NCBI GenBank assembly: GCA_017542245.1 | Contig: JAFXXN010000123.1 | Location: 62,001 to 126,000 of the forward strand | Length of the DNA stretch: 64,000 nucleotides | DNA from: Lachnospiraceae bacterium | GTDB lineage: Bacteria; Bacillota; Clostridia; Lachnospirales; Lachnospiraceae | Reading direction: 5' to 3' | In this document: piece by piece, positions 1 to 64,000 of the stretch | Position numbering within the stretch: position 1 is the first letter of the stretch | How the letters are laid out: each line of letters starts with the position of its first letter | Notes under the pieces: generated by a model | Told to the model about the DNA's origin: nothing | Databases searched by the model: none | The model's input: the letters and a program-made list of their open reading frames with translations, nothing else | Made by a program: the position numbers and the translations under genes

Positions 1-469
1 CGAAGAACATCCATGCCAGAATCGGTCCGATCATTCCCCAGTCACAGCTCATGGTTAATATCACAAATGCAGTTATCACAATACCTTGTATAGGCTGTTT
101 TTTTGCCTTGTTTACTGCATCTAGCATAAGAAATGTAAAAAATAAAGTTATTATCACATTTAGATTAGTTGCCATCCCATTTTCAAATCGGAGCAACATA
201 TATGGCGCTTGTGATACCAATCCAAAGCACAGCAATCTTATACCATATTTCAGCCGTGATGATGTATAGAGATATCCTTCACCAACAAAATAGAACATTA
301 CCGGAGCGGTTATCCTGCCGATAGTTCTCATAATGACATATAAGACTATCTGTGCAGGACTCTTTTCCGGTGGGAGGAGAAATACTGCCATATGGTCGAG
401 AAGCATTGCTGCTATGGCTATATACTTTATCTGTGTCCTATCTAGCGATATCTTCCCTTCTTTCATCAT
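1..469 (-). CDS. TraX family membrane protein (partial, C-terminus beyond window)
   Basis: The reading frame starts at an ATG at 469 and stays open to the window edge, so about 156 N-terminal residues are visible. The N-terminus has the TraX family layout: a short charged start, then a membrane segment containing AMLLDHMAVFLLPP, then RTIGRITAPVMFYFVGEGY and further hydrophobic helices. In F-type conjugation TraX N-acetylates pilin; the role of the Gram-positive relatives is not settled. The gene overlaps the end of the VirD4 gene by 32 bases in another frame, so the two are probably translated together as part of the conjugation block. An ATG at 466 is an equally possible start. Confidence 0.75.
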   Translation of the reverse strand, partial: MMKEGKISLDRTQIKYIAIAAMLLDHMAVFLLPPEKSPAQIVLYVIMRTIGRITAPVMFYFVGEGYLYTSSRLKYGIRLLCFGLVSQAPYMLLRFENGMATNLNVIITLFFTFLMLDAVNKAKKQPIQGIVITAFVILTMSCDWGMIGPILAWMFF

Positions 470-2351
470 CCGTTTCCTCTATTGTTCCCATATTGTATAC
501 ATCTACCACCTGGTTCTTTCTTAATCTCAGCTGTGTCGAAAGATATTTGCTCACATCAAAGGCATTCATCTTTTTGTCATAATCCGATAACAGCTTATAT
601 CGTTTATGCTTTGTTATATCAAACTTACTTGATAAGAACGGGCGGACTCCCTTTACCTGAAGGATGCATTTGGATCCGTCCATAACTGCTATCTCATCCG
701 GAGTCATAAGCTCCTTGCCCATCCGTTGGTTGTTCGTCCCGCTTGACGGGGACTGTCCTTTGTTTTCCGAATAAGTCTGAACATCTATGGTTTCTTTACC
801 TAAAAGCTCCGATAGTTCCTTTAATGTTTCTTTTCCTTTGCCTCCCAAAAAAAGATGCGTATCACAGTTGTCGACAATTGTTTCTGCGTGTTCCTTATAA
901 AGTGCTTTTAGCTGCGCCTTTGATTGAAGTATAATGCTGGTCGATATCTCGCGGCTTCTTATTACTGCTATTTTCTGCTCAAAATCAGGTATTCTTCCTA
1001 TGTTAGCAAATTCGTCCAGGATCAGCCTGACATGATATTTCAGTTTTCCCTCCGGTCTTTTGAATGCCTGGTCACATAGCATATTCAACATCTGAGATTC
1101 GAGCATAGCTACAAGAAAGTTATAAGTTTTTTCAGTATCTGACATCATCATAAAGAATGCAGTCTTTCTTTCACTTATCATATCAAGTTCAAGTTCATCA
1201 TATTCTGTAATCTCTCGAAGATCCTTTGTATCAAAGGGTTCAAGCCTTACAGCAGCTGAAATCAAGATAGATTTCAGGGTCTTGCCGGCGGCCAATTTTA
1301 GCTTGGCATATTGACGTACTGCGAAGTGGTCTGGTACTTCTCTTTCAAGGTCTTCAAAGATAAGATCTATAGCATTTTTAAAGTCCTCATCATCCTCTCT
1401 GACCTCGCATGCACTTATCATATCTGATAACGTTCCAAAATTTTGCTCTTCCGGAATGCACTCATAAAATATGAATCCGATGAATGCCATATATAACAAT
1501 CTTTCCGATTTGTCCCAGAATGGATCTGAAGCATGGCCGTCACCCTTTGTATTTTCCATAAATATCGTGACGAATTTCATTATATCCTGCTCATTTCGGA
1601 TATATGCAAACGGATTGTAATGCATCGACTTTGATAAATCTATGGTGTTGAATACTACAATCCTATACCCGCCCTGTTCTAGTAAATGACCTGTCTGTTT
1701 TATGAGTTGCCCTTTCGGGTCAGTAATGACGTAGGATCCAATGAGTTGCATAATATTCGGAAGCACAAAGAATCTTGTCTTTCCTGAACCTGAACCACCT
1801 ACAATAAGTACGTTCTTGTTTATGTCATATTTAACTTCTATACACTTGCCGGTCAGCCTGATCCACTCTGTAAGGGTAAGGATTATGTTGTTGTCGGGAT
1901 TTTGGCTGTCTCTAAACGGCTCTATGTCATCTGCATTGCTCCATTTGGCTGAGCCATATTCATAGCCTGTCCGGTATTTCTTGGCATTGCTCCGTTTGTA
2001 CCATACGATAAACAATATGATTAATCCCGCTACCAATCCGCCTAAGAGATCATAGCCATTAAAACTTGGAAATGGGCTTTCAAAGGCTTTGTCCAATTGT
2101 CCTACACTCTTGACAAGTCGCATCCAAAAGTTTTTATCTGTTGTTTGTCTGTACGAAAATGTAAGTTTATTACCCAAGTATCCAAATACAATATATGGGA
2201 TACATCTTTTCCAGTGTTTTTTTGCTCTCTGCTTTAATCTCTGCAGCTTAAAAGCCAATAAACTGTTTGATTTCTTTTTGTCTGATTTTGGGTCAATTTT
2301 CTTATTGGCTGGTAAGCTCTTTTGAGGATTCTTTGGCTTTTTCGCCGTCAT
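438..2351 (-). CDS. VirD4/TraG-type IV secretion coupling protein
   Basis: This 637-residue ATPase is the coupling protein that would bring relaxase-bound DNA to a conjugative type IV channel at the membrane. Two membrane segments lie near residues 50-67 and 101-118. Walker A (VGGSGSGKTRF) is near residue 185 and Walker B (LILDEFANIG) is in the C-terminal half, followed by the conserved SREISTSIILQSKAQL stretch. The N-terminus is lysine-rich. The start overlaps the stop of the PcfB gene as ATGA, and the TraX gene begins inside its end. This order (pcfB, virD4) is typical of Firmicutes conjugative elements. No relaxase or VirB4 is in the window, so the transfer region must continue to the left. 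Confidence 0.93.
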   Translation of the reverse strand: MTAKKPKNPQKSLPANKKIDPKSDKKKSNSLLAFKLQRLKQRAKKHWKRCIPYIVFGYLGNKLTFSYRQTTDKNFWMRLVKSVGQLDKAFESPFPSFNGYDLLGGLVAGLIILFIVWYKRSNAKKYRTGYEYGSAKWSNADDIEPFRDSQNPDNNIILTLTEWIRLTGKCIEVKYDINKNVLIVGGSGSGKTRFFVLPNIMQLIGSYVITDPKGQLIKQTGHLLEQGGYRIVVFNTIDLSKSMHYNPFAYIRNEQDIMKFVTIFMENTKGDGHASDPFWDKSERLLYMAFIGFIFYECIPEEQNFGTLSDMISACEVREDDEDFKNAIDLIFEDLEREVPDHFAVRQYAKLKLAAGKTLKSILISAAVRLEPFDTKDLREITEYDELELDMISERKTAFFMMMSDTEKTYNFLVAMLESQMLNMLCDQAFKRPEGKLKYHVRLILDEFANIGRIPDFEQKIAVIRSREISTSIILQSKAQLKALYKEHAETIVDNCDTHLFLGGKGKETLKELSELLGKETIDVQTYSENKGQSPSSGTNNQRMGKELMTPDEIAVMDGSKCILQVKGVRPFLSSKFDITKHKRYKLLSDYDKKMNAFDVSKYLSTQLRLRKNQVVDVYNMGTIEETDDERREDIAR

Positions 2352-2863
2352 AAGGAGCGCTCCCTTGTCCGGTTCTTATCCCTAGCTCTCTTCTTTTTCA
2401 GTTCACGAGACATTTCTTTATATTCTTTAAGTTTCTGCTTCATTAGTTTCTTTTCCTGCTTTTTATTATTCGATGTTATAAACTCCCTGAAAGCAGCTGA
2501 CATAGTATCTCTGTCCCGCGGCTTAAAGAATATATAATATGTCGGAGGCTGAGTTGAGATATCTCTATGCATAGCATAGTCTATCTTATATTTCCGAGCC
2601 ACCTTGTCGAATTCCTTAATATCCTTATTGTTAATTGGGATGCTCTCGGAGCCTGCATCTTTCTCCATAAGCTCATCTATTGTCATTTTTCCGTGAGGTA
2701 TCTCATTTTCTTCTCTTCTCATCTTTCTTTCTGCTGCATAACGATTAAGTGTCTGATGCTCGTTTGCAAGCCATCTTGACATTGTCCGAGCCAGTATGCC
2801 TGCTGTCATCCGACTTGTGTTTACTATCAATGTTACCGTTCGCTGATTAACTTCTTCTTCCAT
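2348..2863 (-). CDS. PcfB family (DUF3801) conjugation accessory protein
   Basis: The 171-residue protein begins with a region resembling the PcfB/DUF3801 family (NQRTVTLIVNTSRMTAGILA), has a central DYAMHRD...YYIFFKPRD core, and ends in a very basic lysine/arginine-rich tail. In pCF10 of Enterococcus, PcfB partners with the VirD4-type protein at the transfer channel. Here it sits directly upstream of the coupling protein with a 4-base overlap, which supports the call. A GGAGG ribosome site precedes the ATG, only about 20 bases after the hairpin at 2885-2914. That hairpin may therefore attenuate this block. Confidence 0.8.
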   Translation of the reverse strand: MEEEVNQRTVTLIVNTSRMTAGILARTMSRWLANEHQTLNRYAAERKMRREENEIPHGKMTIDELMEKDAGSESIPINNKDIKEFDKVARKYKIDYAMHRDISTQPPTYYIFFKPRDRDTMSAAFREFITSNNKKQEKKLMKQKLKEYKEMSRELKKKRARDKNRTRERSL

Positions 2864-2875
2864 AAGGGTTCCTCC

Positions 2876-2914
2876 ATAAAAAATGACCAGGGGTAAGATT
2901 TTCTTAACCTGGTC
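2876..2914 (-). terminator. GACCAGG hairpin with T-run, leader of pcfB-virD4-traX
   Basis: On the minus strand GACCAGGTTAAGA pairs with TCTTACCCCTGGTC around an AAAA loop and is followed by six T residues and then the pcfB ribosome site. It can work as a Rho-independent terminator behind the XRE gene at 2948 or as an attenuator in front of pcfB. Its arms match those of the hairpin at 7980-8013. Confidence 0.6.
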
Positions 2915-2947
2915 AATAATAAAATTGATTATGTTTCTAAATCCTCT

Positions 2948-3238
2948 TTAACAATTTTTCGGGATAAATTCAATCTTAAGGGTACTATCCATAGAATCTG
3001 CCAGTCTTTTAAGAACAGAAATGCTCGGATTTCTTGTTCCTTTCTCAATTCTACTGATTTCAGCTTGACTTATACCACTTTTCTTTGATAATTCCAGTTG
3101 TGTCATCCCAGTATTTATTCTGGCATCAAATATAGCCCTGGTAATATCCATATCTGGCTGCATTGCTTCATACTCCTTCTTAAATTCATAATCTATCATT
3201 AACTCATTTGTCAATTCCTGTAAATCATTCATTGGCAT
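2948..3238 (-). CDS. XRE/HigA-like helix-turn-helix protein
   Basis: The 96-residue protein has a helix-turn-helix in its C-terminal half: MTQLELSKKSGISQAEISRIEKGTRNPSISVLKRLADSM, given here only as family landmarks between about residues 43 and 85. The N-terminal extension (MIDYEFKKEYEAMQPDMDI) is the form seen in HigA-type antitoxins. No RelE/HigB-like toxin lies next to it; the upstream neighbour is a membrane protein. It could be an orphan antitoxin or simply a regulator of the element. An AAGGTGG site stands four bases before the ATG. Confidence 0.8.
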   Translation of the reverse strand: MPMNDLQELTNELMIDYEFKKEYEAMQPDMDITRAIFDARINTGMTQLELSKKSGISQAEISRIEKGTRNPSISVLKRLADSMDSTLKIEFIPKNC

Positions 3239-3284
3239 TAGCCACCTTCCGCATAAAGTAATCTTTTCTTCGTCTTTTAGCTAA

Positions 3285-3596
3285 TTAGTCCGCTTTTCCA
3301 ATAACTAGCTTTACCATATTCATAAACACTTTAACTATAGCAACCATCAGCATTGCTCCTCCGATAAGTCCGCCAATTACCGCATTTAAGGCAAATACCC
3401 CGATTGCACCGGTCAGCCCATATCCTTTTGGGATGAGCTTTAAGCACATAAATCTTATCCCGAAGGGCAATCCTGCTATAATCCAGAACATAAAGTATTT
3501 GAAACCTTCAGGTCTGTTGCATATTGGATAGCATACTGCAATCCACAAAGATATTCCGATTATTGGGAACAGTATCTTCAACATAAGATTTCTCAT
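3285..3596 (-). CDS. small membrane protein of the conjugative element
   Basis: This 103-residue protein is almost entirely hydrophobic, with about four membrane segments and glycine-rich stretches (NAVIGGLIGGAMLMVAIVKV). It resembles DUF6050-type proteins that accompany clostridial conjugative elements, but I am not certain of the family. Its start overlaps the end of the upstream XRE gene by four bases, so it belongs to the replication/partition operon. Function unknown. Confidence 0.6.
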   Translation of the reverse strand: MRNLMLKILFPIIGISLWIAVCYPICNRPEGFKYFMFWIIAGLPFGIRFMCLKLIPKGYGLTGAIGVFALNAVIGGLIGGAMLMVAIVKVFMNMVKLVIGKAD

Positions 3597-4078
3597 TGCT
3601 CGTCCTCCTTGCGTGAACCGTTATATTTTCCGAGTTTCCAATCCAAATATTTCTCGTATGTGATATATTCTTTTAAATACTTTGTCTTCATTTCCCGCCA
3701 TTCTGCATATTTTGTGCCTAATACCCTATGTGTTTCATTTATTGGATTTGCTGTCCCAGTATATCTATAAAACAGATCCGGACATAATTCTTCAATCCAA
3801 AGGAGTTCACAATAAAGATGTTCGGGATCATGAAAATCCCAACGTTCAATCATTTTTTTATTCACGTTTAGTACTTCTGCAATTTTTTCAAGTCTGTCCG
3901 GTTTTATATCCCTATCATGAGTTTCATATCTGCTGACCAAAGTCCTCGCATAAGTTTTATTTAAGCCTATCTTTTCTCCAAAGACCTGCTGACTCATACG
4001 CCTTGTTTGTCTGACAAAGGATATACGGGACCACTGAGATAGACTCTTTAGTTTAGGGCGTGAATAATATACTGCCAT
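3593..4078 (-). CDS. XRE family transcriptional regulator
   Basis: The protein (161 residues) carries a helix-turn-helix at about residues 16-75, with SQQVFGEKIGLNKTYARTLVSRYE as the recognition region, followed by LEKIAEVLNVNKKMIERWDF. The C-terminal half is unassigned. I chose the ATG at 4078, because the GTG at 4096 would place the GGAGG site inside the gene, whereas for 4078 it lies 11 bases upstream. It directly follows the initiator gene and probably regulates replication or maintenance functions of the element. Confidence 0.75.
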   Translation of the reverse strand: MAVYYSRPKLKSLSQWSRISFVRQTRRMSQQVFGEKIGLNKTYARTLVSRYETHDRDIKPDRLEKIAEVLNVNKKMIERWDFHDPEHLYCELLWIEELCPDLFYRYTGTANPINETHRVLGTKYAEWREMKTKYLKEYITYEKYLDWKLGKYNGSRKEDEQ

Positions 4079-4079
4079 T

Positions 4080-5555
4080 TCAATATGAACCTCCACCCTT
4101 TTTATTACCCCATTCTAATTCAATTCTTTCGTCACCATGCCAGTCATGATTTACCTTTGACTGGTAGTAATGACCTATTGTATAAACTGAGTTATATAGG
4201 GCAGTTATCAAGTATCCACGCATATTGTTTATTTTTGAGACATTCTCCTTCATGCTTAGCAGCACACATCTTATGTGCTCGACATTGATTTTTAGGAACT
4301 GCGCTTTAACAATCTCATAGTCATACTGTGTTCTGTTAACCTCGACTTTTTCTCTTTTATTGCATACTACATCACACATAATCTGGAATAATTCCTCCAG
4401 AAGCTCTTTATCAGTTTTTCTTTCCTTCATCAGGATATCATACCCAATGTTTTTCTTAATAAGCGATATATACGTCTCCCTCTCCCTAATAGTTCTTTGT
4501 CTGTATTCATTTTCGTTCATCATCACCGTCATCTTGGCAGACTGATCCCTTGGGGTCTCTTTCCCGTCTGAGGAGAGGATGATGATATTATTATCTCTGT
4601 TTGTAATCTCTGTAGTATTCTTTGTAGTAATCTCTGTTGTAGTCTCTGTAGTATTCTCTGTATATGTAGGACAAAATTTTGTAGGGGGTGGTACATTCTT
4701 TTGTACCAGGGGGGTACATTCTTTTGTATACCCCCGTACATCGTTTTGTATAGGGGGGTACATTTCGTTGTACGGGGGGGTACATCCTTTTGTATACCCC
4801 CGTACATCATTTTGTATAGGGGGGTACATTTCGTTGTATGAGGGGGTACATCCTTTTGTACACCCCCTCTTGGAGTAAGTAATTTCAATGGTTTCCGGGT
4901 CTTCATCTTCATCAGGAACTTCATAATCATCAGCTATACTTGACAAATTAGCATATTCTTCAGACTCATATTTATCATAATCTTCAAAATCTACTGTCTT
5001 GTCTCTTGAAATATGACTATCCGAAGTTCTCCGTTCCGATTCATCCACTTGCAGTTCATCATCTTCCGATTCGAACTCATCTTCATTTTCTTTTTCATTC
5101 TGACTATCTTTCTCATCCGGAATATCAAATGTCAGTTTCTCCAAAACATCCGGAAAAAGTTCTATATACATCACATTATATATAATATTGCCGGTTTCCG
5201 TTTCAATATCACGAAATAACTTCTTTATTACTCCGAGGCTTTCGAGGTAATCAAGTGCCGCTCGGATACTTCGTTTTGACTCTCCGAAAAAATTTATATA
5301 GTCTTTGTATGATTTTTGGAGCAGATCACCTTTAAATCTCTTTTTCCATCCTATGGTATTTCCGCTTCTTTCATCTCTTATCTCTTCAGGACGATACCAG
5401 TAAACAATGTCCGATAATAAGCTTATGGCAAGAAGATTTGGCTTACCATTTTCACGGGTTATCGTCTTATACCAGGTATTTGGTGTAATGTTCCCGGTTA
5501 TGTTGATATATCCTAGTGCATCAACTGCTGCGTTACCGCTGGTAATAAATCTCAT
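4080..5555 (-). CDS. RepA-type replication initiator with internal repeats
   Basis: The 491-residue protein fits the replication initiator A family of Firmicutes plasmids and conjugative elements. The N-terminal DNA-binding domain (about residues 10-150) contains NLLAISLLSDIVYWYRPEE and SKRSIRAALDYLESLGVIKK, the latter a winged-helix signature. A long acidic linker follows. Then comes a 22-residue repeat (GYTKGCTP.YNEMYPPIQNDV), encoded by the 22-bp iteron array, then a Thr-rich stretch. A conserved C-terminal domain resembling DUF6017 closes it (ENVSKINNMRGYLITALYN). The ATG at 5555 overlaps the parB stop as ATGA and has GGAGG seven bases upstream, so I prefer it to the in-frame ATG at 5579. 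Confidence 0.85.
   Translation of the reverse strand: MRFITSGNAAVDALGYINITGNITPNTWYKTITRENGKPNLLAISLLSDIVYWYRPEEIRDERSGNTIGWKKRFKGDLLQKSYKDYINFFGESKRSIRAALDYLESLGVIKKLFRDIETETGNIIYNVMYIELFPDVLEKLTFDIPDEKDSQNEKENEDEFESEDDELQVDESERRTSDSHISRDKTVDFEDYDKYESEEYANLSSIADDYEVPDEDEDPETIEITYSKRGCTKGCTPSYNEMYPPIQNDVRGYTKGCTPPYNEMYPPIQNDVRGYTKECTPLVQKNVPPPTKFCPTYTENTTETTTEITTKNTTEITNRDNNIIILSSDGKETPRDQSAKMTVMMNENEYRQRTIRERETYISLIKKNIGYDILMKERKTDKELLEELFQIMCDVVCNKREKVEVNRTQYDYEIVKAQFLKINVEHIRCVLLSMKENVSKINNMRGYLITALYNSVYTIGHYYQSKVNHDWHGDERIELEWGNKKGGGSY
4691..4868. repeat. array of eight 22-bp iterons inside the initiator gene (candidate replication origin)
   Basis: The motif GTACATNNNNTTGTA begins at 4691, 4714, 4736, 4758, 4780, 4802, 4824 and 4846: one step of 23 bases, then six steps of exactly 22. 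Units are separated by runs of five or six G or C. The core is a near-palindrome. Because 22 is not a multiple of three, the encoded peptide repeats only every 66 bases (22 residues), which shows that the DNA period, not the peptide, is conserved. RepA_N-type replicons are known to keep their origin inside the initiator coding sequence. Confidence 0.75.
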
Positions 5556-6511
5556 ACCATTCCTCCGTTCTTCTGCCACTTTTCAAGCAGCATACAGATT
5601 ATTTTCTCAATATCGTCATTGCTTGTATCCGGTTTAAAAAATCTTGTTATAAAGTTTTCTTTTAGGATGACTTTACGCTCTTTCTCAGTAGTTATCGAAA
5701 GCGTGGCATATACCGATTCTTTCGTATATGCTCCATCCTGGCTTAGTTTCTTCAGTTGCTGAGACTGTGCAAGCGACGGATATGCATTTGTATCTTTTAT
5801 AACACTCAGCAGAATTTTCTGCTGTTTTTCCGTCAGATAGGAAAGCTCTACCGCAGGATTTACTTTTATTTTCTTATTGTCAACCATGTCAAGAAGTTCC
5901 TGTTTAAGCTCTGTCAAGCGAATATACCTTTGAACCTGCCTTCCGCTCTCTCCATAATCTCGACCGACAATATCGGCTGACTCCAACTTCCCGACAACTT
6001 GTCGGGAAGTTGAATCTTCCAGTTCTTCATTATCGTGTTGTTCGTTCAGATCTATATTCTCTTTATTTTCATGTTCAACCAGCTTCCCTTGATGAGTGAT
6101 AGCCTCTAATTTCATTTTAAAAGCAAATGCTTTTTCACTTGGAAGTATTTCATCCCTTTGTATATTTGAATCTATCATCTCTATAACAGCCGCATCATCG
6201 TCAATTTCCTTTATGTATACGGGCATTTTCTCCAATCCTGCAAGTTCGCAGGCCCTTTTTCTTCTATGCCCTGATATTATTTCAAAGCCGCCACTATCTA
6301 ATGGTCTGACTGTTCCCGGCACATATACGCCATTTCTTTTTATATTTTCTGTCAGCTCCATCATTCTTTCATCGTCTATTATCTTAAACGGATGATTCTT
6401 AAAAGAATGGAGTTCACTTATCGGAACATATACCTTTTTTTCGTTTCTCTTTCTGTTCCTTAAGTCCTGGAATGTATCTATCCTTATGTTATTCATTATC
6501 GAATTGTCCAT
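5552..6511 (-). CDS. parB: ParB family partition protein
   Basis: This 319-residue protein is the DNA-binding partner of ParA in segregation of the element. The ParB/Spo0J nuclease-like domain (about residues 25-130) shows GFEIISGHRRKRACELAG and NIQRDEILPSEKAFAFKMKLEAI. A central helix-turn-helix region follows (VGRDYGESGRQVQRYIRLTELK). The ATG at 6511 overlaps the parA stop as TGATG with a GGGGG site upstream. It is better than the longer frame reaching 6586, which would run 75 bases into parA. The C-terminus overlaps the initiator start. Confidence 0.9.
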   Translation of the reverse strand: MDNSIMNNIRIDTFQDLRNRKRNEKKVYVPISELHSFKNHPFKIIDDERMMELTENIKRNGVYVPGTVRPLDSGGFEIISGHRRKRACELAGLEKMPVYIKEIDDDAAVIEMIDSNIQRDEILPSEKAFAFKMKLEAITHQGKLVEHENKENIDLNEQHDNEELEDSTSRQVVGKLESADIVGRDYGESGRQVQRYIRLTELKQELLDMVDNKKIKVNPAVELSYLTEKQQKILLSVIKDTNAYPSLAQSQQLKKLSQDGAYTKESVYATLSITTEKERKVILKENFITRFFKPDTSNDDIEKIICMLLEKWQKNGGMV

Positions 6512-7314
6512 CAAGATACACCCCCGTTCTTTGCATTCTCCATCACCTCTTGAACAAGAGCCTCGTATGCACCTGCGGCTTTGCATTTTCCATCGTGCTT
6601 ATATATACTCATACCTAACCCGGAGCATTCAGCTACCCTTACGGACAAAGGTATCTGACTTTTAAATATGTAAGCATCATTACCATAGCCTTCTTTTATC
6701 TGCTGTACTATATTTTTTGTGTAGTTCGTCCTCTCATCAAGCATTGTGAGCAAAATGCCTTCTACATAAAGATCCGGGTTAACCTTACAATCTATCAAAT
6801 CTATAATTGTATCCATAAGCTGATACAGACCTTTTGCAGGAAGGTATCCTGTCTGAACAGGAATCAGTACACTGTCAGCGGCTACTAAAGAATTCGTAGT
6901 TACTATTCCGAGCGATGGCATACAATCTATGAGTATCCAGTCAAATTGACTTTTCAAGGATTCTATATATTGCTTCATTATATATTCTCTTCTCATCGCT
7001 TCAATAAGCCCTGATTCAAGGTCTGCAGTTTCAATATTTCCCGGCATTAGGAATACACCCTCGTTATGAGATAAGATTCCTTCATCCGGATTATATGGTT
7101 TCCTAGCTTTTATCTTTCTAAGGACTGTGGCCAAAGTATAGTCCATAGAATCCTGATCTCTAAATCCGAGGCTGGTAGTCAATGAACCCTGAGCATCAGC
7201 ATCAATAAGAAGTACACTTTGACCTTTTCTAGCCAATCCAATTCCTAAATTTACAGTTGTAGTGGTCTTTGCCACCCCGCCTTTCTGATTTGCGACTGCT
7301 ATAACTTTACACAT
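6511..7314 (-). CDS. parA: ParA family partition ATPase
   Basis: The 267-residue protein has the deviant Walker A of ParA/Soj proteins (NQKGGVAKTTTTVNLGIGLA), the switch region IDADAQGSLTTSLGF and the Walker B DWILIDCMPSLG. It would drive segregation together with the adjacent ParB and help maintain an excised or extrachromosomal form. GGAAGGAGAG precedes the ATG. It is the first well-defined gene of the replication/partition operon after two small genes. Confidence 0.93.
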   Translation of the reverse strand: MCKVIAVANQKGGVAKTTTTVNLGIGLARKGQSVLLIDADAQGSLTTSLGFRDQDSMDYTLATVLRKIKARKPYNPDEGILSHNEGVFLMPGNIETADLESGLIEAMRREYIMKQYIESLKSQFDWILIDCMPSLGIVTTNSLVAADSVLIPVQTGYLPAKGLYQLMDTIIDLIDCKVNPDLYVEGILLTMLDERTNYTKNIVQQIKEGYGNDAYIFKSQIPLSVRVAECSGLGMSIYKHDGKCKAAGAYEALVQEVMENAKNGGVS

Positions 7315-7332
7315 TTCCGCTCTCTCCTTCCA

Positions 7333-7767
7333 TCATTCACAGTATTCCGGGTATCTCAGCTTTATTGCCTGCCAAAAATACATTGCATATCCACAGCAGA
7401 ACAAATACTCCGGTGTATAGCACTCATACTCCGTCATCATATCTTCTTTGTTCTCCTGATCATCTACGGATGGAGAGTCGCCACAATACAGATTAAAAGC
7501 CATCCTTACTATTTTGCTGCTTCCGCTTGTTATCCAACCTTCTGTTAAGTACTCCGTTTTGATAGTATCCTCTTCAAAATCATATATGGATTCAATATGA
7601 TCCCTTGTATCTCTGTCTATCCCCAGACAGTAAAACAAAGCCTGATGGTAGACATCATATTTCTGTATCTTATACAATATTCCATAAAAGAACTCTTTAT
7701 GTTCTTTACCTGAGAAGATTATTCTGTAATCATCTCTATAAGCCCCTAACGCTGCGTCATTTTTCAT
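7333..7767 (-). CDS. DUF6075-like protein of the conjugative element
   Basis: The 144-residue protein has the features I associate with DUF6075 proteins: HQALFYCLGID.DTR, FDFEE, LTEGWITSGS, RMAFNLYCG and a C-terminal CGYAMYFWQAIKLRYPEY. These accompany ParA in clostridial conjugative elements. No catalytic motif is evident and the function is unknown. It ends 19 bases upstream of parA and starts just after the DUF3970-like gene. Confidence 0.65.
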   Translation of the reverse strand: MKNDAALGAYRDDYRIIFSGKEHKEFFYGILYKIQKYDVYHQALFYCLGIDRDTRDHIESIYDFEEDTIKTEYLTEGWITSGSSKIVRMAFNLYCGDSPSVDDQENKEDMMTEYECYTPEYLFCCGYAMYFWQAIKLRYPEYCE

Positions 7768-7769
7768 TC

Positions 7770-7940
7770 TTACTCATCCTCCTTTTTCTCTACTTCAAAA
7801 AATTGTCTTTTGTACTTGTTGCTGTTAATGATAGGAAGTCTTTCTGATACATTTGATATTTTCATCTTTGAGTGTCTTGTCAACTGCTTCATAAACCACG
7901 TGATTTCATTTGACTTTCCTATGACCCGGACTTTTAGCAA
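7770..7940 (-). CDS. small DUF3970-like protein, TTG start
   Basis: A 56-residue product starting LKVRVIGKSNEITWFMKQL resembles DUF3970 proteins, small accessory proteins of Firmicutes mobile elements with unknown function. A good GGAGG site ends nine bases upstream of a TTG at 7940. The in-frame ATGs farther upstream (7976, 7961) lie in or before that ribosome site, so TTG is the probable start. It is the first gene of the partition operon, behind the hairpin at 7980-8013. Confidence 0.55.
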   Translation of the reverse strand: MLKVRVIGKSNEITWFMKQLTRHSKMKISNVSERLPIINSNKYKRQFFEVEKKEDE

Positions 7941-7975
7941 TTCTGCTACCCTCCTTTCCATTGTTTTTAAACACA

Positions 7976-8013
7976 AAAAGACCAGGGATATACTTTAAGG
8001 TATAAACCTGGTC
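7976..8013 (-). terminator. GACCAGG hairpin with T-run ahead of the partition operon
   Basis: On the minus strand GACCAGGTTTATAC pairs with GTATATCCCTGGTC around a short loop, followed by TTTTT. It ends about 20 bases before the ribosome site of the first operon gene. The arms GACCAGGTT and CCCTGGTC are shared with the hairpin at 2885-2914. It could terminate ppdK read-through or act as a leader attenuator. Confidence 0.6.
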
Positions 8014-8188
8014 TAAAAATTTTAGCTATATTGAATTTTTATAAATTCATATTAGATATAAACATCAAACATTATATCTTTAAAGTTATGCACCGGAGTG
8101 TTATCAGATGCATTATGATAATGCTCAAAAGCATCATCCAATGTGGCAATCAATGTTAAAAGATAGTAATGTTTTTGTTCATTCTCCC
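8014..8188. other. spacer between ppdK and the conjugative element, possible gene remnant
   Basis: The minus strand keeps one frame open from inside ppdK to 8052, ending in a protein-like string (HYYLLTLIATLDDAFEHYH...VHNFKDIMFDVYI) with no plausible start or ribosome site. It may be the tail of a gene truncated when the element inserted. No attachment-site repeat could be recognised. Confidence 0.3.
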
Positions 8189-10819
8189 CTATTCGGCAAT
8201 AGCGGCCTGTGCTGCTGCTAACCTTGCGATCGGTACACGGAAAGGTGAACATGATACATAGTCAAGTCCGATCTTGTGGCAGAACTCTACGGATGAAGGA
8301 TCTCCGCCGTGCTCACCACAGATTCCGATATGGAGATTAGGATTAACGGGCTTGCCGAGGTCGATAGCGAGCTTCATGAGCTTGCCTACGCCTATCTGAT
8401 CAAGCTTTGCAAAAGGATCGCTCTCAAGAATCTTTGCATCATAGTAAGCTGATAAGAACTTACCTGCGTCATCTCTTGAGAAACCGTAGGTCATCTGTGT
8501 AAGGTCGTTTGTACCGAAGCAGAAGAAGTCAGCGTCCTTTGCAATAACGTCTGCTGTAAGTGCAGCTCTGGGGATCTCGATCATGGTACCTACCTGGTAC
8601 TTGAGGTCTACGCCTGCTGCTGCAATTTCTGCATCTGCGGTCTCTACTACGAACTTCTTAACGTACTTAAGCTCTAATGCTTCTGATACAAGAGGAATCA
8701 TAATCTCAGGCTCAACGTTCCAGTCGGGATGATTCTTCTTTGTATTGATTGCTGCACGGATAACAGCCTTGGTCTGCATCTTTGCAATCTCAGGATATGT
8801 AACTGCAAGACGGCATCCACGATGTCCCATCATAGGATTGAATTCGTGAAGTGCATTGATGAAAGCCTTGATTTCTTCTACAGGCTTGCCCTGTGCCTCA
8901 GCGAGTTTTGCGATGTCAGCTTCTTCTGTAGGTACGAACTCGTGAAGAGGAGGATCAAGGAATCTGATACATACAGGACATCCCTCAAGTGCTTCATAGA
9001 GCTTCTCAAAGTCGCTCTGCTGGTAAGGAAGGATCTTGTCTAATGCCTTTTCTCTTTCTTCTGCTGTATCTGAGCAGATCATCTCACGGAATGCTGCAAT
9101 TCTGTCTGCTTCGAAGAACATATGCTCTGTACGGCAAAGGCCGATGCCTTCTGCGCCGAGCTCACGTGCTTTCTTAGCGTCCTGAGGTGTGTCTGCGTTG
9201 GTACGTACTTTAAGTCTTCTGTATTTATCTGCCCAAGCCATGATGCGTCCAAATTCGCCTGCGATGGAAGCATCTACTGTCTTGATGATACCGTCATAGA
9301 TATTACCTGTGGTACCGTCGATGGAGATTTCGTCTCCCTCTTTGAAGAGCTTGCCTGCTAAGGTAAACTGCTTGTTTTCTTCGTCCATGTTGATGTCGCC
9401 GCAACCGGATACGCAGCACTTACCCATACCACGTGCTACTACAGCTGCGTGTGAAGTCATACCGCCACGTACTGTAAGGATACCCTGTGCAGCTTTCATA
9501 CCGGTGATGTCCTCGGGTGAGGTCTCAAGACGTACAAGTACGACTTTCTTGCCGTTTGCTGCCCACTTTTCAGCGTCATCTGCTGTAAATACTACCTGTC
9601 CGCAAGCTGCTCCGGGTGATGCGCCAAGGCCCTTGCCAAGAGGTGTGTTTTCCTTTAATGCCTTTACATCGAACTGAGGATGAAGGAGTGTGTCAAGGTT
9701 ACGAGGATCAATCATTGCTACTGCCTCTGCCTCGGTCTTCATGCCTTCATCTACGAGATCACATGCGATCTTAAGAGCTGCCTGAGCTGTTCTCTTTCCG
9801 TTACGGCACTGGAGCATGTAGAGCTTCTTGTTTTCTACTGTGAACTCCATGTCCTGCATGTCATGGTAGTGATTTTCAAGTGTTGCACATACTTCAACGA
9901 ACTGCTTGTATGCGTCAGGGAACTGCTCTTCCATCTGGGTGATGGGCATAGGTGTACGAACACCTGCTACTACGTCTTCGCCCTGTGCGTTTACAAGGAA
10001 CTCACCCATGAGCTTCTTCTCGCCTGTTGCGGGATCACGAGTGAATGCAACACCGGTACCTGACTCGTTATTGAGGTTACCGAATACCATGGGCATTACG
10101 TTTACTGCTGTACCCCATGAATAAGGGATGTCGTTGTCACGACGGTATACGTTTGCTCTGGGGTTATCCCATGAACGGAATACGGCGCGAATTGCTTCTT
10201 TTAACTGTACTACGGGGTCTGAAGGGAAGTCAGTTCCTAACTGGTTCTTGTACTCTGCCTTAAACTGATTTGCAAGTTCCTTAAGGTCTGCTGCTGTAAG
10301 ATCTACGTCGAATTTAACGCCTTTTTCTTCTTTCATCTTGTCGATGAGCTGCTCGAAGTACTTCTTTCCTACTTCCATTACTACGTCTGAGAACATCTGG
10401 ATGAAACGTCTATAAGAGTCATAAACGAAACGCTCGAACTTGGGATCGGGATTACCCTTGATCATGGCTGCTACTACGTCATCGTTAAGTCCTAAGTTTA
10501 AGATGGTATCCATCATACCGGGCATTGATGCACGTGCACCTGAACGAACTGATACGAGAAGAGGGTTCTGAAGGTCGCCGAACTTCTTTCCGTTGATTTT
10601 TTCCATTTCTGCGACATAATCCATTATCTGGCCCATTATTTCGTCATTAATCTGACGATCGTCCTCATAGTACTGTGTACAAGCTTCTGTTGTGATGGTG
10701 AAGCCCTGAGGTACGGGAAGTCCGATCTTGGTCATCTCGGCTAAGTTAGCACCCTTGCCGCCAAGAAGGTTTCTCATTGTGGCGTCGCCTTCGGTAAATA
10801 AATATACCCATTTCTTCAT
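8189..10819 (-). CDS. ppdK: pyruvate, phosphate dikinase
   Basis: The 876-residue enzyme interconverts pyruvate, ATP and phosphate with phosphoenolpyruvate, AMP and pyrophosphate. In anaerobes it commonly serves pyrophosphate-linked glycolysis. The N-terminal nucleotide-binding domain starts MKKWVYLFTEGDATMRNLLGGKGANLAEM. The central phosphohistidine motif is GGMTSHAAVVARGMGKCCV. The C-terminal PEP/pyruvate barrel ends with GICGEHGGDPSSVEFC and SPFRVPIARLAAAQA. Length matches the family (about 875). The ATG at 10819 has AGGAGG upstream; the frame extending to 10924 would run through the leader structure. It is a single-gene unit with its own promoter. Confidence 0.97.
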   Translation of the reverse strand: MKKWVYLFTEGDATMRNLLGGKGANLAEMTKIGLPVPQGFTITTEACTQYYEDDRQINDEIMGQIMDYVAEMEKINGKKFGDLQNPLLVSVRSGARASMPGMMDTILNLGLNDDVVAAMIKGNPDPKFERFVYDSYRRFIQMFSDVVMEVGKKYFEQLIDKMKEEKGVKFDVDLTAADLKELANQFKAEYKNQLGTDFPSDPVVQLKEAIRAVFRSWDNPRANVYRRDNDIPYSWGTAVNVMPMVFGNLNNESGTGVAFTRDPATGEKKLMGEFLVNAQGEDVVAGVRTPMPITQMEEQFPDAYKQFVEVCATLENHYHDMQDMEFTVENKKLYMLQCRNGKRTAQAALKIACDLVDEGMKTEAEAVAMIDPRNLDTLLHPQFDVKALKENTPLGKGLGASPGAACGQVVFTADDAEKWAANGKKVVLVRLETSPEDITGMKAAQGILTVRGGMTSHAAVVARGMGKCCVSGCGDINMDEENKQFTLAGKLFKEGDEISIDGTTGNIYDGIIKTVDASIAGEFGRIMAWADKYRRLKVRTNADTPQDAKKARELGAEGIGLCRTEHMFFEADRIAAFREMICSDTAEEREKALDKILPYQQSDFEKLYEALEGCPVCIRFLDPPLHEFVPTEEADIAKLAEAQGKPVEEIKAFINALHEFNPMMGHRGCRLAVTYPEIAKMQTKAVIRAAINTKKNHPDWNVEPEIMIPLVSEALELKYVKKFVVETADAEIAAAGVDLKYQVGTMIEIPRAALTADVIAKDADFFCFGTNDLTQMTYGFSRDDAGKFLSAYYDAKILESDPFAKLDQIGVGKLMKLAIDLGKPVNPNLHIGICGEHGGDPSSVEFCHKIGLDYVSCSPFRVPIARLAAAQAAIAE

Positions 10820-10875
10820 GTATAAATTTCCTCCTGTGAGTTTTTTATTGCAAGCTTTGAAAATGCAAAAGAGAG

Positions 10876-10985
10876 CGTAGTATCCCAAACCCTCAACGGA
10901 CAAACGTCCGTGTGAGAGATACACTTTACTATGCCTGCAATTTTCCGTGAATTATTATATCATATATATTACTAAAAATAAACAA
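10876..10985 (-). promoter_or_regulatory. ppdK promoter and structured leader
   Basis: A TATAAT -10 lies at 10954-10959; the best -35 (TTGTTT, 10980-10985) is 20 bases away, so the match is imperfect. The transcript would then carry a nested fold between 10932 and 10876: outer arms ATAGTA/TACTA, middle GTATC/GATAC and CTCA/TGAG, and an inner hairpin ACGGACGTTTGTCCGT. It lies about 60 bases before the ribosome site. I do not recognise a known riboswitch class. Confidence 0.4.
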
Positions 10986-11027
10986 TTTTTTTTATTTTTT
11001 TTACAAGAAAATACATTTTTGTGATGA

Positions 11028-11072
11028 TGTGACAAAAAGAACCGTCCCCATTGACACATTAGAGGCGGTTCC
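11028..11072. repeat. 31-bp TGTGACA-ended repeat forming the glyS terminator
   Basis: 11028-11058 begins TGTGACA and ends TTGACACA around GAACCGTCCCC. The same 31-bp element lies in the opposite orientation at 53257-53287. On the minus strand GGGAACCG (11072-11065) can pair with CGGTTC followed by TTTTT, so here it can act as the glyS terminator. Such GGGGACGGTTC elements are widespread in bacterial intergenic DNA and resemble REP sequences linked to IS200-like (RAYT) transposases; none is in the window. Confidence 0.6.
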
Positions 11073-11105
11073 CTTAGGTTTTTAGTTCTTTAGGATTTTA
11101 AGGTT

Positions 11106-12494
11106 TTAAAATTCCATCTTTTTCTCGAAGTATGATTTAAGATCTGCGATGGCGATACGTTCCTGCTGCATTGTGTCTCTGTCACGTACAGTTACGCAGC
11201 CGTCTGTCTCTGAGTCGAAGTCGTATGTTACGCACCAAGGTGTTCCAATCTCGTCAAGTCTTCTGTAACGCTTTCCGATGGTTCCTCTGTCGTCGAATTC
11301 GCAGTTCCAGTATTTGCTCAGCTCATCAAATACTTTTTCTGCGCCCTCGTTAAGCTTCTTTGAAAGAGGAAGTACGCCGACCTTTACGGGTGCAAGTGCG
11401 GGATGGAAATGAAGTACTGTACGTACATCTCCGCCTTCAAGCTCCTCTTCGTCGTATGCTGCACAAAGGAATGCAAGTGTTACACGGTCTGCTCCAAGTG
11501 AAGGTTCTACTACGTAAGGTACGAATCTAGCGTTCTTTTCCTCGTCGAAGTATGTGAGGTCTTCCTTTGAGAGATTCTGATGCTGTGTTAAGTCGTAGTC
11601 TGTTCTGTCTGCGATACCCCAGAGCTCGCCCCATCCGAACGGGAAGAGGAATTCGATGTCTGTGGTGCCTTTAGAGTAGAAGCAAAGCTCCTCAGGGCTA
11701 TGGTCACGGAGTCTCATCTCATCTTCTTTGATGCCGAGTGAGAGCAGCCAGTCACGGCAGAAGCCTCTCCAGTACTGGAACCACTCAAGGTCTGTACCGG
11801 GCTCGCAGAAGAACTCAAGCTCCATCTGCTCAAACTCTCTTGTACGGAATGTGAAGTTTCCGGGTGTTATTTCATTTCTGAAGGATTTACCGATCTGTCC
11901 GATACCAAATGGAAGTTTCTTTCTGGATGTACGCTGTACGTTCTTGAAGTTTACAAATATACCCTGTGCTGTTTCAGGTCTTAAGTATACTGTATTCTTT
12001 GCATCTTCTGTTACGCCCTGGAAGGTCTTGAACATAAGGTTGAACTGACGGATGTCTGTGAAGTTGTGCTTTCCGCAGGTAGGGCAGGGGATTTTGTTCT
12101 CTTCGATGAAGTTTTTCATCTTTTCCTGTGACCAGCCGTCTACTGTGCCGTCAAGTGTGAGCCCTTTTTCTTCTGCGTAGTCTTCGATGAGCTTGTCTGC
12201 TCTGAATCTTTCGTGGCACTCTTTACAGTCCATAAGGGGATCCGAGAATCCGCCAAGGTGTCCTGATGCTACCCATGTCTGGGGATTCATAAGGATGGCG
12301 CAGTCAACGCCTACGTTGTATTTGTTTTCCTGGATGAATTTCTTCCACCAGGCTTTTTTAACGTTGTTCTTAAGCTCTACTCCCAGGTTACCGTAGTCCC
12401 AGGTGTTTGCAAGGCCGCCGTAAATCTCTGATCCGGGGTATACAAAGCCTCTTGCTTTTGCCAGTGCTACGATTTTGTCCATTGTTTTTTCCAT
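11106..12494 (-). CDS. glyS: glycyl-tRNA synthetase, single-chain type
   Basis: This 462-residue class II synthetase charges tRNA-Gly. It is the homodimeric, eukaryote-like form found in many Firmicutes, not the alpha2beta2 form. Class II motif 2 and the Gly-specific context appear as [43 protein letters not shown], and motif 3 as [21 protein letters not shown]. The C-terminal anticodon-binding domain starts near [17 protein letters not shown]. Start at the first ATG behind CGGAGG. A tRNA-Gly(GCC) gene is also present at 54790. No T-box is visible upstream. Confidence 0.97.
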
Positions 12495-12673
12495 TTGATA
12501 ATCCTCCGAGTTCTTTGGTGGCGTGGAGTTGTTTCACGCTGCCTATCTTTATAAATTTTTATGGTTTGCACCATATCCGTCAGCTGCGCTGACAGCTTTC
12601 TATGTCATAACTTTTGGCGACAGGTAACTGTCCCATGTCATAACTTTTGGCGACAGAGAGTCTTCTTCTGTCA
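12495..12673. repeat. intergenic region with a 33-bp-period direct repeat
   Basis: The 22-base unit ATGTCATAACTTTTGGCG followed by ACAG occurs at 12602-12623 and again at 12635-12656, separated by GTAACTGTCCC, giving a 33-base period. GTCAGC/GCTGAC at about 12578-12592 forms a short perfect hairpin, and GCGTG/CACGC another just before the glyS ribosome site. The GGGACAGTTACCTGTCGCC style is REP-like. No gene is present. Confidence 0.5.
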
Positions 12674-13351
12674 TCACTTCTTCTTGGAATTTTCCTTAGA
12701 TGTGTCAAGGAATTTGTAAACGATGGCTGCTAGGATTCCTCCTACAAGGGGAGCCAGTACAAATACCCATATGTCTGCAAGTGCGTCACCGCCGACAAAT
12801 ATTGCAGGGCCCAGGCTTCTTGCCGGATTTACGCTTGTTCCGGTAAAAGGTATTCCTATAAGATGTACAAGTACAAGAGCAAGTCCTATAACGATACCTG
12901 CGACACTTCCGTTTTCTTTTTTGGATGTAACACCCAATATAGCAATAACAAAGATAAATGTCAAGATTATTTCTATAACAAATGATAATCCTGCATCTCC
13001 TTCATATAGTCCGTTCGTTCCAAGACCGGTGTCCTTTCCAATGATTCCCATAAGTGCTGCAGCTCCGGCGATAGCTCCGAGGAACTGTGCAACAATATAT
13101 CCTGCAAAATCTTTTAAATCCATCTTTCCGCTGACGAGCATTGCTATCGATACTGCGGGATTGATATGACATCCTGAAATATTGCCGATAGAGTAAGCCA
13201 TAGCTACGATAACGAGACCAAAAGCAAGTGATGTAGCCACATAGCTTGTATTTGGTACACTGCATTTAGTAACTGCTGCCACTCCGCAAGCTACAAAAAC
13301 CAGTACAAACGTTCCGATAAACTCAGCAAGATACTTTTTAAATGATTCCAT
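12674..13351 (-). CDS. aquaporin Z-like water channel
   Basis: The 225-residue protein is a six-helix MIP channel with both NPA boxes: GCHINPAVSIA in the first half and TSVNPARSLGPAIF in the second. The selectivity-filter positions known from AqpZ can be read: Phe in AFGLVIVAMAYS, His in LVHLIGIPFT and Arg directly after the second NPA. This combination indicates a water-selective channel more than a glycerol facilitator. The tail is lysine-rich. It appears to be transcribed alone. Confidence 0.9.
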   Translation of the reverse strand: MESFKKYLAEFIGTFVLVFVACGVAAVTKCSVPNTSYVATSLAFGLVIVAMAYSIGNISGCHINPAVSIAMLVSGKMDLKDFAGYIVAQFLGAIAGAAALMGIIGKDTGLGTNGLYEGDAGLSFVIEIILTFIFVIAILGVTSKKENGSVAGIVIGLALVLVHLIGIPFTGTSVNPARSLGPAIFVGGDALADIWVFVLAPLVGGILAAIVYKFLDTSKENSKKK

Positions 13352-13423
13352 GTTCTGTCCTCCTTTGGCTTTTACGTATTTGTTTGGTATAAAGTGTCTT
13401 TGACCATAACGCCTTAGTCCACT

Positions 13424-14221
13424 TTATTCTCCATTATAACCAAGTACATCAAGTAAATCAAGCGATTTTATAGGTTTATCAATATGATTTTTCATAAATC
13501 TGTCTACACATGTAGTGAAGCTTTTTTCGGCTTCAGGGGTAAGTCCGAATGCAAACAGGCTTTTGTACGGGGTTGTTATGCAGTAATGCATTGCATATCT
13601 TACCGTTTCTGATATTTTTAGTATATCGCGGATATTCGTATCCGCTTTCTGTATATTGTAAGATGACATCTGCTTAGCGCAGTCGGGACAAAACAGTGTT
13701 CCCTGTTTTATATTGAATGTCCATTCGCTTACATCCGTTTTTTTATGACATAAACAGCATTCAAATATATTGGGTGCCTCTCCGTAATTTGCGATGGCTC
13801 TTATCTCAAATACTCTTCTTATCATGTTTAACGGCATTTTCCCTTTAAGAAGTGCTTTTAATGAGGTAAACAGTAATTTTACCTGCTCTCTTTCATCTGC
13901 ATTTTCTCTTGTGAAAAAACTAAGTAGTTCGCAAAAGTACATGCCGAAATATGATTTTTCAGGATCCATACTCAGTTCATCGAAGAATATCGGTGATTCA
14001 CACCCGGTTACGGAATATGAATCCCTTTTGGGGAAAACATAAAATTTCGCATATGTGAAAAGCCTGCTCACGGCTCTTAAGCCTGACATAGGACGCCTCG
14101 CTCCCAATGCAAAAGCTGATATACGTCCCTTTTCACAAGTAAGAATGCTGAGTCTTCTGTCATATTCTCCGACAGGCGTAGAACTGAGCACTATTCCCGT
14201 AAGTGTTAATTCTCCTGCCAT
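13424..14221 (-). CDS. recO: DNA repair protein RecO
   Basis: RecO loads RecA onto single-stranded DNA and anneals strands in the RecF pathway. The 265-residue protein has the N-terminal OB fold (LTLTGIVLSSTPVGEYDRRLSILTCEKGRISAFALGARRP, residues 5-44 as landmarks), a helical middle and the CLCHKK...LFCPDCAKQ four-cysteine zinc site near residues 150-180. Length is normal. It follows era by 70 bases on the same strand, the usual era-recO pairing. Confidence 0.93.
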   Translation of the reverse strand: MAGELTLTGIVLSSTPVGEYDRRLSILTCEKGRISAFALGARRPMSGLRAVSRLFTYAKFYVFPKRDSYSVTGCESPIFFDELSMDPEKSYFGMYFCELLSFFTRENADEREQVKLLFTSLKALLKGKMPLNMIRRVFEIRAIANYGEAPNIFECCLCHKKTDVSEWTFNIKQGTLFCPDCAKQMSSYNIQKADTNIRDILKISETVRYAMHYCITTPYKSLFAFGLTPEAEKSFTTCVDRFMKNHIDKPIKSLDLLDVLGYNGE

Positions 14222-14291
14222 ATTAATTCCTTTATTTCATGAACAAATTCATTTAAATTAGGCGAATTTGCCTTTAAGTAAATTTCCGTTT

Positions 14292-15242
14292 TCAATCGCC
14301 GTCTTCGGTAAAGCCATAGTTTTTTAACAGGAATGCGCTGTCACGCCAGTCTTTTTTAACTTTTACAAAAAGGTTCATATTTATCCTGCATCCTAAAAGT
14401 GCCTCGGCTTCAAGGCGTGCTGCCGTACCTATTTTCTTTATCATGGCTCCCTGTTTGCCTATTATTATTCCTTTATGTGAATCTCTTTCACATACTATGG
14501 AAGCTTCTATATCGTAGAAGGGTGTATCCGTGGGTCTTTTGGATGGTCTTGCCTTCATTTTTTCTATGGCTACAGCTATTCCGTGCGGAATCTCATCATC
14601 CAGATATCTGAGTGCTTTCTCGCGTATCAGTTCCGCAACTATCTGTCTTTCCGGCTGATCTGTAAGTTCATCTTCGTCATAGTACATAGGTCCTTCCGGC
14701 AGAAGTTCGAAAATGATTTTTTTTAGAACGTCCTCGTTGTCTCCTTTTAATGCACTTATAGGTACTATCTCATCAAAATCGCATAAATCTTTATATCTTG
14801 TTATCAGTTCTGCGAGTTTCTCACGTGTTATGGTATCAGTTTTATTTATTACAAGAACCTTTGGGATTTCAGAGATATCGGCATTATCATCATCCTGTCC
14901 GGTCTTTTTCCCCAGAATCTCCGCAATATGCATATCTCCGGGTCCTACATAATCCGACGGTTCGATCAGCCAGAGTATAAGGTCGGATTCTGCGACTGTT
15001 CTTTCTGCTGTGCTTACCATGTATTCCCCTAATTTTGTTTTGGCTTTGTGTATACCGGGGGTATCCAGAAATATGGCCTGGCCTTCTTCTGTTGTGAGAA
15101 TGGTTCTTATACGTGTTCTGGTTGTCTGAGGCTTATTGGATGTTATGGCTATTTTCTGTCCTATGAGTCTGTTCATGAGAGTCGATTTCCCAACGTTTGT
15201 TCTTCCTATCAATGCTACAAATCCTGATTTAAATGCCGGCAT
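14292..15242 (-). CDS. era: GTPase Era
   Basis: Era binds 16S rRNA and takes part in 30S maturation. The 316-residue protein shows G1 GRTNVGKST, G3 DTPG, G4 NKTD and a C-terminal KH domain (GIIIGKQGAMIKKIGTAAR). A 15-20 residue insertion (TGQDDDNADIS) sits before the G4 strand. A strong promoter lies at 15295-15323. recO follows downstream. Confidence 0.96.
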   Translation of the reverse strand: MPAFKSGFVALIGRTNVGKSTLMNRLIGQKIAITSNKPQTTRTRIRTILTTEEGQAIFLDTPGIHKAKTKLGEYMVSTAERTVAESDLILWLIEPSDYVGPGDMHIAEILGKKTGQDDDNADISEIPKVLVINKTDTITREKLAELITRYKDLCDFDEIVPISALKGDNEDVLKKIIFELLPEGPMYYDEDELTDQPERQIVAELIREKALRYLDDEIPHGIAVAIEKMKARPSKRPTDTPFYDIEASIVCERDSHKGIIIGKQGAMIKKIGTAARLEAEALLGCRINMNLFVKVKKDWRDSAFLLKNYGFTEDGD

Positions 15243-15294
15243 GGGATAGTCCTTTCTGTTAATGTTATCTGTACTTTGACGTTACTTTTATATC

Positions 15295-15323
15295 ATTATA
15301 GCATTATTTATGCTTTTTCTCAA
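15295..15323 (-). promoter_or_regulatory. era promoter
   Basis: On the minus strand TTGAGA (15323-15318), a 17-base spacer and a perfect TATAAT (15300-15295) lie about 53 bases before the era ATG. It is divergent from the cspA promoter. Confidence 0.75.
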
Positions 15324-15351
15324 ATATTTCTTAAAAGTCTGTAAATTTATT

Positions 15352-15380
15352 TTGACTTTTTTACTGCAATGTGATATAGT
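15352..15380 (+). promoter_or_regulatory. cold-shock gene promoter
   Basis: TTGACT (15352-15357), 17-base spacer and TATAGT (15375-15380). The predicted 5-prime leader is about 45 bases, much shorter than the thermosensor leader of E. coli cspA. Confidence 0.8.
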
Positions 15381-15433
15381 GTGAATGGGTGTAGATATTG
15401 CGCCTATATATTTATTCATTTGGAGGCAGTAAA

Positions 15434-15634
15434 ATGAAAAAGGGAACTGTAAAGTGGTTCAATTCCAAGAAGGGTTACGGATTCATCTCTGATGAGGAAG
15501 GAAATGACGTATTTGTTCATTTCTCAGCACTTAACATGGAAGGCTATAAGTCTCTTGACGAAGGCCAGGCTGTTACATTCGATGTAGTAGACGGCGAGAA
15601 GGGACCTCAGGCTGCTAACGTAACAAAGTGCTGA
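15434..15634 (+). CDS. cold-shock protein (CSD, RNA chaperone)
   Basis: The 66-residue protein is a single cold-shock domain with both RNA-binding motifs: KGYGFISDE (RNP1) and DVFVHFSAL (RNP2). It begins [10 protein letters not shown] and ends GPQAANVTK, the standard CspA-family frame. The ATG at 15434 has GGAGG eight bases upstream; upstream in-frame ATGs lie in the leader. It is monocistronic between its own promoter and the terminator at 15731. Confidence 0.96.
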
Positions 15635-15730
15635 TAACACACCCTTAAGTTATGATCAATAGTACTAATATGTTAGTTTATAATATATGTAATATATCAT
15701 AAAAGGAATATTAGAAACAGGTTGTAACAC

Positions 15731-15766
15731 AAAACCGCCCGGTTTTCCGGGCGGTTTATTTTTTAT
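15731..15766 (+). terminator. Rho-independent terminator after the cold-shock gene
   Basis: AACCGCCCGG, TTTT loop, CCGGGCGGTT, then TATTTTTTAT. A strong GC stem with a U tract. Confidence 0.9.
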
Positions 15767-15813
15767 CTTTTTCACGTTGATTCAGACCGTTAGCCTTTCT
15801 TTTTACTCAAGAT

Positions 15814-16182
15814 TCAGCTCAGCGTTCCTTCTTGCTGCAGCTCATTCTCATAGTCATCAAAAATATATGTGAACACGGGTGCCAATCCTACAAGTTCACA
15901 GCCATAAAAAATCGTATCGTCCTGTTTAATCTCACGTCTTATAATCTTTACTACGCAGTATAGCTTTGCGTCTTCTTTGCCAAGCTGAATGCAGGCATTG
16001 AAATAATATCCGAGCGGGATATCGATTTTGGATATAAAGCCTATCCCGCCCTTTGAAATATTTTCTATTTCGATAGGCGCGTCAAGATCTTTTATCATCT
16101 CATTATCCTGCTTAAATAATGAGCTTATTTCAAGTTTCATCGAAAAAACGGGCAATCTCTTATCTCGTCTTTTTTCAAACAT
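15814..16182 (-). CDS. PilZ domain protein (cyclic-di-GMP receptor candidate)
   Basis: The 122-residue protein has the two PilZ ligand motifs: an arginine motif at the N-terminus (KRRDKRLPV) and ENISKGGIGF near residue 50. It ends with an acidic tail. It would bind c-di-GMP in the cytoplasm; the target is unknown. It lies behind the LtaS-like gene on the same strand but 113 bases away. Its presence shows that c-di-GMP signalling probably operates in this organism. Confidence 0.8.
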   Translation of the reverse strand: MFEKRRDKRLPVFSMKLEISSLFKQDNEMIKDLDAPIEIENISKGGIGFISKIDIPLGYYFNACIQLGKEDAKLYCVVKIIRREIKQDDTIFYGCELVGLAPVFTYIFDDYENELQQEGTLS

Positions 16183-16295
16183 ATATACACCCTAACCTTT
16201 CTCTAAGTAACAAACAACATACCATCCTATGTTATAATACTATGTTTTCCGTTATTTTGCAATAAAATATTTAAATTTTGTATTTTATTGTAAAT

Positions 16296-18437
16296 TTATT
16301 CGGTTTTTGGATATGAAGGGCGTTCGGTAACAACGTTCGGAATGTAATCCATAAGATATGAATAATAGTTGTTTACCAGTATGCTTTTTGAGATATTGAA
16401 TTTATTTTTTACGATTGCCATTACAGATGAGATGTATTCTTTTGGCAGTTCAACATCCTGCAGCATGGTTATCTTTCCGTTATTAACGTTATACATGCAG
16501 TAGTCTGTTATGAAACTTTTGTCGGAGAAGATTACGAGCGCCGGGGAATCAGAAAGTATATCGGTTCCCATCAGCAGTCTCGAATCATACTCAAGGCCAA
16601 AGAGATTTGAAATGGTCGGAACAAGATCGAGGCTTGAACAGTATTTATCAACTATTACAGGTTCTTCCATGGATTTACTCCAGATGACACCGTAGTTTTT
16701 GTACAGTTCAAATTCTTTTTCCACTTCATGGCCAGCCAGTTCATCTATGTACTGTTTTTCCAATCCGTAAGGGTAGTGATCTGCTGAGAATGCTATAACT
16801 GTTTTATCCGCTATCCCGGCTTTTTCAAGCTCTGATATGAGATATTCCAATGCTTTGTCCAGTTCTTTATTGCAGGCAATATAAGCTTTCGCATTTGACG
16901 AATACGGAAGATCCTGTACATATTCTTTGTTTCTCGAAGCCTGTGTGTTTCCTGCAAATGTATATTCCATATGTCCCGATACGGTCATGTAATATACATG
17001 AAAATGTTCATCATTTATGTAATCGGGTAGTGAATTCTGTATCATTTCAAGGTCTGATTCCGGCCATACATCGGTTATCTCAAGTCCTGCTTTTTTTGCC
17101 TTGAATTCATAGCCAAGATTGGGATGTGTCTCGTTTCTCCCATAATATGTTGCCGTATGGGCATGATATGCCCTGCTTGTATATCCTTCCTTTAAGAACT
17201 GCCATCCAAAGCACATCGGAAGGCTGTTCTTCTTTGATCTCTTAAAGCTGTTCGAGCTGTACGGAACAAGTCCCTGTAATGCTACATATTCACCGTCGCT
17301 TGTGCTGGTATACCATATCGGCGTGTAGAAGTTTTTAAGCACAAATCCTTCGTGAGTAAGCTTATACAGTGTAGGAGTGACTTTTTCATCAACTGCCCAG
17401 GGAGAAAATCCTTCACAGACAAGGTAGATAAAATTATAGCCCTTAAACATGCCTGTATATTCGTTTTTCTTTGTAGGCTCCTGTTCGGACATATACTTAT
17501 GGATAGCCTTTATTTCACTGTTTTTTTCGTTTTCAGCCAGTTCGGCAAAATCAATCTGTAAAACATTTGGGGATGTGTCTATCGGTGTAGGGGTCGGCAG
17601 CGGAGTGGATGTTGGTTCCGGAGTCGCCTCAGGTATTTTTGTAACTTCATCCTGTCCTTCATCCGGTTTTGCGGTAGGTAAAGGTGTCGGGGTTGCGGGT
17701 ATCGTGGTAGGTGTAATTTCTGCAGTAGGTTTCAATACAAGTGAAGAAAGATTATCGGTTTCTATAATTTCTATTTCTTCCATCGTACCAAAGAAAAATG
17801 CATGTATATCCTTACGGGTACCGGTAATAACGCCGAGTCTCTCTATCCCAAGATCCAGCATAAAATCTTTATGATACAGGTCATAAGCACTGAAGTTTTC
17901 TTTTCCGCCTATAGGAAGCATAAGAAGTAATAGCAAATAGAATATTACTGCTATTCCAAGGCCAACGCCCTGATAGAGCAGATTCTCTTTGGTCTCCTTT
18001 AACGGAACACATATAAATTTCTTTTTTATGGATATTGCAAGGGCAATTATAGGGATTATAAGTATAAGAATAAGTCCCGGAATACAGTCGATTATTCCGT
18101 GAAGGGCCTGTTCCCAGAATTCAGTGGCATCACCGGCATTCTCAACTACGGAACTTAATGATATGAATTTTGTGAAAATATGCCCGTATACCATCTGCAG
18201 GCCAAAAAATACAGCTGAACCGACAGTAAGAAGCCAAGCTATGATTTTATTGATCACGGCTTTTCCAAAGCCGGTCAGTGCTGATACCAAAAAGCCAAAA
18301 CATAATGCTGATAAAACAGCAAAAAGTATATTCACATCAATTTTTCCATAATAATATATATGGAATGCTATCTCCATATATATGAATAATATAGGAAAAA
18401 ATATCATGTGAATATACTTTTTTATCAGTGCGGACAT
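16296..18437 (-). CDS. LtaS-like membrane sulfatase-fold phosphoglycerol transferase
   Basis: The 713-residue protein has an N-terminal block of about five membrane helices, a Thr-Pro-rich linker (about residues 235-285, TPTP and PTSTPLPTPTP units) and an extracellular alkaline-phosphatase-fold domain. LtaS landmarks are present: metal-binding Glu in YLVCEGFSPW, the catalytic Thr region TSTSDGEY, and Asp-His in FSADHYPYG. It would polymerise or decorate a glycerol-phosphate polymer at the outer face. The linker between membrane and catalytic parts is longer than in classical LtaS. The ATG at 18437 follows GGAGGAG, better than the ATG at 18461. Confidence 0.85.
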   Translation of the reverse strand: MSALIKKYIHMIFFPILFIYMEIAFHIYYYGKIDVNILFAVLSALCFGFLVSALTGFGKAVINKIIAWLLTVGSAVFFGLQMVYGHIFTKFISLSSVVENAGDATEFWEQALHGIIDCIPGLILILIIPIIALAISIKKKFICVPLKETKENLLYQGVGLGIAVIFYLLLLLMLPIGGKENFSAYDLYHKDFMLDLGIERLGVITGTRKDIHAFFFGTMEEIEIIETDNLSSLVLKPTAEITPTTIPATPTPLPTAKPDEGQDEVTKIPEATPEPTSTPLPTPTPIDTSPNVLQIDFAELAENEKNSEIKAIHKYMSEQEPTKKNEYTGMFKGYNFIYLVCEGFSPWAVDEKVTPTLYKLTHEGFVLKNFYTPIWYTSTSDGEYVALQGLVPYSSNSFKRSKKNSLPMCFGWQFLKEGYTSRAYHAHTATYYGRNETHPNLGYEFKAKKAGLEITDVWPESDLEMIQNSLPDYINDEHFHVYYMTVSGHMEYTFAGNTQASRNKEYVQDLPYSSNAKAYIACNKELDKALEYLISELEKAGIADKTVIAFSADHYPYGLEKQYIDELAGHEVEKEFELYKNYGVIWSKSMEEPVIVDKYCSSLDLVPTISNLFGLEYDSRLLMGTDILSDSPALVIFSDKSFITDYCMYNVNNGKITMLQDVELPKEYISSVMAIVKNKFNISKSILVNNYYSYLMDYIPNVVTERPSYPKTE

Positions 18438-18464
18438 CTTTCTCCTCCAAACCTTAAACATGTC

Positions 18465-18531
18465 AATGTCACCTTTTAAACGCTTTCAGCGTTTTCCCGG
18501 TAACAAATCGATGCTCCGCAATTTTGTTATA
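18465..18531 (-). repeat. double-hairpin intergenic repeat, copy A
   Basis: Copy of the family AATGTCACC...AACGC-CTTCA-GCGTT...GGTAACAAA..GATGCTCCGCAT..TTTTGTTATA. It starts about 20 bases behind the dapF stop. The first hairpin is preserved; the second is slightly decayed (GATGCTCCGCAA). Confidence 0.8.
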
Positions 18532-18551
18532 GTTAGAATCAGTGGTCGTTT

Positions 18552-19418
18552 TTACTCCGAAATTTCTCCGTTAAATACTTCTACTGCTGGGCCGGTCATG
18601 AAAACACGGCCATCCTCTTTGTTATATGTTATGTTTAATTTGCCGCCAAGCAAAGAAACCTCAACATTGCATTCAGTCAATCCGTTCTCTACGCATGCCA
18701 CGACAGCGGCACACGCTCCCGTTCCGCACGCAAATGTTTCACCCGAGCCTCTTTCCCAAACACGCATGTTTATGTGTTCCCTGTCAACAATCTGAATGAA
18801 CTCTATATTGGCCTTTTCAGGGAACATGCCGTGGCATTCTGCTTTAGGTCCGTAAGCAGCGATGTCAAGGCCTGCAGTATCATCTATAAATGTTACAGCA
18901 TGAGGATTTCCCATGGACACAAACGTAAATTTTAACGTTTTGCCGTTTATTTCCAAAGGATATTTTTTTATGGGTCCGTTTTCATATTTTATTCCCGAGG
19001 ACGTCAAAATTTCAACGTTAAGCGGAATCTTTGCAGGATCAAATTCGGCTGAACCCATATCCACTTTTACTTTTTCAATCTTTCCATTTTCCCCGGGGAA
19101 CAGGATTAGCTTTTTTATCCCGGACAATGTTTCTATGTTTATCTCGGTTTTATTAACTATACCGTGATCATATGCATATTTTCCTACGCATCTGATACCG
19201 TTTCCGCACATCTTTCCTCTTGAGCCGTCAAGATTGTACATATCCATCATACAGTCTGCTACTTCAGATGGACGTATGAATATAACTCCGTCTCCTCCGA
19301 TACCGAAGTGCCTATCGGAAAGCTTAATGGCTATCTGTTCAGGATCGATGGGATTTTCCCGGAAGCAGTCGATATATACATAGTCGTTTCCACAGCCGTG
19401 CATTTTTGTAAATTTCAT
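18552..19418 (-). CDS. dapF: diaminopimelate epimerase
   Basis: DapF converts LL- to meso-diaminopimelate for lysine and peptidoglycan synthesis. The 288-residue protein has both catalytic cysteines: GKMCGNGIRCVGKYA and SGETFACGTGACAAVVA. The N-terminus TKMHGCGNDYVYIDC is typical. It sits 37 bases behind the amidase gene on the same strand, so two cell-wall functions may be co-transcribed. Confidence 0.96.
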   Translation of the reverse strand: MKFTKMHGCGNDYVYIDCFRENPIDPEQIAIKLSDRHFGIGGDGVIFIRPSEVADCMMDMYNLDGSRGKMCGNGIRCVGKYAYDHGIVNKTEINIETLSGIKKLILFPGENGKIEKVKVDMGSAEFDPAKIPLNVEILTSSGIKYENGPIKKYPLEINGKTLKFTFVSMGNPHAVTFIDDTAGLDIAAYGPKAECHGMFPEKANIEFIQIVDREHINMRVWERGSGETFACGTGACAAVVACVENGLTECNVEVSLLGGKLNITYNKEDGRVFMTGPAVEVFNGEISE

Positions 19419-19455
19419 TCTTACCTCACTTTATTCCGAATAAAAGCTGTCAGTT

Positions 19456-21060
19456 TTATTCAAAGAATTTATCTATTCCGTCAGCGATACCTTTAACGAT
19501 TTTCTTCTGGTATTCCGGATCGGACAGTTTTCTGTCTTCATCAGGATTTGTCATATATCCCATTTCAACTATGGTAACAGGTACTTTTGACCAGTTGATT
19601 CCGCTCATGGTATCTGTTTCCCATACATATCTCTTGGTTCCGCCTGTCCTGCTTACCATTCCGTCAAGAACATAATCCGATAATTTTCTGCATTTTGAAT
19701 AGATATCCGAAACATATTTATTATTTTTTGTAGGGCTGATTGTCTCTATTCCGCATACTGAAGACTTGTCATTTCCGTTTGCATGAACTCTTATAAATGC
19801 ATCTGCATTATTATCGTTTGCTATTGCAGCTCTTTCAATGTTTGAAATATTGACGTCGTTAGTGGTACGTGTCATAACAACACGGTATCCTCTTGCAACC
19901 AGTTCATCTTTAAGCTGCATGGCTACTGTCAGATTCAGCTTATACTCGGGCAGGCCTGTTGCCGTACCTGCAGTTCCTGATGAAACCTTTGCCTTTTTCT
20001 CTGATGAGCCCGGAGCAACGGGTTCGGTATCATAGTTTCCTTTAGTCTGGTGTCCGGGATCTATGCATATAAGCTTTCCGGAACCTGATCCGAAGAATAT
20101 TCCTCCGTTTGAAGAAACTTTGCCTGTGTCTTCCGTCTTGACTTCAGACCCGGTGCCCTGATTTTCGTTACCACTTTCAGGTTCTCCCGTTTCAGGCTTT
20201 ACGTCTTCCTTTGTGCCTTCCTGTGCGTTGTCTTCAGTAGCTGAATCGTATACTCCGGTTATAAGCCATGTGGCAATGTAACATGTCTTTCCTTCATATT
20301 CAACTCTTGTCCATTCTGAATTATAGCCTGTTCGTTTAAGTCTCTTCCCTGTTTCGAGCCTTACGACCAGAGCGCTTTCAGTAGAAGCTCCGGCTCTTAA
20401 GTTTACACCGTCTTTGGTACTTACATAGTCGGATTTTGTTTCAAATTTAAATCCAAACTCATTATCATTTGTTCCTGTTTCACCGGTCCCGGCATCAGCA
20501 GAATCTACTACGCGGCTGATAAGTGAAGTCGCGATATAGCATTCCATATCATTATAGATGACTCTTGTCCATTCAGCATTATATCCGGTTCTCTCCAATC
20601 TTTTACCTGTATCAAGGTAAGCAACAATAGCTGTATCGGTAGATGCTCCGGCTCTTAAATTTACTCCGTTCTTGGTTTCTACAAAATCCTGCTTTTCAAC
20701 AAATGTGTACCCAAACTCATTTCCGGTCTGATCCTCAGAAGTTTTTCCTCCTTCAGGATTGTCACTGTCGGTATTCTCATCGGGTGTTTTTGTCTCATTG
20801 TCGGTGGTATTGCCGTTACCTTCACCGGAATCATCTTTTGTTTTATCCTGACCGGAGGGTGTAGGCGTTACGTCTGTTTTTTCCGTCCCTTTGTTTTCTT
20901 TCTCGTCAGTCCCGTTTCCTCCGTCAACAAGTTTTTCCTGCTCAGTATCACTTTCGTTTGATTTGTTTTCGATTCCACCGATTACTATCAGACAGATCAG
21001 AATAACGATCAGTCCTGCCAAAATAAAAGGCATGACACGTAATATCTTGCTAAAGTTCAT
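19456..21060 (-). CDS. N-acetylmuramoyl-L-alanine amidase with two SH3b domains
   Basis: A 534-residue membrane-anchored cell-wall hydrolase. One membrane segment lies near residues 9-30, followed by a low-complexity Thr/Asp/Glu/Gly region. Two near-identical bacterial SH3 domains come next, each with [10 protein letters not shown] or [10 protein letters not shown] and [12 protein letters not shown] or [12 protein letters not shown]. The C-terminal Amidase_3 domain has its zinc ligands in [22 protein letters not shown] and IVEMGYM. The ATG at 21060 has AAAGGG six bases upstream, whereas the ATG at 21075 has no site. The tandem SH3b domains probably arose by duplication. Confidence 0.9.
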
Positions 21061-21109
21061 ATTATTCCCTTTCATTTAGTGATTAATTCTAATTAAAACC
21101 TTAAACCTA

Positions 21110-22360
21110 TTACAGTCCCTGATTCAGGTATGCTTCCTGCTCCTTTGAAAGCCTGTCTATCTTCTTTCCGAGATATTCAAGTTTTCTGAGTGCTACGGCT
21201 GAATCAACCTCTTCAGGTACTTTTATCAGCTTTTCTTTGATTTTTCCTTCATTTTCAACCAAATATTTTGCAGAAAGAGCCTGGATGGCAAAGCTCATGT
21301 CCATGATTTCTGCCGGATGACCATCTCCTGCGGCGAGATTAACAAGTCTTCCTTCCGCAATTATATAGATCCATTTTCCGTTTTCCAGTTTATATCCTGT
21401 TATGTTATTCCTCATCTGTGCGGTTTCAACTGCCATTTTCTTCAGTGTCGCAACATCTACCTCTACATCGAAATGTCCGGCATTACAGCAAATGGCTCCG
21501 TCTTTCATCTTCATGAAATCTTCTTTTACGATAACTGAGCAGCATCCTGTCACGGTAACAAAGAAATCGCCTAAAGGTGCTGCCTCATTCATGGGCATTA
21601 CCTCAAATCCGTCCATAACTACCTCTATGGCTCTGATAGGATTAACCTCGGTAACGATGACTTTAGCACCAAGTCCTTTCGCTCTCATAGCCACGCCTTT
21701 ACCGCACCAGCCATATCCTGCTACAACAACTATTTTCCCGGCAACTATGAGGTTTGTGGTCCGGTTTATTCCATCCCATACCGACTGTCCGGTTCCGTAT
21801 CGGTTATCAAACAGATGTTTACAGTCTGCGTCATTTACCAGCACCATAGGGAACTCGAGTTCACCTTTTTCTTCCATAGCCTTCAGCCTGATGATACCTG
21901 TTGTGGTCTCTTCACAGCCTCCGATAACATACTGCAGTCTGTCCCGCATATCGGTATGGAGTTTATGTACCAGATCTCCACCGTCATCTATTATAATATT
22001 ACAGTTATTCTCAAGTACATGTGTCAGATGTGTCATGTATTCTTCTTCTGTGGTTCCGTGCCATGCATGTACTTCAAGTCCCTCGCTTACAAGAGCTGCA
22101 GCCACATCATCCTGGGTTGACAGAGGATTGCTTCCTGTTATGAACATCTCAGCCCCTCCGCTCTTTAATACTTCACAAAGATAAGCCGTCTTTGCCTCAA
22201 GATGTACAGAAAGTGCAATCTTCTTACCTTTAAAAGGAAGTGTTTTTTCAAATTCTTTTTTTATTCCGGATAAAAGCGGACAGTTACGTCTTACCCACTC
22301 TATCTTTCTCATGCCGGATTCGGCAAGTGTTATATCTCTGATTTCTGAAGAGTTATTCAT
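21110..22360 (-). CDS. ahcY: adenosylhomocysteinase
   Basis: SAH hydrolase splits S-adenosylhomocysteine into adenosine and homocysteine. The 416-residue protein has the NAD-binding loop VVAGYGWCGKGVAMRAKGLG, substrate residues in SNPLSTQDD and HAWHGTTEEEY, and NAGHFDVEV. The C-terminus ends KEQEAYLNQGL and lacks the PDHYRY tail of the long form, as in the shorter prokaryotic type. The start is uncertain: ATG at 22360 (GGACGGA about ten bases upstream) fits the family N-terminus, while ATG at 22426 would add 22 residues and lies 30 bases from the probable transcription start. Confidence 0.93.
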   Translation of the reverse strand: MNNSSEIRDITLAESGMRKIEWVRRNCPLLSGIKKEFEKTLPFKGKKIALSVHLEAKTAYLCEVLKSGGAEMFITGSNPLSTQDDVAAALVSEGLEVHAWHGTTEEEYMTHLTHVLENNCNIIIDDGGDLVHKLHTDMRDRLQYVIGGCEETTTGIIRLKAMEEKGELEFPMVLVNDADCKHLFDNRYGTGQSVWDGINRTTNLIVAGKIVVVAGYGWCGKGVAMRAKGLGAKVIVTEVNPIRAIEVVMDGFEVMPMNEAAPLGDFFVTVTGCCSVIVKEDFMKMKDGAICCNAGHFDVEVDVATLKKMAVETAQMRNNITGYKLENGKWIYIIAEGRLVNLAAGDGHPAEIMDMSFAIQALSAKYLVENEGKIKEKLIKVPEEVDSAVALRKLEYLGKKIDRLSKEQEAYLNQGL

Positions 22361-22463
22361 TATGTATTGTTCCGTCCTTTCCGATACCGAGCTACCCATA
22401 TAATTTATGGGAGTGAATCTCAACATTTTGTACCCAATATCCGCTTCTGCAACACAGTATATT

Positions 22464-22492
22464 ATTATATATTAAAATTATGACATATTCAA
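22464..22492 (-). promoter_or_regulatory. ahcY promoter
   Basis: On the minus strand TTGAAT (22492-22487), exactly 17 bases, then TATAAT (22469-22464). No SAH riboswitch could be recognised in the leader. Confidence 0.75.
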
Positions 22493-22583
22493 CTAAAAAA
22501 TAATTTTAATTATTAACGAAATGTTCATAAATTTAATATACGGAGTTCATAATTAGTGTGTATACTGAGTTCAGAGTTCAGTG

Positions 22584-22606
22584 AAAAACAAACCCGCTAG
22601 GGTTTC
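22584..22606 (-). terminator. terminator between proB and ahcY
   Basis: Minus strand GAAACCC, TAGC loop, GGGTTTG followed by TTTTT. Just upstream (22640-22690) a second weak inverted repeat (CTCAACAG/CTGTTGGG) adjoins a T-rich stretch. Confidence 0.65.
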
Positions 22607-22703
22607 AAAAATATTTTTTTCATAAACTTCAAGCTCAACAGTCTCCTCCCCCCTCTGTTGGGCTTCTCCTCATTTTAGGGGCTTTTTTTATTTTACATCA
22701 ATA

Positions 22704-22738
22704 TCACCTCGAAAACGCCTTCAGCGTTTCCGAGGTGA
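22704..22738 (-). repeat. double-hairpin intergenic repeat, copy B (first hairpin only)
   Basis: TCACCTCGAAAACGC, CTTCA loop, GCGTTTCCGAGGTGA: the best preserved first hairpin of the family, 12 bases behind the proB stop. The second (GATGC..GCATC) hairpin is missing. Confidence 0.8.
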
Positions 22739-22749
22739 CAAAACAGATT

Positions 22750-23610
22750 TCAATTATTTGTAATGTAGTTTATCAGGTGGAAATCTATATTTTTGTGTGC
22801 CTTGAACAGCGTTCCTGCCCTCTTCCCTTCCATTATCTCAGTTAGTACGGAAAGGTCCTTTGCATTTGCAATTATCATGTCAGCTCCGGAATCCGTAGCT
22901 ATTCTTGCTGCTGCAATCTTTGTAGACATGCCGCCTTTTCCTACGCTTGTCCCTGCTCCTTTGCCCATGGCAAGTATCTTTTCGTCGATTATGTCAACTG
23001 TGTCAATAAACTTTGCTTCGGGATTGGATCTGGGGTCATCCGTATAAAGACCGTCCTGATCGGAAAGAAGTATAAGAAGATCTGCATGTGTAAGGGCTGC
23101 AACTATTGCAGAAAGAGTATCATTCTCTCCGAAGCTTCCGTTATCGATCTCGTCCGTAGCTACCGTATCGTTTTCATTAACAACAGGGATAACTCCCATC
23201 TTCAAAAGTTCGTCAAAGGTATTCCTGGCATTGTGACGGCTTTCAACATTGATCATGGTAAATTTGGTCATAAGTATCTGCGCAGCGGTTCTTAAGTATT
23301 CTGCGAAGAGTTTCTGATAAACCATCATAAGCCTTGCCTGTCCTACAGCGGCACAAGCCTGTTCTCCTGCTCTGTGCTTCGGCCTATTCTTTAATCCGAG
23401 AGCCTTCACTCCCACAGCGATTGCTCCCGATGATACAAGTATTACTTCCTTGCCTTCATTACACATGTCAGTAAGTATTCTTACAAGTTTTTCTATCTTT
23501 ACCAGATTAAGATCTCCGGTTTCCGGATGCACAAGAGATGATGATCCTATTTTTACAACTATACGTTTTTTGTCTTTGATGTATTCTCTTGATGAAATAT
23601 TTTCGCTCAT
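22750..23610 (-). CDS. proB: glutamate 5-kinase
   Basis: ProB phosphorylates glutamate in the first step of proline synthesis. The 286-residue protein is an amino-acid kinase domain with VVKIGSSSLVHPETGDL, VSSGAIAVGVKALGL, NENDTVATDEI.FGENDTLSA and the phosphate-binding GKGGMSTKIAAARIA. There is no C-terminal PUA domain, as in many Clostridia. proA is not adjacent. It lies 34 bases behind recJ and probably shares the secDF-recJ transcript. Confidence 0.94.
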   Translation of the reverse strand: MSENISSREYIKDKKRIVVKIGSSSLVHPETGDLNLVKIEKLVRILTDMCNEGKEVILVSSGAIAVGVKALGLKNRPKHRAGEQACAAVGQARLMMVYQKLFAEYLRTAAQILMTKFTMINVESRHNARNTFDELLKMGVIPVVNENDTVATDEIDNGSFGENDTLSAIVAALTHADLLILLSDQDGLYTDDPRSNPEAKFIDTVDIIDEKILAMGKGAGTSVGKGGMSTKIAAARIATDSGADMIIANAKDLSVLTEIMEGKRAGTLFKAHKNIDFHLINYITNN

Positions 23611-23644
23611 AGGTATATTTCTCCTGTCTATATAATATGCTTTT

Positions 23645-25423
23645 TCAGATCATAATTCCCTGAATCTTCATCTGAATGCTGCGTCTTCCGTTATATTCGT
23701 TAAATTCGGGTACATAGCTTATATTCAGTGTGATACCCGATTCTTTTCCGGCAAAAGCGGCATCTACGCTGGTTTTTCCGTACTTTTCACAAAGTTCTTC
23801 TATTATTTCATTGGAATCCTTAAAATAGACGGCTTCGTACCTTTTTCCTTTACTGTCGTCCATGGTCAATTTTAGATAGCTTCCGTCTTTTCCTATACGC
23901 CTCATTCGTATAAGTTTGTTGTTCCTGTCGGCAAATATCGGAGAAGGATTTCCGGTTCCGCACGGTTCGAAAAGTCTTAATTCCTCTATGCTTTTTTCGT
24001 CAAATGCGCTTATCCATACCGCGACATCGTGGAGAACCTTCTTTTTCATATCGTCCTCTGTCAGTGTGCAGAGCTCATTTATCCTTTTTCTGAATTCAGG
24101 TACATTCTCCTCTGGAAGGCTTAATCCCGCTGCCATCGGATGTCCTCCGAATTTGGTGAAAAGATCCGAACATTTCTGAAGTTCTCCGAACATGTTGTAG
24201 CCTTCAATGGATCTTCCAGATCCCTTATATCCTTCTTTTCCCCTGGTAAGCACAAATGTAGGCCTGTAGTATTTTTCTTTGATCCTGCCGGCTATTATAC
24301 CCGCAAGACTCTCGTGACAATCCGGGAGCTCAACCACCAGAACTTTGTCGGGTTCTTCCATTGCATCAAGCTTTTCAAGTGCTTTTCTTGTTTCGCTCAG
24401 TGTCATCCCTTTTCGTTCTGCATTATAGTCTCTGCAGATTTCCGCATATTTCAAAGCTTTTTCGGGAGTATCGGCATTAAGCATATCCATCGCTCTCTGA
24501 GCCAGATCGAGTCTTCCCGTTGCATTGAGGCACGGACCGATAACAAAGCCTATGGTATAATCGTTTATTTCCCCTCTTATCTCACATATATCTATAAGGG
24601 CTTTGAGCCCAATGTTGATATTTGATGCCTGTTCTCCGTTTTTTGTCATGTAAAGGTTATTAAGTTTTTTTAAACCTAAAGAAGCTATAGTTCTGTTCTC
24701 GCCATCCAAAGGTACTACATCACATATGGTGGCGATCGCCATGAATTCTATATAATCCAGGCTTCCTTTCCCCTTCTCCCTGAAACCCTCTCTCTCAAGA
24801 AGCTCTGCTGCAAGTTTTGAAGCTACTACGGCTCCGCAGATATCCCTGCACGGATAGGTATCAAGAGAATATTTTGGATCGACTATAACTCTGGCATCCG
24901 GTAACACCTCGGGGAGTTCATGATGATCGGTCACAACAAGCGTTATTCCGTTTCTTTTAGCCTCTTCGGCCGCTTCTACAGCTGATATCCCGTTATCGCA
25001 GGTGACTATGGTATCTATCCCGTCCTCTGCTGCTTTCAGGATCATTTCAGTATTTATCCCGTATCCGTCTTTTATACGGTCCGGAATATAGAAATCAGCT
25101 TCCGCCCCCAAGATCCTTAACATATCGCTCAAAATATAGGTAGACATTATTCCGTCAACATCATAGTCCCCTATAACCCTGATCTTCTTCCGGTGCGAAA
25201 GCTTATCTTCTATGACGTCCGCCGCCTCAGCCAGATTCCTTAACAGTCCGGGGGAATGTATCATACTCTCATCCGGGAAAAGATATTCCCTGATATCTTT
25301 CTCGGTCGTCTTCCCTCGATTGATAAGCAGTCTGGCGGTAGAGGCGGTTACGCCAAAATTATTCATAATGGATTTAATATCACCTGATTTATTACAAACA
25401 GTCCATTTTTCTTTATTTTTCAT
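23645..25423 (-). CDS. recJ: single-strand DNA exonuclease RecJ
   Basis: RecJ degrades single-stranded DNA 5-prime to 3-prime in recombination and mismatch repair. The 592-residue protein has the DHH phosphoesterase motifs RVIGDYDVDGIMSTY, TCDNGISA, VVTDHHELPEVLPDA, and the DHHA1 motif FGGHPMAAGLSL. The OB-fold region follows (LRLFEPCGTGNPSPIFA). It starts seven bases behind the secDF stop, the usual clostridial secDF-recJ arrangement. Confidence 0.94.
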   Translation of the reverse strand: MKNKEKWTVCNKSGDIKSIMNNFGVTASTARLLINRGKTTEKDIREYLFPDESMIHSPGLLRNLAEAADVIEDKLSHRKKIRVIGDYDVDGIMSTYILSDMLRILGAEADFYIPDRIKDGYGINTEMILKAAEDGIDTIVTCDNGISAVEAAEEAKRNGITLVVTDHHELPEVLPDARVIVDPKYSLDTYPCRDICGAVVASKLAAELLEREGFREKGKGSLDYIEFMAIATICDVVPLDGENRTIASLGLKKLNNLYMTKNGEQASNINIGLKALIDICEIRGEINDYTIGFVIGPCLNATGRLDLAQRAMDMLNADTPEKALKYAEICRDYNAERKGMTLSETRKALEKLDAMEEPDKVLVVELPDCHESLAGIIAGRIKEKYYRPTFVLTRGKEGYKGSGRSIEGYNMFGELQKCSDLFTKFGGHPMAAGLSLPEENVPEFRKRINELCTLTEDDMKKKVLHDVAVWISAFDEKSIEELRLFEPCGTGNPSPIFADRNNKLIRMRRIGKDGSYLKLTMDDSKGKRYEAVYFKDSNEIIEELCEKYGKTSVDAAFAGKESGITLNISYVPEFNEYNGRRSIQMKIQGIMI

Positions 25424-25429
25424 TTTTCC

Positions 25430-27676
25430 TTAATTCTCGGCCTTAGCCTTCTTTTTACCAAAAAGATGCCATATGCCACCGGCTATGCATACTGATGAGA
25501 AGCCACCTGCTACAATACCGGCAATAAGAGGAATTGCAAATTCTCTGACTGATGAAACTCCAAATATGGCAAGAAGTACAACCATGATAAGAGTTGTAAG
25601 TGATGTGTATATACTTCTGGTAAAGGTCTGTGAAATACTCTTATTTACAACATCAGTCACGGATTCTTTATCAAGTTTTTCTGACATGTTCTCACGGATA
25701 CGGTCAAATATAACGATGGTAGCGTTAATTGAGTATCCTACGATGGTAAGCAGACATGCGATAAATGTGTTACCCACTGAAATGACATCTTTTGCGATAG
25801 CATAAACAGTGATAACTACAAGTACATCATGGATAAGTGCTATAACAGATGAAAGACCGAAGCTTAAGTTCTTAAATCTGAACCAGATATAGATAAGCAT
25901 ACAGATTGTAGCTACTATAACAGCTATAAGTGCGTCTTTCTTCATTTCACCGCTTACGGTTGCTCCTACACTTTCGGTAGTAATGTTTTCCTGCTTAACG
26001 GAATAATCCGAAGTGATTATATTTGTAAGCTTAGCTCTGTCATCAGTAGAAAGTTCCTTTGTTCTTACTGTAACCATTGATGAATCTTCTACAGTTGAAA
26101 TTACAGCAGAAATTCCAAGTTCACTTCTTATCTTAGCGTCAAGAGTAGTATTTATGTCTGAAGGAAGGGCTCCGTCCATTGTAAATGTTGTTGCCGTACC
26201 TCCGGAGAAATCAAGTCCGTAATTGAACGGAGCATCAATTTTCACGATATTGATTATTATAGCAACTATGCCTGCAACGATAACCACACCGGAAATAGCA
26301 GCAAACTTAGGGAAATTCTCTACTATTCTCATGTGCTTGTATCCCTTCTTTTCACCAAAGCATCCTACTTTTTCAGCACCAAGCTTAACGAATGCGTTAA
26401 GTATGAACTTTGTAACAAAAAGTGCTGTGATCATGGAAAGGATAATACCTATAGCAAGTGTCTGTGCAAATCCTTTAACAGTACCTGAGCCTAAGATATA
26501 AAGCACGATAGCAGCGATAATGGTTGTGATATTTCCGTCAATAATAGCTGAAAGAGCCTTATTGAAACCTAATTTAATACTTGAACGTACTGTCTTGCCG
26601 GAACCGAGTTCTTCCTGTATACGTGTAAATATAATGACGTTCGCATCAACGGCCATACCGACAGAAAGTATAATACCTGCGATACCCGGAAGTGTAAGTG
26701 TAACATCAAACAGGTTAAGGCATACAATCATGCAGCCTACATAGAACAGAAGTGCTATTGATGCTGCAAGTCCGGGAATCCTGTACATAATGATCATGAA
26801 AAGAATTATAAGACCGATTCCAATAGCACCTGCGATAAGGCTGGTATCAAGTGCATTTGCTCCAAGCTGTGCACCTTCAACATAATATCTTAAAACTGAA
26901 AGTTCAAGGGGAAGGGCTCCTACTCTGATGGTGGTTGCCAGAACATTACTCTCATTATAATCTGATTGTCCACGGATTTGAGCCTGTCCTTCACTTATTA
27001 CTGATGAAACACCGGGTGCTGAAACAACTTCGCCGTCATATACAATGGCGATAACATTCTCTAAAGAACCCGATGAAGCATTATACGCATATGAAGTAGC
27101 TGTCGCAAATTTTGAAGTACCTTCAGAATTAAATGAAAGATCTACTACATACTGGGTACCTGAATACTGATCCTGATACATCTTAGGCTGAGCATCAAGA
27201 ATATCCGAACCGTCGATAACAAGGTCTCCGTCAGCAATAATATCATCTATAGAGCGGGCAAGCTTTGCGCTTCCGTCCGCATTATATGAAATATTTGCCA
27301 CGCCATCCGGACCTTTTCCATATATAAAGTAAATATTTCCGGCACTTCCAAGTTTTTCAAGAACGCTATCAGCATCCGTAACATCAGGAATCGCAACGGT
27401 AATCCTGTTATTTCCTTCGGGATAAACCTCTGCCTCAGTACTAAATCCCTCTGCACGCTTCTGCATCTTGTAAACCGTATCGTTCAGTTCGGCAGAAGTC
27501 GGATCCTCTTTCACTGTCTGGTATGTAATACTTACACCGCCGGCCAGATCAAGTCCAAGCTTAACGTCACTCATACTACCGCTTTTTTCTTCACCGATTC
27601 CAACAACAGAGACAAAAGCGATAGCTCCAACTACTAACAATACTATAAGTAGTTGTAAAAAACCTTTACCTTTCAT
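25430..27676 (-). CDS. secDF: fused SecD-SecF protein translocase subunit
   Basis: The 748-residue membrane protein uses the proton motive force to help complete Sec export. The SecD half (to about residue 440) has KLGLDLAGGVSI, a large extracellular domain and five further helices with MAVDANVIIFTRIQEELGSGK. The SecF half begins with NYGLDFSGGTATTF and ends with a helix block containing GYSINATIVIFDRIREN. Fusion is the rule in many Firmicutes. The ATG at 27676 has GGAGG at the right distance, better than 27688. Confidence 0.95.
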   Translation of the reverse strand: MKGKGFLQLLIVLLVVGAIAFVSVVGIGEEKSGSMSDVKLGLDLAGGVSITYQTVKEDPTSAELNDTVYKMQKRAEGFSTEAEVYPEGNNRITVAIPDVTDADSVLEKLGSAGNIYFIYGKGPDGVANISYNADGSAKLARSIDDIIADGDLVIDGSDILDAQPKMYQDQYSGTQYVVDLSFNSEGTSKFATATSYAYNASSGSLENVIAIVYDGEVVSAPGVSSVISEGQAQIRGQSDYNESNVLATTIRVGALPLELSVLRYYVEGAQLGANALDTSLIAGAIGIGLIILFMIIMYRIPGLAASIALLFYVGCMIVCLNLFDVTLTLPGIAGIILSVGMAVDANVIIFTRIQEELGSGKTVRSSIKLGFNKALSAIIDGNITTIIAAIVLYILGSGTVKGFAQTLAIGIILSMITALFVTKFILNAFVKLGAEKVGCFGEKKGYKHMRIVENFPKFAAISGVVIVAGIVAIIINIVKIDAPFNYGLDFSGGTATTFTMDGALPSDINTTLDAKIRSELGISAVISTVEDSSMVTVRTKELSTDDRAKLTNIITSDYSVKQENITTESVGATVSGEMKKDALIAVIVATICMLIYIWFRFKNLSFGLSSVIALIHDVLVVITVYAIAKDVISVGNTFIACLLTIVGYSINATIVIFDRIRENMSEKLDKESVTDVVNKSISQTFTRSIYTSLTTLIMVVLLAIFGVSSVREFAIPLIAGIVAGGFSSVCIAGGIWHLFGKKKAKAEN

Positions 27677-27730
27677 AATTTCCTCCAAATAATATAATTC
27701 CTTTAGGCTATTATAGCCTACAACTAATCT

Positions 27731-27759
27731 ATACTAACACAAAATATTAAATATGTCAA
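27731..27759 (-). promoter_or_regulatory. secDF-recJ-proB promoter
   Basis: Minus strand TTGACA (27759-27754), 17-base spacer, TAGTAT (27736-27731). It is back-to-back with the degV promoter. Confidence 0.65.
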
Positions 27760-27784
27760 AGAGCAATTTTTTATATTTTTTTAA

Positions 27785-27813
27785 TTGACTAAATGAAATC
27801 TTTGTGATAGTAT
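27785..27813 (+). promoter_or_regulatory. degV promoter
   Basis: TTGACT (27785-27790), 17-base spacer, TAGTAT (27808-27813), about 100 bases before the ATG. Confidence 0.65.
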
Positions 27814-27920
27814 GGATATGGTTTTAAAAACTACATTATTTAGACATGAATACATATTCATAAATACTTAAAAGCCAGTTGTGTTTTAGAAAGGAAACGC
27901 CTAAAGCGTAAATCAAATCT

Positions 27921-28802
27921 ATGTCGGAAACCAAAAGACCATTTATTATCTCAACAGACAGTACATCAGACTTTCCTGCAAGTTTTATTAAGGAAAACAA
28001 TCTTGTTATCCATAAGCTTCACTATATTGTTGACGGTGAAACCTACGGGGATGAGAAAGAGCTTGAGATCAGGGATTTCTTCAATCGTATGCGAAAAGGA
28101 GCAACAGTATCAACATTTGCCACCAACCCTGATAAATCAAAAGAAATTTTCCGCAAACAGCTTTCTGAAGGATATGATGTGCTTCATATTGCTTTCTCAT
28201 CAGGACTGAGCAGTGCTTACAGTAATTCAGTTACCGCTGCCGAAGAAGTTCTTTCCGAATTTCCAGACGGACGAATTGAAGTTATCGATTCACTCTGTGC
28301 TTCCGGCGGCCAGGGACTCTATGTATGGTATGCTTTAAAATTGCAAAAAGAAGGAAAATCGATGGATGAAATCATCAAATGGCTCAATAGCCATAAAATG
28401 AATCTCTGTCATTCGTTTACAGTTGATGATCTTTCTTACCTTCACAGAGGCGGACGTATCTCAAAAACAGAAAAAGTATTCGGTACACTTTTAAACATTA
28501 AACCCGTTCTTCATGTTGATAACGACGGAAAGCTTGTTTCGGTAACAAATGTCCGCGGCAGAAAGAAAGCTCTCAACGCTCTTGTTGATCAAATGGAATC
28601 TCATCTTGGGAGCTTTCGTGATAAAAACGATCTGATCATCATCACGCACGGTGACTGTCTTTCAGACGCCGAATATGTACGTGATCAGGTAAAGGAACGT
28701 TTTGGTTATAAGAATTTCATGTTAGGTTACTTAACACCTACTATCGGATCTCATGCAGGTCCCGGAACACTTGCACTGTTCTATCTCGGAATTTACAGAT
28801 AA
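27921..28802 (+). CDS. DegV family fatty-acid-binding protein
   Basis: DegV (FakB-like) proteins bind a fatty acid and present it to the kinase FakA. The 293-residue protein has the N-terminal STDSTSDFPASF, the STFATNP segment, FSSGLSSAYSNS, the VDDLSYLHRGGRIS motif and C-terminal GSHAGPGTLALFYLG, all typical. The nearest purine-rich site (GAAAGGAA) lies about 24 bases before the ATG, with a small hairpin ACGCCTAAAGCGT between them that could bring it closer. It is transcribed alone and ends at the terminator at 28822. Confidence 0.93.
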   Translation: MSETKRPFIISTDSTSDFPASFIKENNLVIHKLHYIVDGETYGDEKELEIRDFFNRMRKGATVSTFATNPDKSKEIFRKQLSEGYDVLHIAFSSGLSSAYSNSVTAAEEVLSEFPDGRIEVIDSLCASGGQGLYVWYALKLQKEGKSMDEIIKWLNSHKMNLCHSFTVDDLSYLHRGGRISKTEKVFGTLLNIKPVLHVDNDGKLVSVTNVRGRKKALNALVDQMESHLGSFRDKNDLIIITHGDCLSDAEYVRDQVKERFGYKNFMLGYLTPTIGSHAGPGTLALFYLGIYR

Positions 28803-28821
28803 CACAAACCTCATATACTCC

Positions 28822-28860
28822 TAAAGGCTGTGCGTCCCCCTTTTTTCGCACAGCCTTTTA
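28822..28860. terminator. bidirectional terminator between degV and the pilus operon
   Basis: TAAAGGCTGTGCG and CGCACAGCCTTTTA form a 12-13 bp stem around TCCCCCTTTTTT, with A residues before and T residues behind, serving the two convergent genes. Confidence 0.9.
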
Positions 28861-28886
28861 CATTTCTTAAAATCAGTTCTTACTTA

Positions 28887-31800
28887 TTATATATATTCCT
28901 TCCTTCGTATTGTATTTTCTTCGCTGATATTTGTGGGTGGATCCGAATATCCTGTTTTGGGATTAAACGTTGACCCCGGAATTCTTACTACTATCACATC
29001 CCCCTCATTCAATTCATAATCCTGCCCGAAGCAGTCGGTTCTCTCAGTCTCAAATCCTTCCATCTTCCACATATCGCACATACCCAGATTTATATTTTCT
29101 TCAGTATTTGAATATGTCATTATAAGCCTGCCTTCCCCATCATAAGCTTCAATCCTGAAGTTAACCGCAATATACCCCTTTTCATAGAAGAACTCTTCAT
29201 GATATGTACATCCGCCTCTGCTTTCAAGACAGGTGTCCAGGTCAAAATCCTCCGGTATGCTATACCATATATCCGGAAGCGAATAGCTGAATGTCCATTT
29301 TTTATCTGTTCTCATATTGTACGGATATTCCAATCCACCTACAGGGCTTTCTCCATCTTCGTATTCAGTTTTGGGTTGTGCCTCAAAAGAAGCTCCCGCT
29401 CTTACAAAATTAACGTTTCCTGAATCTAAAGCTTTCGAATAAAGTATTGCAGCTCTGTTTCTTTCCACGTCCGGAGAAATATGATAAAATTCGGGTGTTA
29501 TCAGTATCCTTGCATTTTCATCAAACATTCTGCTGCCAAATGTTTCCAGTGAAAAGCTCCATGTATATCCGCTTTTGAGCATTCCGCCGTTATCCTCTTT
29601 AGGTCCTGTTCCGTCAAGTATTGGAAGGATATATTTATCAATAACTTTTCTTCCGTCGGCGTCAGTCTTTTTTAGCCCCAGTTCATTTTCTGAGCCGCTT
29701 CCGTACCGGTATCTTTTGCCAAGATCAAAATCCCGGTCAAATATACCGTCCGGATATTTATCGGTATACAGATACTTTTCTTCTCCGTTTATTCTGAAAA
29801 CTCCTTTCCAGTCTTTAGCTTCAGAATTTATACTATACAGTTCCAGTCCATAAATTTTCCCTGAAATCTCTATTTCTGTTTCTGCTTCATATATTATTTT
29901 TCCCACGTTGTTAAAAGACGCTGCCTTTATCGTATAGATTCCCTCCGCGATATCTTCCGGCACATAATATCCCGGATAAAGCCTATTCCATGAACCTCCT
30001 TTTATCCTCATCCCGTTTTCCGTGCAAACATCAAAAGTAAACATTACAAGAACCGACTCGTTATATCCGTCTATCTGTAATGAGAAATCCGATGAATCAT
30101 GTTCATGCCCGAGACTTCCGTATGAGAAGGATTCCCCTACCACTGCCTGTGCTATATCTTTATTCGCATTAAGATTCTGTACATATTTAAGATTATCGCT
30201 TATCACCGATATACTTATTGGCTCCTGAGTATTATCTTGTACACACGGGATATATACTATTCCCCCGGCAAGTCCGGAAGCCTTATAAGGAGTGTCCGTC
30301 ATTATGCTGTGTCCGTAATCTGTATCTTCATAGATTTTTAGCCAGAGTGTGTCTTTCGCCTGATCATAGCTGTACATATAAATATATGTTTCATCATAAT
30401 CCCTGAAAAGGTCCGAATATTCCCACGAAGTATTTTCGCTGTATATAAAGTATGCTCTGAGAGGAGCAACGCTGTCACTGTAAACTGTATAGTTATGGTA
30501 AGGATCCTGATTTGATCCGTTGTCATATATAACCGTTACTGCTCCTTCATCCTGATGACTGTTATTAAAATATATCGATCTTTTAATCTTTCCACATGTG
30601 ACACAGTAATAGGAATCAATATTTCCGGTACTGCCCCCATGGTAGCTGTGCAACTTTTCACCTGATGGACAGTCACCCGTATGTTCTTCTCCGTATCCTT
30701 CGTAACAAAAGGCCGGGATATACCTTGCTTTATCTTTTATAATTCCGTTTTCTCCGGATATTCCGGGTACATTAAGCGCCCACGAAAGATATCCGTTTAT
30801 ACCATACCACTTTACCACTGAACCGTTAAAGAAGCTTTCTTTAATATCTTCCAGTAAAATGTCCCCCGTATCCGCATCAAAATATCTTATAATAAGATTG
30901 TTCTTATCTTTATCGTTTACGCAAAAAATAAAAACAGTATAGAATTCTCCTTCGCTTTCGGTCCTGAAACTTACCTTAAATGTTTCACTAATATCCGTAC
31001 GTCCCTCGATAAATCCGCTTATCCCTCCGGTTATTCCCTGATTGTAAATGTCAGCAAAACAGGTGTGCCCCGTTACCAGTACAGAACTGTCATACCCATA
31101 TGCAATACCGTCAAGCGAAGCAGCCTTATATGTGCGGCCGTTTGCTTTTATCTCCTGAAGTATGTCAACAGAGTATAGGGTATTATAATCGTATCGGCCA
31201 TTATCCTTCTCCCGGTTTTTCCTCATCTCGGTCTTTAGCCATTTATATCCTGACAAGGCATCATCAAATCCAAAATATTTTATTATAACCATTGCATCCT
31301 TAGGCTTTGCCGGCTCTGTGGGTGTTGGTGTTGGCTTGGGTGTCGGTGTCACCGTTGGTGTTGGAGCGGGTGTTTCCTCAGGTGTAGGAGTAGGTTCCAA
31401 TGGCTCTGTAGGAACCTCGGTAGGTGTAGGCGTAGGAACCTGTTTTAAAGTAACCGGTATATAAAGTATTACTTCTATGGCTTTTGAAGCCTTTACCTTA
31501 AAGTTATATTCATTATCACCAGTTTTATTAAATCCGCCGGGCAATCCTTCTTCATCGGCCGCATCCTTAGCTTTTATTGAATTTCCGTTCACCATATCCA
31601 TATCGCTTTTCATATTCCATTTCGGAAAATCATTTTTTAAATATGGATCTGTATTGTAAATAAAAACCACATTCATGGTATTTCCAGAAATATCTTTCAT
31701 GTTTCCGGGTTCAACCGATATATATTCTTCTCCGTCATAACCTGTAATTTCGTAGGGAACGGTCTTTTTCCATGTTTTCTTTACGGAAATTCTTTCATTT

Positions 31801-32564
31801 TCCTGTTTTACGACCTCTCCATATTCGTTATAGTATGCAGTATTTACATAGCACATTTTCTTAAACGGCACAGGAATGTTCAGACATGCCAGCTGAGAGT
31901 CATGTGTAGCTTCGGTATTATTCCACCATATTTTTAAAAGATCTGAATAAACATAATACGGCGAATTATTTGTTACCTTATTATCTTTATGCCACGAATC
32001 ATCGTTACTGCCTCCCGTTACGGCGAAAACATGATGTATGTACAGCTCACCGTATATTCCCTTATGTGCCGCTTCATCAAGAAGTCCTGTAAATATGGAA
32101 CCATCCAAAACATAAGTAGTTGTAATATATCCGTCATCCGCCGGATCACTGTCAAACCAGTAAAAATCCAGTGTCTTGTCATCTTCACTGTATTTCTTTG
32201 AGCTTCCGTCAAGCGATACTATATAGGAAAGACTATAGTCATTTCCCGCTGCCCCAAGTCCGTTAAGGTTGTCATATATAGATGCTTCACTAAGAGAAAT
32301 TACAAAGCTTTGTGTATAATATTTTATCCCGCTTCCGCTTGAATAGTGCTTTCTCTGGTAATAGACTTTATTTTCACTCTCCTTGTATGTGATAATACCG
32401 TTACTTCCCAAAGTATAAGTAGTTTCATCCTCCCCTTCTTCTGCATATGCTTTTATGACTCCTATAGAAATAATGACCGTAATTGTCAGAAAAAGAGGCA
32501 TGAATAATGCTGTACCAAATTTTCTTCCTTTTCTTATTCTTTTCAAATAATTATCTCCATTCAC
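28887..32564 (-). CDS. large secreted protein of the Tad-like operon
   Basis: This 1225-residue protein is not assignable to a family. A basic start and hydrophobic segment (residues 18-38) with IKAYAEEGE give a probable signal peptide. A Thr-Pro/Glu linker (about residues 385-430, TPTPTEVPTEPLEPTPTP) splits it into an N-terminal beta-rich part and a larger C-terminal part that is also beta-like, with many aromatic and Gly residues. No sortase signal or lipobox is visible. It is the last gene of the operon, 28 bases behind another secreted protein, so it could be the cargo or tip adhesin of the machine. GTG start with AAAGGTG six bases upstream. Confidence 0.7.
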   Translation of the reverse strand: MNGDNYLKRIRKGRKFGTALFMPLFLTITVIISIGVIKAYAEEGEDETTYTLGSNGIITYKESENKVYYQRKHYSSGSGIKYYTQSFVISLSEASIYDNLNGLGAAGNDYSLSYIVSLDGSSKKYSEDDKTLDFYWFDSDPADDGYITTTYVLDGSIFTGLLDEAAHKGIYGELYIHHVFAVTGGSNDDSWHKDNKVTNNSPYYVYSDLLKIWWNNTEATHDSQLACLNIPVPFKKMCYVNTAYYNEYGEVVKQENERISVKKTWKKTVPYEITGYDGEEYISVEPGNMKDISGNTMNVVFIYNTDPYLKNDFPKWNMKSDMDMVNGNSIKAKDAADEEGLPGGFNKTGDNEYNFKVKASKAIEVILYIPVTLKQVPTPTPTEVPTEPLEPTPTPEETPAPTPTVTPTPKPTPTPTEPAKPKDAMVIIKYFGFDDALSGYKWLKTEMRKNREKDNGRYDYNTLYSVDILQEIKANGRTYKAASLDGIAYGYDSSVLVTGHTCFADIYNQGITGGISGFIEGRTDISETFKVSFRTESEGEFYTVFIFCVNDKDKNNLIIRYFDADTGDILLEDIKESFFNGSVVKWYGINGYLSWALNVPGISGENGIIKDKARYIPAFCYEGYGEEHTGDCPSGEKLHSYHGGSTGNIDSYYCVTCGKIKRSIYFNNSHQDEGAVTVIYDNGSNQDPYHNYTVYSDSVAPLRAYFIYSENTSWEYSDLFRDYDETYIYMYSYDQAKDTLWLKIYEDTDYGHSIMTDTPYKASGLAGGIVYIPCVQDNTQEPISISVISDNLKYVQNLNANKDIAQAVVGESFSYGSLGHEHDSSDFSLQIDGYNESVLVMFTFDVCTENGMRIKGGSWNRLYPGYYVPEDIAEGIYTIKAASFNNVGKIIYEAETEIEISGKIYGLELYSINSEAKDWKGVFRINGEEKYLYTDKYPDGIFDRDFDLGKRYRYGSGSENELGLKKTDADGRKVIDKYILPILDGTGPKEDNGGMLKSGYTWSFSLETFGSRMFDENARILITPEFYHISPDVERNRAAILYSKALDSGNVNFVRAGASFEAQPKTEYEDGESPVGGLEYPYNMRTDKKWTFSYSLPDIWYSIPEDFDLDTCLESRGGCTYHEEFFYEKGYIAVNFRIEAYDGEGRLIMTYSNTEENINLGMCDMWKMEGFETERTDCFGQDYELNEGDVIVVRIPGSTFNPKTGYSDPPTNISEENTIRRKEYI

Positions 32565-32592
32565 TTAAAACACCTTTTCCTTCTTTTTACAA

Positions 32593-34101
32593 CTAGAAAG
32601 GAAACTTAAGAAGCCACGGCATAAATCCCGTATAGTCGATCATGATCCCTCTTGAAGTATTGGTACAGTTAAGGCATCCGTATGAATCTGAAAGACCGTT
32701 TGTGTTAAAGAAAAAATCCACCCATTCACCCATATGATAGTTCATATACATTTCACTGAGAATTGTTCTGGTAAAAAGCGTCCCGCATTCATAGCCGCGT
32801 CGTACCGGATATAAATATCCGTAGATATCCTGATCGTTTCCGGATGTATATCCTTTCTCAAGCGGAATATCTGAAACAACCCTCATATGAGCATATACCT
32901 TACAGTTGTAATCACCGTCATACCAGTACACCGCGGACGGATCCGCACTGACCATATCACATTCGATTATCGTTTTATTCTCAATACAGTGTTTTATATA
33001 ATCGTCTATTTCTTCTTCCGTCAAATACTTTTTCATCGCTTTATACCATTTTTTATCGTCTTTGATCGTTCTGTAGTCAATGTTTAAAGCATAGTTATAG
33101 AATTCCACGGAACTTTCCGCAATCTGTTCAACTGATCTGTTGTTTCTGTAACAGTCAAGAAAAACATTGGAGTTATATGAAAAATCGTCACCGGGGTATT
33201 TCAATGAATTAAATTGCTCAATCTCAAACGGGTATACAAATCCAAAACTCTTCCGCCCCATTCTTTCCTTTAATGAACCTGCTCCTATCCCTTTTCCTTC
33301 TTCAAAAAAATCTTTCGATATCCCATTAAAACCGGTATCATAGTATTCATCCGGAAATGAATCAAGAATATATGGATAATACGCCGCATTATGCGGGAGA
33401 TTATCGGTCCTTAACACCTGCAAATCGGGAGAAAGACCTATTCGCAAACTTGTATCGGTTAACTTCTGTATCATTTTCTGCGCATCCTTTTTAGACAGTT
33501 TTTCCGCCGGTTTTACCAAACGCATATGAGAATACTGTTCTACTGCCTCACCCTTAATATATCCTCTGATATATGCTTTTGCGATCGCGGTCTTCACAGT
33601 TTTTTTCTTTATTGAACCAATATCTGCTATCCTGTTTTCCAGAACAAATTTTACCGATTCCGTAGCTGTTTCTTTCCAACTTTCTGTTCCCCTGTAAAGT
33701 AATTCTTCCGCTCTGTCGATAATGACAGCCGCATCGCCCAGGCTTAGGCGTTTCTTAAGTTTTTTCAGATCCTGTATCGTTATCAGATTAAGGCTTTTTG
33801 CTATAACGCATATACGTGCGTCATCTTCCGAAATCTTATATTTTTTCTCATATTTTTTTATAAGCGATTCATCTATCTCTTTTCCGTTAACTTTGGTCAA
33901 TTCACTGTTTATCACTGCATTTTCAATATTTCCCCTAAATTTTTTCTTATCCTTTAGCGTAATTATTTCTTCAACAAGATTTTTTATATATGAAAGCCTT
34001 GTATATCCGGCAGCTGCTTCTGCCCTCAGCTGTGGAAACAGGTTTATAATGACCAGCATTACCAATAACCCTAATAGTATTTTTATCCTGTTCTTTCTCA
34101 T
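32593..34101 (-). CDS. secreted protein of the Tad-like operon
   Basis: A 502-residue protein with a signal peptide (RKNRIKILLGLLVMLVIINLF, cleavage likely after RAEA or AEAAA) and an unassigned mature part rich in Lys, Tyr and Asp. The C-terminus has a CLNC motif (SDSYGCLNCTNTSRG) and a separate cysteine pair. I see no catalytic motif or membrane anchor. The ATG at 34101 overlaps the upstream gene end and has AAAGGGAGG upstream. Its place at the operon end suggests a structural or exported substrate of the pilus-like machine. Confidence 0.65.
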   Translation of the reverse strand: MRKNRIKILLGLLVMLVIINLFPQLRAEAAAGYTRLSYIKNLVEEIITLKDKKKFRGNIENAVINSELTKVNGKEIDESLIKKYEKKYKISEDDARICVIAKSLNLITIQDLKKLKKRLSLGDAAVIIDRAEELLYRGTESWKETATESVKFVLENRIADIGSIKKKTVKTAIAKAYIRGYIKGEAVEQYSHMRLVKPAEKLSKKDAQKMIQKLTDTSLRIGLSPDLQVLRTDNLPHNAAYYPYILDSFPDEYYDTGFNGISKDFFEEGKGIGAGSLKERMGRKSFGFVYPFEIEQFNSLKYPGDDFSYNSNVFLDCYRNNRSVEQIAESSVEFYNYALNIDYRTIKDDKKWYKAMKKYLTEEEIDDYIKHCIENKTIIECDMVSADPSAVYWYDGDYNCKVYAHMRVVSDIPLEKGYTSGNDQDIYGYLYPVRRGYECGTLFTRTILSEMYMNYHMGEWVDFFFNTNGLSDSYGCLNCTNTSRGIMIDYTGFMPWLLKFPF

Positions 34102-34105
34102 ATGA

Positions 34106-34621
34106 TTAGTAATCCTCCCTTTCCATGACAAACGATCCCGATATCCTGTAACCGCTGTAAACTCCGTACTCCAGCGGATATCCTATAAAATATGCCGCAA
34201 ATGAGGTTTCTGTTTCTTTATCATTCTGTTTCAGCTCCGACCTTTGATAACACTTATACGGTTCCTCATAATCGGATCCATCAATATATGTGTAATCATA
34301 ATATCCTTCCTTAAGCGTTATCATTATCTCAGGGATATATTTTTGTATTTCTTTTCTCTTTTCCGGCAGATCCATTATTCCCAAAGATGCATACAGAGAA
34401 TAATAAAATGCCGCTATTGCCCTTTCCTCAACCACACTGTCAAATACCGTACCCGATGATCTCATTTCCCATGCAGCGGCATTGACTGCCTCATCGATCA
34501 TTGCATCCATTCTTATTCTTACTTCTTCGTTTTTTCTTTCCCATGAAAGCTTTACATCCGTTATCACTATCACACTTACAGCGAATACGGCAAAAAGAAG
34601 CGTAAAATGATATATCTTCAT
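34106..34621 (-). CDS. TadE-like single-pass pilin-like protein
   Basis: The 171-residue product has an N-terminal hydrophobic helix (residues 5-22, YHFTLLFAVFAVSVIVITDV) and a small extracellular domain starting with a long amphipathic stretch (RIRMDAMIDEAVNAAAWEM), the general plan of TadE/TadF-type minor pilins. There is no confident family match. The ATG at 34621 follows GGGCGGGAA; the ATG at 34660 has no site. Confidence 0.6.
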   Translation of the reverse strand: MKIYHFTLLFAVFAVSVIVITDVKLSWERKNEEVRIRMDAMIDEAVNAAAWEMRSSGTVFDSVVEERAIAAFYYSLYASLGIMDLPEKRKEIQKYIPEIMITLKEGYYDYTYIDGSDYEEPYKCYQRSELKQNDKETETSFAAYFIGYPLEYGVYSGYRISGSFVMEREDY

Positions 34622-34671
34622 AATGTTCCCGCCCCATCGTATATTTTTGTTCGGAAGCACATGCCAGAAAT

Positions 34672-35040
34672 TTAAAGAATGACCCTCATAGCTGAATACA
34701 CCGTACTTTCTCTGTCTGATATTTTAAGGATCAGCGTATCCGTATGCATTAAACCGATGTTTTCGGAAAAATCCCATAATTCAACAATGTCCGAGTTCCT
34801 TTTTAATATAGAAATATCAACAAAGTATTCTCCGAGACTCCCGATTTTTCTCCTAAATTTTTCCAGATCACTTTTTTCTATATATCCCTTACTATCTATC
34901 TGCTCCATATATTCAGCTGTGGTATCGGCTATCTTCGCCTCTGCTCCGTTCATAGACCGGCACAGTGCCCAGGATATCGGAAATATGAACAGTACTGCTA
35001 TCAATATAAATGTGTCACATAATTTTCCCAGATAATCCAT
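34672..35040 (-). CDS. small single-pass pilin-like protein
   Basis: The 122-residue protein begins MDYLGKLCDTFILIAVLFIFPISWA, an N-terminal helix, followed by NGAEAKIADTTAEYMEQI, which resembles the helical start of TadE-like proteins. The rest is a short extracellular domain. It sits 11-16 bases from its neighbours in the operon. Function inferred from context only. Confidence 0.55.
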   Translation of the reverse strand: MDYLGKLCDTFILIAVLFIFPISWALCRSMNGAEAKIADTTAEYMEQIDSKGYIEKSDLEKFRRKIGSLGEYFVDISILKRNSDIVELWDFSENIGLMHTDTLILKISDRESTVYSAMRVIL

Positions 35041-35055
35041 ATTTCATATTTCCTT

Positions 35056-35898
35056 TCAGCCGTTACCGTCTGCCCTAAATATTTTTGAAAAGCATCGTGC
35101 AGCAGCCAGATATTCTCCGGGATACAGACTGTTTTCAGCCCGCACCAGGATAGCATTAAATGCTTCCTCAACTGTGAGCTCTTTTTTCTGCCGTTCATCA
35201 ATCATCGCCTCAACAAGACTTTTGACCGGCTCTCCGGCTTTTTCTCCGTTCCATTCTGTTTTCCCTCTTTCATACAGATATCTGTAAATATGCGAAAACA
35301 TTTCTTTTTCGAGCATACTTTTACTATTGTTATTATTGCTGTCGCCAATAACAATGCTTTCGTTTTTAGGATTATTTAACTCAAAGAGTTCAGCAGGCAT
35401 GTCTATATATGATTTTCCTTCTCTTAAGTATCTCGCTATCAGCATGATCCGGTTATAATATTCTCCGTTTTTTCTTCGCTTTATTATCTCCCTGAAAGTA
35501 CATCCGTCCGATGAGACCGAACCTAAAAATGCGTTGTAGCCCGCTGTCACTGAGTTGAGCGACCCCCATATTAAGAACAGCATTCTGATAAAAAAAGTTT
35601 CCGTAAGAAAAGCTGCAAAATACATTATTGTCCCGGCTAACAGATTGGCTATGATACCTCCGCATATAAAAAGAGAGGGATTTTTTGTTATGCAAGGCGT
35701 GTACATCATACACTGACCTATAGGCGCTTTTTTATATCTTCTGAACCTGCAAATGCCATTTATTATTTCAAATGAAAATCCAAGTATCTCTACATGCAGT
35801 AATCTGTATCCGGTAATCAGGCCAAATATACAATGTCCAATTTCATGGAAAATAATCGTTGTCAGTATCAAGCTTTCCGGTCTCCTGTCAAAGTCCAA
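35056..35898 (-). CDS. M50/site-2-type membrane metalloprotease of the Tad-like operon
   Basis: The 280-residue membrane protein carries the zinc motif HEIGHC near residue 18 in a hydrophobic helix and a second M50 motif, YNAFLGSVSSDG, where Asn and Asp-Gly match the family NxxPxxxxDG pattern without the proline. Two further hydrophobic segments lie between them (ICGGIIANLLAGTIMYFAAFL). The C-terminal third is soluble. The start is a TTG at 35898 overlapping the end of the 35-residue gene upstream. No prepilin peptidase is in this operon, so this protease may process the small pilin-like proteins; that is inference. Confidence 0.7.
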   Translation of the reverse strand: MDFDRRPESLILTTIIFHEIGHCIFGLITGYRLLHVEILGFSFEIINGICRFRRYKKAPIGQCMMYTPCITKNPSLFICGGIIANLLAGTIMYFAAFLTETFFIRMLFLIWGSLNSVTAGYNAFLGSVSSDGCTFREIIKRRKNGEYYNRIMLIARYLREGKSYIDMPAELFELNNPKNESIVIGDSNNNNSKSMLEKEMFSHIYRYLYERGKTEWNGEKAGEPVKSLVEAMIDERQKKELTVEEAFNAILVRAENSLYPGEYLAAARCFSKIFRADGNG

Positions 35899-35995
35899 CG
35901 GTAAGCTTTTCCATCATATAAAGAAGCATGGTAACCGCCAGACAGAAAAGGATTGCCGCAACTGCCTTTTCCATTATTTCCGTAATATTATCCAT
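35888..35995 (-). CDS. 35-residue single-pass membrane peptide
   Basis: ATG at 35995 with GGAGG eight bases upstream, stop at 35888. The peptide has an acidic N-terminus (MDNITEIMEK) and a membrane helix (AVAAILFCLAVTMLLYMM). It overlaps the upstream gene stop by eight bases and the downstream TTG start by 11, so all three appear translationally coupled. It is Flp-pilin-sized but lacks the usual prepilin cleavage site; a substrate or partner of the adjoining protease is plausible. Confidence 0.6.
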   Translation of the reverse strand: MDNITEIMEKAVAAILFCLAVTMLLYMMEKLTVGL

Positions 35996-36443
35996 AAATA
36001 TATCCTCCGCTTATTTCAATTTTTTCAGGTATATATGAATCCCATAACAGATTTGCCGTTTTTTCTCCGATTCCCTTTCTTAACGGTATTGCCTTAAGAG
36101 TTACAAGACAGTTATATACGGCTATACTTCCCGACTTGTCGATCTGTTCCATAATTTCACTTGTATACATGATCCTTAATTCTTTGGTATTTTTTCCGGT
36201 TAACACTGTTCCGATCTCTATTTCAATCTCATAAGGGATACCGGATAAAGCTATTCCAGATATCATTTTTTCAAGTATTTCTCTTGTCAGCATACCCTCA
36301 AGCCTTATTTCCCGGTATGCTCCGTCAAGAGCAGCCGTTACCATGCTTTCTGTTCTTCCCGCAACGCTTACGCCCTTATACTTAACAGGAATAATCATAA
36401 GCAGTACTGCTGCCACAAATCCTGCTGCATATCTTCCAAGCAT
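35988..36443 (-). CDS. pilin-like single-pass protein
   Basis: The 151-residue protein starts with a short hydrophobic helix (YAAGFVAAVLLMIIPV), followed by an amphipathic helix (ESMVTAALDGAYREI) and a beta-rich remainder. This is the general pattern of minor pilins or TadE-like proteins. AAAGGA stands eight bases before the ATG. It lies 11 bases behind the paralogous pair upstream. Confidence 0.55.
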   Translation of the reverse strand: MLGRYAAGFVAAVLLMIIPVKYKGVSVAGRTESMVTAALDGAYREIRLEGMLTREILEKMISGIALSGIPYEIEIEIGTVLTGKNTKELRIMYTSEIMEQIDKSGSIAVYNCLVTLKAIPLRKGIGEKTANLLWDSYIPEKIEISGGYIYG

Positions 36444-36454
36444 ATATTATTCCT

Positions 36455-36955
36455 TTAATGTTGTGTAAACTCAATGTTAACAACCAGTCCGTTACTGTTT
36501 TTGTATACTTTTCCCCTATAAGAAGCATTCTCATTTATATGCGCTTTATCCGTGATCGTCGACTCCTGTGTCGAACCTGCATATTGAAGTCCCGAAGGCG
36601 TTATCGTCTTGTTATCTATAGTCGTTACGGCTGTTTTGTTCCCCGCATTACTGTAATTGGTTCCTGTCGAATCTTCTTTTGTGATTACTGTTACAGAAAC
36701 GTATTCTGTCTGGCACATCTCATTTATAACAGATATAACTTTAGAGCCCGAGACATCCAGCCCGTCATACATGGTTGCACTGATTTCGGAATAATCACTC
36801 ATGAGCTGTGTATATTGAGTAGTTCCTCCGTTTATAGTACTTTTAGAAGAATTTGCCATATATAAAGCCAACGCGCTCAATATTACCGCAATTATTACTG
36901 TTACTGCCAACACCAGGCCCTTTACACCTATTTCTACATTATTTCTTGAATTCAT
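36455..36955 (-). CDS. pilin-like protein, paralogue 1 (YDGLxVSG motif)
   Basis: The 166-residue protein has one N-terminal helix (GLVLAVTVIIAVILSALALYMA) and an extracellular Ser/Thr/Asn-rich domain. It contains MYDGLDVSGSKVISVINEM and ends KNSNGLVVNIEFTQH. The gene immediately upstream has the same architecture with matching motifs (QYDGLTVSGADMVNFCI, KNGIITEVVFTKK), so the two are tandem duplicates. Clean AAAGGAAGAG site. Likely structural subunits. Confidence 0.65.
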   Translation of the reverse strand: MNSRNNVEIGVKGLVLAVTVIIAVILSALALYMANSSKSTINGGTTQYTQLMSDYSEISATMYDGLDVSGSKVISVINEMCQTEYVSVTVITKEDSTGTNYSNAGNKTAVTTIDNKTITPSGLQYAGSTQESTITDKAHINENASYRGKVYKNSNGLVVNIEFTQH

Positions 36956-36968
36956 TTTTCTCTTCCTT

Positions 36969-37475
36969 TCACTTTTTTGTAAATACTACTTCTGTTATTA
37001 TTCCGTTTTTATTTCGATTTACCCTGCACATCCACTTTGACATCGGATTTACATATTCACTGTTTTCCGGATCTTTAAGTTTTACCGCCGAATCATAATT
37101 GTTATATGTTCTGCTGTTTCCGGAGCTGCTCTTTAATGTTATCTTAAATCTCGGCTGTTCTCCCGAAAAAGTATCTTCAAGCTGTTTAATACAGAAATTT
37201 ACCATATCCGCACCGGAAACCGTTAACCCGTCATACTGCATAACATCAGAATTCCTAATATATTCCGTCCTCTCATTTATCAACTCGGAAGACACTCCGG
37301 CCATATCCTGCGCAGCTCTGAACTGAGTTATCATAAGCGAAACCAGGATTACCGATAAGATGACCGATACTGCAAGAAGCAGCGCTCTCGGTGCTATTTC
37401 TATGGAATTTATCCCATAAAGCAGTCCGGCGGCATCCTTTTCCATATCAGATTTTTTTATCATCTCATATCTCAC
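36969..37475 (-). CDS. pilin-like protein, paralogue 2 (YDGLxVSG motif)
   Basis: The 168-residue protein has its hydrophobic helix at about residues 31-50 (ALLLAVSVILSVILVSLMIT) after a polar N-terminal segment ending NSIEIAPR, compared with NNVEIGVK in its paralogue. The shared E-I/V-x-x-x-x-L/ALLLAV pattern could be a processing site. GTG at 37475 is used here; ATG at 37463 is possible. It follows the platform gene by ten bases. Confidence 0.65.
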   Translation of the reverse strand: MRYEMIKKSDMEKDAAGLLYGINSIEIAPRALLLAVSVILSVILVSLMITQFRAAQDMAGVSSELINERTEYIRNSDVMQYDGLTVSGADMVNFCIKQLEDTFSGEQPRFKITLKSSSGNSRTYNNYDSAVKLKDPENSEYVNPMSKWMCRVNRNKNGIITEVVFTKK

Positions 37476-37485
37476 ACCTTTCCCT

Positions 37486-39432
37486 TTACATGCTCATCGT
37501 AATCCCTGACTGATATTCGTTAAATATCTGCATTGAACGTATCATAAAAGGACAGAGCAGATATCCGAATAAAATAAATCCACCCGGCAGTATCGCAATC
37601 ACCGCTCCCAGCATTCCCTCAGTATCCAGTAATATTTTTCTGTCAAGCTTCCTGTTTTCCTTGAAGTTTTCTATCTCTGACGATATCTCTTCGAATGCAT
37701 CTTCTATACCTATTTCGTCTGCCATCATAAAACAGTCTGCGAGCCTTCGCCACTCCGGATCTTTTTCGGATTCATACAGCCTTGAAATTGCAGCTTCTTC
37801 GGATATACTGTACTCATTGATACATTGTTTCACAGCCGGCTTGAATATTTCGGAGAACCGCTCCATTTCCTCTAAAAGCGAGATCACGGATGTCCCTGGC
37901 ACTTTCTTTAACATGTGGATTATGCTTTGAAACTGCATTATCTCATCTCTTACCCTGCCCTCAATAAGGGATTTTTTGAAAAATATCATTGTATCCGGGA
38001 ATTTATACAGTATTAACGCGGCCAGCAATGCCAACAATAAATCTTTTACCGTCAGATGTTCTTCATAATATAATAATACACGCTTTAAGATCTCATCTGC
38101 GGCACTTCCTGCTACTGCAGCATTTTTTATATCTTTTTCCAAAAGCAGTGATTCAATGAGTTCCTCCCTGCTCCTTTCAGTTCCTTTTTCAATCATTTCG
38201 GCTGTGTATTCCGGAATAAGCCTTTCCATAGCCGTAAGCTGCCTGGAATCAGCCGTCGATGTCAGCTGTGAAACATCGGGGATATCATATTTATATATCC
38301 TTGCCGATTCGGCATGTCCCATAGAAAATATAAACAGTGCTGCAATTAAACCTCCGATGTAGTACAGTATTTTCAGCATATAGAAAGTTTTGATCTTATA
38401 AACTTCGCACAAACGTTTCAGATATTCGGACATTTTTTCAGCTTTTTTCCTGTTCATTTTCATGACGAGTTCTGTAATATTTCCAAAAATCGGTATATCA
38501 GCCAGTATTTTCGCCAATCTGTACTTTTTCTTAGCGAGACGCTCTCCGTCTCTTAATTCCAAAAGGGCATTGTAACAAATAAACGTGACTGCGATGAGAA
38601 GCATTTTTATACATGCTCCGGCATATCCGTTATAAAACAGGTTGAGTGACGCTATCGTTGAAACTCCCCACATCGCTATGTACGGAATTGCTATTACCGG
38701 AAGCACTGCGGTATACATAAGTCCGGAAAAACGATGTCTTTTTTCTGCAATAAACCTTGCTTCCTCTTCAATATCATATTTAAGGTGCATACATGAATTT
38801 AAGAAAACCGACCCCTTTTCATCTTCAACATCTCCGTTTTCTTCTACAAGTTTTGCAAGAGTAAGAAATAGTTTCAGATATTTATGATATCCTCCGTTTA
38901 TAAAGCTGTTTACCTCCGAGACAGGATCTGCCGCATTAAGACATCTGCACATCTCCCTTATGTGTCCCCGCATCAGCGGCGGGCTGTCCCCTTCCGCCAT
39001 GACCAGGGCGTCTTTTATCGAGCCGCATTTATAGTAATAATGCCGCATTATTCCAAGAAATGAATCAAAACCTTTTAAGAATTTCAGTTCCAATCCTGTT
39101 ATGGATGAAGTGATAAATTCCATATAGAAAAAGTACATCATCAAGGCACTTGATATTAAAGTAAAAATTGAGGGATTTAGGCAGAAAATAATACAAAATG
39201 AAAGTGCTGAAGCTATATATATCTTTAAAATACATTTTATGGTCTGTACAGTGCATTCCTTTATATCACCGTTCAGATAGACACGGTATTTTTTCAGGAC
39301 ACTGTTTAATATCGGAAGACATATCGGAAATCTTTCCAAAAAATCATATAATCCTATGAGCAGATCTTGTGCTGTTGTTTTTCTTTTTACAAATATTCTG
39401 TCTTTATCTTTACCTCCTTTATCCTGCTGCAT
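37486..39432 (-). CDS. TadB/TadC-like inner-membrane platform protein, double length
   Basis: This 648-residue protein has two halves, each with membrane helices and a T2SSF-like cytoplasmic region. The second half is clearest: FQSIIHMLKKVPGTSVISLLEEMERFSEIFKPAVKQCI as a landmark between residues 500 and 540, then a final hydrophobic pair near LGAVIAILPGGFILFGYLL. Classical Tad systems use two genes, tadB and tadC, of about 300 residues each; here they appear fused or duplicated. It would be the platform that the TadA ATPase drives. ATG overlaps the tadA stop as TAATG. Confidence 0.75.
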   Translation of the reverse strand: MQQDKGGKDKDRIFVKRKTTAQDLLIGLYDFLERFPICLPILNSVLKKYRVYLNGDIKECTVQTIKCILKIYIASALSFCIIFCLNPSIFTLISSALMMYFFYMEFITSSITGLELKFLKGFDSFLGIMRHYYYKCGSIKDALVMAEGDSPPLMRGHIREMCRCLNAADPVSEVNSFINGGYHKYLKLFLTLAKLVEENGDVEDEKGSVFLNSCMHLKYDIEEEARFIAEKRHRFSGLMYTAVLPVIAIPYIAMWGVSTIASLNLFYNGYAGACIKMLLIAVTFICYNALLELRDGERLAKKKYRLAKILADIPIFGNITELVMKMNRKKAEKMSEYLKRLCEVYKIKTFYMLKILYYIGGLIAALFIFSMGHAESARIYKYDIPDVSQLTSTADSRQLTAMERLIPEYTAEMIEKGTERSREELIESLLLEKDIKNAAVAGSAADEILKRVLLYYEEHLTVKDLLLALLAALILYKFPDTMIFFKKSLIEGRVRDEIMQFQSIIHMLKKVPGTSVISLLEEMERFSEIFKPAVKQCINEYSISEEAAISRLYESEKDPEWRRLADCFMMADEIGIEDAFEEISSEIENFKENRKLDRKILLDTEGMLGAVIAILPGGFILFGYLLCPFMIRSMQIFNEYQSGITMSM

Positions 39433-41288
39433 TATCCACCTCTTTCACATTCCGGTTCTATGACTTCTCCATCAGCTGTTTCCTTAAAAAGCCTGTCCCA
39501 CTCGTTAAGTCCTGAATATCCCGTTTTTTCCCCTATCCTCTTTCTGGAAAATTCGGAAATATCATTTTTTACTCTGTATTCGAGTTTTTCTTTATCAAAT
39601 TCAATAATATTCGAAGTTCTGTATAAATGCCTGTCTGTTTTTCTGGAGAAATACTCCCGGCATGCTTCTTTATAGTCTGGCGGATAATCCATATTTTCAA
39701 CCGGTATAATCTCAGTTATTCTTTCTATATAAAATCTCCCTTCTACGTCATGTACCATATGCACATCAAAATTTAATATGTCCACTACCTGCTTTTCGGC
39801 GATATTTACATCATTTATTCCAAACTCGGCGACCAGTGCGTTTCTTAAGTATTCTATCAGCTTATCGGTTGTTTCATGGTGCAATGTGGTTACAGCCATC
39901 CTCGATCCCGACTGTGCTACCTGTATATACGCTCCCGCAATCTTCGGTTCATTTACCTCGCCTACTATCAATATGTCCGTATCCATCTTTTTGGTACCCG
40001 TAATGATATCATAGATGCTGAAACCGCCTCTTTCCTGCATCATATGTATATCTCTTTCGGGATATACATTGTTCAGGTTAAGCTCAAAAGAGCTTTCCGC
40101 GACCCTTATCGTATATCCCGGGTTCATAAAACCGACCAGTGATTTCAGCAAAGTCGTTTTTCCGCCGCCCATCGGACCCGAAATACAAAAGTTTGTTTCG
40201 CCCCTTGTGATCAGTTTTAACAGTGTAATTACCTTTTCGCTGTTTTTATGTATGAGCAGTGTCTCTATTTTCTTCGCATTTGCAGATTTAAATTTTCTCA
40301 CATAAAATGCCCATCCGTCGGAAACCGGCGGTCTGGCTGCTACTATACGGGATCCGTTTTTAAGAGTCCCGTGTATCACAGGATTCTTCCTGCTGAGCGA
40401 TGTTCTTATGTTATAGCGGTAAATATTTTTTACCACTCTTTCAAGATTTTCCTCCCGCTTAAAAGACAGGAACTTCAGCCTTATGAGTTTGCCATGAAGG
40501 ACACAGTAAAGAGTATCATAATTCATGCTTGATCTGTCGGTCTCATGAAGGACTGATAATTCCTCGATATAGTTATATTCAACACGGCTTCTTCCACCCA
40601 CCCCGGCCGATACTCCGTCTATGGATTCATCCATTATGAGTATATCCGCGCAGTCATGTCCGTAAAGCATCTGATAGCATCTCTGCACAAGAACGTCAAG
40701 CCTGTCGTCGAAATTTCCACTTGAAAAATATCCTTCAAATGCATCATCTACATCTCTCTCGGTTATTACATAAGGAGTTCCGTAAATATCTCCTTCTTTA
40801 GGTTTATTCCAGCCGAAATCATCCGCCATGACAGCAAATACGCCTCCGCCCAATTTCTTTAAGTAAATAGCGTACATATACTCAAATTTATCCTGAGCAC
40901 TCATACGGGTAGGTGTATCGAACGGTATGATACCGCTTATGTTGTTCTCATTTATCCCGACTCTTTTCAAAAGTATCTCTTTTATGTATTCTTTCAGATA
41001 TTCCCGGTCCCCGGCATCTCCCAGGCAGGCTTCTCTTATTGATTTTTTAAGTCTGAACTGCTGTTTTTCTCTTTTTAATGTCTCCTCACGGTTCAGATTT
41101 AATTCGGAATAGTCACTGTTCAGTATCTCGTTTATTATGATCCTGCATTCCTCAAACAGTCTTTCAGGATTCATATCTGTTACTTCTTCAGTCTTTTCCC
41201 TTCTTTCTTTTCTTTTCGAAGAATCAGAAACCAATATAAGTATTATGGGAAGAAGTATCAATGCAAGACCGGCTGCAATTCCAGGCAT
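39432..41288 (-). CDS. TadA/CpaF-like secretion ATPase with N-terminal membrane anchor
   Basis: The 618-residue ATPase has Walker A CISGPMGGGKTTLLKSL, an Asp box with IRVAESSFELNL, Walker B-like DILIVGEVNEPKIAG, and the His box TTLHHETTDKLIEYLRNAL, all in TadA/CpaF order. Unusually it begins with a membrane helix (PGIAAGLALILLPIILILVSD) and a long helical region before the N-terminal domain. The ATG at 41288 has GGAGG seven bases upstream; it lies inside the end of the upstream gene. It powers assembly or secretion in this operon. Confidence 0.85.
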   Translation of the reverse strand: MPGIAAGLALILLPIILILVSDSSKRKERREKTEEVTDMNPERLFEECRIIINEILNSDYSELNLNREETLKREKQQFRLKKSIREACLGDAGDREYLKEYIKEILLKRVGINENNISGIIPFDTPTRMSAQDKFEYMYAIYLKKLGGGVFAVMADDFGWNKPKEGDIYGTPYVITERDVDDAFEGYFSSGNFDDRLDVLVQRCYQMLYGHDCADILIMDESIDGVSAGVGGRSRVEYNYIEELSVLHETDRSSMNYDTLYCVLHGKLIRLKFLSFKREENLERVVKNIYRYNIRTSLSRKNPVIHGTLKNGSRIVAARPPVSDGWAFYVRKFKSANAKKIETLLIHKNSEKVITLLKLITRGETNFCISGPMGGGKTTLLKSLVGFMNPGYTIRVAESSFELNLNNVYPERDIHMMQERGGFSIYDIITGTKKMDTDILIVGEVNEPKIAGAYIQVAQSGSRMAVTTLHHETTDKLIEYLRNALVAEFGINDVNIAEKQVVDILNFDVHMVHDVEGRFYIERITEIIPVENMDYPPDYKEACREYFSRKTDRHLYRTSNIIEFDKEKLEYRVKNDISEFSRKRIGEKTGYSGLNEWDRLFKETADGEVIEPECERGG

Positions 41289-42100
41289 GTTTTTTCCTCC
41301 GTTTCCCCGTCGGTTATCTGTTCCGAAAAAAGGCATATCTTATCTATCGTTTCCTTCAATGCCGTAAAAAAGTATTCATCCGGACAATTCCTGTTTTCTT
41401 CGTTAAGATTCATCCGAAGATATCTGAGCACCTTTTCGTCACATATGGCGTCCCCATATCTTGTATTGTGCGGTATTTCCCCCGAATTATTTTTTCGTAT
41501 TTTCTTATAAAGATGCCGGATATTTGTAAGACTGTATTTGCTTTCCCTGTCATAATCCCCGAACAGATAAAATATCTTTTTATCCGAGAACACTTCGTTT
41601 TCGAAAAATCCGTCCAAAAGATATCTGTCCTGTCGGAGTGTCACTATGACCATGTCACACTCTTCTATTATTTTCTTTGAGTATTCATTGTTTCCGGAAT
41701 TGGTATCGACAAGAACTATATCGTAATACTTTTCTATAATGGTCAGAATATGCGCGATCATATTTTTTACTATCCCGCTTTCATATCCTTCGCGGCTGCT
41801 GTTTTTTGTACCTGCAAGCAGATACAGATTTTCGCTGATCTTTATTGAGCAGTCAGATATATGTTCACCCGTAACAGTACCTGATTTAAAATGCCTGATA
41901 ACCGCATCTATACCTGTATCCCTGAAAAAATCCCCGTTATCAACATTACCCAGGAGCGGTCTTTCAAGATTGTTTAGGTTATAGTGAGTATGCGTTACCA
42001 GAATTTTGTTTTTCTTCAACTCGGATAATGCTATTGCAACAGCCAGAAGACTGGCGGTCGCTCCTGTCCCGTGAAGAGGACTCCAAAAGGCTATTTTCAT
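41258..42100 (-). CDS. CpaE/TadZ-like MinD-family protein with degenerate P-loop
   Basis: The 280-residue protein has the MinD/ParA fold pattern: N-terminal KIAFWSPLHGTGATASLLAVAIAL, then DIVLVDTNSG in the Walker B place, and VTLRQDRYLLDGFF. The P-loop reads HGTGATA where active members have KGGxGKT, so both lysines are lost and ATP hydrolysis is doubtful. TadZ proteins position the Tad machine at the pole; some are likewise degenerate. The start overlaps the previous gene as ATGA. Confidence 0.7.
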   Translation of the reverse strand: MKIAFWSPLHGTGATASLLAVAIALSELKKNKILVTHTHYNLNNLERPLLGNVDNGDFFRDTGIDAVIRHFKSGTVTGEHISDCSIKISENLYLLAGTKNSSREGYESGIVKNMIAHILTIIEKYYDIVLVDTNSGNNEYSKKIIEECDMVIVTLRQDRYLLDGFFENEVFSDKKIFYLFGDYDRESKYSLTNIRHLYKKIRKNNSGEIPHNTRYGDAICDEKVLRYLRMNLNEENRNCPDEYFFTALKETIDKICLFSEQITDGETEEKTCLELQPVLH

Positions 42101-42756
42101 GAGAATACCCCCTTTGCGCCATGGCGGATCGCTTTTTTCAGTTCTTTTGTCATTTCTTCCGGAAATATAAATGCTGCAATCTCATACAAAAGTTTCTCCA
42201 TTTCCTTTGATACTGATGTAAAGCAGTACATATCATTGTGTTCTGCCATGACTGCATTTTTTCTGTCTTTAATATTTACCGGAAGTGCAAAAACTCTGTT
42301 ACAGTTAAAGCTGTCCGCAATTGTTTCTATCCTTTTTGAAACTGCTCCCGTATATTCCCTTATAATTATCATGCTCTCTTTCTTTAAGCTTAATGTTTCC
42401 ATAATATCTATATTTCTTTTTGATTCATCCGTCACAAGAATACAAGGATCGTTTTCTCCCTGATATCCGGAAATATCATATAATCTGAAAATACAGTCAG
42501 CCTCATTCATATCCCTTGATTTTTCTTTTTCCGAACAGCTTCCGAACGTATACCCGACACCTCTGTAATCCATTACTTTATCTACAGGTTCTACACCTCT
42601 AATATGAGGAACGAGCGGATAGAATCTGTGTGCTGTCGTATGATCCACAACTATCGTTTTCTTATTTAAACATTTTGCGATCCTTATAAGATAAAGAACA
42701 ATATCCTCAAAGTATCCTCCAACAAAGCTGATTTCCTTTCTGCTTTTCAATCCCAT
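42097..42756 (-). CDS. second CpaE-like protein of the Tad-like operon
   Basis: The 219-residue protein resembles a shortened MinD-type fold. It has ISFVGGYFEDIVLYLIRIAK at the N-terminus, KKTIVVDHTTAH, then DPCILVTDESKRNIDIMETL and RVFALPVNIKDRKNAVMAEH. No intact P-loop is present. It overlaps the CpaB-like gene and the TadZ-like gene at both ends. I infer a localisation or assembly role; no family match is certain. Confidence 0.5.
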   Translation of the reverse strand: MGLKSRKEISFVGGYFEDIVLYLIRIAKCLNKKTIVVDHTTAHRFYPLVPHIRGVEPVDKVMDYRGVGYTFGSCSEKEKSRDMNEADCIFRLYDISGYQGENDPCILVTDESKRNIDIMETLSLKKESMIIIREYTGAVSKRIETIADSFNCNRVFALPVNIKDRKNAVMAEHNDMYCFTSVSKEMEKLLYEIAAFIFPEEMTKELKKAIRHGAKGVFS

Positions 42757-43619
42757 ATTGAGCCCCCGTGTTCTGTATCCGGACTTTTTTCTTTCTCATT
42801 ATTGTTAGAAGCCCCACCGTTCGAAGATGAAAAACCAAACAGACTGTTTTCAATCCCTATCCTCTCCTCCACAGATATCGAACCTGCCAGTATTGCCTGT
42901 ATGTTGGGATTTTCCCTTATAAGTTCATACAGGGGTACGGACGGAGAATAATTTACAACCGAAGGATTTTCTTTCTCAGGAAATATGTATTTTGTAAGAT
43001 ATATCACAGAGTCCGGATACCTGTATGTATCTACCAGGGCCGAATCCATCAAAAGGATTTCTTCCTCGCTCATTTGCAGGTAAATCTTTTTTCTTGAAGA
43101 GTCAAGACCTGTGATCTTCTTTTTTGAAACAACCACATAATCGGTACCGTCCGGGTAGCGTAATCTTATGTCTACATAGTTATCCGTTTCTACATTTTCC
43201 GGGATATTTATAAAATTATATTCCGCTTCCTTGAAAAGCACGCCGTTTTCATCTCCGGCGAGAATATTTTTTGTCAGCTCGTCTCCCGGTTTTATATCTA
43301 TAAGTACTTTCTTTCCGAAATCTTCATCAGTAACAATCTCCGATGATTCCGTTAAAATGTCATATTTTTCACACATATCCGGATGCAGGACCGAACCGGC
43401 CTGTATATATTCTTTAGCTCTGTAAGCCGGCACAGTATATCTGTCTATCTTTTCTTCCAGTTCGCTTATCCTGTTTCTGTAAGATTCCTCCACATCGTCC
43501 CTGGCATTTTTAAACATATAAAAAGCTGCTCCGAAAGCGCACAAAAGTAATATGATACATATGAACAGCATCACTCCTTTAAGGCTTACTCCGGACATTT
43601 TCCTGACCCGTCTGCTCAT
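42747..43619 (-). CDS. CpaB/RcpC-like SAF-domain protein
   Basis: The 290-residue protein has one N-terminal helix (VMLFICIILLLCAFGAAFYMF), a short coiled coil (NRISELEEKIDRY) and a SAF domain: PAYRAKEYIQAGSVLHPDM, then KKVLIDIKPGDELTKNIL. CpaB proteins form a periplasmic or wall-side part of Tad machines. The C-terminal region (SSSNGGASNNNEKEK) is low complexity. It is the first gene of the 14.7-kb operon, with GGAAGGAG before the ATG and a promoter at 43739. Confidence 0.75.
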   Translation of the reverse strand: MSRRVRKMSGVSLKGVMLFICIILLLCAFGAAFYMFKNARDDVEESYRNRISELEEKIDRYTVPAYRAKEYIQAGSVLHPDMCEKYDILTESSEIVTDEDFGKKVLIDIKPGDELTKNILAGDENGVLFKEAEYNFINIPENVETDNYVDIRLRYPDGTDYVVVSKKKITGLDSSRKKIYLQMSEEEILLMDSALVDTYRYPDSVIYLTKYIFPEKENPSVVNYSPSVPLYELIRENPNIQAILAGSISVEERIGIENSLFGFSSSNGGASNNNEKEKSPDTEHGGSIWD

Positions 43620-43764
43620 CAGGCACTCCTTCCGTAATCTTAAATATGATGTTGAAAGTAAAACCCTGTTTTTACCTCAACTTATAATTATTTTCTTTGG
43701 GAAATAAAACGAATGCATGGCTAATCCCATACATATGAAATATAAATATTACTTAAAACGTATT

Positions 43765-43836
43765 CAATGTCACCTCAAAAACGCCTTCAGCATTTCCTTG
43801 GTAAAAAATGATGCTCCGCATCTTCAATTTTGTTAT
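43765..43836 (-). repeat. double-hairpin intergenic repeat, copy C
   Basis: Complete copy: AATGTCACCTC, AACGCCTTCAGCATT, then GATGCTCCGCATC and CAATTTTGTTATA. Its left end supplies the -35 box of the pilus-operon promoter. Confidence 0.8.
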
Positions 43837-43844
43837 ATATATAA

Positions 43845-43882
43845 ACAGATGCATGTGTGTTACCAGCCACCCATGCATCTGT
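43845..43882. terminator. 11-bp perfect hairpin behind the CYTH gene
   Basis: ACAGATGCATG and CATGCATCTGT flank a 16-base loop. On the minus strand it follows the CYTH stop by about 65 bases; the T-tract behind it is short, so termination is likely but not certain. Confidence 0.5.
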
Positions 43883-43948
43883 GATTATACACTATAAATT
43901 TTAATTTGTAAAGTAGTATTTTTTCTTTTTTAAATTTTTTTTGCTTTA

Positions 43949-44452
43949 TTATTTATTTTCCTTAAAGCAGTCAAGATTTTCCTGTTCAGTAAGAAACCCG
44001 TTCCTGTACCGTCTGTCAGCCGTTACTTCGTCGCCAAACCAGTCAGGCTTTCTAAAGTTCAACGCGTCATCCGTATTTTCGAATTCAACCTCAGCAAAAA
44101 CCAGGCCTTCAAGTTTTCCGTGGAATACATCAAGTTCGATCTTATATTTTTTTTCGTCTGTCTCATACGGGATTATATATCGCGTCTTTACTATCACATT
44201 TCCGTCGGCTTTTTTTATAAGATGCCTGAATGCCTCTTCCGTTAGCGGAGCTTCTATCTCTTCGTTAACGATAGGAGCATTTTTCATATCCGCTCCTTTT
44301 TTTAATTTATATGTAAATATATAATCATCATTGCTTTTTCTTATCCTTAGTACCGGTGACCGGTTAAGATAGCCCTGTTCTATCTCTTTCTTTTTGTATG
44401 TTTCAAGATTATCGGGCATTTTTTTTATCAGATATTTATGTTCAATCTCCAT
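43949..44452 (-). CDS. CYTH domain protein (triphosphatase/adenylyl cyclase fold)
   Basis: The 167-residue protein has the EIEHKYLI signature (ExExK) at the N-terminus and the alternating acidic/basic strands of the triphosphate tunnel: LRIRKSN, FTYKLKKG, NEEIEAP, KTRYIIPY, KIELDVFHG, FAEVEFEN. Substrates of family members range from tripolyphosphate to ATP and thiamine triphosphate; the substrate here cannot be told. It is divergent from the XRE/polymerase cassette. Confidence 0.85.
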   Translation of the reverse strand: MEIEHKYLIKKMPDNLETYKKKEIEQGYLNRSPVLRIRKSNDDYIFTYKLKKGADMKNAPIVNEEIEAPLTEEAFRHLIKKADGNVIVKTRYIIPYETDEKKYKIELDVFHGKLEGLVFAEVEFENTDDALNFRKPDWFGDEVTADRRYRNGFLTEQENLDCFKENK

Positions 44453-44495
44453 GTTAATCCTTTCCCGTATGTATTATCAATTTTGTTATATTTCC

Positions 44496-44536
44496 GCAGG
44501 CAATCGATTTATATTCTGTTTTGCAGGCAATCGATT
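44496..44536. repeat. pair of 14-bp direct repeats GCAGGCAATCGATT
   Basis: Identical 14-base copies at 44496-44509 and 44523-44536, 27 bases apart, between the CYTH gene and the XRE promoter. Spacing of about 2.5 turns and perfect identity suggest a protein-binding pair; which gene it serves is open. Confidence 0.5.
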
Positions 44537-44614
44537 CCAAATGTTTACATTATCATTTTCTTAATGACATCATTATATATTATTTTCACAAAAATACAAC
44601 TTTTTATTTCTCTA

Positions 44615-44683
44615 TTGACACGTTTGTTCCTTTATGCTATAATTCTCGTAAACTTGAAATAATATTTTTGCACAATCGTGCAA
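44615..44683 (+). promoter_or_regulatory. consensus promoter with palindromic operator for the XRE/polymerase cassette
   Basis: TTGACA (44615-44620), exactly 17 bases, TATAAT (44638-44643): a perfect consensus. Downstream, between the probable start and the ribosome site, lies the perfect palindrome TTGCACAATCGTGCAA (44668-44683). A consensus promoter with an operator just behind it is typical of a gene held off by its own repressor. Confidence 0.8.
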
Positions 44684-44700
44684 CTACAAGGAGGATAACC

Positions 44701-45258
44701 ATGGCTGCTACAATCAGAGATGACGCACCCTATAAGGATTTTGCCAAACGTCTTACCGCACTTCGCACAGAAGCCGGCCTGACCCGGGCTGAACTGGGTG
44801 AACGTATAGGAGTTGCAGGGCGTTCCATTGTCAATTATGAAAACGGGGAACGTATCCCGTATGGCGATGTATGCGCAAAAATGGCCGAAGTCTTCGGTAT
44901 CACTACAGACGAACTTCTTGGGCTTGAAAATTCAGAACTTGTCATGGCCCGTGAAGAAGCCGTGGCCCGTATGTACAGCATAAACGGAAGAAGCGGTGCA
45001 GACAGGCTCCGTCAGGTTTATGCCGACGCTGCAAGTCTTGCCGGCGGAGACCTGAGTGATGAACAGCTTCTTGAGTTTTCACTTGAGATGAGTAAAATGG
45101 CCATGCTGGCACAGCAGCGCCTGCGTGAAAGGCACAGCAGCAAAAAATATCAGGCCACAGTAAGTGAAAAAGCGGTGCAGACCGACATGGCAGTCAAGGC
45201 TATAGACGACGCTATCGTAACCATGAACGCAAGTAGGGAAGGTAAGCACGGGAGGTAG
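44701..45258 (+). CDS. XRE family repressor of the DNA-damage cassette
   Basis: The 185-residue protein has an N-terminal helix-turn-helix (RLTALRTEAGLTRAELGERI, IGVAGRSIVNYENGERIPYG, with ITTDELLG) and a long C-terminal helical region of unknown type. Start at the ATG behind AAGGAGG; frame continues upstream but the promoter lies there. It directly precedes an ImmA/IrrE-type protease gene. In Deinococcus (DdrO/IrrE) and ICEBs1 (ImmR/ImmA) such proteases inactivate the partner repressor after DNA damage. I infer the same here. Confidence 0.85.
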   Translation: MAATIRDDAPYKDFAKRLTALRTEAGLTRAELGERIGVAGRSIVNYENGERIPYGDVCAKMAEVFGITTDELLGLENSELVMAREEAVARMYSINGRSGADRLRQVYADAASLAGGDLSDEQLLEFSLEMSKMAMLAQQRLRERHSSKKYQATVSEKAVQTDMAVKAIDDAIVTMNASREGKHGR

Positions 45259-45260
45259 TT

Positions 45261-46007
45261 TTGTTAAGCAATAATATTTTTTCCATCATAGACAGCAAAA
45301 TAGAGCAGGCAGGTTCTGACGACCCTCGTGAAGTTGCCGAATATTTCGGTATCATGGTCATAGATCTTTTCGGAACCATAGCCGGATATGCAACACATTA
45401 TTCTTTTCTTCCCGTTATCGGTTTAAACAAAAAACTTGAAGGAATCTGGTATATGTTCGGCGGCTGGCACGAGCTTGCCCATATATTTGACGGACATATT
45501 TATGAGAAAAGTTTTAGTAAAGGCCACTGTGACGGTATACTTTTTTCACAGGATGTTGACAGCCGTACCATATCCAGACACGAAAAGATTGCCAATCTGA
45601 TATCTGCAAATACAGTTGTTTCAGATGAAGACGTTCTTAAGCTTAGCGGATATGACAGTCAGATCATGCGCTCTTACAGAGATATGAAAGCACAGAAAAA
45701 AGAACTTACCCGTGCTTTCGAACAGCTCAGGCTCAGTACAGATTCTCCGGTCATAAAAGTCCGGCTTCAGGAACTGAAAAAACAGCTCGAAAAAATTGCT
45801 GCTTCTATTTCCGAACTTGAATATGACATAGTATCTTCAAACTGCTGCAGGACTTTTTCCGAAACGGCCTCTTTGCTTGGAATTCCGGAACGTATTCTTA
45901 ATTATAAACTTGAAGCCATGCATATGAGAGGCCTTGATATCGACCGGCATGAACTTGAGCATTATGACAAGATGTTCTCAGGTGATGTTTTCCGTTCCTG
46001 CATCTGA
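45261..46007 (+). CDS. ImmA/IrrE-type metallopeptidase
   Basis: The 248-residue protein has the zinc motif in GGWHELAHIFDGH, with a following acidic region (SRHEKIANLISANTVV, where His-Glu may provide the third ligand) as in ImmA/IrrE proteases. The second half is helical with a probable coiled coil (KVRLQELKKQLEKIAASISELE). The start is a TTG at 45261 with GGAGG five bases upstream, two bases behind the repressor stop. It probably cleaves the XRE repressor to switch on the polymerase. Confidence 0.85.
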   Translation: MLSNNIFSIIDSKIEQAGSDDPREVAEYFGIMVIDLFGTIAGYATHYSFLPVIGLNKKLEGIWYMFGGWHELAHIFDGHIYEKSFSKGHCDGILFSQDVDSRTISRHEKIANLISANTVVSDEDVLKLSGYDSQIMRSYRDMKAQKKELTRAFEQLRLSTDSPVIKVRLQELKKQLEKIAASISELEYDIVSSNCCRTFSETASLLGIPERILNYKLEAMHMRGLDIDRHELEHYDKMFSGDVFRSCI

Positions 46008-46015
46008 ATGGCCAG

Positions 46016-47464
46016 GTGATCTATTTGAACATAAACTCAGGATTTTCTCATGGAAAGAACTCATCTTCTGCCGAAGCCTATATCGCCATAGATATGAAAT
46101 CATTCTATGCCTCGGTAGAATGTGTATCAAGAGGATATGATCCTCTCAAGACCAATCTTCTCGTAGCGGATGACAGCAGAAGCGACCAGACCATATGTCT
46201 TGCCGTGTCCCCAAGTCTTAAAGCTATAGGGGTTCCTTCCCGCCCAAGACTCTTTGAAGCCAAACGGGCCATAGCAAACTATGAATCCGCAACTCATACA
46301 AAAATTAAATATATTACTGCTGTACCGCGTATGGCCCTGTATGAGCAGGTTTCTGCCAAAATTTTTTCAATAATACTTCACTACGCCGCTCTGGAAGATG
46401 TACATGTATACAGCATCGACGAATGTTTTATACATGCTACGCCATATCTGTACCGATATGTTGAGGAAGCTGAAGTTCAAGGAGTACATCCCGCACATGT
46501 CATGGCTATGACCATCATACGTGATGTACTTAATTCTACCGGAATCACTGCCACGGTCGGTATCGGTACCAATCTTTATCTGTCTAAAATAGCTATGGAT
46601 ATTGTTGCTAAAAAAGCTCAGCCCGATAAAGATGGCGTCCGGATTGCAGAACTTAATGAGGACAGTTATAAATTTCTTCTCTGGGAACATCGTCCGCTCG
46701 TAGATTTCTGGATGATCGGCCCGGGTAAGGCGCGCCGTCTTGAAAATGCTTCCATGTTCACCATGGGTGATATCGCCGAACGTTCCCAATGTGATGAGGA
46801 ATGGTTCTATAAACATTTCGGTATAGACGGTGAGATAATCATAGCCCATGCATGGGGGTATGATCCTGTTTCTATCCATGATATAAAAAATTATCATTCC
46901 GATGATCACAGTCTTTCTTCCGGTCAGGTACTTCCACGGCCATATAAATATGAAGAGGCACGTAATGTTTTTTCTGAGATGATCGACGGTTTATGTGCAG
47001 ATATGTTTTCACAGTCTATCATTTCTCCCAAATTTTCCTGGTGGGTATCTTATGATTACAGATCTCTCGAAGAACTGCCGGATTATACAGGAGAAACCTG
47101 TCTTGATTTCTATGGACGTTTACATCCCAAACACAGTAACGGTACTGTAAAAATGCCATTAGAAACAAATTCGGCCGCTACAGTTACACCTCTTATGCTA
47201 TCTTCTTTTGACACTAATACCGATCATCGCCTGCTCTTTCGCAGACTTGGTATCTGTGCAGAAAGTATACGCAGTAATAACGGATATTATCAAATGAGCT
47301 TTATTGTCGACTACGATTCCCTGATACGGGAACAGCACCTTCAAAAAGCCATTCTGGATGTACGTTCCAAATATGGTTCAAACAGCATATTTAAAGGAAA
47401 AAACCTGCTTCAAGGCGCAACTCAGCTTGAGCGGAATTCACAGATTGGCGGACACAGAGCCTGA
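46016..47464 (+). CDS. Y-family DNA polymerase (UmuC/DinB type)
   Basis: This translesion polymerase of about 482 residues has the palm motifs AYIAIDMKSFYASVECVSRGYDP (read as landmarks around residue 25) and YSIDECFIHATPY, with the Asp and Asp-Glu metal ligands. It also has TATVGIGTNLYLSKIAMDIVAKK and a thumb FWMIGPGKARRLENA. The little-finger domain follows. The long C-terminus is like UmuC relatives carried by Firmicutes mobile elements. The start is uncertain: GTG at 46016 or TTG at 46025, both near a weak AGGTGA site. It is the effector of the cassette. Confidence 0.92.
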   Translation: MIYLNINSGFSHGKNSSSAEAYIAIDMKSFYASVECVSRGYDPLKTNLLVADDSRSDQTICLAVSPSLKAIGVPSRPRLFEAKRAIANYESATHTKIKYITAVPRMALYEQVSAKIFSIILHYAALEDVHVYSIDECFIHATPYLYRYVEEAEVQGVHPAHVMAMTIIRDVLNSTGITATVGIGTNLYLSKIAMDIVAKKAQPDKDGVRIAELNEDSYKFLLWEHRPLVDFWMIGPGKARRLENASMFTMGDIAERSQCDEEWFYKHFGIDGEIIIAHAWGYDPVSIHDIKNYHSDDHSLSSGQVLPRPYKYEEARNVFSEMIDGLCADMFSQSIISPKFSWWVSYDYRSLEELPDYTGETCLDFYGRLHPKHSNGTVKMPLETNSAATVTPLMLSSFDTNTDHRLLFRRLGICAESIRSNNGYYQMSFIVDYDSLIREQHLQKAILDVRSKYGSNSIFKGKNLLQGATQLERNSQIGGHRA

Positions 47465-47470
47465 ACAGAC

Positions 47471-47701
47471 ATGAATACTACAGAAAAAAAAGAACTGGGT
47501 TACATGGAAATGCCCCCCAACTTCAGATACAGTGCAGTTTTTAAGAAAGGCAAACCACAGCATGACATATCGGATGATTTTTACATAAAACATCCTCCCA
47601 TGCCGGTGTCAAAATGGGCAAAAATATTTTCTCCTTTTGATGCATTAAGTGGATTTAGTGAAGCGATCAGGGAAAAAGAAGAACTCTCGGAGGACGATTA
47701 A
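47471..47701 (+). CDS. small YolD-like companion of the Y-family polymerase
   Basis: The 76-residue protein contains HPPMPVSKWAKIFSPFDALSGFSEAIREKEEL, matching the pattern of short YolD-like proteins found beside UmuC-type polymerases in Clostridia (PMS..RA.QF.PF.AL.GY..AI.E). The first half is less conserved. Its stop overlaps the SRAP start as TAATG, and it lies six bases behind the polymerase. It probably acts as a polymerase accessory; the mechanism is not established. Confidence 0.6.
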   Translation: MNTTEKKELGYMEMPPNFRYSAVFKKGKPQHDISDDFYIKHPPMPVSKWAKIFSPFDALSGFSEAIREKEELSEDD

Positions 47702-48330
47702 TGTGTTGCAGATATTATATGGAAATGTCACCGGAATTGCGCCCCTATGTTGAAGCCGCCGGTCACAGCCAGCTTGGACTGACAATGATTGAAAAACTTG
47801 GGAAACCTATGATCAAAAAAGGAGAAGTATGTCCTACAAATATGGTTCCTGTCATTGCTCCGAATAAGAACGGTCAGAAGTCTGTCTTTCCTATGGTATG
47901 GGGTTTTAATATAAAGGGCCTTGATCAGCCGGTAATAAATGCTCGGGTAGAAACCGCAGGCGAAAAGAAAAGCTTTAAGGATTCCTGGGCCTCTCATCGC
48001 TGCGTTATACCTGCTTCCTGGTATTATGAATGGGAACATTTTGTAAGTGATAACGGTAAAATAAAAACCGGGGACAAATATGCAATTCAGCCATCCGGTT
48101 CTTCTGTCACCTATATAGCAGGACTTTACAAAATAGAAAAGTATCGTGATTTCACATATCCGGTATTTACTATTCTTACAAGACAGTCCGATGAAAGTGT
48201 CAAAAAAATTCATGACAGAATGCCTTTTATCCTTCCCTACTCTGCCATCGATGAATGGATCGATCCCAAGACCAATGCACTGGATATGATAAAAAATTCC
48301 ATCACCGATATGGTGATGGAAAAAGTCTGA
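47701..48330 (+). CDS. SRAP (YedK/HMCES-type) abasic-site protein
   Basis: The 209-residue protein is a full SRAP domain: catalytic Cys2 (MCCRY), NARVETAGEKKSF with the conserved Asn, RCVIPASWYYEWEH with the conserved Glu, and IHDRMPFIL with the catalytic His. SRAP proteins make a thiazolidine cross-link to abasic sites in single-stranded DNA and shield them. Placing it after a translesion polymerase in one operon fits a joint role in tolerating damaged replication forks. It starts MCC rather than the usual MCG. Confidence 0.92.
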   Translation: MCCRYYMEMSPELRPYVEAAGHSQLGLTMIEKLGKPMIKKGEVCPTNMVPVIAPNKNGQKSVFPMVWGFNIKGLDQPVINARVETAGEKKSFKDSWASHRCVIPASWYYEWEHFVSDNGKIKTGDKYAIQPSGSSVTYIAGLYKIEKYRDFTYPVFTILTRQSDESVKKIHDRMPFILPYSAIDEWIDPKTNALDMIKNSITDMVMEKV

Positions 48331-48347
48331 ATTATATATGTTTTCTA

Positions 48348-50102
48348 TCAGATTCTGAAGTATGAAACACTGGTCTTTAAGTGTTCTGATATTGTAGTAA
48401 GATTTTCAGCTTCTTCAACCACATGCTTCATATTGAAATTAAGCTGGTCGAGAGAAGCACTTGTTTCTTCTGTAGATGCAGCATTTTCTTCCGAAATGCT
48501 TGAAAGTGATTCAACCGATTGAAGAATTCCTTCCTTTTTGGAACTCATGCTAAGAGTATGCTGAGCAGCATCTTCATTTTCCTTTTCTGCAGCATCAAGG
48601 ACTTCAAGCATAGTATTAAAGGCTTCTATCATCCTGTCAAACGATTCTGTTTCCTTGACAGTTGCTTCTTTGATGCTTGCGGTAAGCTCCATATTACGGT
48701 CAGAATATTTGCTGATATCGTTTAGCATGGAAGTAATCTCTCCGGCAAGCCTGTCAGACTCACTGGCAAGTCCCTTAATGTTTTCAGCAACAACAGAGAA
48801 CCCTCGTCCTGCTTCTCCGGCTCTTGCAGCCTCTATTGAAGCATTAAGCGCAAGCAGATTTGTCTGTCCCGCAATATTTATAATACCGGCTGCCGCAGAT
48901 GAAATCTTTTTTACTACTTCGGCGGTTTCTTTTACAGAATCCGCTACCTGCTCCGCCTTCATATCCGTCTCTTCATCCGCTTTTTTCAGGATATCAAGAC
49001 CTGCTTTCAGGTTAGTTGAGCTTTCTGAAAGATTCTTAACTTTATTAAGTGTCTCTTTAACGGAATTTGAAACATTATCTATAGATGAACCGATATCTAT
49101 GGTGATGTCCGAAGTAGTCATTACATCACCTGCCATTTCGGTAGCGGCAAGTGCCAAGTTCTCAACAGCAATAGAAATATCGTTTGTAACCATCTGTGAG
49201 TCATGTATACTCTTCTTTGTTTCTTCTGCACGCAAACTAACATTATTTGCATCTTCAATAACGTGGGAAACCGCCTCTCTTAAGCGCGAGCGCATTTCTT
49301 CATTTCTTTTCCCAAGCAGCTCAAATTCTTTAAACTTACTGTTAACACTGATATGTGTAGCAAAATCTCCGTCCGCCATTCTCGCTACGTTTTCGTTCAG
49401 CTCGCGGATACTCTTCTTTATTATCCTGAAAACTGCCAGCGCACCAACTATAGTGATTATAATTATAACTGCGAAAGAAATCATTGACATATTAATGCGT
49501 CTTTGAGTATCGGTTTTAATGATGTTCTCTTCCATTATCGCCCAATCCTCACAGATGTCGGTCATATTTGAGATATAACCGCGCAATGCTTCGAAATCAT
49601 TGTTAAAATTTCCCCACTCACCGGTAAATGTCTCTACATCGAATAACCCCTGCCATGCTTTTATCGCAACAGTAAAATCCTGATAGTTTTCTTCAAAACT
49701 TCTGCCATCAGCATCTTTTGTTTCTTTATATAAGGTATCCATTGTTTTCGCTATTTCAGCTGAACCGTTTACTCTTTCAATCGTCTGTGAAAGATTATCT
49801 TTAAAGTCCTTCTGTTTCATGGCGATATATTCCACTACATATTCCTCGGGGATGTCCGCATATCCCATTTTGATATCATATCCCTGTGTAGCTGCCATCA
49901 TAGATTGATAAAGATCCCTGTCGGCATTTAACAGTTTCTCGCTGCATCTGTAAAGAGTATCAAAATATATCTCCTGATACTTGTTTGTAACAGCAAGCAA
50001 CTGCCCGCTGAAGTATCCTACACATCCTATAAGGGTTATTATAAGTAACAGTCCCATAAGGATAATAGCGCCTTTCATGCTGATAATAGCTTTTTTCTTC
50101 AT
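48348..50102 (-). CDS. methyl-accepting chemotaxis protein
   Basis: The 584-residue receptor has a membrane helix at residues 13-32, an extracellular four-helix-bundle ligand domain to about residue 200, a second helix ([21 protein letters not shown]), a HAMP domain and a long signalling coil. The hairpin tip is [33 protein letters not shown]. No C-terminal CheR-binding pentapeptide is visible. It is transcribed alone, converging with the SRAP gene, with only 17 bases between the stops. No other chemotaxis gene is in the window. Confidence 0.93.
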
Positions 50103-50157
50103 TAATATACCTCCGGAATATATTAATCCTCTTCCTGCTCAGAATTCTAATTAAGTA

Positions 50158-50230
50158 AATGTAACCTCGAAAACGCCTTCTGCGTTTCCTCGGTAACAAA
50201 ACGATGCTCTGCATCTTTAGTTTTGTTATA
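50158..50230 (-). repeat. double-hairpin intergenic repeat, copy D
   Basis: Complete copy: AATGTAACCTCGAAAACGC, CTTCT, GCGTTTCCTCGGTAAC, then AAAACGATGCTCTGCATC and TTTTGTTATA. It ends 19 bases behind the stop of the ferredoxin/TlpA gene. Confidence 0.85.
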
Positions 50231-50249
50231 TTATAAACAAAAACCAAGA

Positions 50250-51812
50250 CTAAGTCAAGAATTTGGAGTAGAAACCCCTGTATCCTGCCGAAGCTTCCTC
50301 ATAGAGAGAATCGAGAAGAGCCTTGTCCACGGATTTTCTCTTGTTATAAATGACAATACCGTTTCTGTCGAGAACTATTGTCTGTGGTATCGACTCCGTG
50401 CCGCCCACAGCTTTCCAGACGGTTTGTTCCGAAGAATCGAGGGCAAACGGAAGGTCAAAGCCTTTGCTCTTTACGAACTCCTTGGGGTCGTCTTCGGCGA
50501 GCTCCCAGTTGTGAACCGCGACAATTACAATATCGTCTTTGTGTTCTTTATATAGCTCTTCAAATAACGGGAGCTCCTGTACGCATGGGCCGCAGTATGT
50601 CGCCCAGAGATTGATGATAACAGGTTTTCCCGCAGCTCCGCTAATTGAGAATTTACTTCCGTCAAACAATTCGATTTCAAAATCGCTGAGTTTATTGCCA
50701 ACCTCATAGCCGACCGGTATATCTGTTTCCACAGGTTCAGTGTTCTCCTGAACGTCTTCGGTTTTGACTGCCTGATTCTGTTGGGCAGGCAGTTCATCGT
50801 CCTTTTTCAGAGACGGATCAAGGAAATTGAACCATAAAAGAGCGAACGTTAGCACAACAAGCGCAATGCACCAAGTGATTTTCTCGAAAAGTTTTCTTTT
50901 CTTCTCAGAATCGGGTTTGTCTCCCGAACAACCACCCTCCGGAGCCAGGAGTGTGATACTTCCGGCTTTTACTGATATAGCTTTCTGTGCGCAGACATCC
51001 ATACATTTCGCGCAGTTTATGCACTCATGGTCTCCGACATGACGGACATCCATACGGCAGTTTCTTACACAGGCACCGCAGTTGTTGCAACGGTTCATGT
51101 CGACCTTTACACCTATAATATTGAACTTATTAAACAGACCGTATATAGCTCCGAGCGGACAAATGAAGCGGCAGAATGCGCGGTAACAGAGTATGCAAAT
51201 CAGAGCGATAAGCAGCATTATTATGAACTTTCGAGTGAAAAGAATGCCGAGCATTCCAAAATCATCTGCATTGGCCAGGGTTGACAGCAGCCCTATCGCG
51301 CCTTCGAACGTACCTGCGGGACAGATATATTTGCAGAAGCCTGGGATAGTGATTCCATGCATTATGCCGTACCAGAGGGTTATTCCGGCAGCGAAAACCG
51401 CGAGTATTATGTATTTCAGATATGATAAAGCTCTTGTTATGCGGTTCTTACGGATCTTCGGTGTAGGGATCTTGTGCAGAAGCTCCTGTATAAGTCCAAA
51501 TGGACAGAGATAGCCGCATATTGTTCTTCCAAAGATAAGCCCATAAAGGATAATAATACCGAAAACGTAAAATCCTGCTGTTTTTCCGGAATAGGCAAGT
51601 GCGTTTTGGAGAGCTCCTAACGGACAGGCTCCCACAGCTCCGGGACATGAATAGCAATTTAATCCCGGTACACAGGCGATTTTACTTTTTCCGGTGTAAA
51701 TGCTGCCCTGAATAAAGCCTCTTATGTGGGCGTTATACAGGAACGCAGCATAAACCTGTATGAGACGTCTCTTGGATAGACGCATTGTATTTATAGATTT
51801 TTTTTCCTTCAT
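50250..51812 (-). CDS. NapH-like ferredoxin membrane protein fused to a TlpA-like thioredoxin
   Basis: The 520-residue protein joins two parts. Residues about 1-300: membrane helices with cysteine motifs GYLCPFGLIQE, CKYICPAGT and CRFICPLGA, then two 4Fe-4S ferredoxin clusters (CNNCGACVRNC and CINCAKCMDVC). After another helix and an acidic linker, the C-terminal TlpA-like domain carries the redox-active WATYCGPCVQE. It would pass electrons across the membrane to an outer thiol/disulfide system. The ATG at 51812 directly follows the stop of its CXXC partner; a GTG at 51830 is possible. Confidence 0.88.
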   Translation of the reverse strand: MKEKKSINTMRLSKRRLIQVYAAFLYNAHIRGFIQGSIYTGKSKIACVPGLNCYSCPGAVGACPLGALQNALAYSGKTAGFYVFGIIILYGLIFGRTICGYLCPFGLIQELLHKIPTPKIRKNRITRALSYLKYIILAVFAAGITLWYGIMHGITIPGFCKYICPAGTFEGAIGLLSTLANADDFGMLGILFTRKFIIMLLIALICILCYRAFCRFICPLGAIYGLFNKFNIIGVKVDMNRCNNCGACVRNCRMDVRHVGDHECINCAKCMDVCAQKAISVKAGSITLLAPEGGCSGDKPDSEKKRKLFEKITWCIALVVLTFALLWFNFLDPSLKKDDELPAQQNQAVKTEDVQENTEPVETDIPVGYEVGNKLSDFEIELFDGSKFSISGAAGKPVIINLWATYCGPCVQELPLFEELYKEHKDDIVIVAVHNWELAEDDPKEFVKSKGFDLPFALDSSEQTVWKAVGGTESIPQTIVLDRNGIVIYNKRKSVDKALLDSLYEEASAGYRGFYSKFLT

Positions 51813-51813
51813 A

Positions 51814-52587
51814 TTATCCAAGTCCCACACACTCCGTACATAAGGTTATTGCCTTTGTAAGCACTGCGTTTGCACCTCCGTTGTTTATACCAAGGATAAT
51901 GAATATCACCGAGATTATGAGCAATGCGCAGCGAACTATCATAACTGCCTTTGAATGTTTTTTTGCAGGCTGTTTTTCCACTTCTTTCTTTTCACAGCTT
52001 TTCGCAAATTCTATCTCTTTTTTTACACTTTTGTCTTTCAGAATAAACGCGACAGCGAGAATACCTATGCCAATCAGCGTCCACGGAAGTATGAAAAGTA
52101 TCATTGACAGTAGCACCTGTTCAAGTCCCTGCTGGTCAGCTCGGGCGAAATTATTTGAATTTGTCATATACATTACAATCGGAATCATAGAAAGCGTGAA
52201 ACCTGCCCAGCCTCCGAAGTGGAGCTTCTTCTGCTTCAATCTTTCTGCTTTCATCTCCGCAGTAGGCTCCTTTACATGTGAGACTATAAGGTCACGGACG
52301 ATGGCAGGATCGTTGAACAAATTTTCCTTGTTTCTTATTCCAAGAACGGCAGCGATAACTGTCACGACAATTGCCGCAATAAGCACCGGAAGACCTTTCA
52401 AAAGCGCGTTTTCCGCTATCTCCGAAGTATATATCTGAGCCCGGGGGTCAGTTGCTCTTGCCGCAGTTCCTGTATTGTATATGACTATGACTTGAATGGA
52501 CATAAATACTACATAAGCTACGCAGAGTATGATCTGAATAGTCTTTAGGATTGTACCGTGATTGTTTTCTTTATTATTTATTTCCAT
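51814..52587 (-). CDS. membrane protein with CD1871A-type C-terminal CXXC motif
   Basis: The 257-residue protein has about four to five membrane helices, a cytoplasmic Lys/Glu-rich loop, and a final helix with the tail ITLCTECVGLG. This tail is that of small CD1871A-type CXXC proteins of Clostridia, here fused to a larger membrane domain. It is the partner of the ferredoxin/TlpA gene downstream. The cysteine pair could be a substrate or relay for the TlpA domain (inference). Confidence 0.65.
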   Translation of the reverse strand: MEINNKENNHGTILKTIQIILCVAYVVFMSIQVIVIYNTGTAARATDPRAQIYTSEIAENALLKGLPVLIAAIVVTVIAAVLGIRNKENLFNDPAIVRDLIVSHVKEPTAEMKAERLKQKKLHFGGWAGFTLSMIPIVMYMTNSNNFARADQQGLEQVLLSMILFILPWTLIGIGILAVAFILKDKSVKKEIEFAKSCEKKEVEKQPAKKHSKAVMIVRCALLIISVIFIILGINNGGANAVLTKAITLCTECVGLG

Positions 52588-52718
52588 ATTTTCACCTTCA
52601 GGAAAAAATGTTCATTTTGAACGAGTAAAGTTATTTACCAAGATACTTATCAAAATATTCTTTGTATCTGTATATGTGCCTTTACCATTAAGTTTCACTC
52701 CGACACTCTAAATCTTCA
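52588..52718. other. gap between the CXXC membrane protein and the lipoprotein genes
   Basis: A short minus-strand string (TYRYKEYFDKYLGK then stop) at about 52620-52680 looks protein-like but has no start or ribosome site and is frameshifted against its own upstream part. It may be a gene remnant. Confidence 0.2.
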
Positions 52719-53240
52719 TTACATCGTTTCATGCGTATTTTCGGCACCGGCATTGGTACTTCCTTCAGCCTGAAGTACTATTTCGACAGTGGTGTATTTA
52801 TCAGGGACCTGATATACGCTCTCAGCTTTGATGTAACCTTGAGGCACCTTGAGCAGGTGTATTTCGTAGGTTTGTCCTTGAGGCTGATTGAATTCAACAT
52901 ATCCGTCATCATCTGTTGTTCCAAATGTACATTCATCTTCTGAGCAAAACTGTACCTTTACACCCGGCACAGGTTCACCAAGAATGTCGGTAACATGAAC
53001 TCTGTAAATATTTTCGGTGTTTTTTGATTCGGTATTTTCCGTGGTTTTAGAGGGATCCTCAGAAACTGTTGTATCAGCAGTCGCCGCCGGAACCTCAGAA
53101 ACAGTTATATCAGCAGTCGCTGCATTTACTGTGGGAGTCGGATCTACCGCTTCAGTATTTGCAGGAGCATTATTTCCGCAACCCACAAGCATAGCGGTCG
53201 ACAGTATACCTACGATAAGAGTTTTTATCGTTTTTTCCAT
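52719..53240 (-). CDS. lipoprotein with prealbumin/SpaA-like domain
   Basis: The 173-residue protein has a lipobox (LVGC, Cys at residue 21) after a signal peptide. A Thr/Ala/Val linker follows with a doubled TVSE-P unit (ITVSEVPAATADTTVSEDP). The folded part (VHVTDILGEPVPGVKVQFCSED) has the pattern of prealbumin-like/Cna-B or carboxypeptidase regulatory domains. Cys pairs in this domain (CSEDEC) could be thiol substrates for the adjoining redox genes; that link is inference. It lies 131 bases upstream of that pair. Confidence 0.75.
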   Translation of the reverse strand: MEKTIKTLIVGILSTAMLVGCGNNAPANTEAVDPTPTVNAATADITVSEVPAATADTTVSEDPSKTTENTESKNTENIYRVHVTDILGEPVPGVKVQFCSEDECTFGTTDDDGYVEFNQPQGQTYEIHLLKVPQGYIKAESVYQVPDKYTTVEIVLQAEGSTNAGAENTHETM

Positions 53241-53256
53241 AATTTAACACCCTTTC

Positions 53257-53287
53257 TGTGACAATGGGGACGGTTCTCTTTGTCACA
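53257..53287. repeat. 31-bp TGTGACA-ended repeat, second copy
   Basis: TGTGACAATGGGGACGG and TTCTCTTTGTCACA, with perfect TGTGACA/TGTCACA ends. It is the same element as 11028-11058 in the opposite orientation. Confidence 0.7.
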
Positions 53288-53324
53288 TTTTTTCTGTCTA
53301 AAAGATCAAGTTTTAATGAATTAA

Positions 53325-53367
53325 GTTCAGAGAAACCCTGTCGGATAATCCAACAGGGTTCTCTAAC
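53325..53367. terminator. long inverted repeat between the YD-repeat gene and the lipoprotein gene
   Basis: GTTCAGAGAAACCCTGTC and its partner AACAGGGTTCTCTAAC make an almost continuous 20-bp stem with a three- to four-base loop. It follows the YD-repeat gene on the minus strand but has no T-run, so it could be a terminator or a repeat. Confidence 0.5.
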
Positions 53368-53433
53368 TCTTTTCATTGAATAAGTAAATTTTCCATGTCT
53401 TTAATCTTAGCAATATTAGCTTTCTATATCAAT

Positions 53434-54645
53434 CTAGCCTTCATTGACTCTCACTCCAAGATCATCGTACTCATATCGTTTCTCCGTGATTGTTTCGTAA
53501 CCTTTGTTTGTATATATTTCAGTTTCATGGATCATGTTACCGTACTTGTCATATTCATAGTTGTATAAATATGAAAAATATTCATCAGGGTATAAAAGCT
53601 CTTTTGTTTGCAAAAATCCGTTTTTATCATAAATATACGATATACTCCAACTTTTTCTGCTTGAAATACTATCACCTTCAAACCATACTGTTGTCGTATC
53701 TGTGCTCGTTAATCGATTCTTATCATCATAACTGTATTCAGTATTTTCAACATAGTATTTCCCGGAATTTACAGATTTTTCTATTCTTCCTTTTTTGTCA
53801 TAAGTATATTCAATTGCATAACTGTATGGTTCATAGGAATGTTCCATTTTTTCTTCTACACAATTTCCGGAATTGTCATATTCATAATAACTTGTTTGCT
53901 CCAGAATACCGGTTTCTTCGTTATATTGTTTTAGTTCCACACATTTTCCGTCATCATTATACTTATATTCGTACTTATAATCACATGCCCAACCGGTATA
54001 AGAAACGAGTATTGTTCTTCCGCTTTTATCTAAAACAGCCGCATAATATATCGGATATTCCTGAGTTATCAAATCTTCTTCATTTCCGTAATAATCTAAA
54101 CTATACGAAGTCCATTCGCCGACAGTTTCAAAAAACAGTATCCTTGTTTTTTTGTCAAATGTGCTCTTGTGATTTTTATCAGCTATTATAATGTTCTTTA
54201 TTGAGGCGTTTTTGTGAACTGTATACTCAATAGGAACATTAGTCATAACAAGTTTTTTAACCTTAAATCCTTCTGCTACTTCTAATACACCGCTTACAGA
54301 TATCTTGAGACTGTTTCCCGAAACTGCTTCAATATATTTCTTTGCATCAATAATCTCTACCGTCTTAAATTTAGCAGTATTAGTGATAATAGCGTTAGGC
54401 GCATCAATAATGATTTTCTTATTTTGGGCCTTAGAAGACTTAATAGTTATAGTATTATATGTTCCGGTCCTAAGAACAATTGTTCCTACTTTTAAATTTT
54501 TCAAAGCAGTTTTTAACTGTTTTTCAGTTGCTACACGGACTGTTTTTTTAGACGCTGCCTGAACTTCTACCGTTCCCTGAAAAAATATCGGCAGAACCAG
54601 ACTAATAACCAGTACTAAAATAAGCTTCTTAAATATTTTTTTCAT
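53434..54645 (-). CDS. secreted protein with YD-like repeats
   Basis: The 403-residue protein has a signal peptide (KKLILVLVISLVLPIFF, cleavage near VQA). Residues about 30-150 have an Ile/Val-rich periodic pattern like a parallel beta-helix (NKKIIIDAPNAIITNTAKFKTVEII). The C-terminal half holds about six YD-type repeats of the form YEYDNSGNCVEE, YTYDKKGRIE, YSYDDKNRLTS, YIYDKNGFLQT, YEYDKYGNMIHE. Such repeats occur in RHS and wall-associated proteins. No toxin domain is attached. ATG at 54645 follows CGGAG; the ATG at 54705 overlaps the promoter. Confidence 0.75.
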   Translation of the reverse strand: MKKIFKKLILVLVISLVLPIFFQGTVEVQAASKKTVRVATEKQLKTALKNLKVGTIVLRTGTYNTITIKSSKAQNKKIIIDAPNAIITNTAKFKTVEIIDAKKYIEAVSGNSLKISVSGVLEVAEGFKVKKLVMTNVPIEYTVHKNASIKNIIIADKNHKSTFDKKTRILFFETVGEWTSYSLDYYGNEEDLITQEYPIYYAAVLDKSGRTILVSYTGWACDYKYEYKYNDDGKCVELKQYNEETGILEQTSYYEYDNSGNCVEEKMEHSYEPYSYAIEYTYDKKGRIEKSVNSGKYYVENTEYSYDDKNRLTSTDTTTVWFEGDSISSRKSWSISYIYDKNGFLQTKELLYPDEYFSYLYNYEYDKYGNMIHETEIYTNKGYETITEKRYEYDDLGVRVNEG

Positions 54646-54685
54646 TGGCTTTCTCCGTTTAGATTTTCCTTTAATTTCAAAAAGT

Positions 54686-54714
54686 ATTATAATCAAAAAT
54701 CTCATTTAAGTCAA
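54686..54714 (-). promoter_or_regulatory. promoter of the YD-repeat protein gene
   Basis: Minus strand TTGACT (54714-54709), 17-base spacer, TATAAT (54691-54686), about 40 bases before the ATG. Confidence 0.75.
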
Positions 54715-54736
54715 TAACGTTCCTACTGTCACAAAG

Positions 54737-54777
54737 AAAAAAGCGGAGACATCGATAACTCAACGTTTCCGCTTTTA
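54737..54777 (-). terminator. terminator of the tRNA-Gly gene
   Basis: Minus strand AAAAGCGGAAACG and CTCCGCTTTTTTC: nine-base stem, wide loop and T-run, 15 bases behind the tRNA. Confidence 0.75.
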
Positions 54778-54789
54778 GGTATAAAAATA

Positions 54790-54861
54790 AGCGCGAGACG
54801 GGGATCGAACCCGCGATCTTCGCCTTGGCAAGGCGACGTACTACCACTGTACCACTCGCGC
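54790..54861 (-). tRNA. tRNA-Gly (anticodon GCC)
   Basis: The acceptor arms GCGCGAG and CTCGCGC pair fully. The D arm (GTGGTACAGTGGTAGTAC), the anticodon stem CGCCT/AGGCG with loop TTGCCAA, and the T arm GCGGG-TTCGAAC-CCCGT are all intact. The discriminator base is T and CCA is not encoded. It has its own promoter. Confidence 0.97.
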
Positions 54862-54892
54862 ATCATTCATGCTTTTTTCAAGCACGAATAGT

Positions 54893-54921
54893 ATAATACT
54901 ACATCATAATGGATTTGTCAA
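54893..54921 (-). promoter_or_regulatory. tRNA-Gly promoter
   Basis: Minus strand TTGACA (54921-54916), 17 bases, TATTAT (54898-54893), about 32 bases before the tRNA 5-prime end and directly behind the trpG stop. Confidence 0.8.
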
Positions 54922-54929
54922 CTACTTTT

Positions 54930-55508
54930 TTAAAAATTTTTCAGGAAATTTGATAAAATGTCTTTTCCTTTAGGAGTGAGTATCGATTCAGGATGAAACT
55001 GCAATCCATATACAGGATAATCTTTATGTTCTACTGACATTATCTCACCGTCATCGCTTCTGCCGGTAACCTTTAAGCAGTCCGGAACAGTACTCTCAAC
55101 AGCTGACAGGGAATGATAACGTGCAACCAGTATATGGCTTTCGAGTCCGTTATAAAGTTTTGAATCTGTGTCAATCTTTACCTCGGAAGTTTTTCCGTGC
55201 ATAAGGCGTGACGCATGATCTACAGTTGCCCCAAATGCCTCGCAGATAGCCTGATGTCCAAGGCATACCCCAAGAATAGGTATCTTATCATAAGCTTTTT
55301 TTACCAGCTCTTCACATATCCCGGCATCCACCGGCTTTCCGGGCCCGGGCGATATGATTATTCTCTCAGGATTCATATCAAGTATCTCTTCTACGGTATA
55401 TTCATCATTTCTAATGACCTTTATCTCTGTTTTTCCGGATACTATCTCTCCTATCAGCTGGTACAGATTGTAAGAAAAACTATCATAATTATCTATAAGC
55501 AGTATCAT
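54930..55508 (-). CDS. trpG: anthranilate synthase glutamine amidotransferase subunit
   Basis: The 192-residue class I glutaminase supplies ammonia to TrpE. The catalytic Cys is in GVCLGHQAICEAFG, and the His/Glu pair in LQFHPESILT. The oxyanion region ISPGPGKP is intact. It overlaps trpE by four bases (ATGA). The family also includes PabA, and one protein often serves both pathways. It is the last gene of the operon. No clear terminator follows before the tRNA promoter. Confidence 0.95.
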   Translation of the reverse strand: MILLIDNYDSFSYNLYQLIGEIVSGKTEIKVIRNDEYTVEEILDMNPERIIISPGPGKPVDAGICEELVKKAYDKIPILGVCLGHQAICEAFGATVDHASRLMHGKTSEVKIDTDSKLYNGLESHILVARYHSLSAVESTVPDCLKVTGRSDDGEIMSVEHKDYPVYGLQFHPESILTPKGKDILSNFLKNF

Positions 55509-56980
55509 ATTCCTTCCTCCTGTGCCTGCTCAATGGCTGACATAACAGCCTTTGCTTTGTTTACGCACTCTTCGAATTCTTTCTCGGGATCCGAATCTGC
55601 CACTATTCCGGCTCCGCTTCTGACAAATACCTTATTATTCTTCTTATATGCGATACGTATAGCAATGCAGGTATCAAGGTTACCTGTAAAATCAATATAG
55701 CCTATTGCACCGCCATATATACCGCGCTTGTTGTATTCAAGTTTATTGATTATCTCACATGCCTTGATCTTTGGTGCGCCTGAAAGCGTTCCTGCAGGAA
55801 GAACCGCATCTATTGCATCTAAAGGATGGCAGTCTTCCCTTAATGTTCCACAAACAGTGGAACCTATGTGCATTACATGTGAAAAGCGTTGTACAGCCAT
55901 ATATTTTTCTACTTTTACTGAACCAAATTCACTGATCTTTCCCAGATCGTTTCTGCCAAGGTCCACAAGCATGTTGTGTTCGGCAAGTTCCTTCTCATCA
56001 GCCAGAAGTTCTTTTTCTAAGGCTTTATCTTCTGCTTCATCTTTCCCTCTTCTTCTGGTACCTGCAAGCGGAAATGTATGCAGAACTCCGTTCTCACATT
56101 TTACCAATGTTTCAGGGGACGCTCCGGCAACTTCAATATCATCTCCTGAGAAGTAAAACATATATGGAGATGGATTTATCGTTCTCAAAACTCTGTATGT
56201 ATCAAAAAGACTTCCCTGGAAATCAGCCACAAGTCTGTTTGAAAGAACTACCTGGAAAATGTCACCCTCAAAGATATGTTCCTTTGCCTGATCCACCATA
56301 TCACAGAATTCGTCTTTTTCAAAAAGCTTTCTGTATGATGAAAGCATCTTACCTTTTTCGATGGCAGCCGGCTTTCCGTTAAGTATAAGACTGATTATCT
56401 CATCAATATCCTTCTTCGCCTTCTCATAGGATGCTTCAAAGTCGGTTGTAGACGCATTAGCTATAACAATAATCTTCTGCTTCAGATTATCAAAACAGAT
56501 AACACGGTCAAAAAGCATAAGATCTACATCTTTAAACCCTTCCTCATCTCTTGCATCAAGCTTGAGCTTTTTCTCACTGTACTTAATATAATCATAGGCA
56601 AAATAACCTACAAGTCCACCCGTAAAAGTCGGAAAATCTTCAAATCTCGGGCTCTTGTACTTGGTAAGAAGGCTTTTTATATAGTCTGAAGGGTGTTCTG
56701 TAACCGCTTCGTCCAGAAGTTCTCCCTTATCATCATAAACCTTTAATTCTCCATCCATACAGGTAATACAGAGTTTTGGATTATATCCTAAAAATGTGTA
56801 TCTTCCCCAGTTTTCCTGATTTTCCACACTTTCAAGCATGAAAACATGCTTACTCATGCCTTTAAGTATCCTCATAACCTCAATAGGAGTCCTGATATCT
56901 GAAAGAATTTCTTTTTTTACAGGAATATAATCATAGCCGTCTATATGCAGGCGTGCATCATCAAATGAAGGTATATACAT
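55505..56980 (-). CDS. trpE: anthranilate synthase component I
   Basis: The 491-residue enzyme makes anthranilate from chorismate. The chorismate-binding half has VLSNRLVADFQGS, NPSPYMFYF, PLAGTRRRG, LVDLGRNDLGK, GTLSGAPKIKACEII and RGIYGGAIGYIDFTG. The N-terminal regulatory motif appears as HVFMLESVENQENWGRYTFLG, corresponding to the LLES tryptophan-feedback element. Normal length. Confidence 0.95.
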   Translation of the reverse strand: MYIPSFDDARLHIDGYDYIPVKKEILSDIRTPIEVMRILKGMSKHVFMLESVENQENWGRYTFLGYNPKLCITCMDGELKVYDDKGELLDEAVTEHPSDYIKSLLTKYKSPRFEDFPTFTGGLVGYFAYDYIKYSEKKLKLDARDEEGFKDVDLMLFDRVICFDNLKQKIIVIANASTTDFEASYEKAKKDIDEIISLILNGKPAAIEKGKMLSSYRKLFEKDEFCDMVDQAKEHIFEGDIFQVVLSNRLVADFQGSLFDTYRVLRTINPSPYMFYFSGDDIEVAGASPETLVKCENGVLHTFPLAGTRRRGKDEAEDKALEKELLADEKELAEHNMLVDLGRNDLGKISEFGSVKVEKYMAVQRFSHVMHIGSTVCGTLREDCHPLDAIDAVLPAGTLSGAPKIKACEIINKLEYNKRGIYGGAIGYIDFTGNLDTCIAIRIAYKKNNKVFVRSGAGIVADSDPEKEFEECVNKAKAVMSAIEQAQEEGI

Positions 56981-57034
56981 AATTCTTCTCCCGGTTTTCT
57001 TTTCATATATAATCTTTACAGCCTTTAATGTCCA

Positions 57035-58054
57035 TTATTTTGATTCGTTAATGAATTTTTCAAGTACTTCAGTTGCCTTCCCGCTGTCAATAAGCTCTTT
57101 TGCAAGTTCAATGCCTTCTTTTATGCTGTCAGCTTTTTCTGCGATATAGAGGGCTGCTCCGGCATTCATAAGAACGGTATTGCGTTTTCCGCCCTGTATT
57201 TTTCCACTAAGTATATCGCGGGTGATCTGTGCATTTTCTTCGGGCGTACCACCCTTAAGATCATTTTTATCACATCTCTCAAGACCAAAATCTTCTGGTT
57301 TGATAACATAGGTTTTAAACCAGCCTTCTTTAAATTCACAAACAGCCGTCTCGCCTGCTGCGGATATCTCATCCAGCTTTTCTCTTCCGTAAACGACCAT
57401 TCCTCTCTTTACTCCTAAGCCTGAAAGTACTTGTGCCAGGGGTTCGATCAGATATTCATCATAAACACCCAAAAGCTGTCTTTTAGGATTTGCGGGATTT
57501 GTAAGAGGTCCTAAGATATTAAAAACTGTTCGGAAACCAAGTTCTTTTCTTATGGCGCCAACATATTTCATAGAAGTATGATACTTCTGGGCAAAGAAGA
57601 AACAGAATCCGGTGTTCTTAAGTAACTCTACACACTGTTCAGGCGTAAGACTGATATTGGCTCCAAGTGCCTCAAGGCAATCTGCTGTTCCTGAATTTGA
57701 CGATGCCGCTCTGTTTCCGTGTTTTGCTACCTTTACTCCTCCTGCTGCCGTTACAAAAGCGGTTGTAGTTGAAATATTAAAGCTTCCTGCCTTATCTCCA
57801 CCTGTTCCGACAATCTCAAGCGTATCCATGTCACCTGTGTCTACTTTCATTGCATGCTTTCTCATTGCGGCAGCACATCCCATGATTTCATCAATTGTCT
57901 CCGCTTTTGTGCTCTTGGCGGAAAGTGCGGCAAGAAATGCTGCATTCTGTGTCTGAGATGAAGTTCCATCCATTATTTCATTCATAACTGTATAGGCCTC
58001 GTCATAAGTAAGGTCACCTTTATTTACAATTTTCTCTATTGCTTCTCTTATCAT
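57035..58054 (-). CDS. trpD: anthranilate phosphoribosyltransferase
   Basis: The 339-residue enzyme adds phosphoribose to anthranilate. The PRPP loop [20 protein letters not shown], the [21 protein letters not shown] motif and [13 protein letters not shown] are all present. It stands between trpA and trpE; in the common order trpD precedes trpC. It is 33 bases behind trpA and 54 bases before trpE. Confidence 0.96.
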
Positions 58055-58087
58055 AGCTATTTTCTCCTCATTTAATCTGTATTATAT

Positions 58088-58882
58088 TTATTTGTTCAGT
58101 TCTTCTTTAAGTTTTTGTGTATAATCACGAGCAGCATCCGGGTTAAATCCGGCTTCTCTTAAGAGATTTATAAAATGAGATCCGACGATCACTCCGTCAA
58201 TTATGTCTTTCATAGGCTCAACATCTTTCGCATCTCTTATTCCGAATCCCATCATAACAGGTATCTCGGATACTTTCTTTACCTCGCTTAAGTAATCAAT
58301 AATCTCACGATGGAATGTGCCGGACTGCCCCGTAACACCCATTGCAGATACACAATAAACAAATCCTCTTGCCTTTTCAAGTATCGTGTTTATTCTTGTC
58401 TTTGAAACAGGAGACACAAGCTGGATGAGAATTGTGGCATCGCTTCCTTCAATCGCATTTCTTAAGTCATCCTGCTCTTCAAACGGAAGATCCGGGACAA
58501 TAAGTCCGTCAACTCCTACTTCGGCACACTTTTTAACAAAAGCGTCTATTCCGTAATTTACTATTGTATTATAATACATCATGAAGAGTATGGGCTGCTC
58601 GCTTCCTTCACTCCTTAAGTCCTTCATCAGTTCAAAGGTCTTTTTAAGTGTGACACCGGCCATTATCGCCTCATAGGAAGCCTGCTGGATGACGGGACCG
58701 TCTGCTATCGGATCTGAAAACGGGATACCGAGTTCTATGACAGAAGTGTTTCCCTCCTGTGCTTTAATTATTTTCTTTGTTGCCTCCATGTTCGGAAGTC
58801 CTGCGGTAATATATGTGATAACCGCTTTTTTATTTTGAGCTTTAAGCTCATCCATAATCTTTTCTATTCTGTTGCGGCTCAT
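58088..58882 (-). CDS. trpA: tryptophan synthase alpha chain
   Basis: TrpA cleaves indole-3-glycerol phosphate and channels indole to TrpB. The 264-residue barrel has ELGIPFSDPIADGPVIQQAS (active-site Glu and Asp), GVDGLIVPDLPFEEQ, and VYCVSAMGVTG. The ATG at 58882 follows AAAGGAG five bases upstream; a TTG at 58897 overlapping trpB is less likely. Confidence 0.96.
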   Translation of the reverse strand: MSRNRIEKIMDELKAQNKKAVITYITAGLPNMEATKKIIKAQEGNTSVIELGIPFSDPIADGPVIQQASYEAIMAGVTLKKTFELMKDLRSEGSEQPILFMMYYNTIVNYGIDAFVKKCAEVGVDGLIVPDLPFEEQDDLRNAIEGSDATILIQLVSPVSKTRINTILEKARGFVYCVSAMGVTGQSGTFHREIIDYLSEVKKVSEIPVMMGFGIRDAKDVEPMKDIIDGVIVGSHFINLLREAGFNPDAARDYTQKLKEELNK

Positions 58883-58893
58883 ATTTTCTCCTT

Positions 58894-60081
58894 TCAATTC
58901 AAATATCCCTTACCTGCAAGGTAATCTGATATAGTATTAACATCCTTATCGCCTCTGCCGGAAAGACATATGATCATGGACTGATCCTTTGTCATTTCCT
59001 TAGCTTTCTTAAATGCATATGCTACAGCATGCGCACTTTCTATAGCGGGGATGATGCCTTCAAGCTGTGTCAATTCCATAAGTGCATCCATAGCTTCAGT
59101 ATCTGTTATGGGAACGTATTTTGCTCTTCCGGTATCATGCAGATATGCATGTTCCGGTCCTACTCCGGGATAATCAAGACCGGCTGAAATCGAATGTGCC
59201 AGCTGTATATTTCCATCCTCATCCTGCAGAAGATATGACCTTGTACCATGAAGAACGCCCGGACGTCCTTTTGCCATAGATGCCGCATGTTCATTGGTGT
59301 CTATTCCCTTTCCTGCAGCTTCAACACCTATCAATTCAACTCCCGGCTCATCAATGAAATCAGCAAACATTCCTATGGAATTTGAACCTCCGCCCACACA
59401 TGCCATTACTACATCGGGAAGTCTTCCTTCAGCTTCATAATGCTGTCTCTTTGCTTCACGGCTTATCACTGCCTGAAACTCTTTAACCATCTTCGGATAC
59501 GGGTAAGGTCCGATTGCTGAACCGATAATATAAAATGTATCCTCTGCTGTTTTTGCCCATGTACGGATTGCTTCATTGGTAGCATCCTTTAAAGTATTAC
59601 TTCCGGATTCAACTGAGACCACCTTGGCTCCGAGCATTTCCATTCTCATAACGTTTAGAGCCTGACGTTTTACATCTTCTTTTCCCATATAAACCGTACA
59701 TTCCATGTTAAAAAGTGCTGCTCCTGTAGCTGCTGCCACTCCGTGCTGTCCGGCACCGGTTTCAGCTATTATCTTCTTCTTACCCATTCTTTTGGCAAGC
59801 AGTACCTGACCGATAACATTATTAATCTTATGTGCACCGGTATGGTTGAGGTCCTCCCGCTTTAAGTATATTTTTGTTCCATACTTTTCACTTAACCGTT
59901 CTGCCAGATAAAGCGGTGTTTCACGACCCACATATTGTTTCAAATAATAATGATAAGTCTTTATAAACTCAGGATCTTTTATTGCTTCTTCAAATGCCTC
60001 ATCAATTTCCTGCAGAGTATTCATAAGCGACTCCGCTACATATTGTCCGCCGTATTCTCCGTAATATGCTTTGCTGTTCAT
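58894..60081 (-). CDS. trpB: tryptophan synthase beta chain
   Basis: The 395-residue PLP enzyme condenses indole with serine. The PLP lysine lies in [15 protein letters not shown], the catalytic acid in [10 protein letters not shown], and the phosphate loop is [12 protein letters not shown]. The N-terminal [15 protein letters not shown] is typical of TrpB1. Directly followed by trpA. Confidence 0.97.
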
Positions 60082-60139
60082 CTTTTTTACCTTACCACCC
60101 TTTTGGGCTTCCTTTCCATAATTTAATTCGTGGTTGTTT

Positions 60140-60850
60140 TTATACAGATTTTACTGCTTTAACAAATTCCAATATTTTATTTCTGTCTTTTCCCTTGTCT
60201 CCCTCAACTCCGGAACTTATGTCAACAACATCCGGCGAAAAAAACTTTATTCCGTTGCAGACATTGTCTCCGTTAAGGCCTCCCGCAAGTATCAGCCGGT
60301 ATCTTGACCTTAATTTTTCCAACATATTCCTGTATTCTCCGACCGTCGTCCAGTCAAAAGTTTTTCCGCTTCCGAAGTCAGGTGCATCCATAACCAATCC
60401 TGACGGAAGTATTTCTTCTTTATCCTTAAGCATTCCGACTTTCTCTGAATCATTGCCTTCTGTAATGTTTTCAAAAGCATATTCTGAAACAAGCTCGGAA
60501 ATATCTTTTATATTTACGGCACGCCAGACCGGTTTATTTATATATTTAAAGAGTTTCCTTTCAATATTTCCGTGGATCTGTACAATATCAAATCCTGTTT
60601 TATTTAATAACTCTATAAAATCCCGCTGCGGTGAAACAGTTACCGCTACTTTTATAATATTTCCCGAAAGATGTTCTGCTATCTCTTCAGCCTTTTTTAC
60701 ATCTATATGTCTTTTGCTTTTCTCATAGAATACGAATCCTGCGTAATCGACTCCTGCTTCGTTCAGATATTCGGCTTCCCGAACAGATGTTATTCCGCAT
60801 ATTTTTATTTCAGGAATTTTTATCCTGTTACGAAAATTATCACTTTCCAT
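60140..60850 (-). CDS. trpF: phosphoribosylanthranilate isomerase
   Basis: The 236-residue barrel has the catalytic Cys in [41 protein letters not shown], and the phosphate site [10 protein letters not shown] and [14 protein letters not shown]. It is about 25-30 residues longer than usual because of a charged insert (about residues 115-140, [20 protein letters not shown]). The ATG at 60850 has GAGGG four bases upstream; the frame to 60871 has no site. Confidence 0.93.
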
Positions 60851-60886
60851 ATAACCCTCTTTTGCATTCATTTGAAATCATATTTA

Positions 60887-61672
60887 TCAGATATTCTTCC
60901 AAATACGTGCCAGTGCTTCCGGATCCTCCGCCTCCATAAATGCACGTCCTATTAAGAATCCGTCAACATCAAGTTCTTTCAGATACTTTATATCATTCTC
61001 GGTCATTATCCCGCTCTCTGAGATAAAAACTTTATCTGATGGAATATATTTCCTCAACCGTCCGGTTGTTTCTATGTGAATACTAAAGTCTTTCAGATCT
61101 CTGTTGTTAACCCCTATTATCTTAGGATCGATCTTCATTGCACGCTCTATCTCATATTCGTCATGAGTTTCAACCAAAACATCAAGTTCAAGATAACCGG
61201 CAAGTTCATAGAAGCTTTTCATTCTCGCATCATCAAGAATTGCCGTGATCAGCAGGACTGCGTCTGCACCGGCTGCCTTTGCTTCATAAAACTGATATTC
61301 TTCTATCATAAAATCTTTTCTAAGTATCGGCAATGAGGATTTCGCTCTTATTTCCTTAAGGTATTCTATATTTCCGTTGAAATGATCTTCTTCGGTAAGG
61401 CAGGAAATTGCATCTGCTGAATTGTTATATTTTTCTATTCTCTCATCCAGCCCTACCTTTGCTTCTATTTTTCCAAGACTGGGAGATGCCTTTTTAAACT
61501 CGGCTATTATCGATATTCCCTGTTTTTTCATGTTTTCATAAAACAAGCCTTTAGGCCTGTTATTATTCTTTATGGCTTCTTCAGCCATCATGATCATTTC
61601 TCTTTCAGAAATCCTTGCCTTATGTTCAATCAACCTTACCTTCTTGTCTTCAACTATCTTGTCCAGTATCAT
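60887..61672 (-). CDS. trpC: indole-3-glycerol phosphate synthase
   Basis: The 261-residue barrel closes the indole ring. Landmarks are IIAEFKKASPSLG (catalytic Lys), ISCLTEEDHFNGN, LPILRKDFMIEEYQ, and IGVNNRDLKDF, ending ISESGI...GFLIGRAFME. It is the first structural gene behind the T-box leader, with AAGGAGG before the ATG. Confidence 0.96.
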   Translation of the reverse strand: MILDKIVEDKKVRLIEHKARISEREMIMMAEEAIKNNNRPKGLFYENMKKQGISIIAEFKKASPSLGKIEAKVGLDERIEKYNNSADAISCLTEEDHFNGNIEYLKEIRAKSSLPILRKDFMIEEYQFYEAKAAGADAVLLITAILDDARMKSFYELAGYLELDVLVETHDEYEIERAMKIDPKIIGVNNRDLKDFSIHIETTGRLRKYIPSDKVFISESGIMTENDIKYLKELDVDGFLIGRAFMEAEDPEALARIWKNI

Positions 61673-61796
61673 TTAAGCCTCCTTGATAACCGTTCGCTCA
61701 GCCCTCAGTTTGCAAACGAGCTTGCTCTCTCCGTGTCCGTTAGCTCCGCTCACAACCTGGAAGCAAGCTTCCGTTGTGGGCATTCGCTTATCGCAT
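61673..61796 (-). other. spacer between the T-box terminator and trpC
   Basis: About 125 bases with more G and C than the surroundings. It contains CACAACGGAAGC and GCTTCCAGGTTGTG as a long near-perfect hairpin (about 61746-61776), GAGCAAGCTC and other short inverted repeats. It is transcribed only when the T-box reads through. No gene is supported. Confidence 0.4.
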
Positions 61797-62112
61797 AAAA
61801 AAACGGCATATTCATAAAGAATATGCCGGGACAAATCAAATGATCTGCGGTGCCACCCTGCTTGATGTAAAACATCCACTCTAACGCATACATAAGGCAG
61901 CGAACCAATATTATACTTTGGAAACACATACCATCATATGCTGACTTTTTTTACGTAGAGTCCAGCTACGTCTCCCATACTTTGTCTTTGACATTTCTGT
62001 TTGCCCTCAGAAGTCCATTCATATCTGATATTCATACCGCAATTTCACCACCTGCAGCTCTCTGTAAAGAAATCTCAAATACTACTTACTCTTCCTCAAC
62101 GGTTTTTCGATT
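61797..62112 (-). promoter_or_regulatory. T-box riboswitch with Trp specifier controlling the trp operon
   Basis: The T-box sequence AGGGTGGCACCGCAG (61861-61846) pairs with the uncharged tRNA end. Upstream stem I has AGAGAGCTGCAGGTGGTGA, followed by a specifier region GAATGGACTTCTGAGG with TGG at 62017-62015, reading tRNA-Trp. Downstream the terminator CGGCATATTC, loop, GAATATGCCG and seven T residues (61828-61797) ends transcription when tRNA-Trp is charged. Thus tryptophan starvation turns the operon on. Confidence 0.93.
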
Positions 62113-62118
62113 TTCTCT

Positions 62119-62147
62119 ATTAAAACACTTTTTTATTCGTTTGTCAA
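62119..62147 (-). promoter_or_regulatory. trp operon promoter
   Basis: Minus strand TTGACA (62147-62142), 17-base spacer, TTTAAT (62124-62119), just before the T-box leader. Confidence 0.8.
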
Positions 62148-62163
62148 CAATTTTTTTATTTCA

Positions 62164-62889
62164 TCAGAAATTAATATATACCTTATGATATCCGGCATCA
62201 ATCAGGCATTCCGCTGTTGTATATGCACATTGTTCATCACTGCCGGTTATCACTATTGGATACAAAAGATCCTGAACTCCGAATCCTGCATATGTTTCAA
62301 TCACACTTCTTATACAATACGGATTCTTCATGATCTGTGACATGGGTATATTAAATATTTCTCTTTCCGGTTTTCTATGTATCCCATATTCTTTATCATC
62401 TTCCGGTCTGGTGTCAATATTTATGAATATCGGAGATTCCTTTTCTTTTAAAAGCTCTTCTACTCCAAAATCGGTTAAAATTACAGGACGGGCAAAAGCA
62501 GTATTCTTTTTCGGTTTTACCCTTAAATCCCGGTTAAATACCGCCGATATGATTTCTTCTGCACCCTTATGATCTACCGGTTCTCTTGAGCCAAATACAT
62601 TCCCCAAAGAAGGCATGATACCCTTCACATAAATCTGCGCAATGTGATTCAGGCAAACTTTACACTCAAATATATCCTTAAGATAAAAAGCCTCTGTAAT
62701 ATCCGGTTCATCCGGTTCTTTTAAAACAGATTTAATAAATTCATGAACTAACGCAGCAGCTGTTCTTCTTTCCAATAAATCTTTTCTTAAGCCACCTGAT
62801 GCGGATATTATTTCTTCAGTAACGGTTTCAGTATCAGATCTGTTCAGCATACTGCAAAAATCTTCTACCGATAATATTTTATCCTGCAT
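62164..62889 (-). CDS. degenerate rhodanese-like protein
   Basis: The 241-residue protein is unassigned in its first 120 residues, which are helical and hold a Cys pair (IFECKVCLNHIAQIYVKG). The second part has the rhodanese layout: PIFINIDTRPEDDKEYG, IFNIPMSQIMK, then PIVITGSDEQCAYTTAECLIDAGYHKVYI. The loop that should carry the catalytic Cys has Ser/Asp-Glu instead, with a Cys shifted by three, so sulfurtransferase activity is doubtful. It is transcribed just before the trp promoter but has no visible functional link to it. Confidence 0.6.
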   Translation of the reverse strand: MQDKILSVEDFCSMLNRSDTETVTEEIISASGGLRKDLLERRTAAALVHEFIKSVLKEPDEPDITEAFYLKDIFECKVCLNHIAQIYVKGIMPSLGNVFGSREPVDHKGAEEIISAVFNRDLRVKPKKNTAFARPVILTDFGVEELLKEKESPIFINIDTRPEDDKEYGIHRKPEREIFNIPMSQIMKNPYCIRSVIETYAGFGVQDLLYPIVITGSDEQCAYTTAECLIDAGYHKVYINF

Positions 62890-62910
62890 AATAATTACTC
62901 TGAAATACTC

Positions 62911-62979
62911 AATGTCACCTTGAAAACATCTTCAGTGTTTCCTCGATAATAAAAGATGCTCCACATAAGTTTTGTTATA
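62911..62979 (-). repeat. double-hairpin intergenic repeat, copy E
   Basis: AATGTCACCTTGAAAACATC, TTCAGTGTTTCCTCGATAAT, then AAAAGATGCTCC and AGTTTTGTTATA. More decayed than the others. It begins 18 bases behind the stop of the alpha-galactosidase gene. Confidence 0.75.
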
Positions 62980-62996
62980 ATCATAAATACATTTAT

Positions 62997-64000
62997 TTAA
63001 TCCAATGCCTTAATTCTGATTGTATAATTATCACAGGCCGGCAGTGATCTTACTTCGAATGTTCCCGTGGTATTCTCACTTTCCTTTCCGGTCCAAAGAT
63101 CGGTCACCAAATATTTCTTTCCCTTAATAAATGTTTCAAAAGGTATATCGTCGGCTGAAATACTGAAGCTTCCCTCTTTTGATATCTCACTTACGTTTAT
63201 AAAGGAAATTGCAGCGCTTCCGTCAGATAATGGTTTAACAAGTATATCAACCCTGTTATTGTTGGTAATATATTCCTTTGATGGATTTTCCGACTCTATC
63301 GTTGTATAAATTCTTTTGGCCTGAATTCCGAGCGGATCCTGATTTAAGGCGATAAGTTCTTTGTTAGCGATAATTTTATATATCCAATCTCCTTTTTCTA
63401 CTCTTCTAAGATCAAGTCCCAGCATCAGAGGTGAATTCATCATGCACCACATAGTCATATGTGTCTTACACTGTATATCGGTAAGGCCGTCCATGCCTAT
63501 CATAAGCATATCCGGATCATTCCAGCCTTTATCAAGACCAGCAAACTCATCCATAACAACTGCCTTATTATACTGTGATGTAACAGAAGGAGTTCCCGGA
63601 TCAAACCATCTTCCAATACCCGGATTTCCGTCCCAGCCTACGCGGAATGTGATATCATTGAGGATTCTCCATGAATCACCGACTTTATATCCCCAGTTCT
63701 GGGGCTGTGTCTTTCCCCATTCGCAGATTGAAAGGATAATTTCGTTATTGGGATCTAAAGTATTAAATCCCTTTAACAGTTCAGCATAAGAATGCAAAGT
63801 ATTTTCCTGACGTCTGTGATTCATGACTCTTATAAGATTTATACCTTTTACGAGTTTTATATCTATGGTGTCAGACCATATGAAAGTTTCTTTTGATTCA
63901 GACTCCGGTACAAAATCATCATATATCAGATCCGATCCGTTTGCATTATCAACTGCGATCTGAAGCCAGCTTCCGATTCCCGGTTCACGCCCTGTGGCAT
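62997..64000 (-). CDS. GH27 alpha-galactosidase with an inserted CBM-like domain (partial)
   Basis: The frame is open to the window edge, so the N-terminus is missing; the ATG at 63824 is internal. The visible part begins with a carbohydrate-binding-like piece (EPGIGSWLQIAVDNANGSD, ending IKLVKGINLIRVMN, CBM35/CBM6 style). The GH27 barrel resumes with YAELLKGFNTLDP, ILSICEWGKTQPQNWG, DSWRILNDITF (acid/base Asp) and KGWNDPDMLMIGMDGLT. It ends with the C-terminal beta sandwich. The nucleophile region must lie beyond the window. It would remove alpha-galactosyl groups from plant polysaccharides or raffinose sugars. Confidence 0.88.
   Translation of the reverse strand, partial: ATGREPGIGSWLQIAVDNANGSDLIYDDFVPESESKETFIWSDTIDIKLVKGINLIRVMNHRRQENTLHSYAELLKGFNTLDPNNEIILSICEWGKTQPQNWGYKVGDSWRILNDITFRVGWDGNPGIGRWFDPGTPSVTSQYNKAVVMDEFAGLDKGWNDPDMLMIGMDGLTDIQCKTHMTMWCMMNSPLMLGLDLRRVEKGDWIYKIIANKELIALNQDPLGIQAKRIYTTIESENPSKEYITNNNRVDILVKPLSDGSAAISFINVSEISKEGSFSISADDIPFETFIKGKKYLVTDLWTGKESENTTGTFEVRSLPACDNYTIRIKALD

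Follow-up and report, generated by a model that had tools for sequence, protein, structure and literature searches.

Cleavage by a prepilin peptidase is regarded as central to making type IV filaments, and searches for pilins depend on its motif. An operon on a Lachnospiraceae contig (JAFXXN010000123.1, of which we analyzed a 64,000-nucleotide stretch, referred to here as the window) encodes a Tad-like core and single-pass pilin-like proteins; neither an A24 prepilin peptidase nor an Flp lies within it. A sequence-only reading of the window had described one operon in which a Tad-like core and pilin-like proteins stand together with an M50 protease and two secreted proteins. The genes it listed are found at about the positions that it gave, as a minus-strand operon at 28887 to 43619, and profile and motif searches bear out the absence from the locus of TadV and of any Flp bearing a class III signal peptide. 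The operon encodes CpaB, a second TadZ-like protein, TadZ, TadA, a fused TadB-TadC, single-pass pilin-like proteins, the M50 protease, and two secreted proteins, as follows.

42747..43619, minus strand: CpaB/RcpC-like single-pass protein of a SAF-type family (SAF matches in the family; profile match to FlgA 3frn)
42097..42756, minus strand: P219, a second TadZ-like cytoplasmic protein, with no P-loop recognizable on sequence inspection
41258..42100, minus strand: TadZ-like protein of the MinD/ParA family (AAA_31, MinD/ParA-type, 8e-5, below the cut-off)
39432..41336, minus strand: TadA/CpaF-like assembly ATPase with an N-terminal membrane helix (T2SSE, 4e-16; CpaF)
37486..39432, minus strand: fused platform protein, TadB-like part first, C-terminal half weakly TadC-like (hhalign of the halves, with reversed controls)
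36969..37475, minus strand: P168, pilin-like paralogue of P166 (profile match to P166), exact start uncertain
36455..36955, minus strand: P166, pilin-like protein read as leaderless, candidate major subunit (alignments; motif counts)
35988..36443, minus strand: P151, single-pass minor-pilin-like protein (sequence; motif counts)
35888..35995, minus strand: MINI, 35-aa single-helix membrane peptide (relatives with and without M50)
35056..35898, minus strand: M50 (site-2-protease-like) metalloprotease with a TTG start, a lineage-specific accessory (PF02163, 9e-5, below the cut-off; invariant residues)
34672..35040, minus strand: P122, single-pass minor-pilin-like protein (sequence; motif counts)
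34106..34621, minus strand: P184, single-pass minor-pilin-like protein; likely start an internal ATG (the ORF opens at 34660)
32593..34101, minus strand: SEC512, secreted protein with an apparent Sec signal peptide; likely ATG start (the ORF opens at 34131)
28887..32564, minus strand: BIG, large secreted protein with a Pro/Thr linker, candidate adhesin or tip protein

MINI, whose stop overlaps the M50 start, had been overlooked in the sequence-only reading; P166 is the most conserved of the operon's small proteins. The same gene set was sought in other genomes, as that reading had proposed for other Clostridia, and it recurs both there and in Bacilli, on chromosomes and on plasmids (those of Paenibacillus polymyxa M1, Lysinibacillus sphaericus, and Alkalihalophilus pseudofirmus OF4), with small-protein families common to members from Lachnospiraceae through Paenibacillus. 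Because the ordered set recurs in many genomes, the gene order reflects more than chance. Among 49 order-level loci, we detected P219 in 33, MINI in 26, SEC512 in 18, and BIG in 17. (The order, class, and phylum locus sets were drawn evenly from larger groups, the named loci L144 to L212 overlap other sets [L147 and L073, e.g., are on equally long contigs], and all locus profiles, including those for A24, M50, and P166, are home-made.)

Core assembly machine

Of the known families, TadA/CpaF is the one that the operon's TadA most resembles in sequence. It matches PF00437 (T2SSE), and its best NCBIfam model is TIGR03819, which all 21 family members match, the window's copy scoring 54.9 against a cut-off of 373 bits and thus far below it. 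The best solved relative of the TadA profile is CpaF (1e-22), followed by FlaI (6e-11). Relatives carry an N-terminal membrane helix in 35/49, 19/20, and 65/69 cases across three locus sets. The operon had been proposed to form a distinct branch of the type IV filament family, and the TadA tree (88 sequences; a quick method with a midpoint root and several long rows) agrees, separating 67 proteins of the operon's locus type from 21 canonical ones by a long, fully supported branch. Several genomes hold both kinds of TadA, yet the tree keeps the kinds on opposite sides.

The two halves of the platform protein differ in how clearly they can be assigned. For the N-terminal half, the match to canonical TadB is 97%, and 96.8% with a larger alignment, against 0.5% for the reversed control. 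The C-terminal half matches TadC weakly, at 36% in the first comparison and, in the larger alignment, at 26% with the full-length profile and 1.1% (noise) when the half is cut out alone; cross matches reach 3.7% and 10.1%. Neither a solved-structure search for the TadBC family nor a Pfam scan of TadBC yielded anything useful.

Among the remaining core proteins, P219 has no Pfam match, and neither has the window's copy of CpaB. A SAF domain (PF08666) is present in 9 of 16 CpaB family members, the family profile matches FlgA 3frn (1.5e-5), and the counterparts in three plasmid relatives are annotated "SAF domain-containing protein."

Pilin-like proteins and prepilin peptidases

P166 and P168 are related to one another (profile match of 99.9%), and resemblance to known pilins is slight. 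P166 matches the Flp profile weakly, at 21% over the helix, and P168 at 13%. No convincing helix-region match links the operon's small proteins to TadE/TadF pseudopilins, the best being P184 to TadE2 (23%); the C-terminal part of the P184 family does match canonical TadE1 at 80%, only locally, over 51 columns. The P166 family has no solved-structure match and nothing convincing in Pfam, and some P122 relatives bear very large C-terminal extensions.

Class III signal peptides are nearly absent from the subunit families. Under a single rule applied to both kinds of locus (Gly or Ala at -1 and Glu at +5), P166 passes in 1/46 cases, P168 in 1/27, P151 in 0/19, P122 in 0/41, and P184 in 2/44, against 15/20 for canonical Flp and 19/19 and 18/19 (37/38 together) for TadE-like controls. 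Allowing Ser at -1 as well raises P166 to 4/46, P168 to 2/27, and P122 to 1/41 and leaves P184 at 2/44. A stricter rule is passed by 2/173 P166 and 1/148 P168 relatives, counts that pool named and other loci in overlapping sets, leave out L133 to L143, and do not represent independent loci. The TadE-like controls also score low under it (4/19 and 2/19), probably owing to a proline, and the strict rule therefore sets apart Flp alone. MINI is ruled out as a hidden Flp, having no class III motif (0/15 with Ser also allowed; 0/39); at three plasmid loci its place is taken by a 125- to 129-aa single-helix protein that the operon-family profiles do not match.

The only P168 that passes the Gly/Ala rule is the window's own, in which Gly-x4-Glu (GINSIE) stands just before the helix and which fails the strict rule; the window's P166 passes only with Ser allowed at -1. 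Such motifs are not general among relatives, yet they count against a leaderless reading. Pointing the other way is the position of the P166 helix, which begins at a median of residue 4, and by residue 15 in 90% of proteins, with numbering from the farthest upstream start codon available; a longer leader is therefore excluded in most P166 proteins. Similarly short N termini appear in the independent annotation of three plasmid relatives. Position 2 is Glu or Asp in 102 of 173 P166-type proteins (pooled, overlapping sets), and a few relatives read M-E/D-N-A, four residues, and Glu, which could pass for a tiny leader.

On balance we lean toward reading the operon as a type IV filament machine of Bacillota that derives from Tad and whose pilin-like subunits never carry a leader to be cleaved. 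Its ATPase, of the TadA/CpaF type and membrane anchored, would act with the fused TadB-TadC, two TadZ-like proteins, and the CpaB-like protein to pull subunits of the P166/P168 type out of the membrane, building a filament or a short pseudopilus. P166 is the candidate major subunit; P122 and P184 would be minor subunits, possibly at the tip, and the large secreted proteins would be partners in adhesion or in the surface layer. Since such subunits would start almost at the membrane helix, no prepilin peptidase step should be needed; filament formation, the identity of the major subunit, and the lack of processing are the parts of this scheme that we infer.

The chief rival has the pilin-like proteins cut by an A24 peptidase whose gene lies elsewhere (TadV of a canonical Tad locus, or PilD), leaving the operon as a diverged Tad pilus that borrows its peptidase. 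An A24 gene is absent from nearly all loci of the operon's type: a home-made profile, for whose training some of the canonical loci later counted had been used, finds it inside 18/21 canonical loci versus 1/69 and 1/80 of the operon's type. L127 has an A24 gene nearby on the same strand, approximately 1.6 kb past P184, and L169 has one beside canonical TadE/TadG-like genes. The window's own genome carries three A24 genes (PF01478, at an E of 0.001), all on other contigs, as well as a complete canonical Tad locus that includes Flp1-like and TadE-like proteins; the TadV of this locus could be borrowed. The sequence-only reading had named a peptidase and an flp pilin elsewhere that serve the operon as evidence against it; both exist in the genome, which is half of what that evidence would require.

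Across carriers, A24 genes occur somewhere in the genome in 29/29 of a 31-genome set (29 of 31 over the cut-off; G018 and G021, without the locus, are not counted as carriers), in 34/34 of a second set (33 over the cut-off; limit E of 0.1), and in 39/44 class- and phylum-level carriers (37 over the cut-off; limit E of 1). The other five of these 44 have no A24 match even at an E of 1, although four (G492, G606, G695, and G800) have PilB- or canonical-TadA-like ATPases; in the fifth, G723, neither kind was seen, and PF00437 has a single match (1e-10, in a 375-aa frame). With A24 genes in most carriers and the five exceptions being fragmented assemblies (130 to 220 contigs), proof by whole-genome absence is not reached. 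A borrowed peptidase thus has in its favor the A24 genes of most carriers, the Gly-x4-Glu of the window's P168, and a precedent in MSH loci (see below); the near-absence of the class III motif, the usual lack of a long N terminus to cut, and the five carriers without a match make it unlikely, though the strongest of the rivals.

Secreted proteins and the M50 protease

A second rival dispenses with a surface pilus: the leaderless proteins would make up a short pseudopilus or piston in the membrane, by which the secreted proteins encoded alongside are exported or displayed. Many loci do encode secreted or S-layer-type proteins, with DUF5704 proteins on Bacillales plasmids in the place of BIG (a match by position that does not imply homology), and, in the available part of one report, deletion of putative pilus genes at two Paenibacillus loci, which may be of another type, left motility unaffected (PMC5072692). 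SEC512 and BIG, however, each seem to have a Sec signal peptide of their own, and the up to six pilin-like ORF matches per locus fit a polymer, so that we rate a piston as rather improbable, somewhat more so than a borrowed peptidase.

The M50 protease is patchily distributed. It occurs in the window and in 15/43 complete order-level loci, and in 0/20 class- and phylum-level and 0/51 further named loci (counts that leave out L133 to L143 and rest on a home-made profile that a very diverged protease could escape); among 80 named loci, it was detected in L133 to L138, L143, and L173. The HExxH and distal Asp are invariant in 11/11 relatives (H18, E19, H22, N122, and D131), all of which thereby have HExxH plus a third zinc ligand, and a solved-structure search for the family found nothing useful. 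L083 encodes an HExxH protein with a hydrophobic flank to which no family is assigned. SEC512- or BIG-like genes are present in 15/15 M50-bearing relatives versus 6/28 without M50 (related, not independent, loci), which indicates a task for M50 other than prepilin cutting. The proposal of the sequence-only reading that M50 replaces the prepilin peptidase draws on its intact catalytic residues and its presence inside the operon in this genus and again in a second lineage (g88), but we reject it as highly improbable, given the absence of detectable M50 from most loci and the nearly unchanged P166 N terminus of six same-genus loci without M50 (L056 to L061) relative to the M50-bearing L054. If subunits are leaderless, M50 may instead have been added (or kept) in the two sampled lineages as an accessory, e.g., for clearing signal-peptide remnants or for regulated turnover.

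A broader form of the leaderless reading, which we offer more tentatively, is that these loci constitute a widespread class of Bacillota type IV filaments, chromosomal and plasmid borne, whose subunits are born mature, with neither leader nor prepilin peptidase and with the acidic second residue perhaps replacing Glu5. If true, this would be, as far as we know, the first type IV filament to do without an enzyme regarded as universal. In a conserved machine of this kind, what motor and platform need could be told apart from what the leader contributes, and surveys based on the motif would miss an entire class. The question is open to bench testing, since plasmids of culturable Bacillales carry the locus.

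Relationship to known type IV filament systems

Among the open-licence papers listed in literature searches, titles and abstract beginnings describe neither leaderless type IV pilins nor such a locus, and none of the papers listed for M50 or site-2 proteases ties them to pilin maturation. The operon's M50 shares HExxH and a distal Asp with site-2 proteases but falls below the Pfam cut-off. Among filaments, MSH loci likewise contain no prepilin peptidase; in the available text of Denise et al. (2019), all of them lack one and co-occur with systems that have one, and, unlike the leaderless subunits proposed here, the MSH pilus is proposed to borrow it. The archaellum and archaeal type IV pili also have a platform protein of two parts, and FlaI is the second solved relative of TadA; their platform, however, places the TadC-like part before the TadB-like part (Denise et al. 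2019, in the portion available). The operon has the bacterial order, with the TadB-like part first, which rules out an archaeal-type (unfissioned) platform and indicates a secondary bacterial fusion.

Gram-positive tad-like loci without prepilin motifs, Clostridia included, have been noted before (Imam et al. 2011, PMC3244431). In the available parts of that report, none of the proteins of these loci has a prepilin signal peptide, and the tad genes lie far from other tad genes; tadV is listed among the genes, and the remaining ones are called species specific. A diverged tad locus with no prepilin motif likewise describes nearly all relatives of our operon (the window's P168 passes the Gly/Ala rule only), whereas the operon type has small proteins in shared families and almost never TadV, and it is possibly in part the same group.

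The operon is a variant of the Tad, or type IVc, pilus, with which it shares a TadA/CpaF-type ATPase, a TadB-like platform, TadZ-like and CpaB/RcpC-like proteins, and small single-pass subunits. It differs in having TadB- and TadC-like parts fused, an additional TadZ-like protein, and a far-diverged TadA that is membrane anchored in most loci, while Flp or TadE homologues bearing a class III signal peptide are lacking and TadV, which may be encoded apart, is missing from nearly all loci of this type.

Gene content and distribution of the operon

A single minus-strand operon occupies this part of the window:

28887-43619, minus strand: CpaB-like protein, P219, TadZ, TadA, fused TadB-TadC, P168, P166, P151, a 35-aa peptide (MINI), M50 protease, P122, P184, SEC512, BIG

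P219 is a second TadZ-like protein whose P-loop is not recognisable, P168 and P166 are a paralogous pilin-like pair, SEC512 and BIG are the operon's two secreted proteins, and MINI (35888-35995) is a single-helix peptide overlooked by the sequence-only reading. The source assembly totals 4.7 Mb over 203 contigs, its contamination being 8.6%; among the matches listed, the window's nearest named relatives are MAGs of Lachnospiraceae, of which one carries the label water-buffalo omasum. Just beyond the operon, past an opposite-strand DegV gene, lies a SecD-SecF fusion gene (25430-27688), and in several same-genus loci, ORFs close to it in size come after the operon.

A TadA profile detected this locus type (hereafter atypical, classical Tad being canonical) in 43/393 genomes of the order (three being weak matches near 1e-32), 53/393 of the class (12 weak, 1e-44 to 1e-50), and 6/398 of the phylum set (one weak), the window's own genome being included each time. 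Named genomes contain at least 554 stretches encoding an ATPase relative at E 1e-3, among which canonical TadA may be present; the best 80, retained as named loci, include Anaerocolumna, Alkaliphilus, Paenibacillus, Cohnella, and Tumebacillus. The sequence-only reading had proposed a search for the same gene set in other Clostridia; the ordered set was recovered beyond the window's own genome, Bacillota plasmids included. Twenty-five plasmid records match the ATPase at 1e-20, including those of Paenibacillus (10), Lysinibacillus (7), Butyrivibrio (2), and Alkalihalophilus (1); NC_014390.1 is included on its ATPase match. Three plasmids (NC_013792.1, NC_017543.1, and NZ_MT075580.1) keep the order CpaB, P219, TadZ, TadA, TadBC, P166, a further small protein, P122, and P184, after which come a protein with an S-layer-homology or stalk domain and one of the DUF5704 family; none has an A24 prepilin peptidase in the 19.6-19.7 kb surrounding the locus. 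Large plasmids of culturable Bacillota bear the window's operon type. A phylogeny of 88 TadA proteins (a quick method, midpoint rooted for drawing, with 25 open forks and several long rows) is divided by one long, fully supported branch into 67 atypical and 21 canonical sequences.

Subunits, peptidases, and the proposed machine

The operon most likely encodes a machine that extracts ready-made subunits: the N-terminal helix of a subunit would be inserted without a leader, and extraction would be performed by the Tad-type motor, the fused platform, and the two TadZ-like proteins. Under a rule for class III signal peptides requiring Gly or Ala at -1 and Glu at +5, canonical controls score 15/20 (Flp) and 19/19 and 18/19 (TadE-like); the atypical subunits score 1/46 (P166), 1/27 (P168), 0/19 (P151), 0/41 (P122), and 2/44 (P184). 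When Ser is also allowed, the respective counts are 4/46, 2/27, 0/19, 1/41, and 2/44, with 0/15 for MINI. The lone P168 passing the Gly/Ala rule comes from the window itself, with GINSIE preceding its helix, and the P166 encoded there passes once Ser is accepted; both motifs belong to this genome and count against the leaderless reading. The motif is not general among their relatives, and both proteins fail a stricter rule, under which P166 scores 2/173, P168 1/148, P122 0/121, and P184 0/87, versus 15/20 for Flp, with the TadE-like controls dropping to 4/19 and 2/19. Numbered from the most upstream possible start, the P166 membrane helix begins at median residue 4. A scan of remaining ORFs yielded hidden-prepilin candidates in 3/138 loci; the P166 family has no relative among solved structures and matches Pfam at chance level only.

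The absence of a prepilin peptidase described in the sequence-only reading holds for the window's entire contig, on which a PF01478 search found no A24 gene, but not for the rest of the genome, where the same search found three. One is a TadV on contig 74, adjoining an Flp1-like protein and TadE-like proteins whose class III signal peptides are textbook examples, so that a canonical Tad locus and the window's system coexist in one assembly. The third, on contig 104 (L002), is short, with no obvious pilus gene in the surrounding 3.3 kb when translations were read by eye. Because most carriers of the operon have an A24 match somewhere (29/29 and, at a limit of E 0.1, 34/34 in two genome sets; 39/44 at a limit of E 1 in a third, 37 of them over the cut-off), as does the window's own genome, borrowing of a peptidase from elsewhere is possible in most hosts. 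Against it stand the near absence of the cleavage motif from the subunit families and the five carriers lacking any match at E 1, whose assemblies have 130-220 contigs and are 90-99% complete; four of these nonetheless encode an ATPase resembling PilB or canonical TadA, and G723 alone shows none. By their listed coordinates, only one carrier (G700, locus L127) has an A24 gene within 10 kb of the locus, at 11066-11479 in operon orientation; it follows P184 closely and shares its strand, and may represent a transitional form or just a neighbouring gene. In the set of 80 named loci, L169 is the sole one with an A24 gene, which lies next to canonical TadE/TadG-like genes.

The sequence-only reading's suggestion that the M50 protease replaces the peptidase is contradicted by the patchy distribution of the protease (besides the window, 15/43 complete order loci, 0/20 class and phylum loci, and 0/51 further named loci) and by six same-genus loci without it, whose P166 N-terminus is nearly identical to that of the M50-bearing L054. 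The M50 protease, also present in L173 (a named locus with an incomplete end), occurs in the window's genus and one other lineage, g88, and its catalytic residues are invariant in 11/11 relatives; on this comparative evidence, it appears to be an accessory, not a substitute peptidase. SEC512- or BIG-like genes occur in 15/15 loci with M50 and 6/28 without (the loci are related, not independent), which would fit a role alongside secreted proteins.

For a machine extracting ready-made subunits, conservation and copy number make P166 the candidate major subunit; P166/P168-type matches number 1 to 6 per locus. The motor has its own membrane anchor in 35/49, 19/20, and 65/69 loci. In certain lineages, P122- or P151-type proteins reach very large sizes, from about 460 to over 1200 aa, and in L051, L053, L054, L078, L084, L085, and L123-L125, genes at the P151/P122 position are swapped for, or fused to, very large proteins, which suggests tip adhesins, possibly variable.

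CGG codons in split TadA and TadBC genes

In uncultured Clostridia of low GC content, the break that divides TadA and TadBC genes into two ORFs falls on a CGG codon, and the frame is restored when CGGN is read as one residue (Gly in homologues):

Split TadA: L128 (G601), L129 (G746), L130 (G796), L217 (G718)
Split TadBC: L121, L129, L130, L188, L193, L202, L208, L217

In four genomes from the two genera g271 and g304, sequence places the TadA site inside the Walker A motif, and split position suggests the same site in G552 and G760. CGG is rare in split-gene genomes and lies unusually often within 15 codons of an ORF's end (genome samples: G718, 5/10; G746, 4/12; G585, 3/3; G784, 0/2; locus samples: L188, 3/3; L193, 2/2; L202, 1/1; L208, 3/3; for comparison, 2/57 in the window and 4/37 in L113), where a long open +1 frame is frequent, not constant. 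Candidate explanations are +1 frameshifting and four-base decoding, with CGG as an unassigned codon. No tRNA-Arg(CCG) was found among the part of the tRNAs scanned, and CGG is unassigned or reassigned in other organisms (PMC8629427); the ability of Bacillus subtilis tRNA-Arg(ICG) to read CGG (PMC10454642) counts against an unassigned codon.

Comparison with known systems

The titles and abstract openings surveyed gave no account of the wide conservation of this locus type, its leaderless subunit families, or the patchiness of M50. The type is not wholly unseen: the Gram-positive tad-like loci without prepilin motifs of Imam et al. (2011; PMC3244431) may in part belong to it. In a Paenibacillus study (PMC5072692), deletion of putative pilus genes at two loci left motility unaffected. 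Reviews count the prepilin peptidase as a core component. Denise et al. (2019) trace TadB and TadC to the splitting of a two-domain platform whose TadC-like part came first; in the window's fused platform, by contrast, TadB comes first, so the fusion looks secondary.
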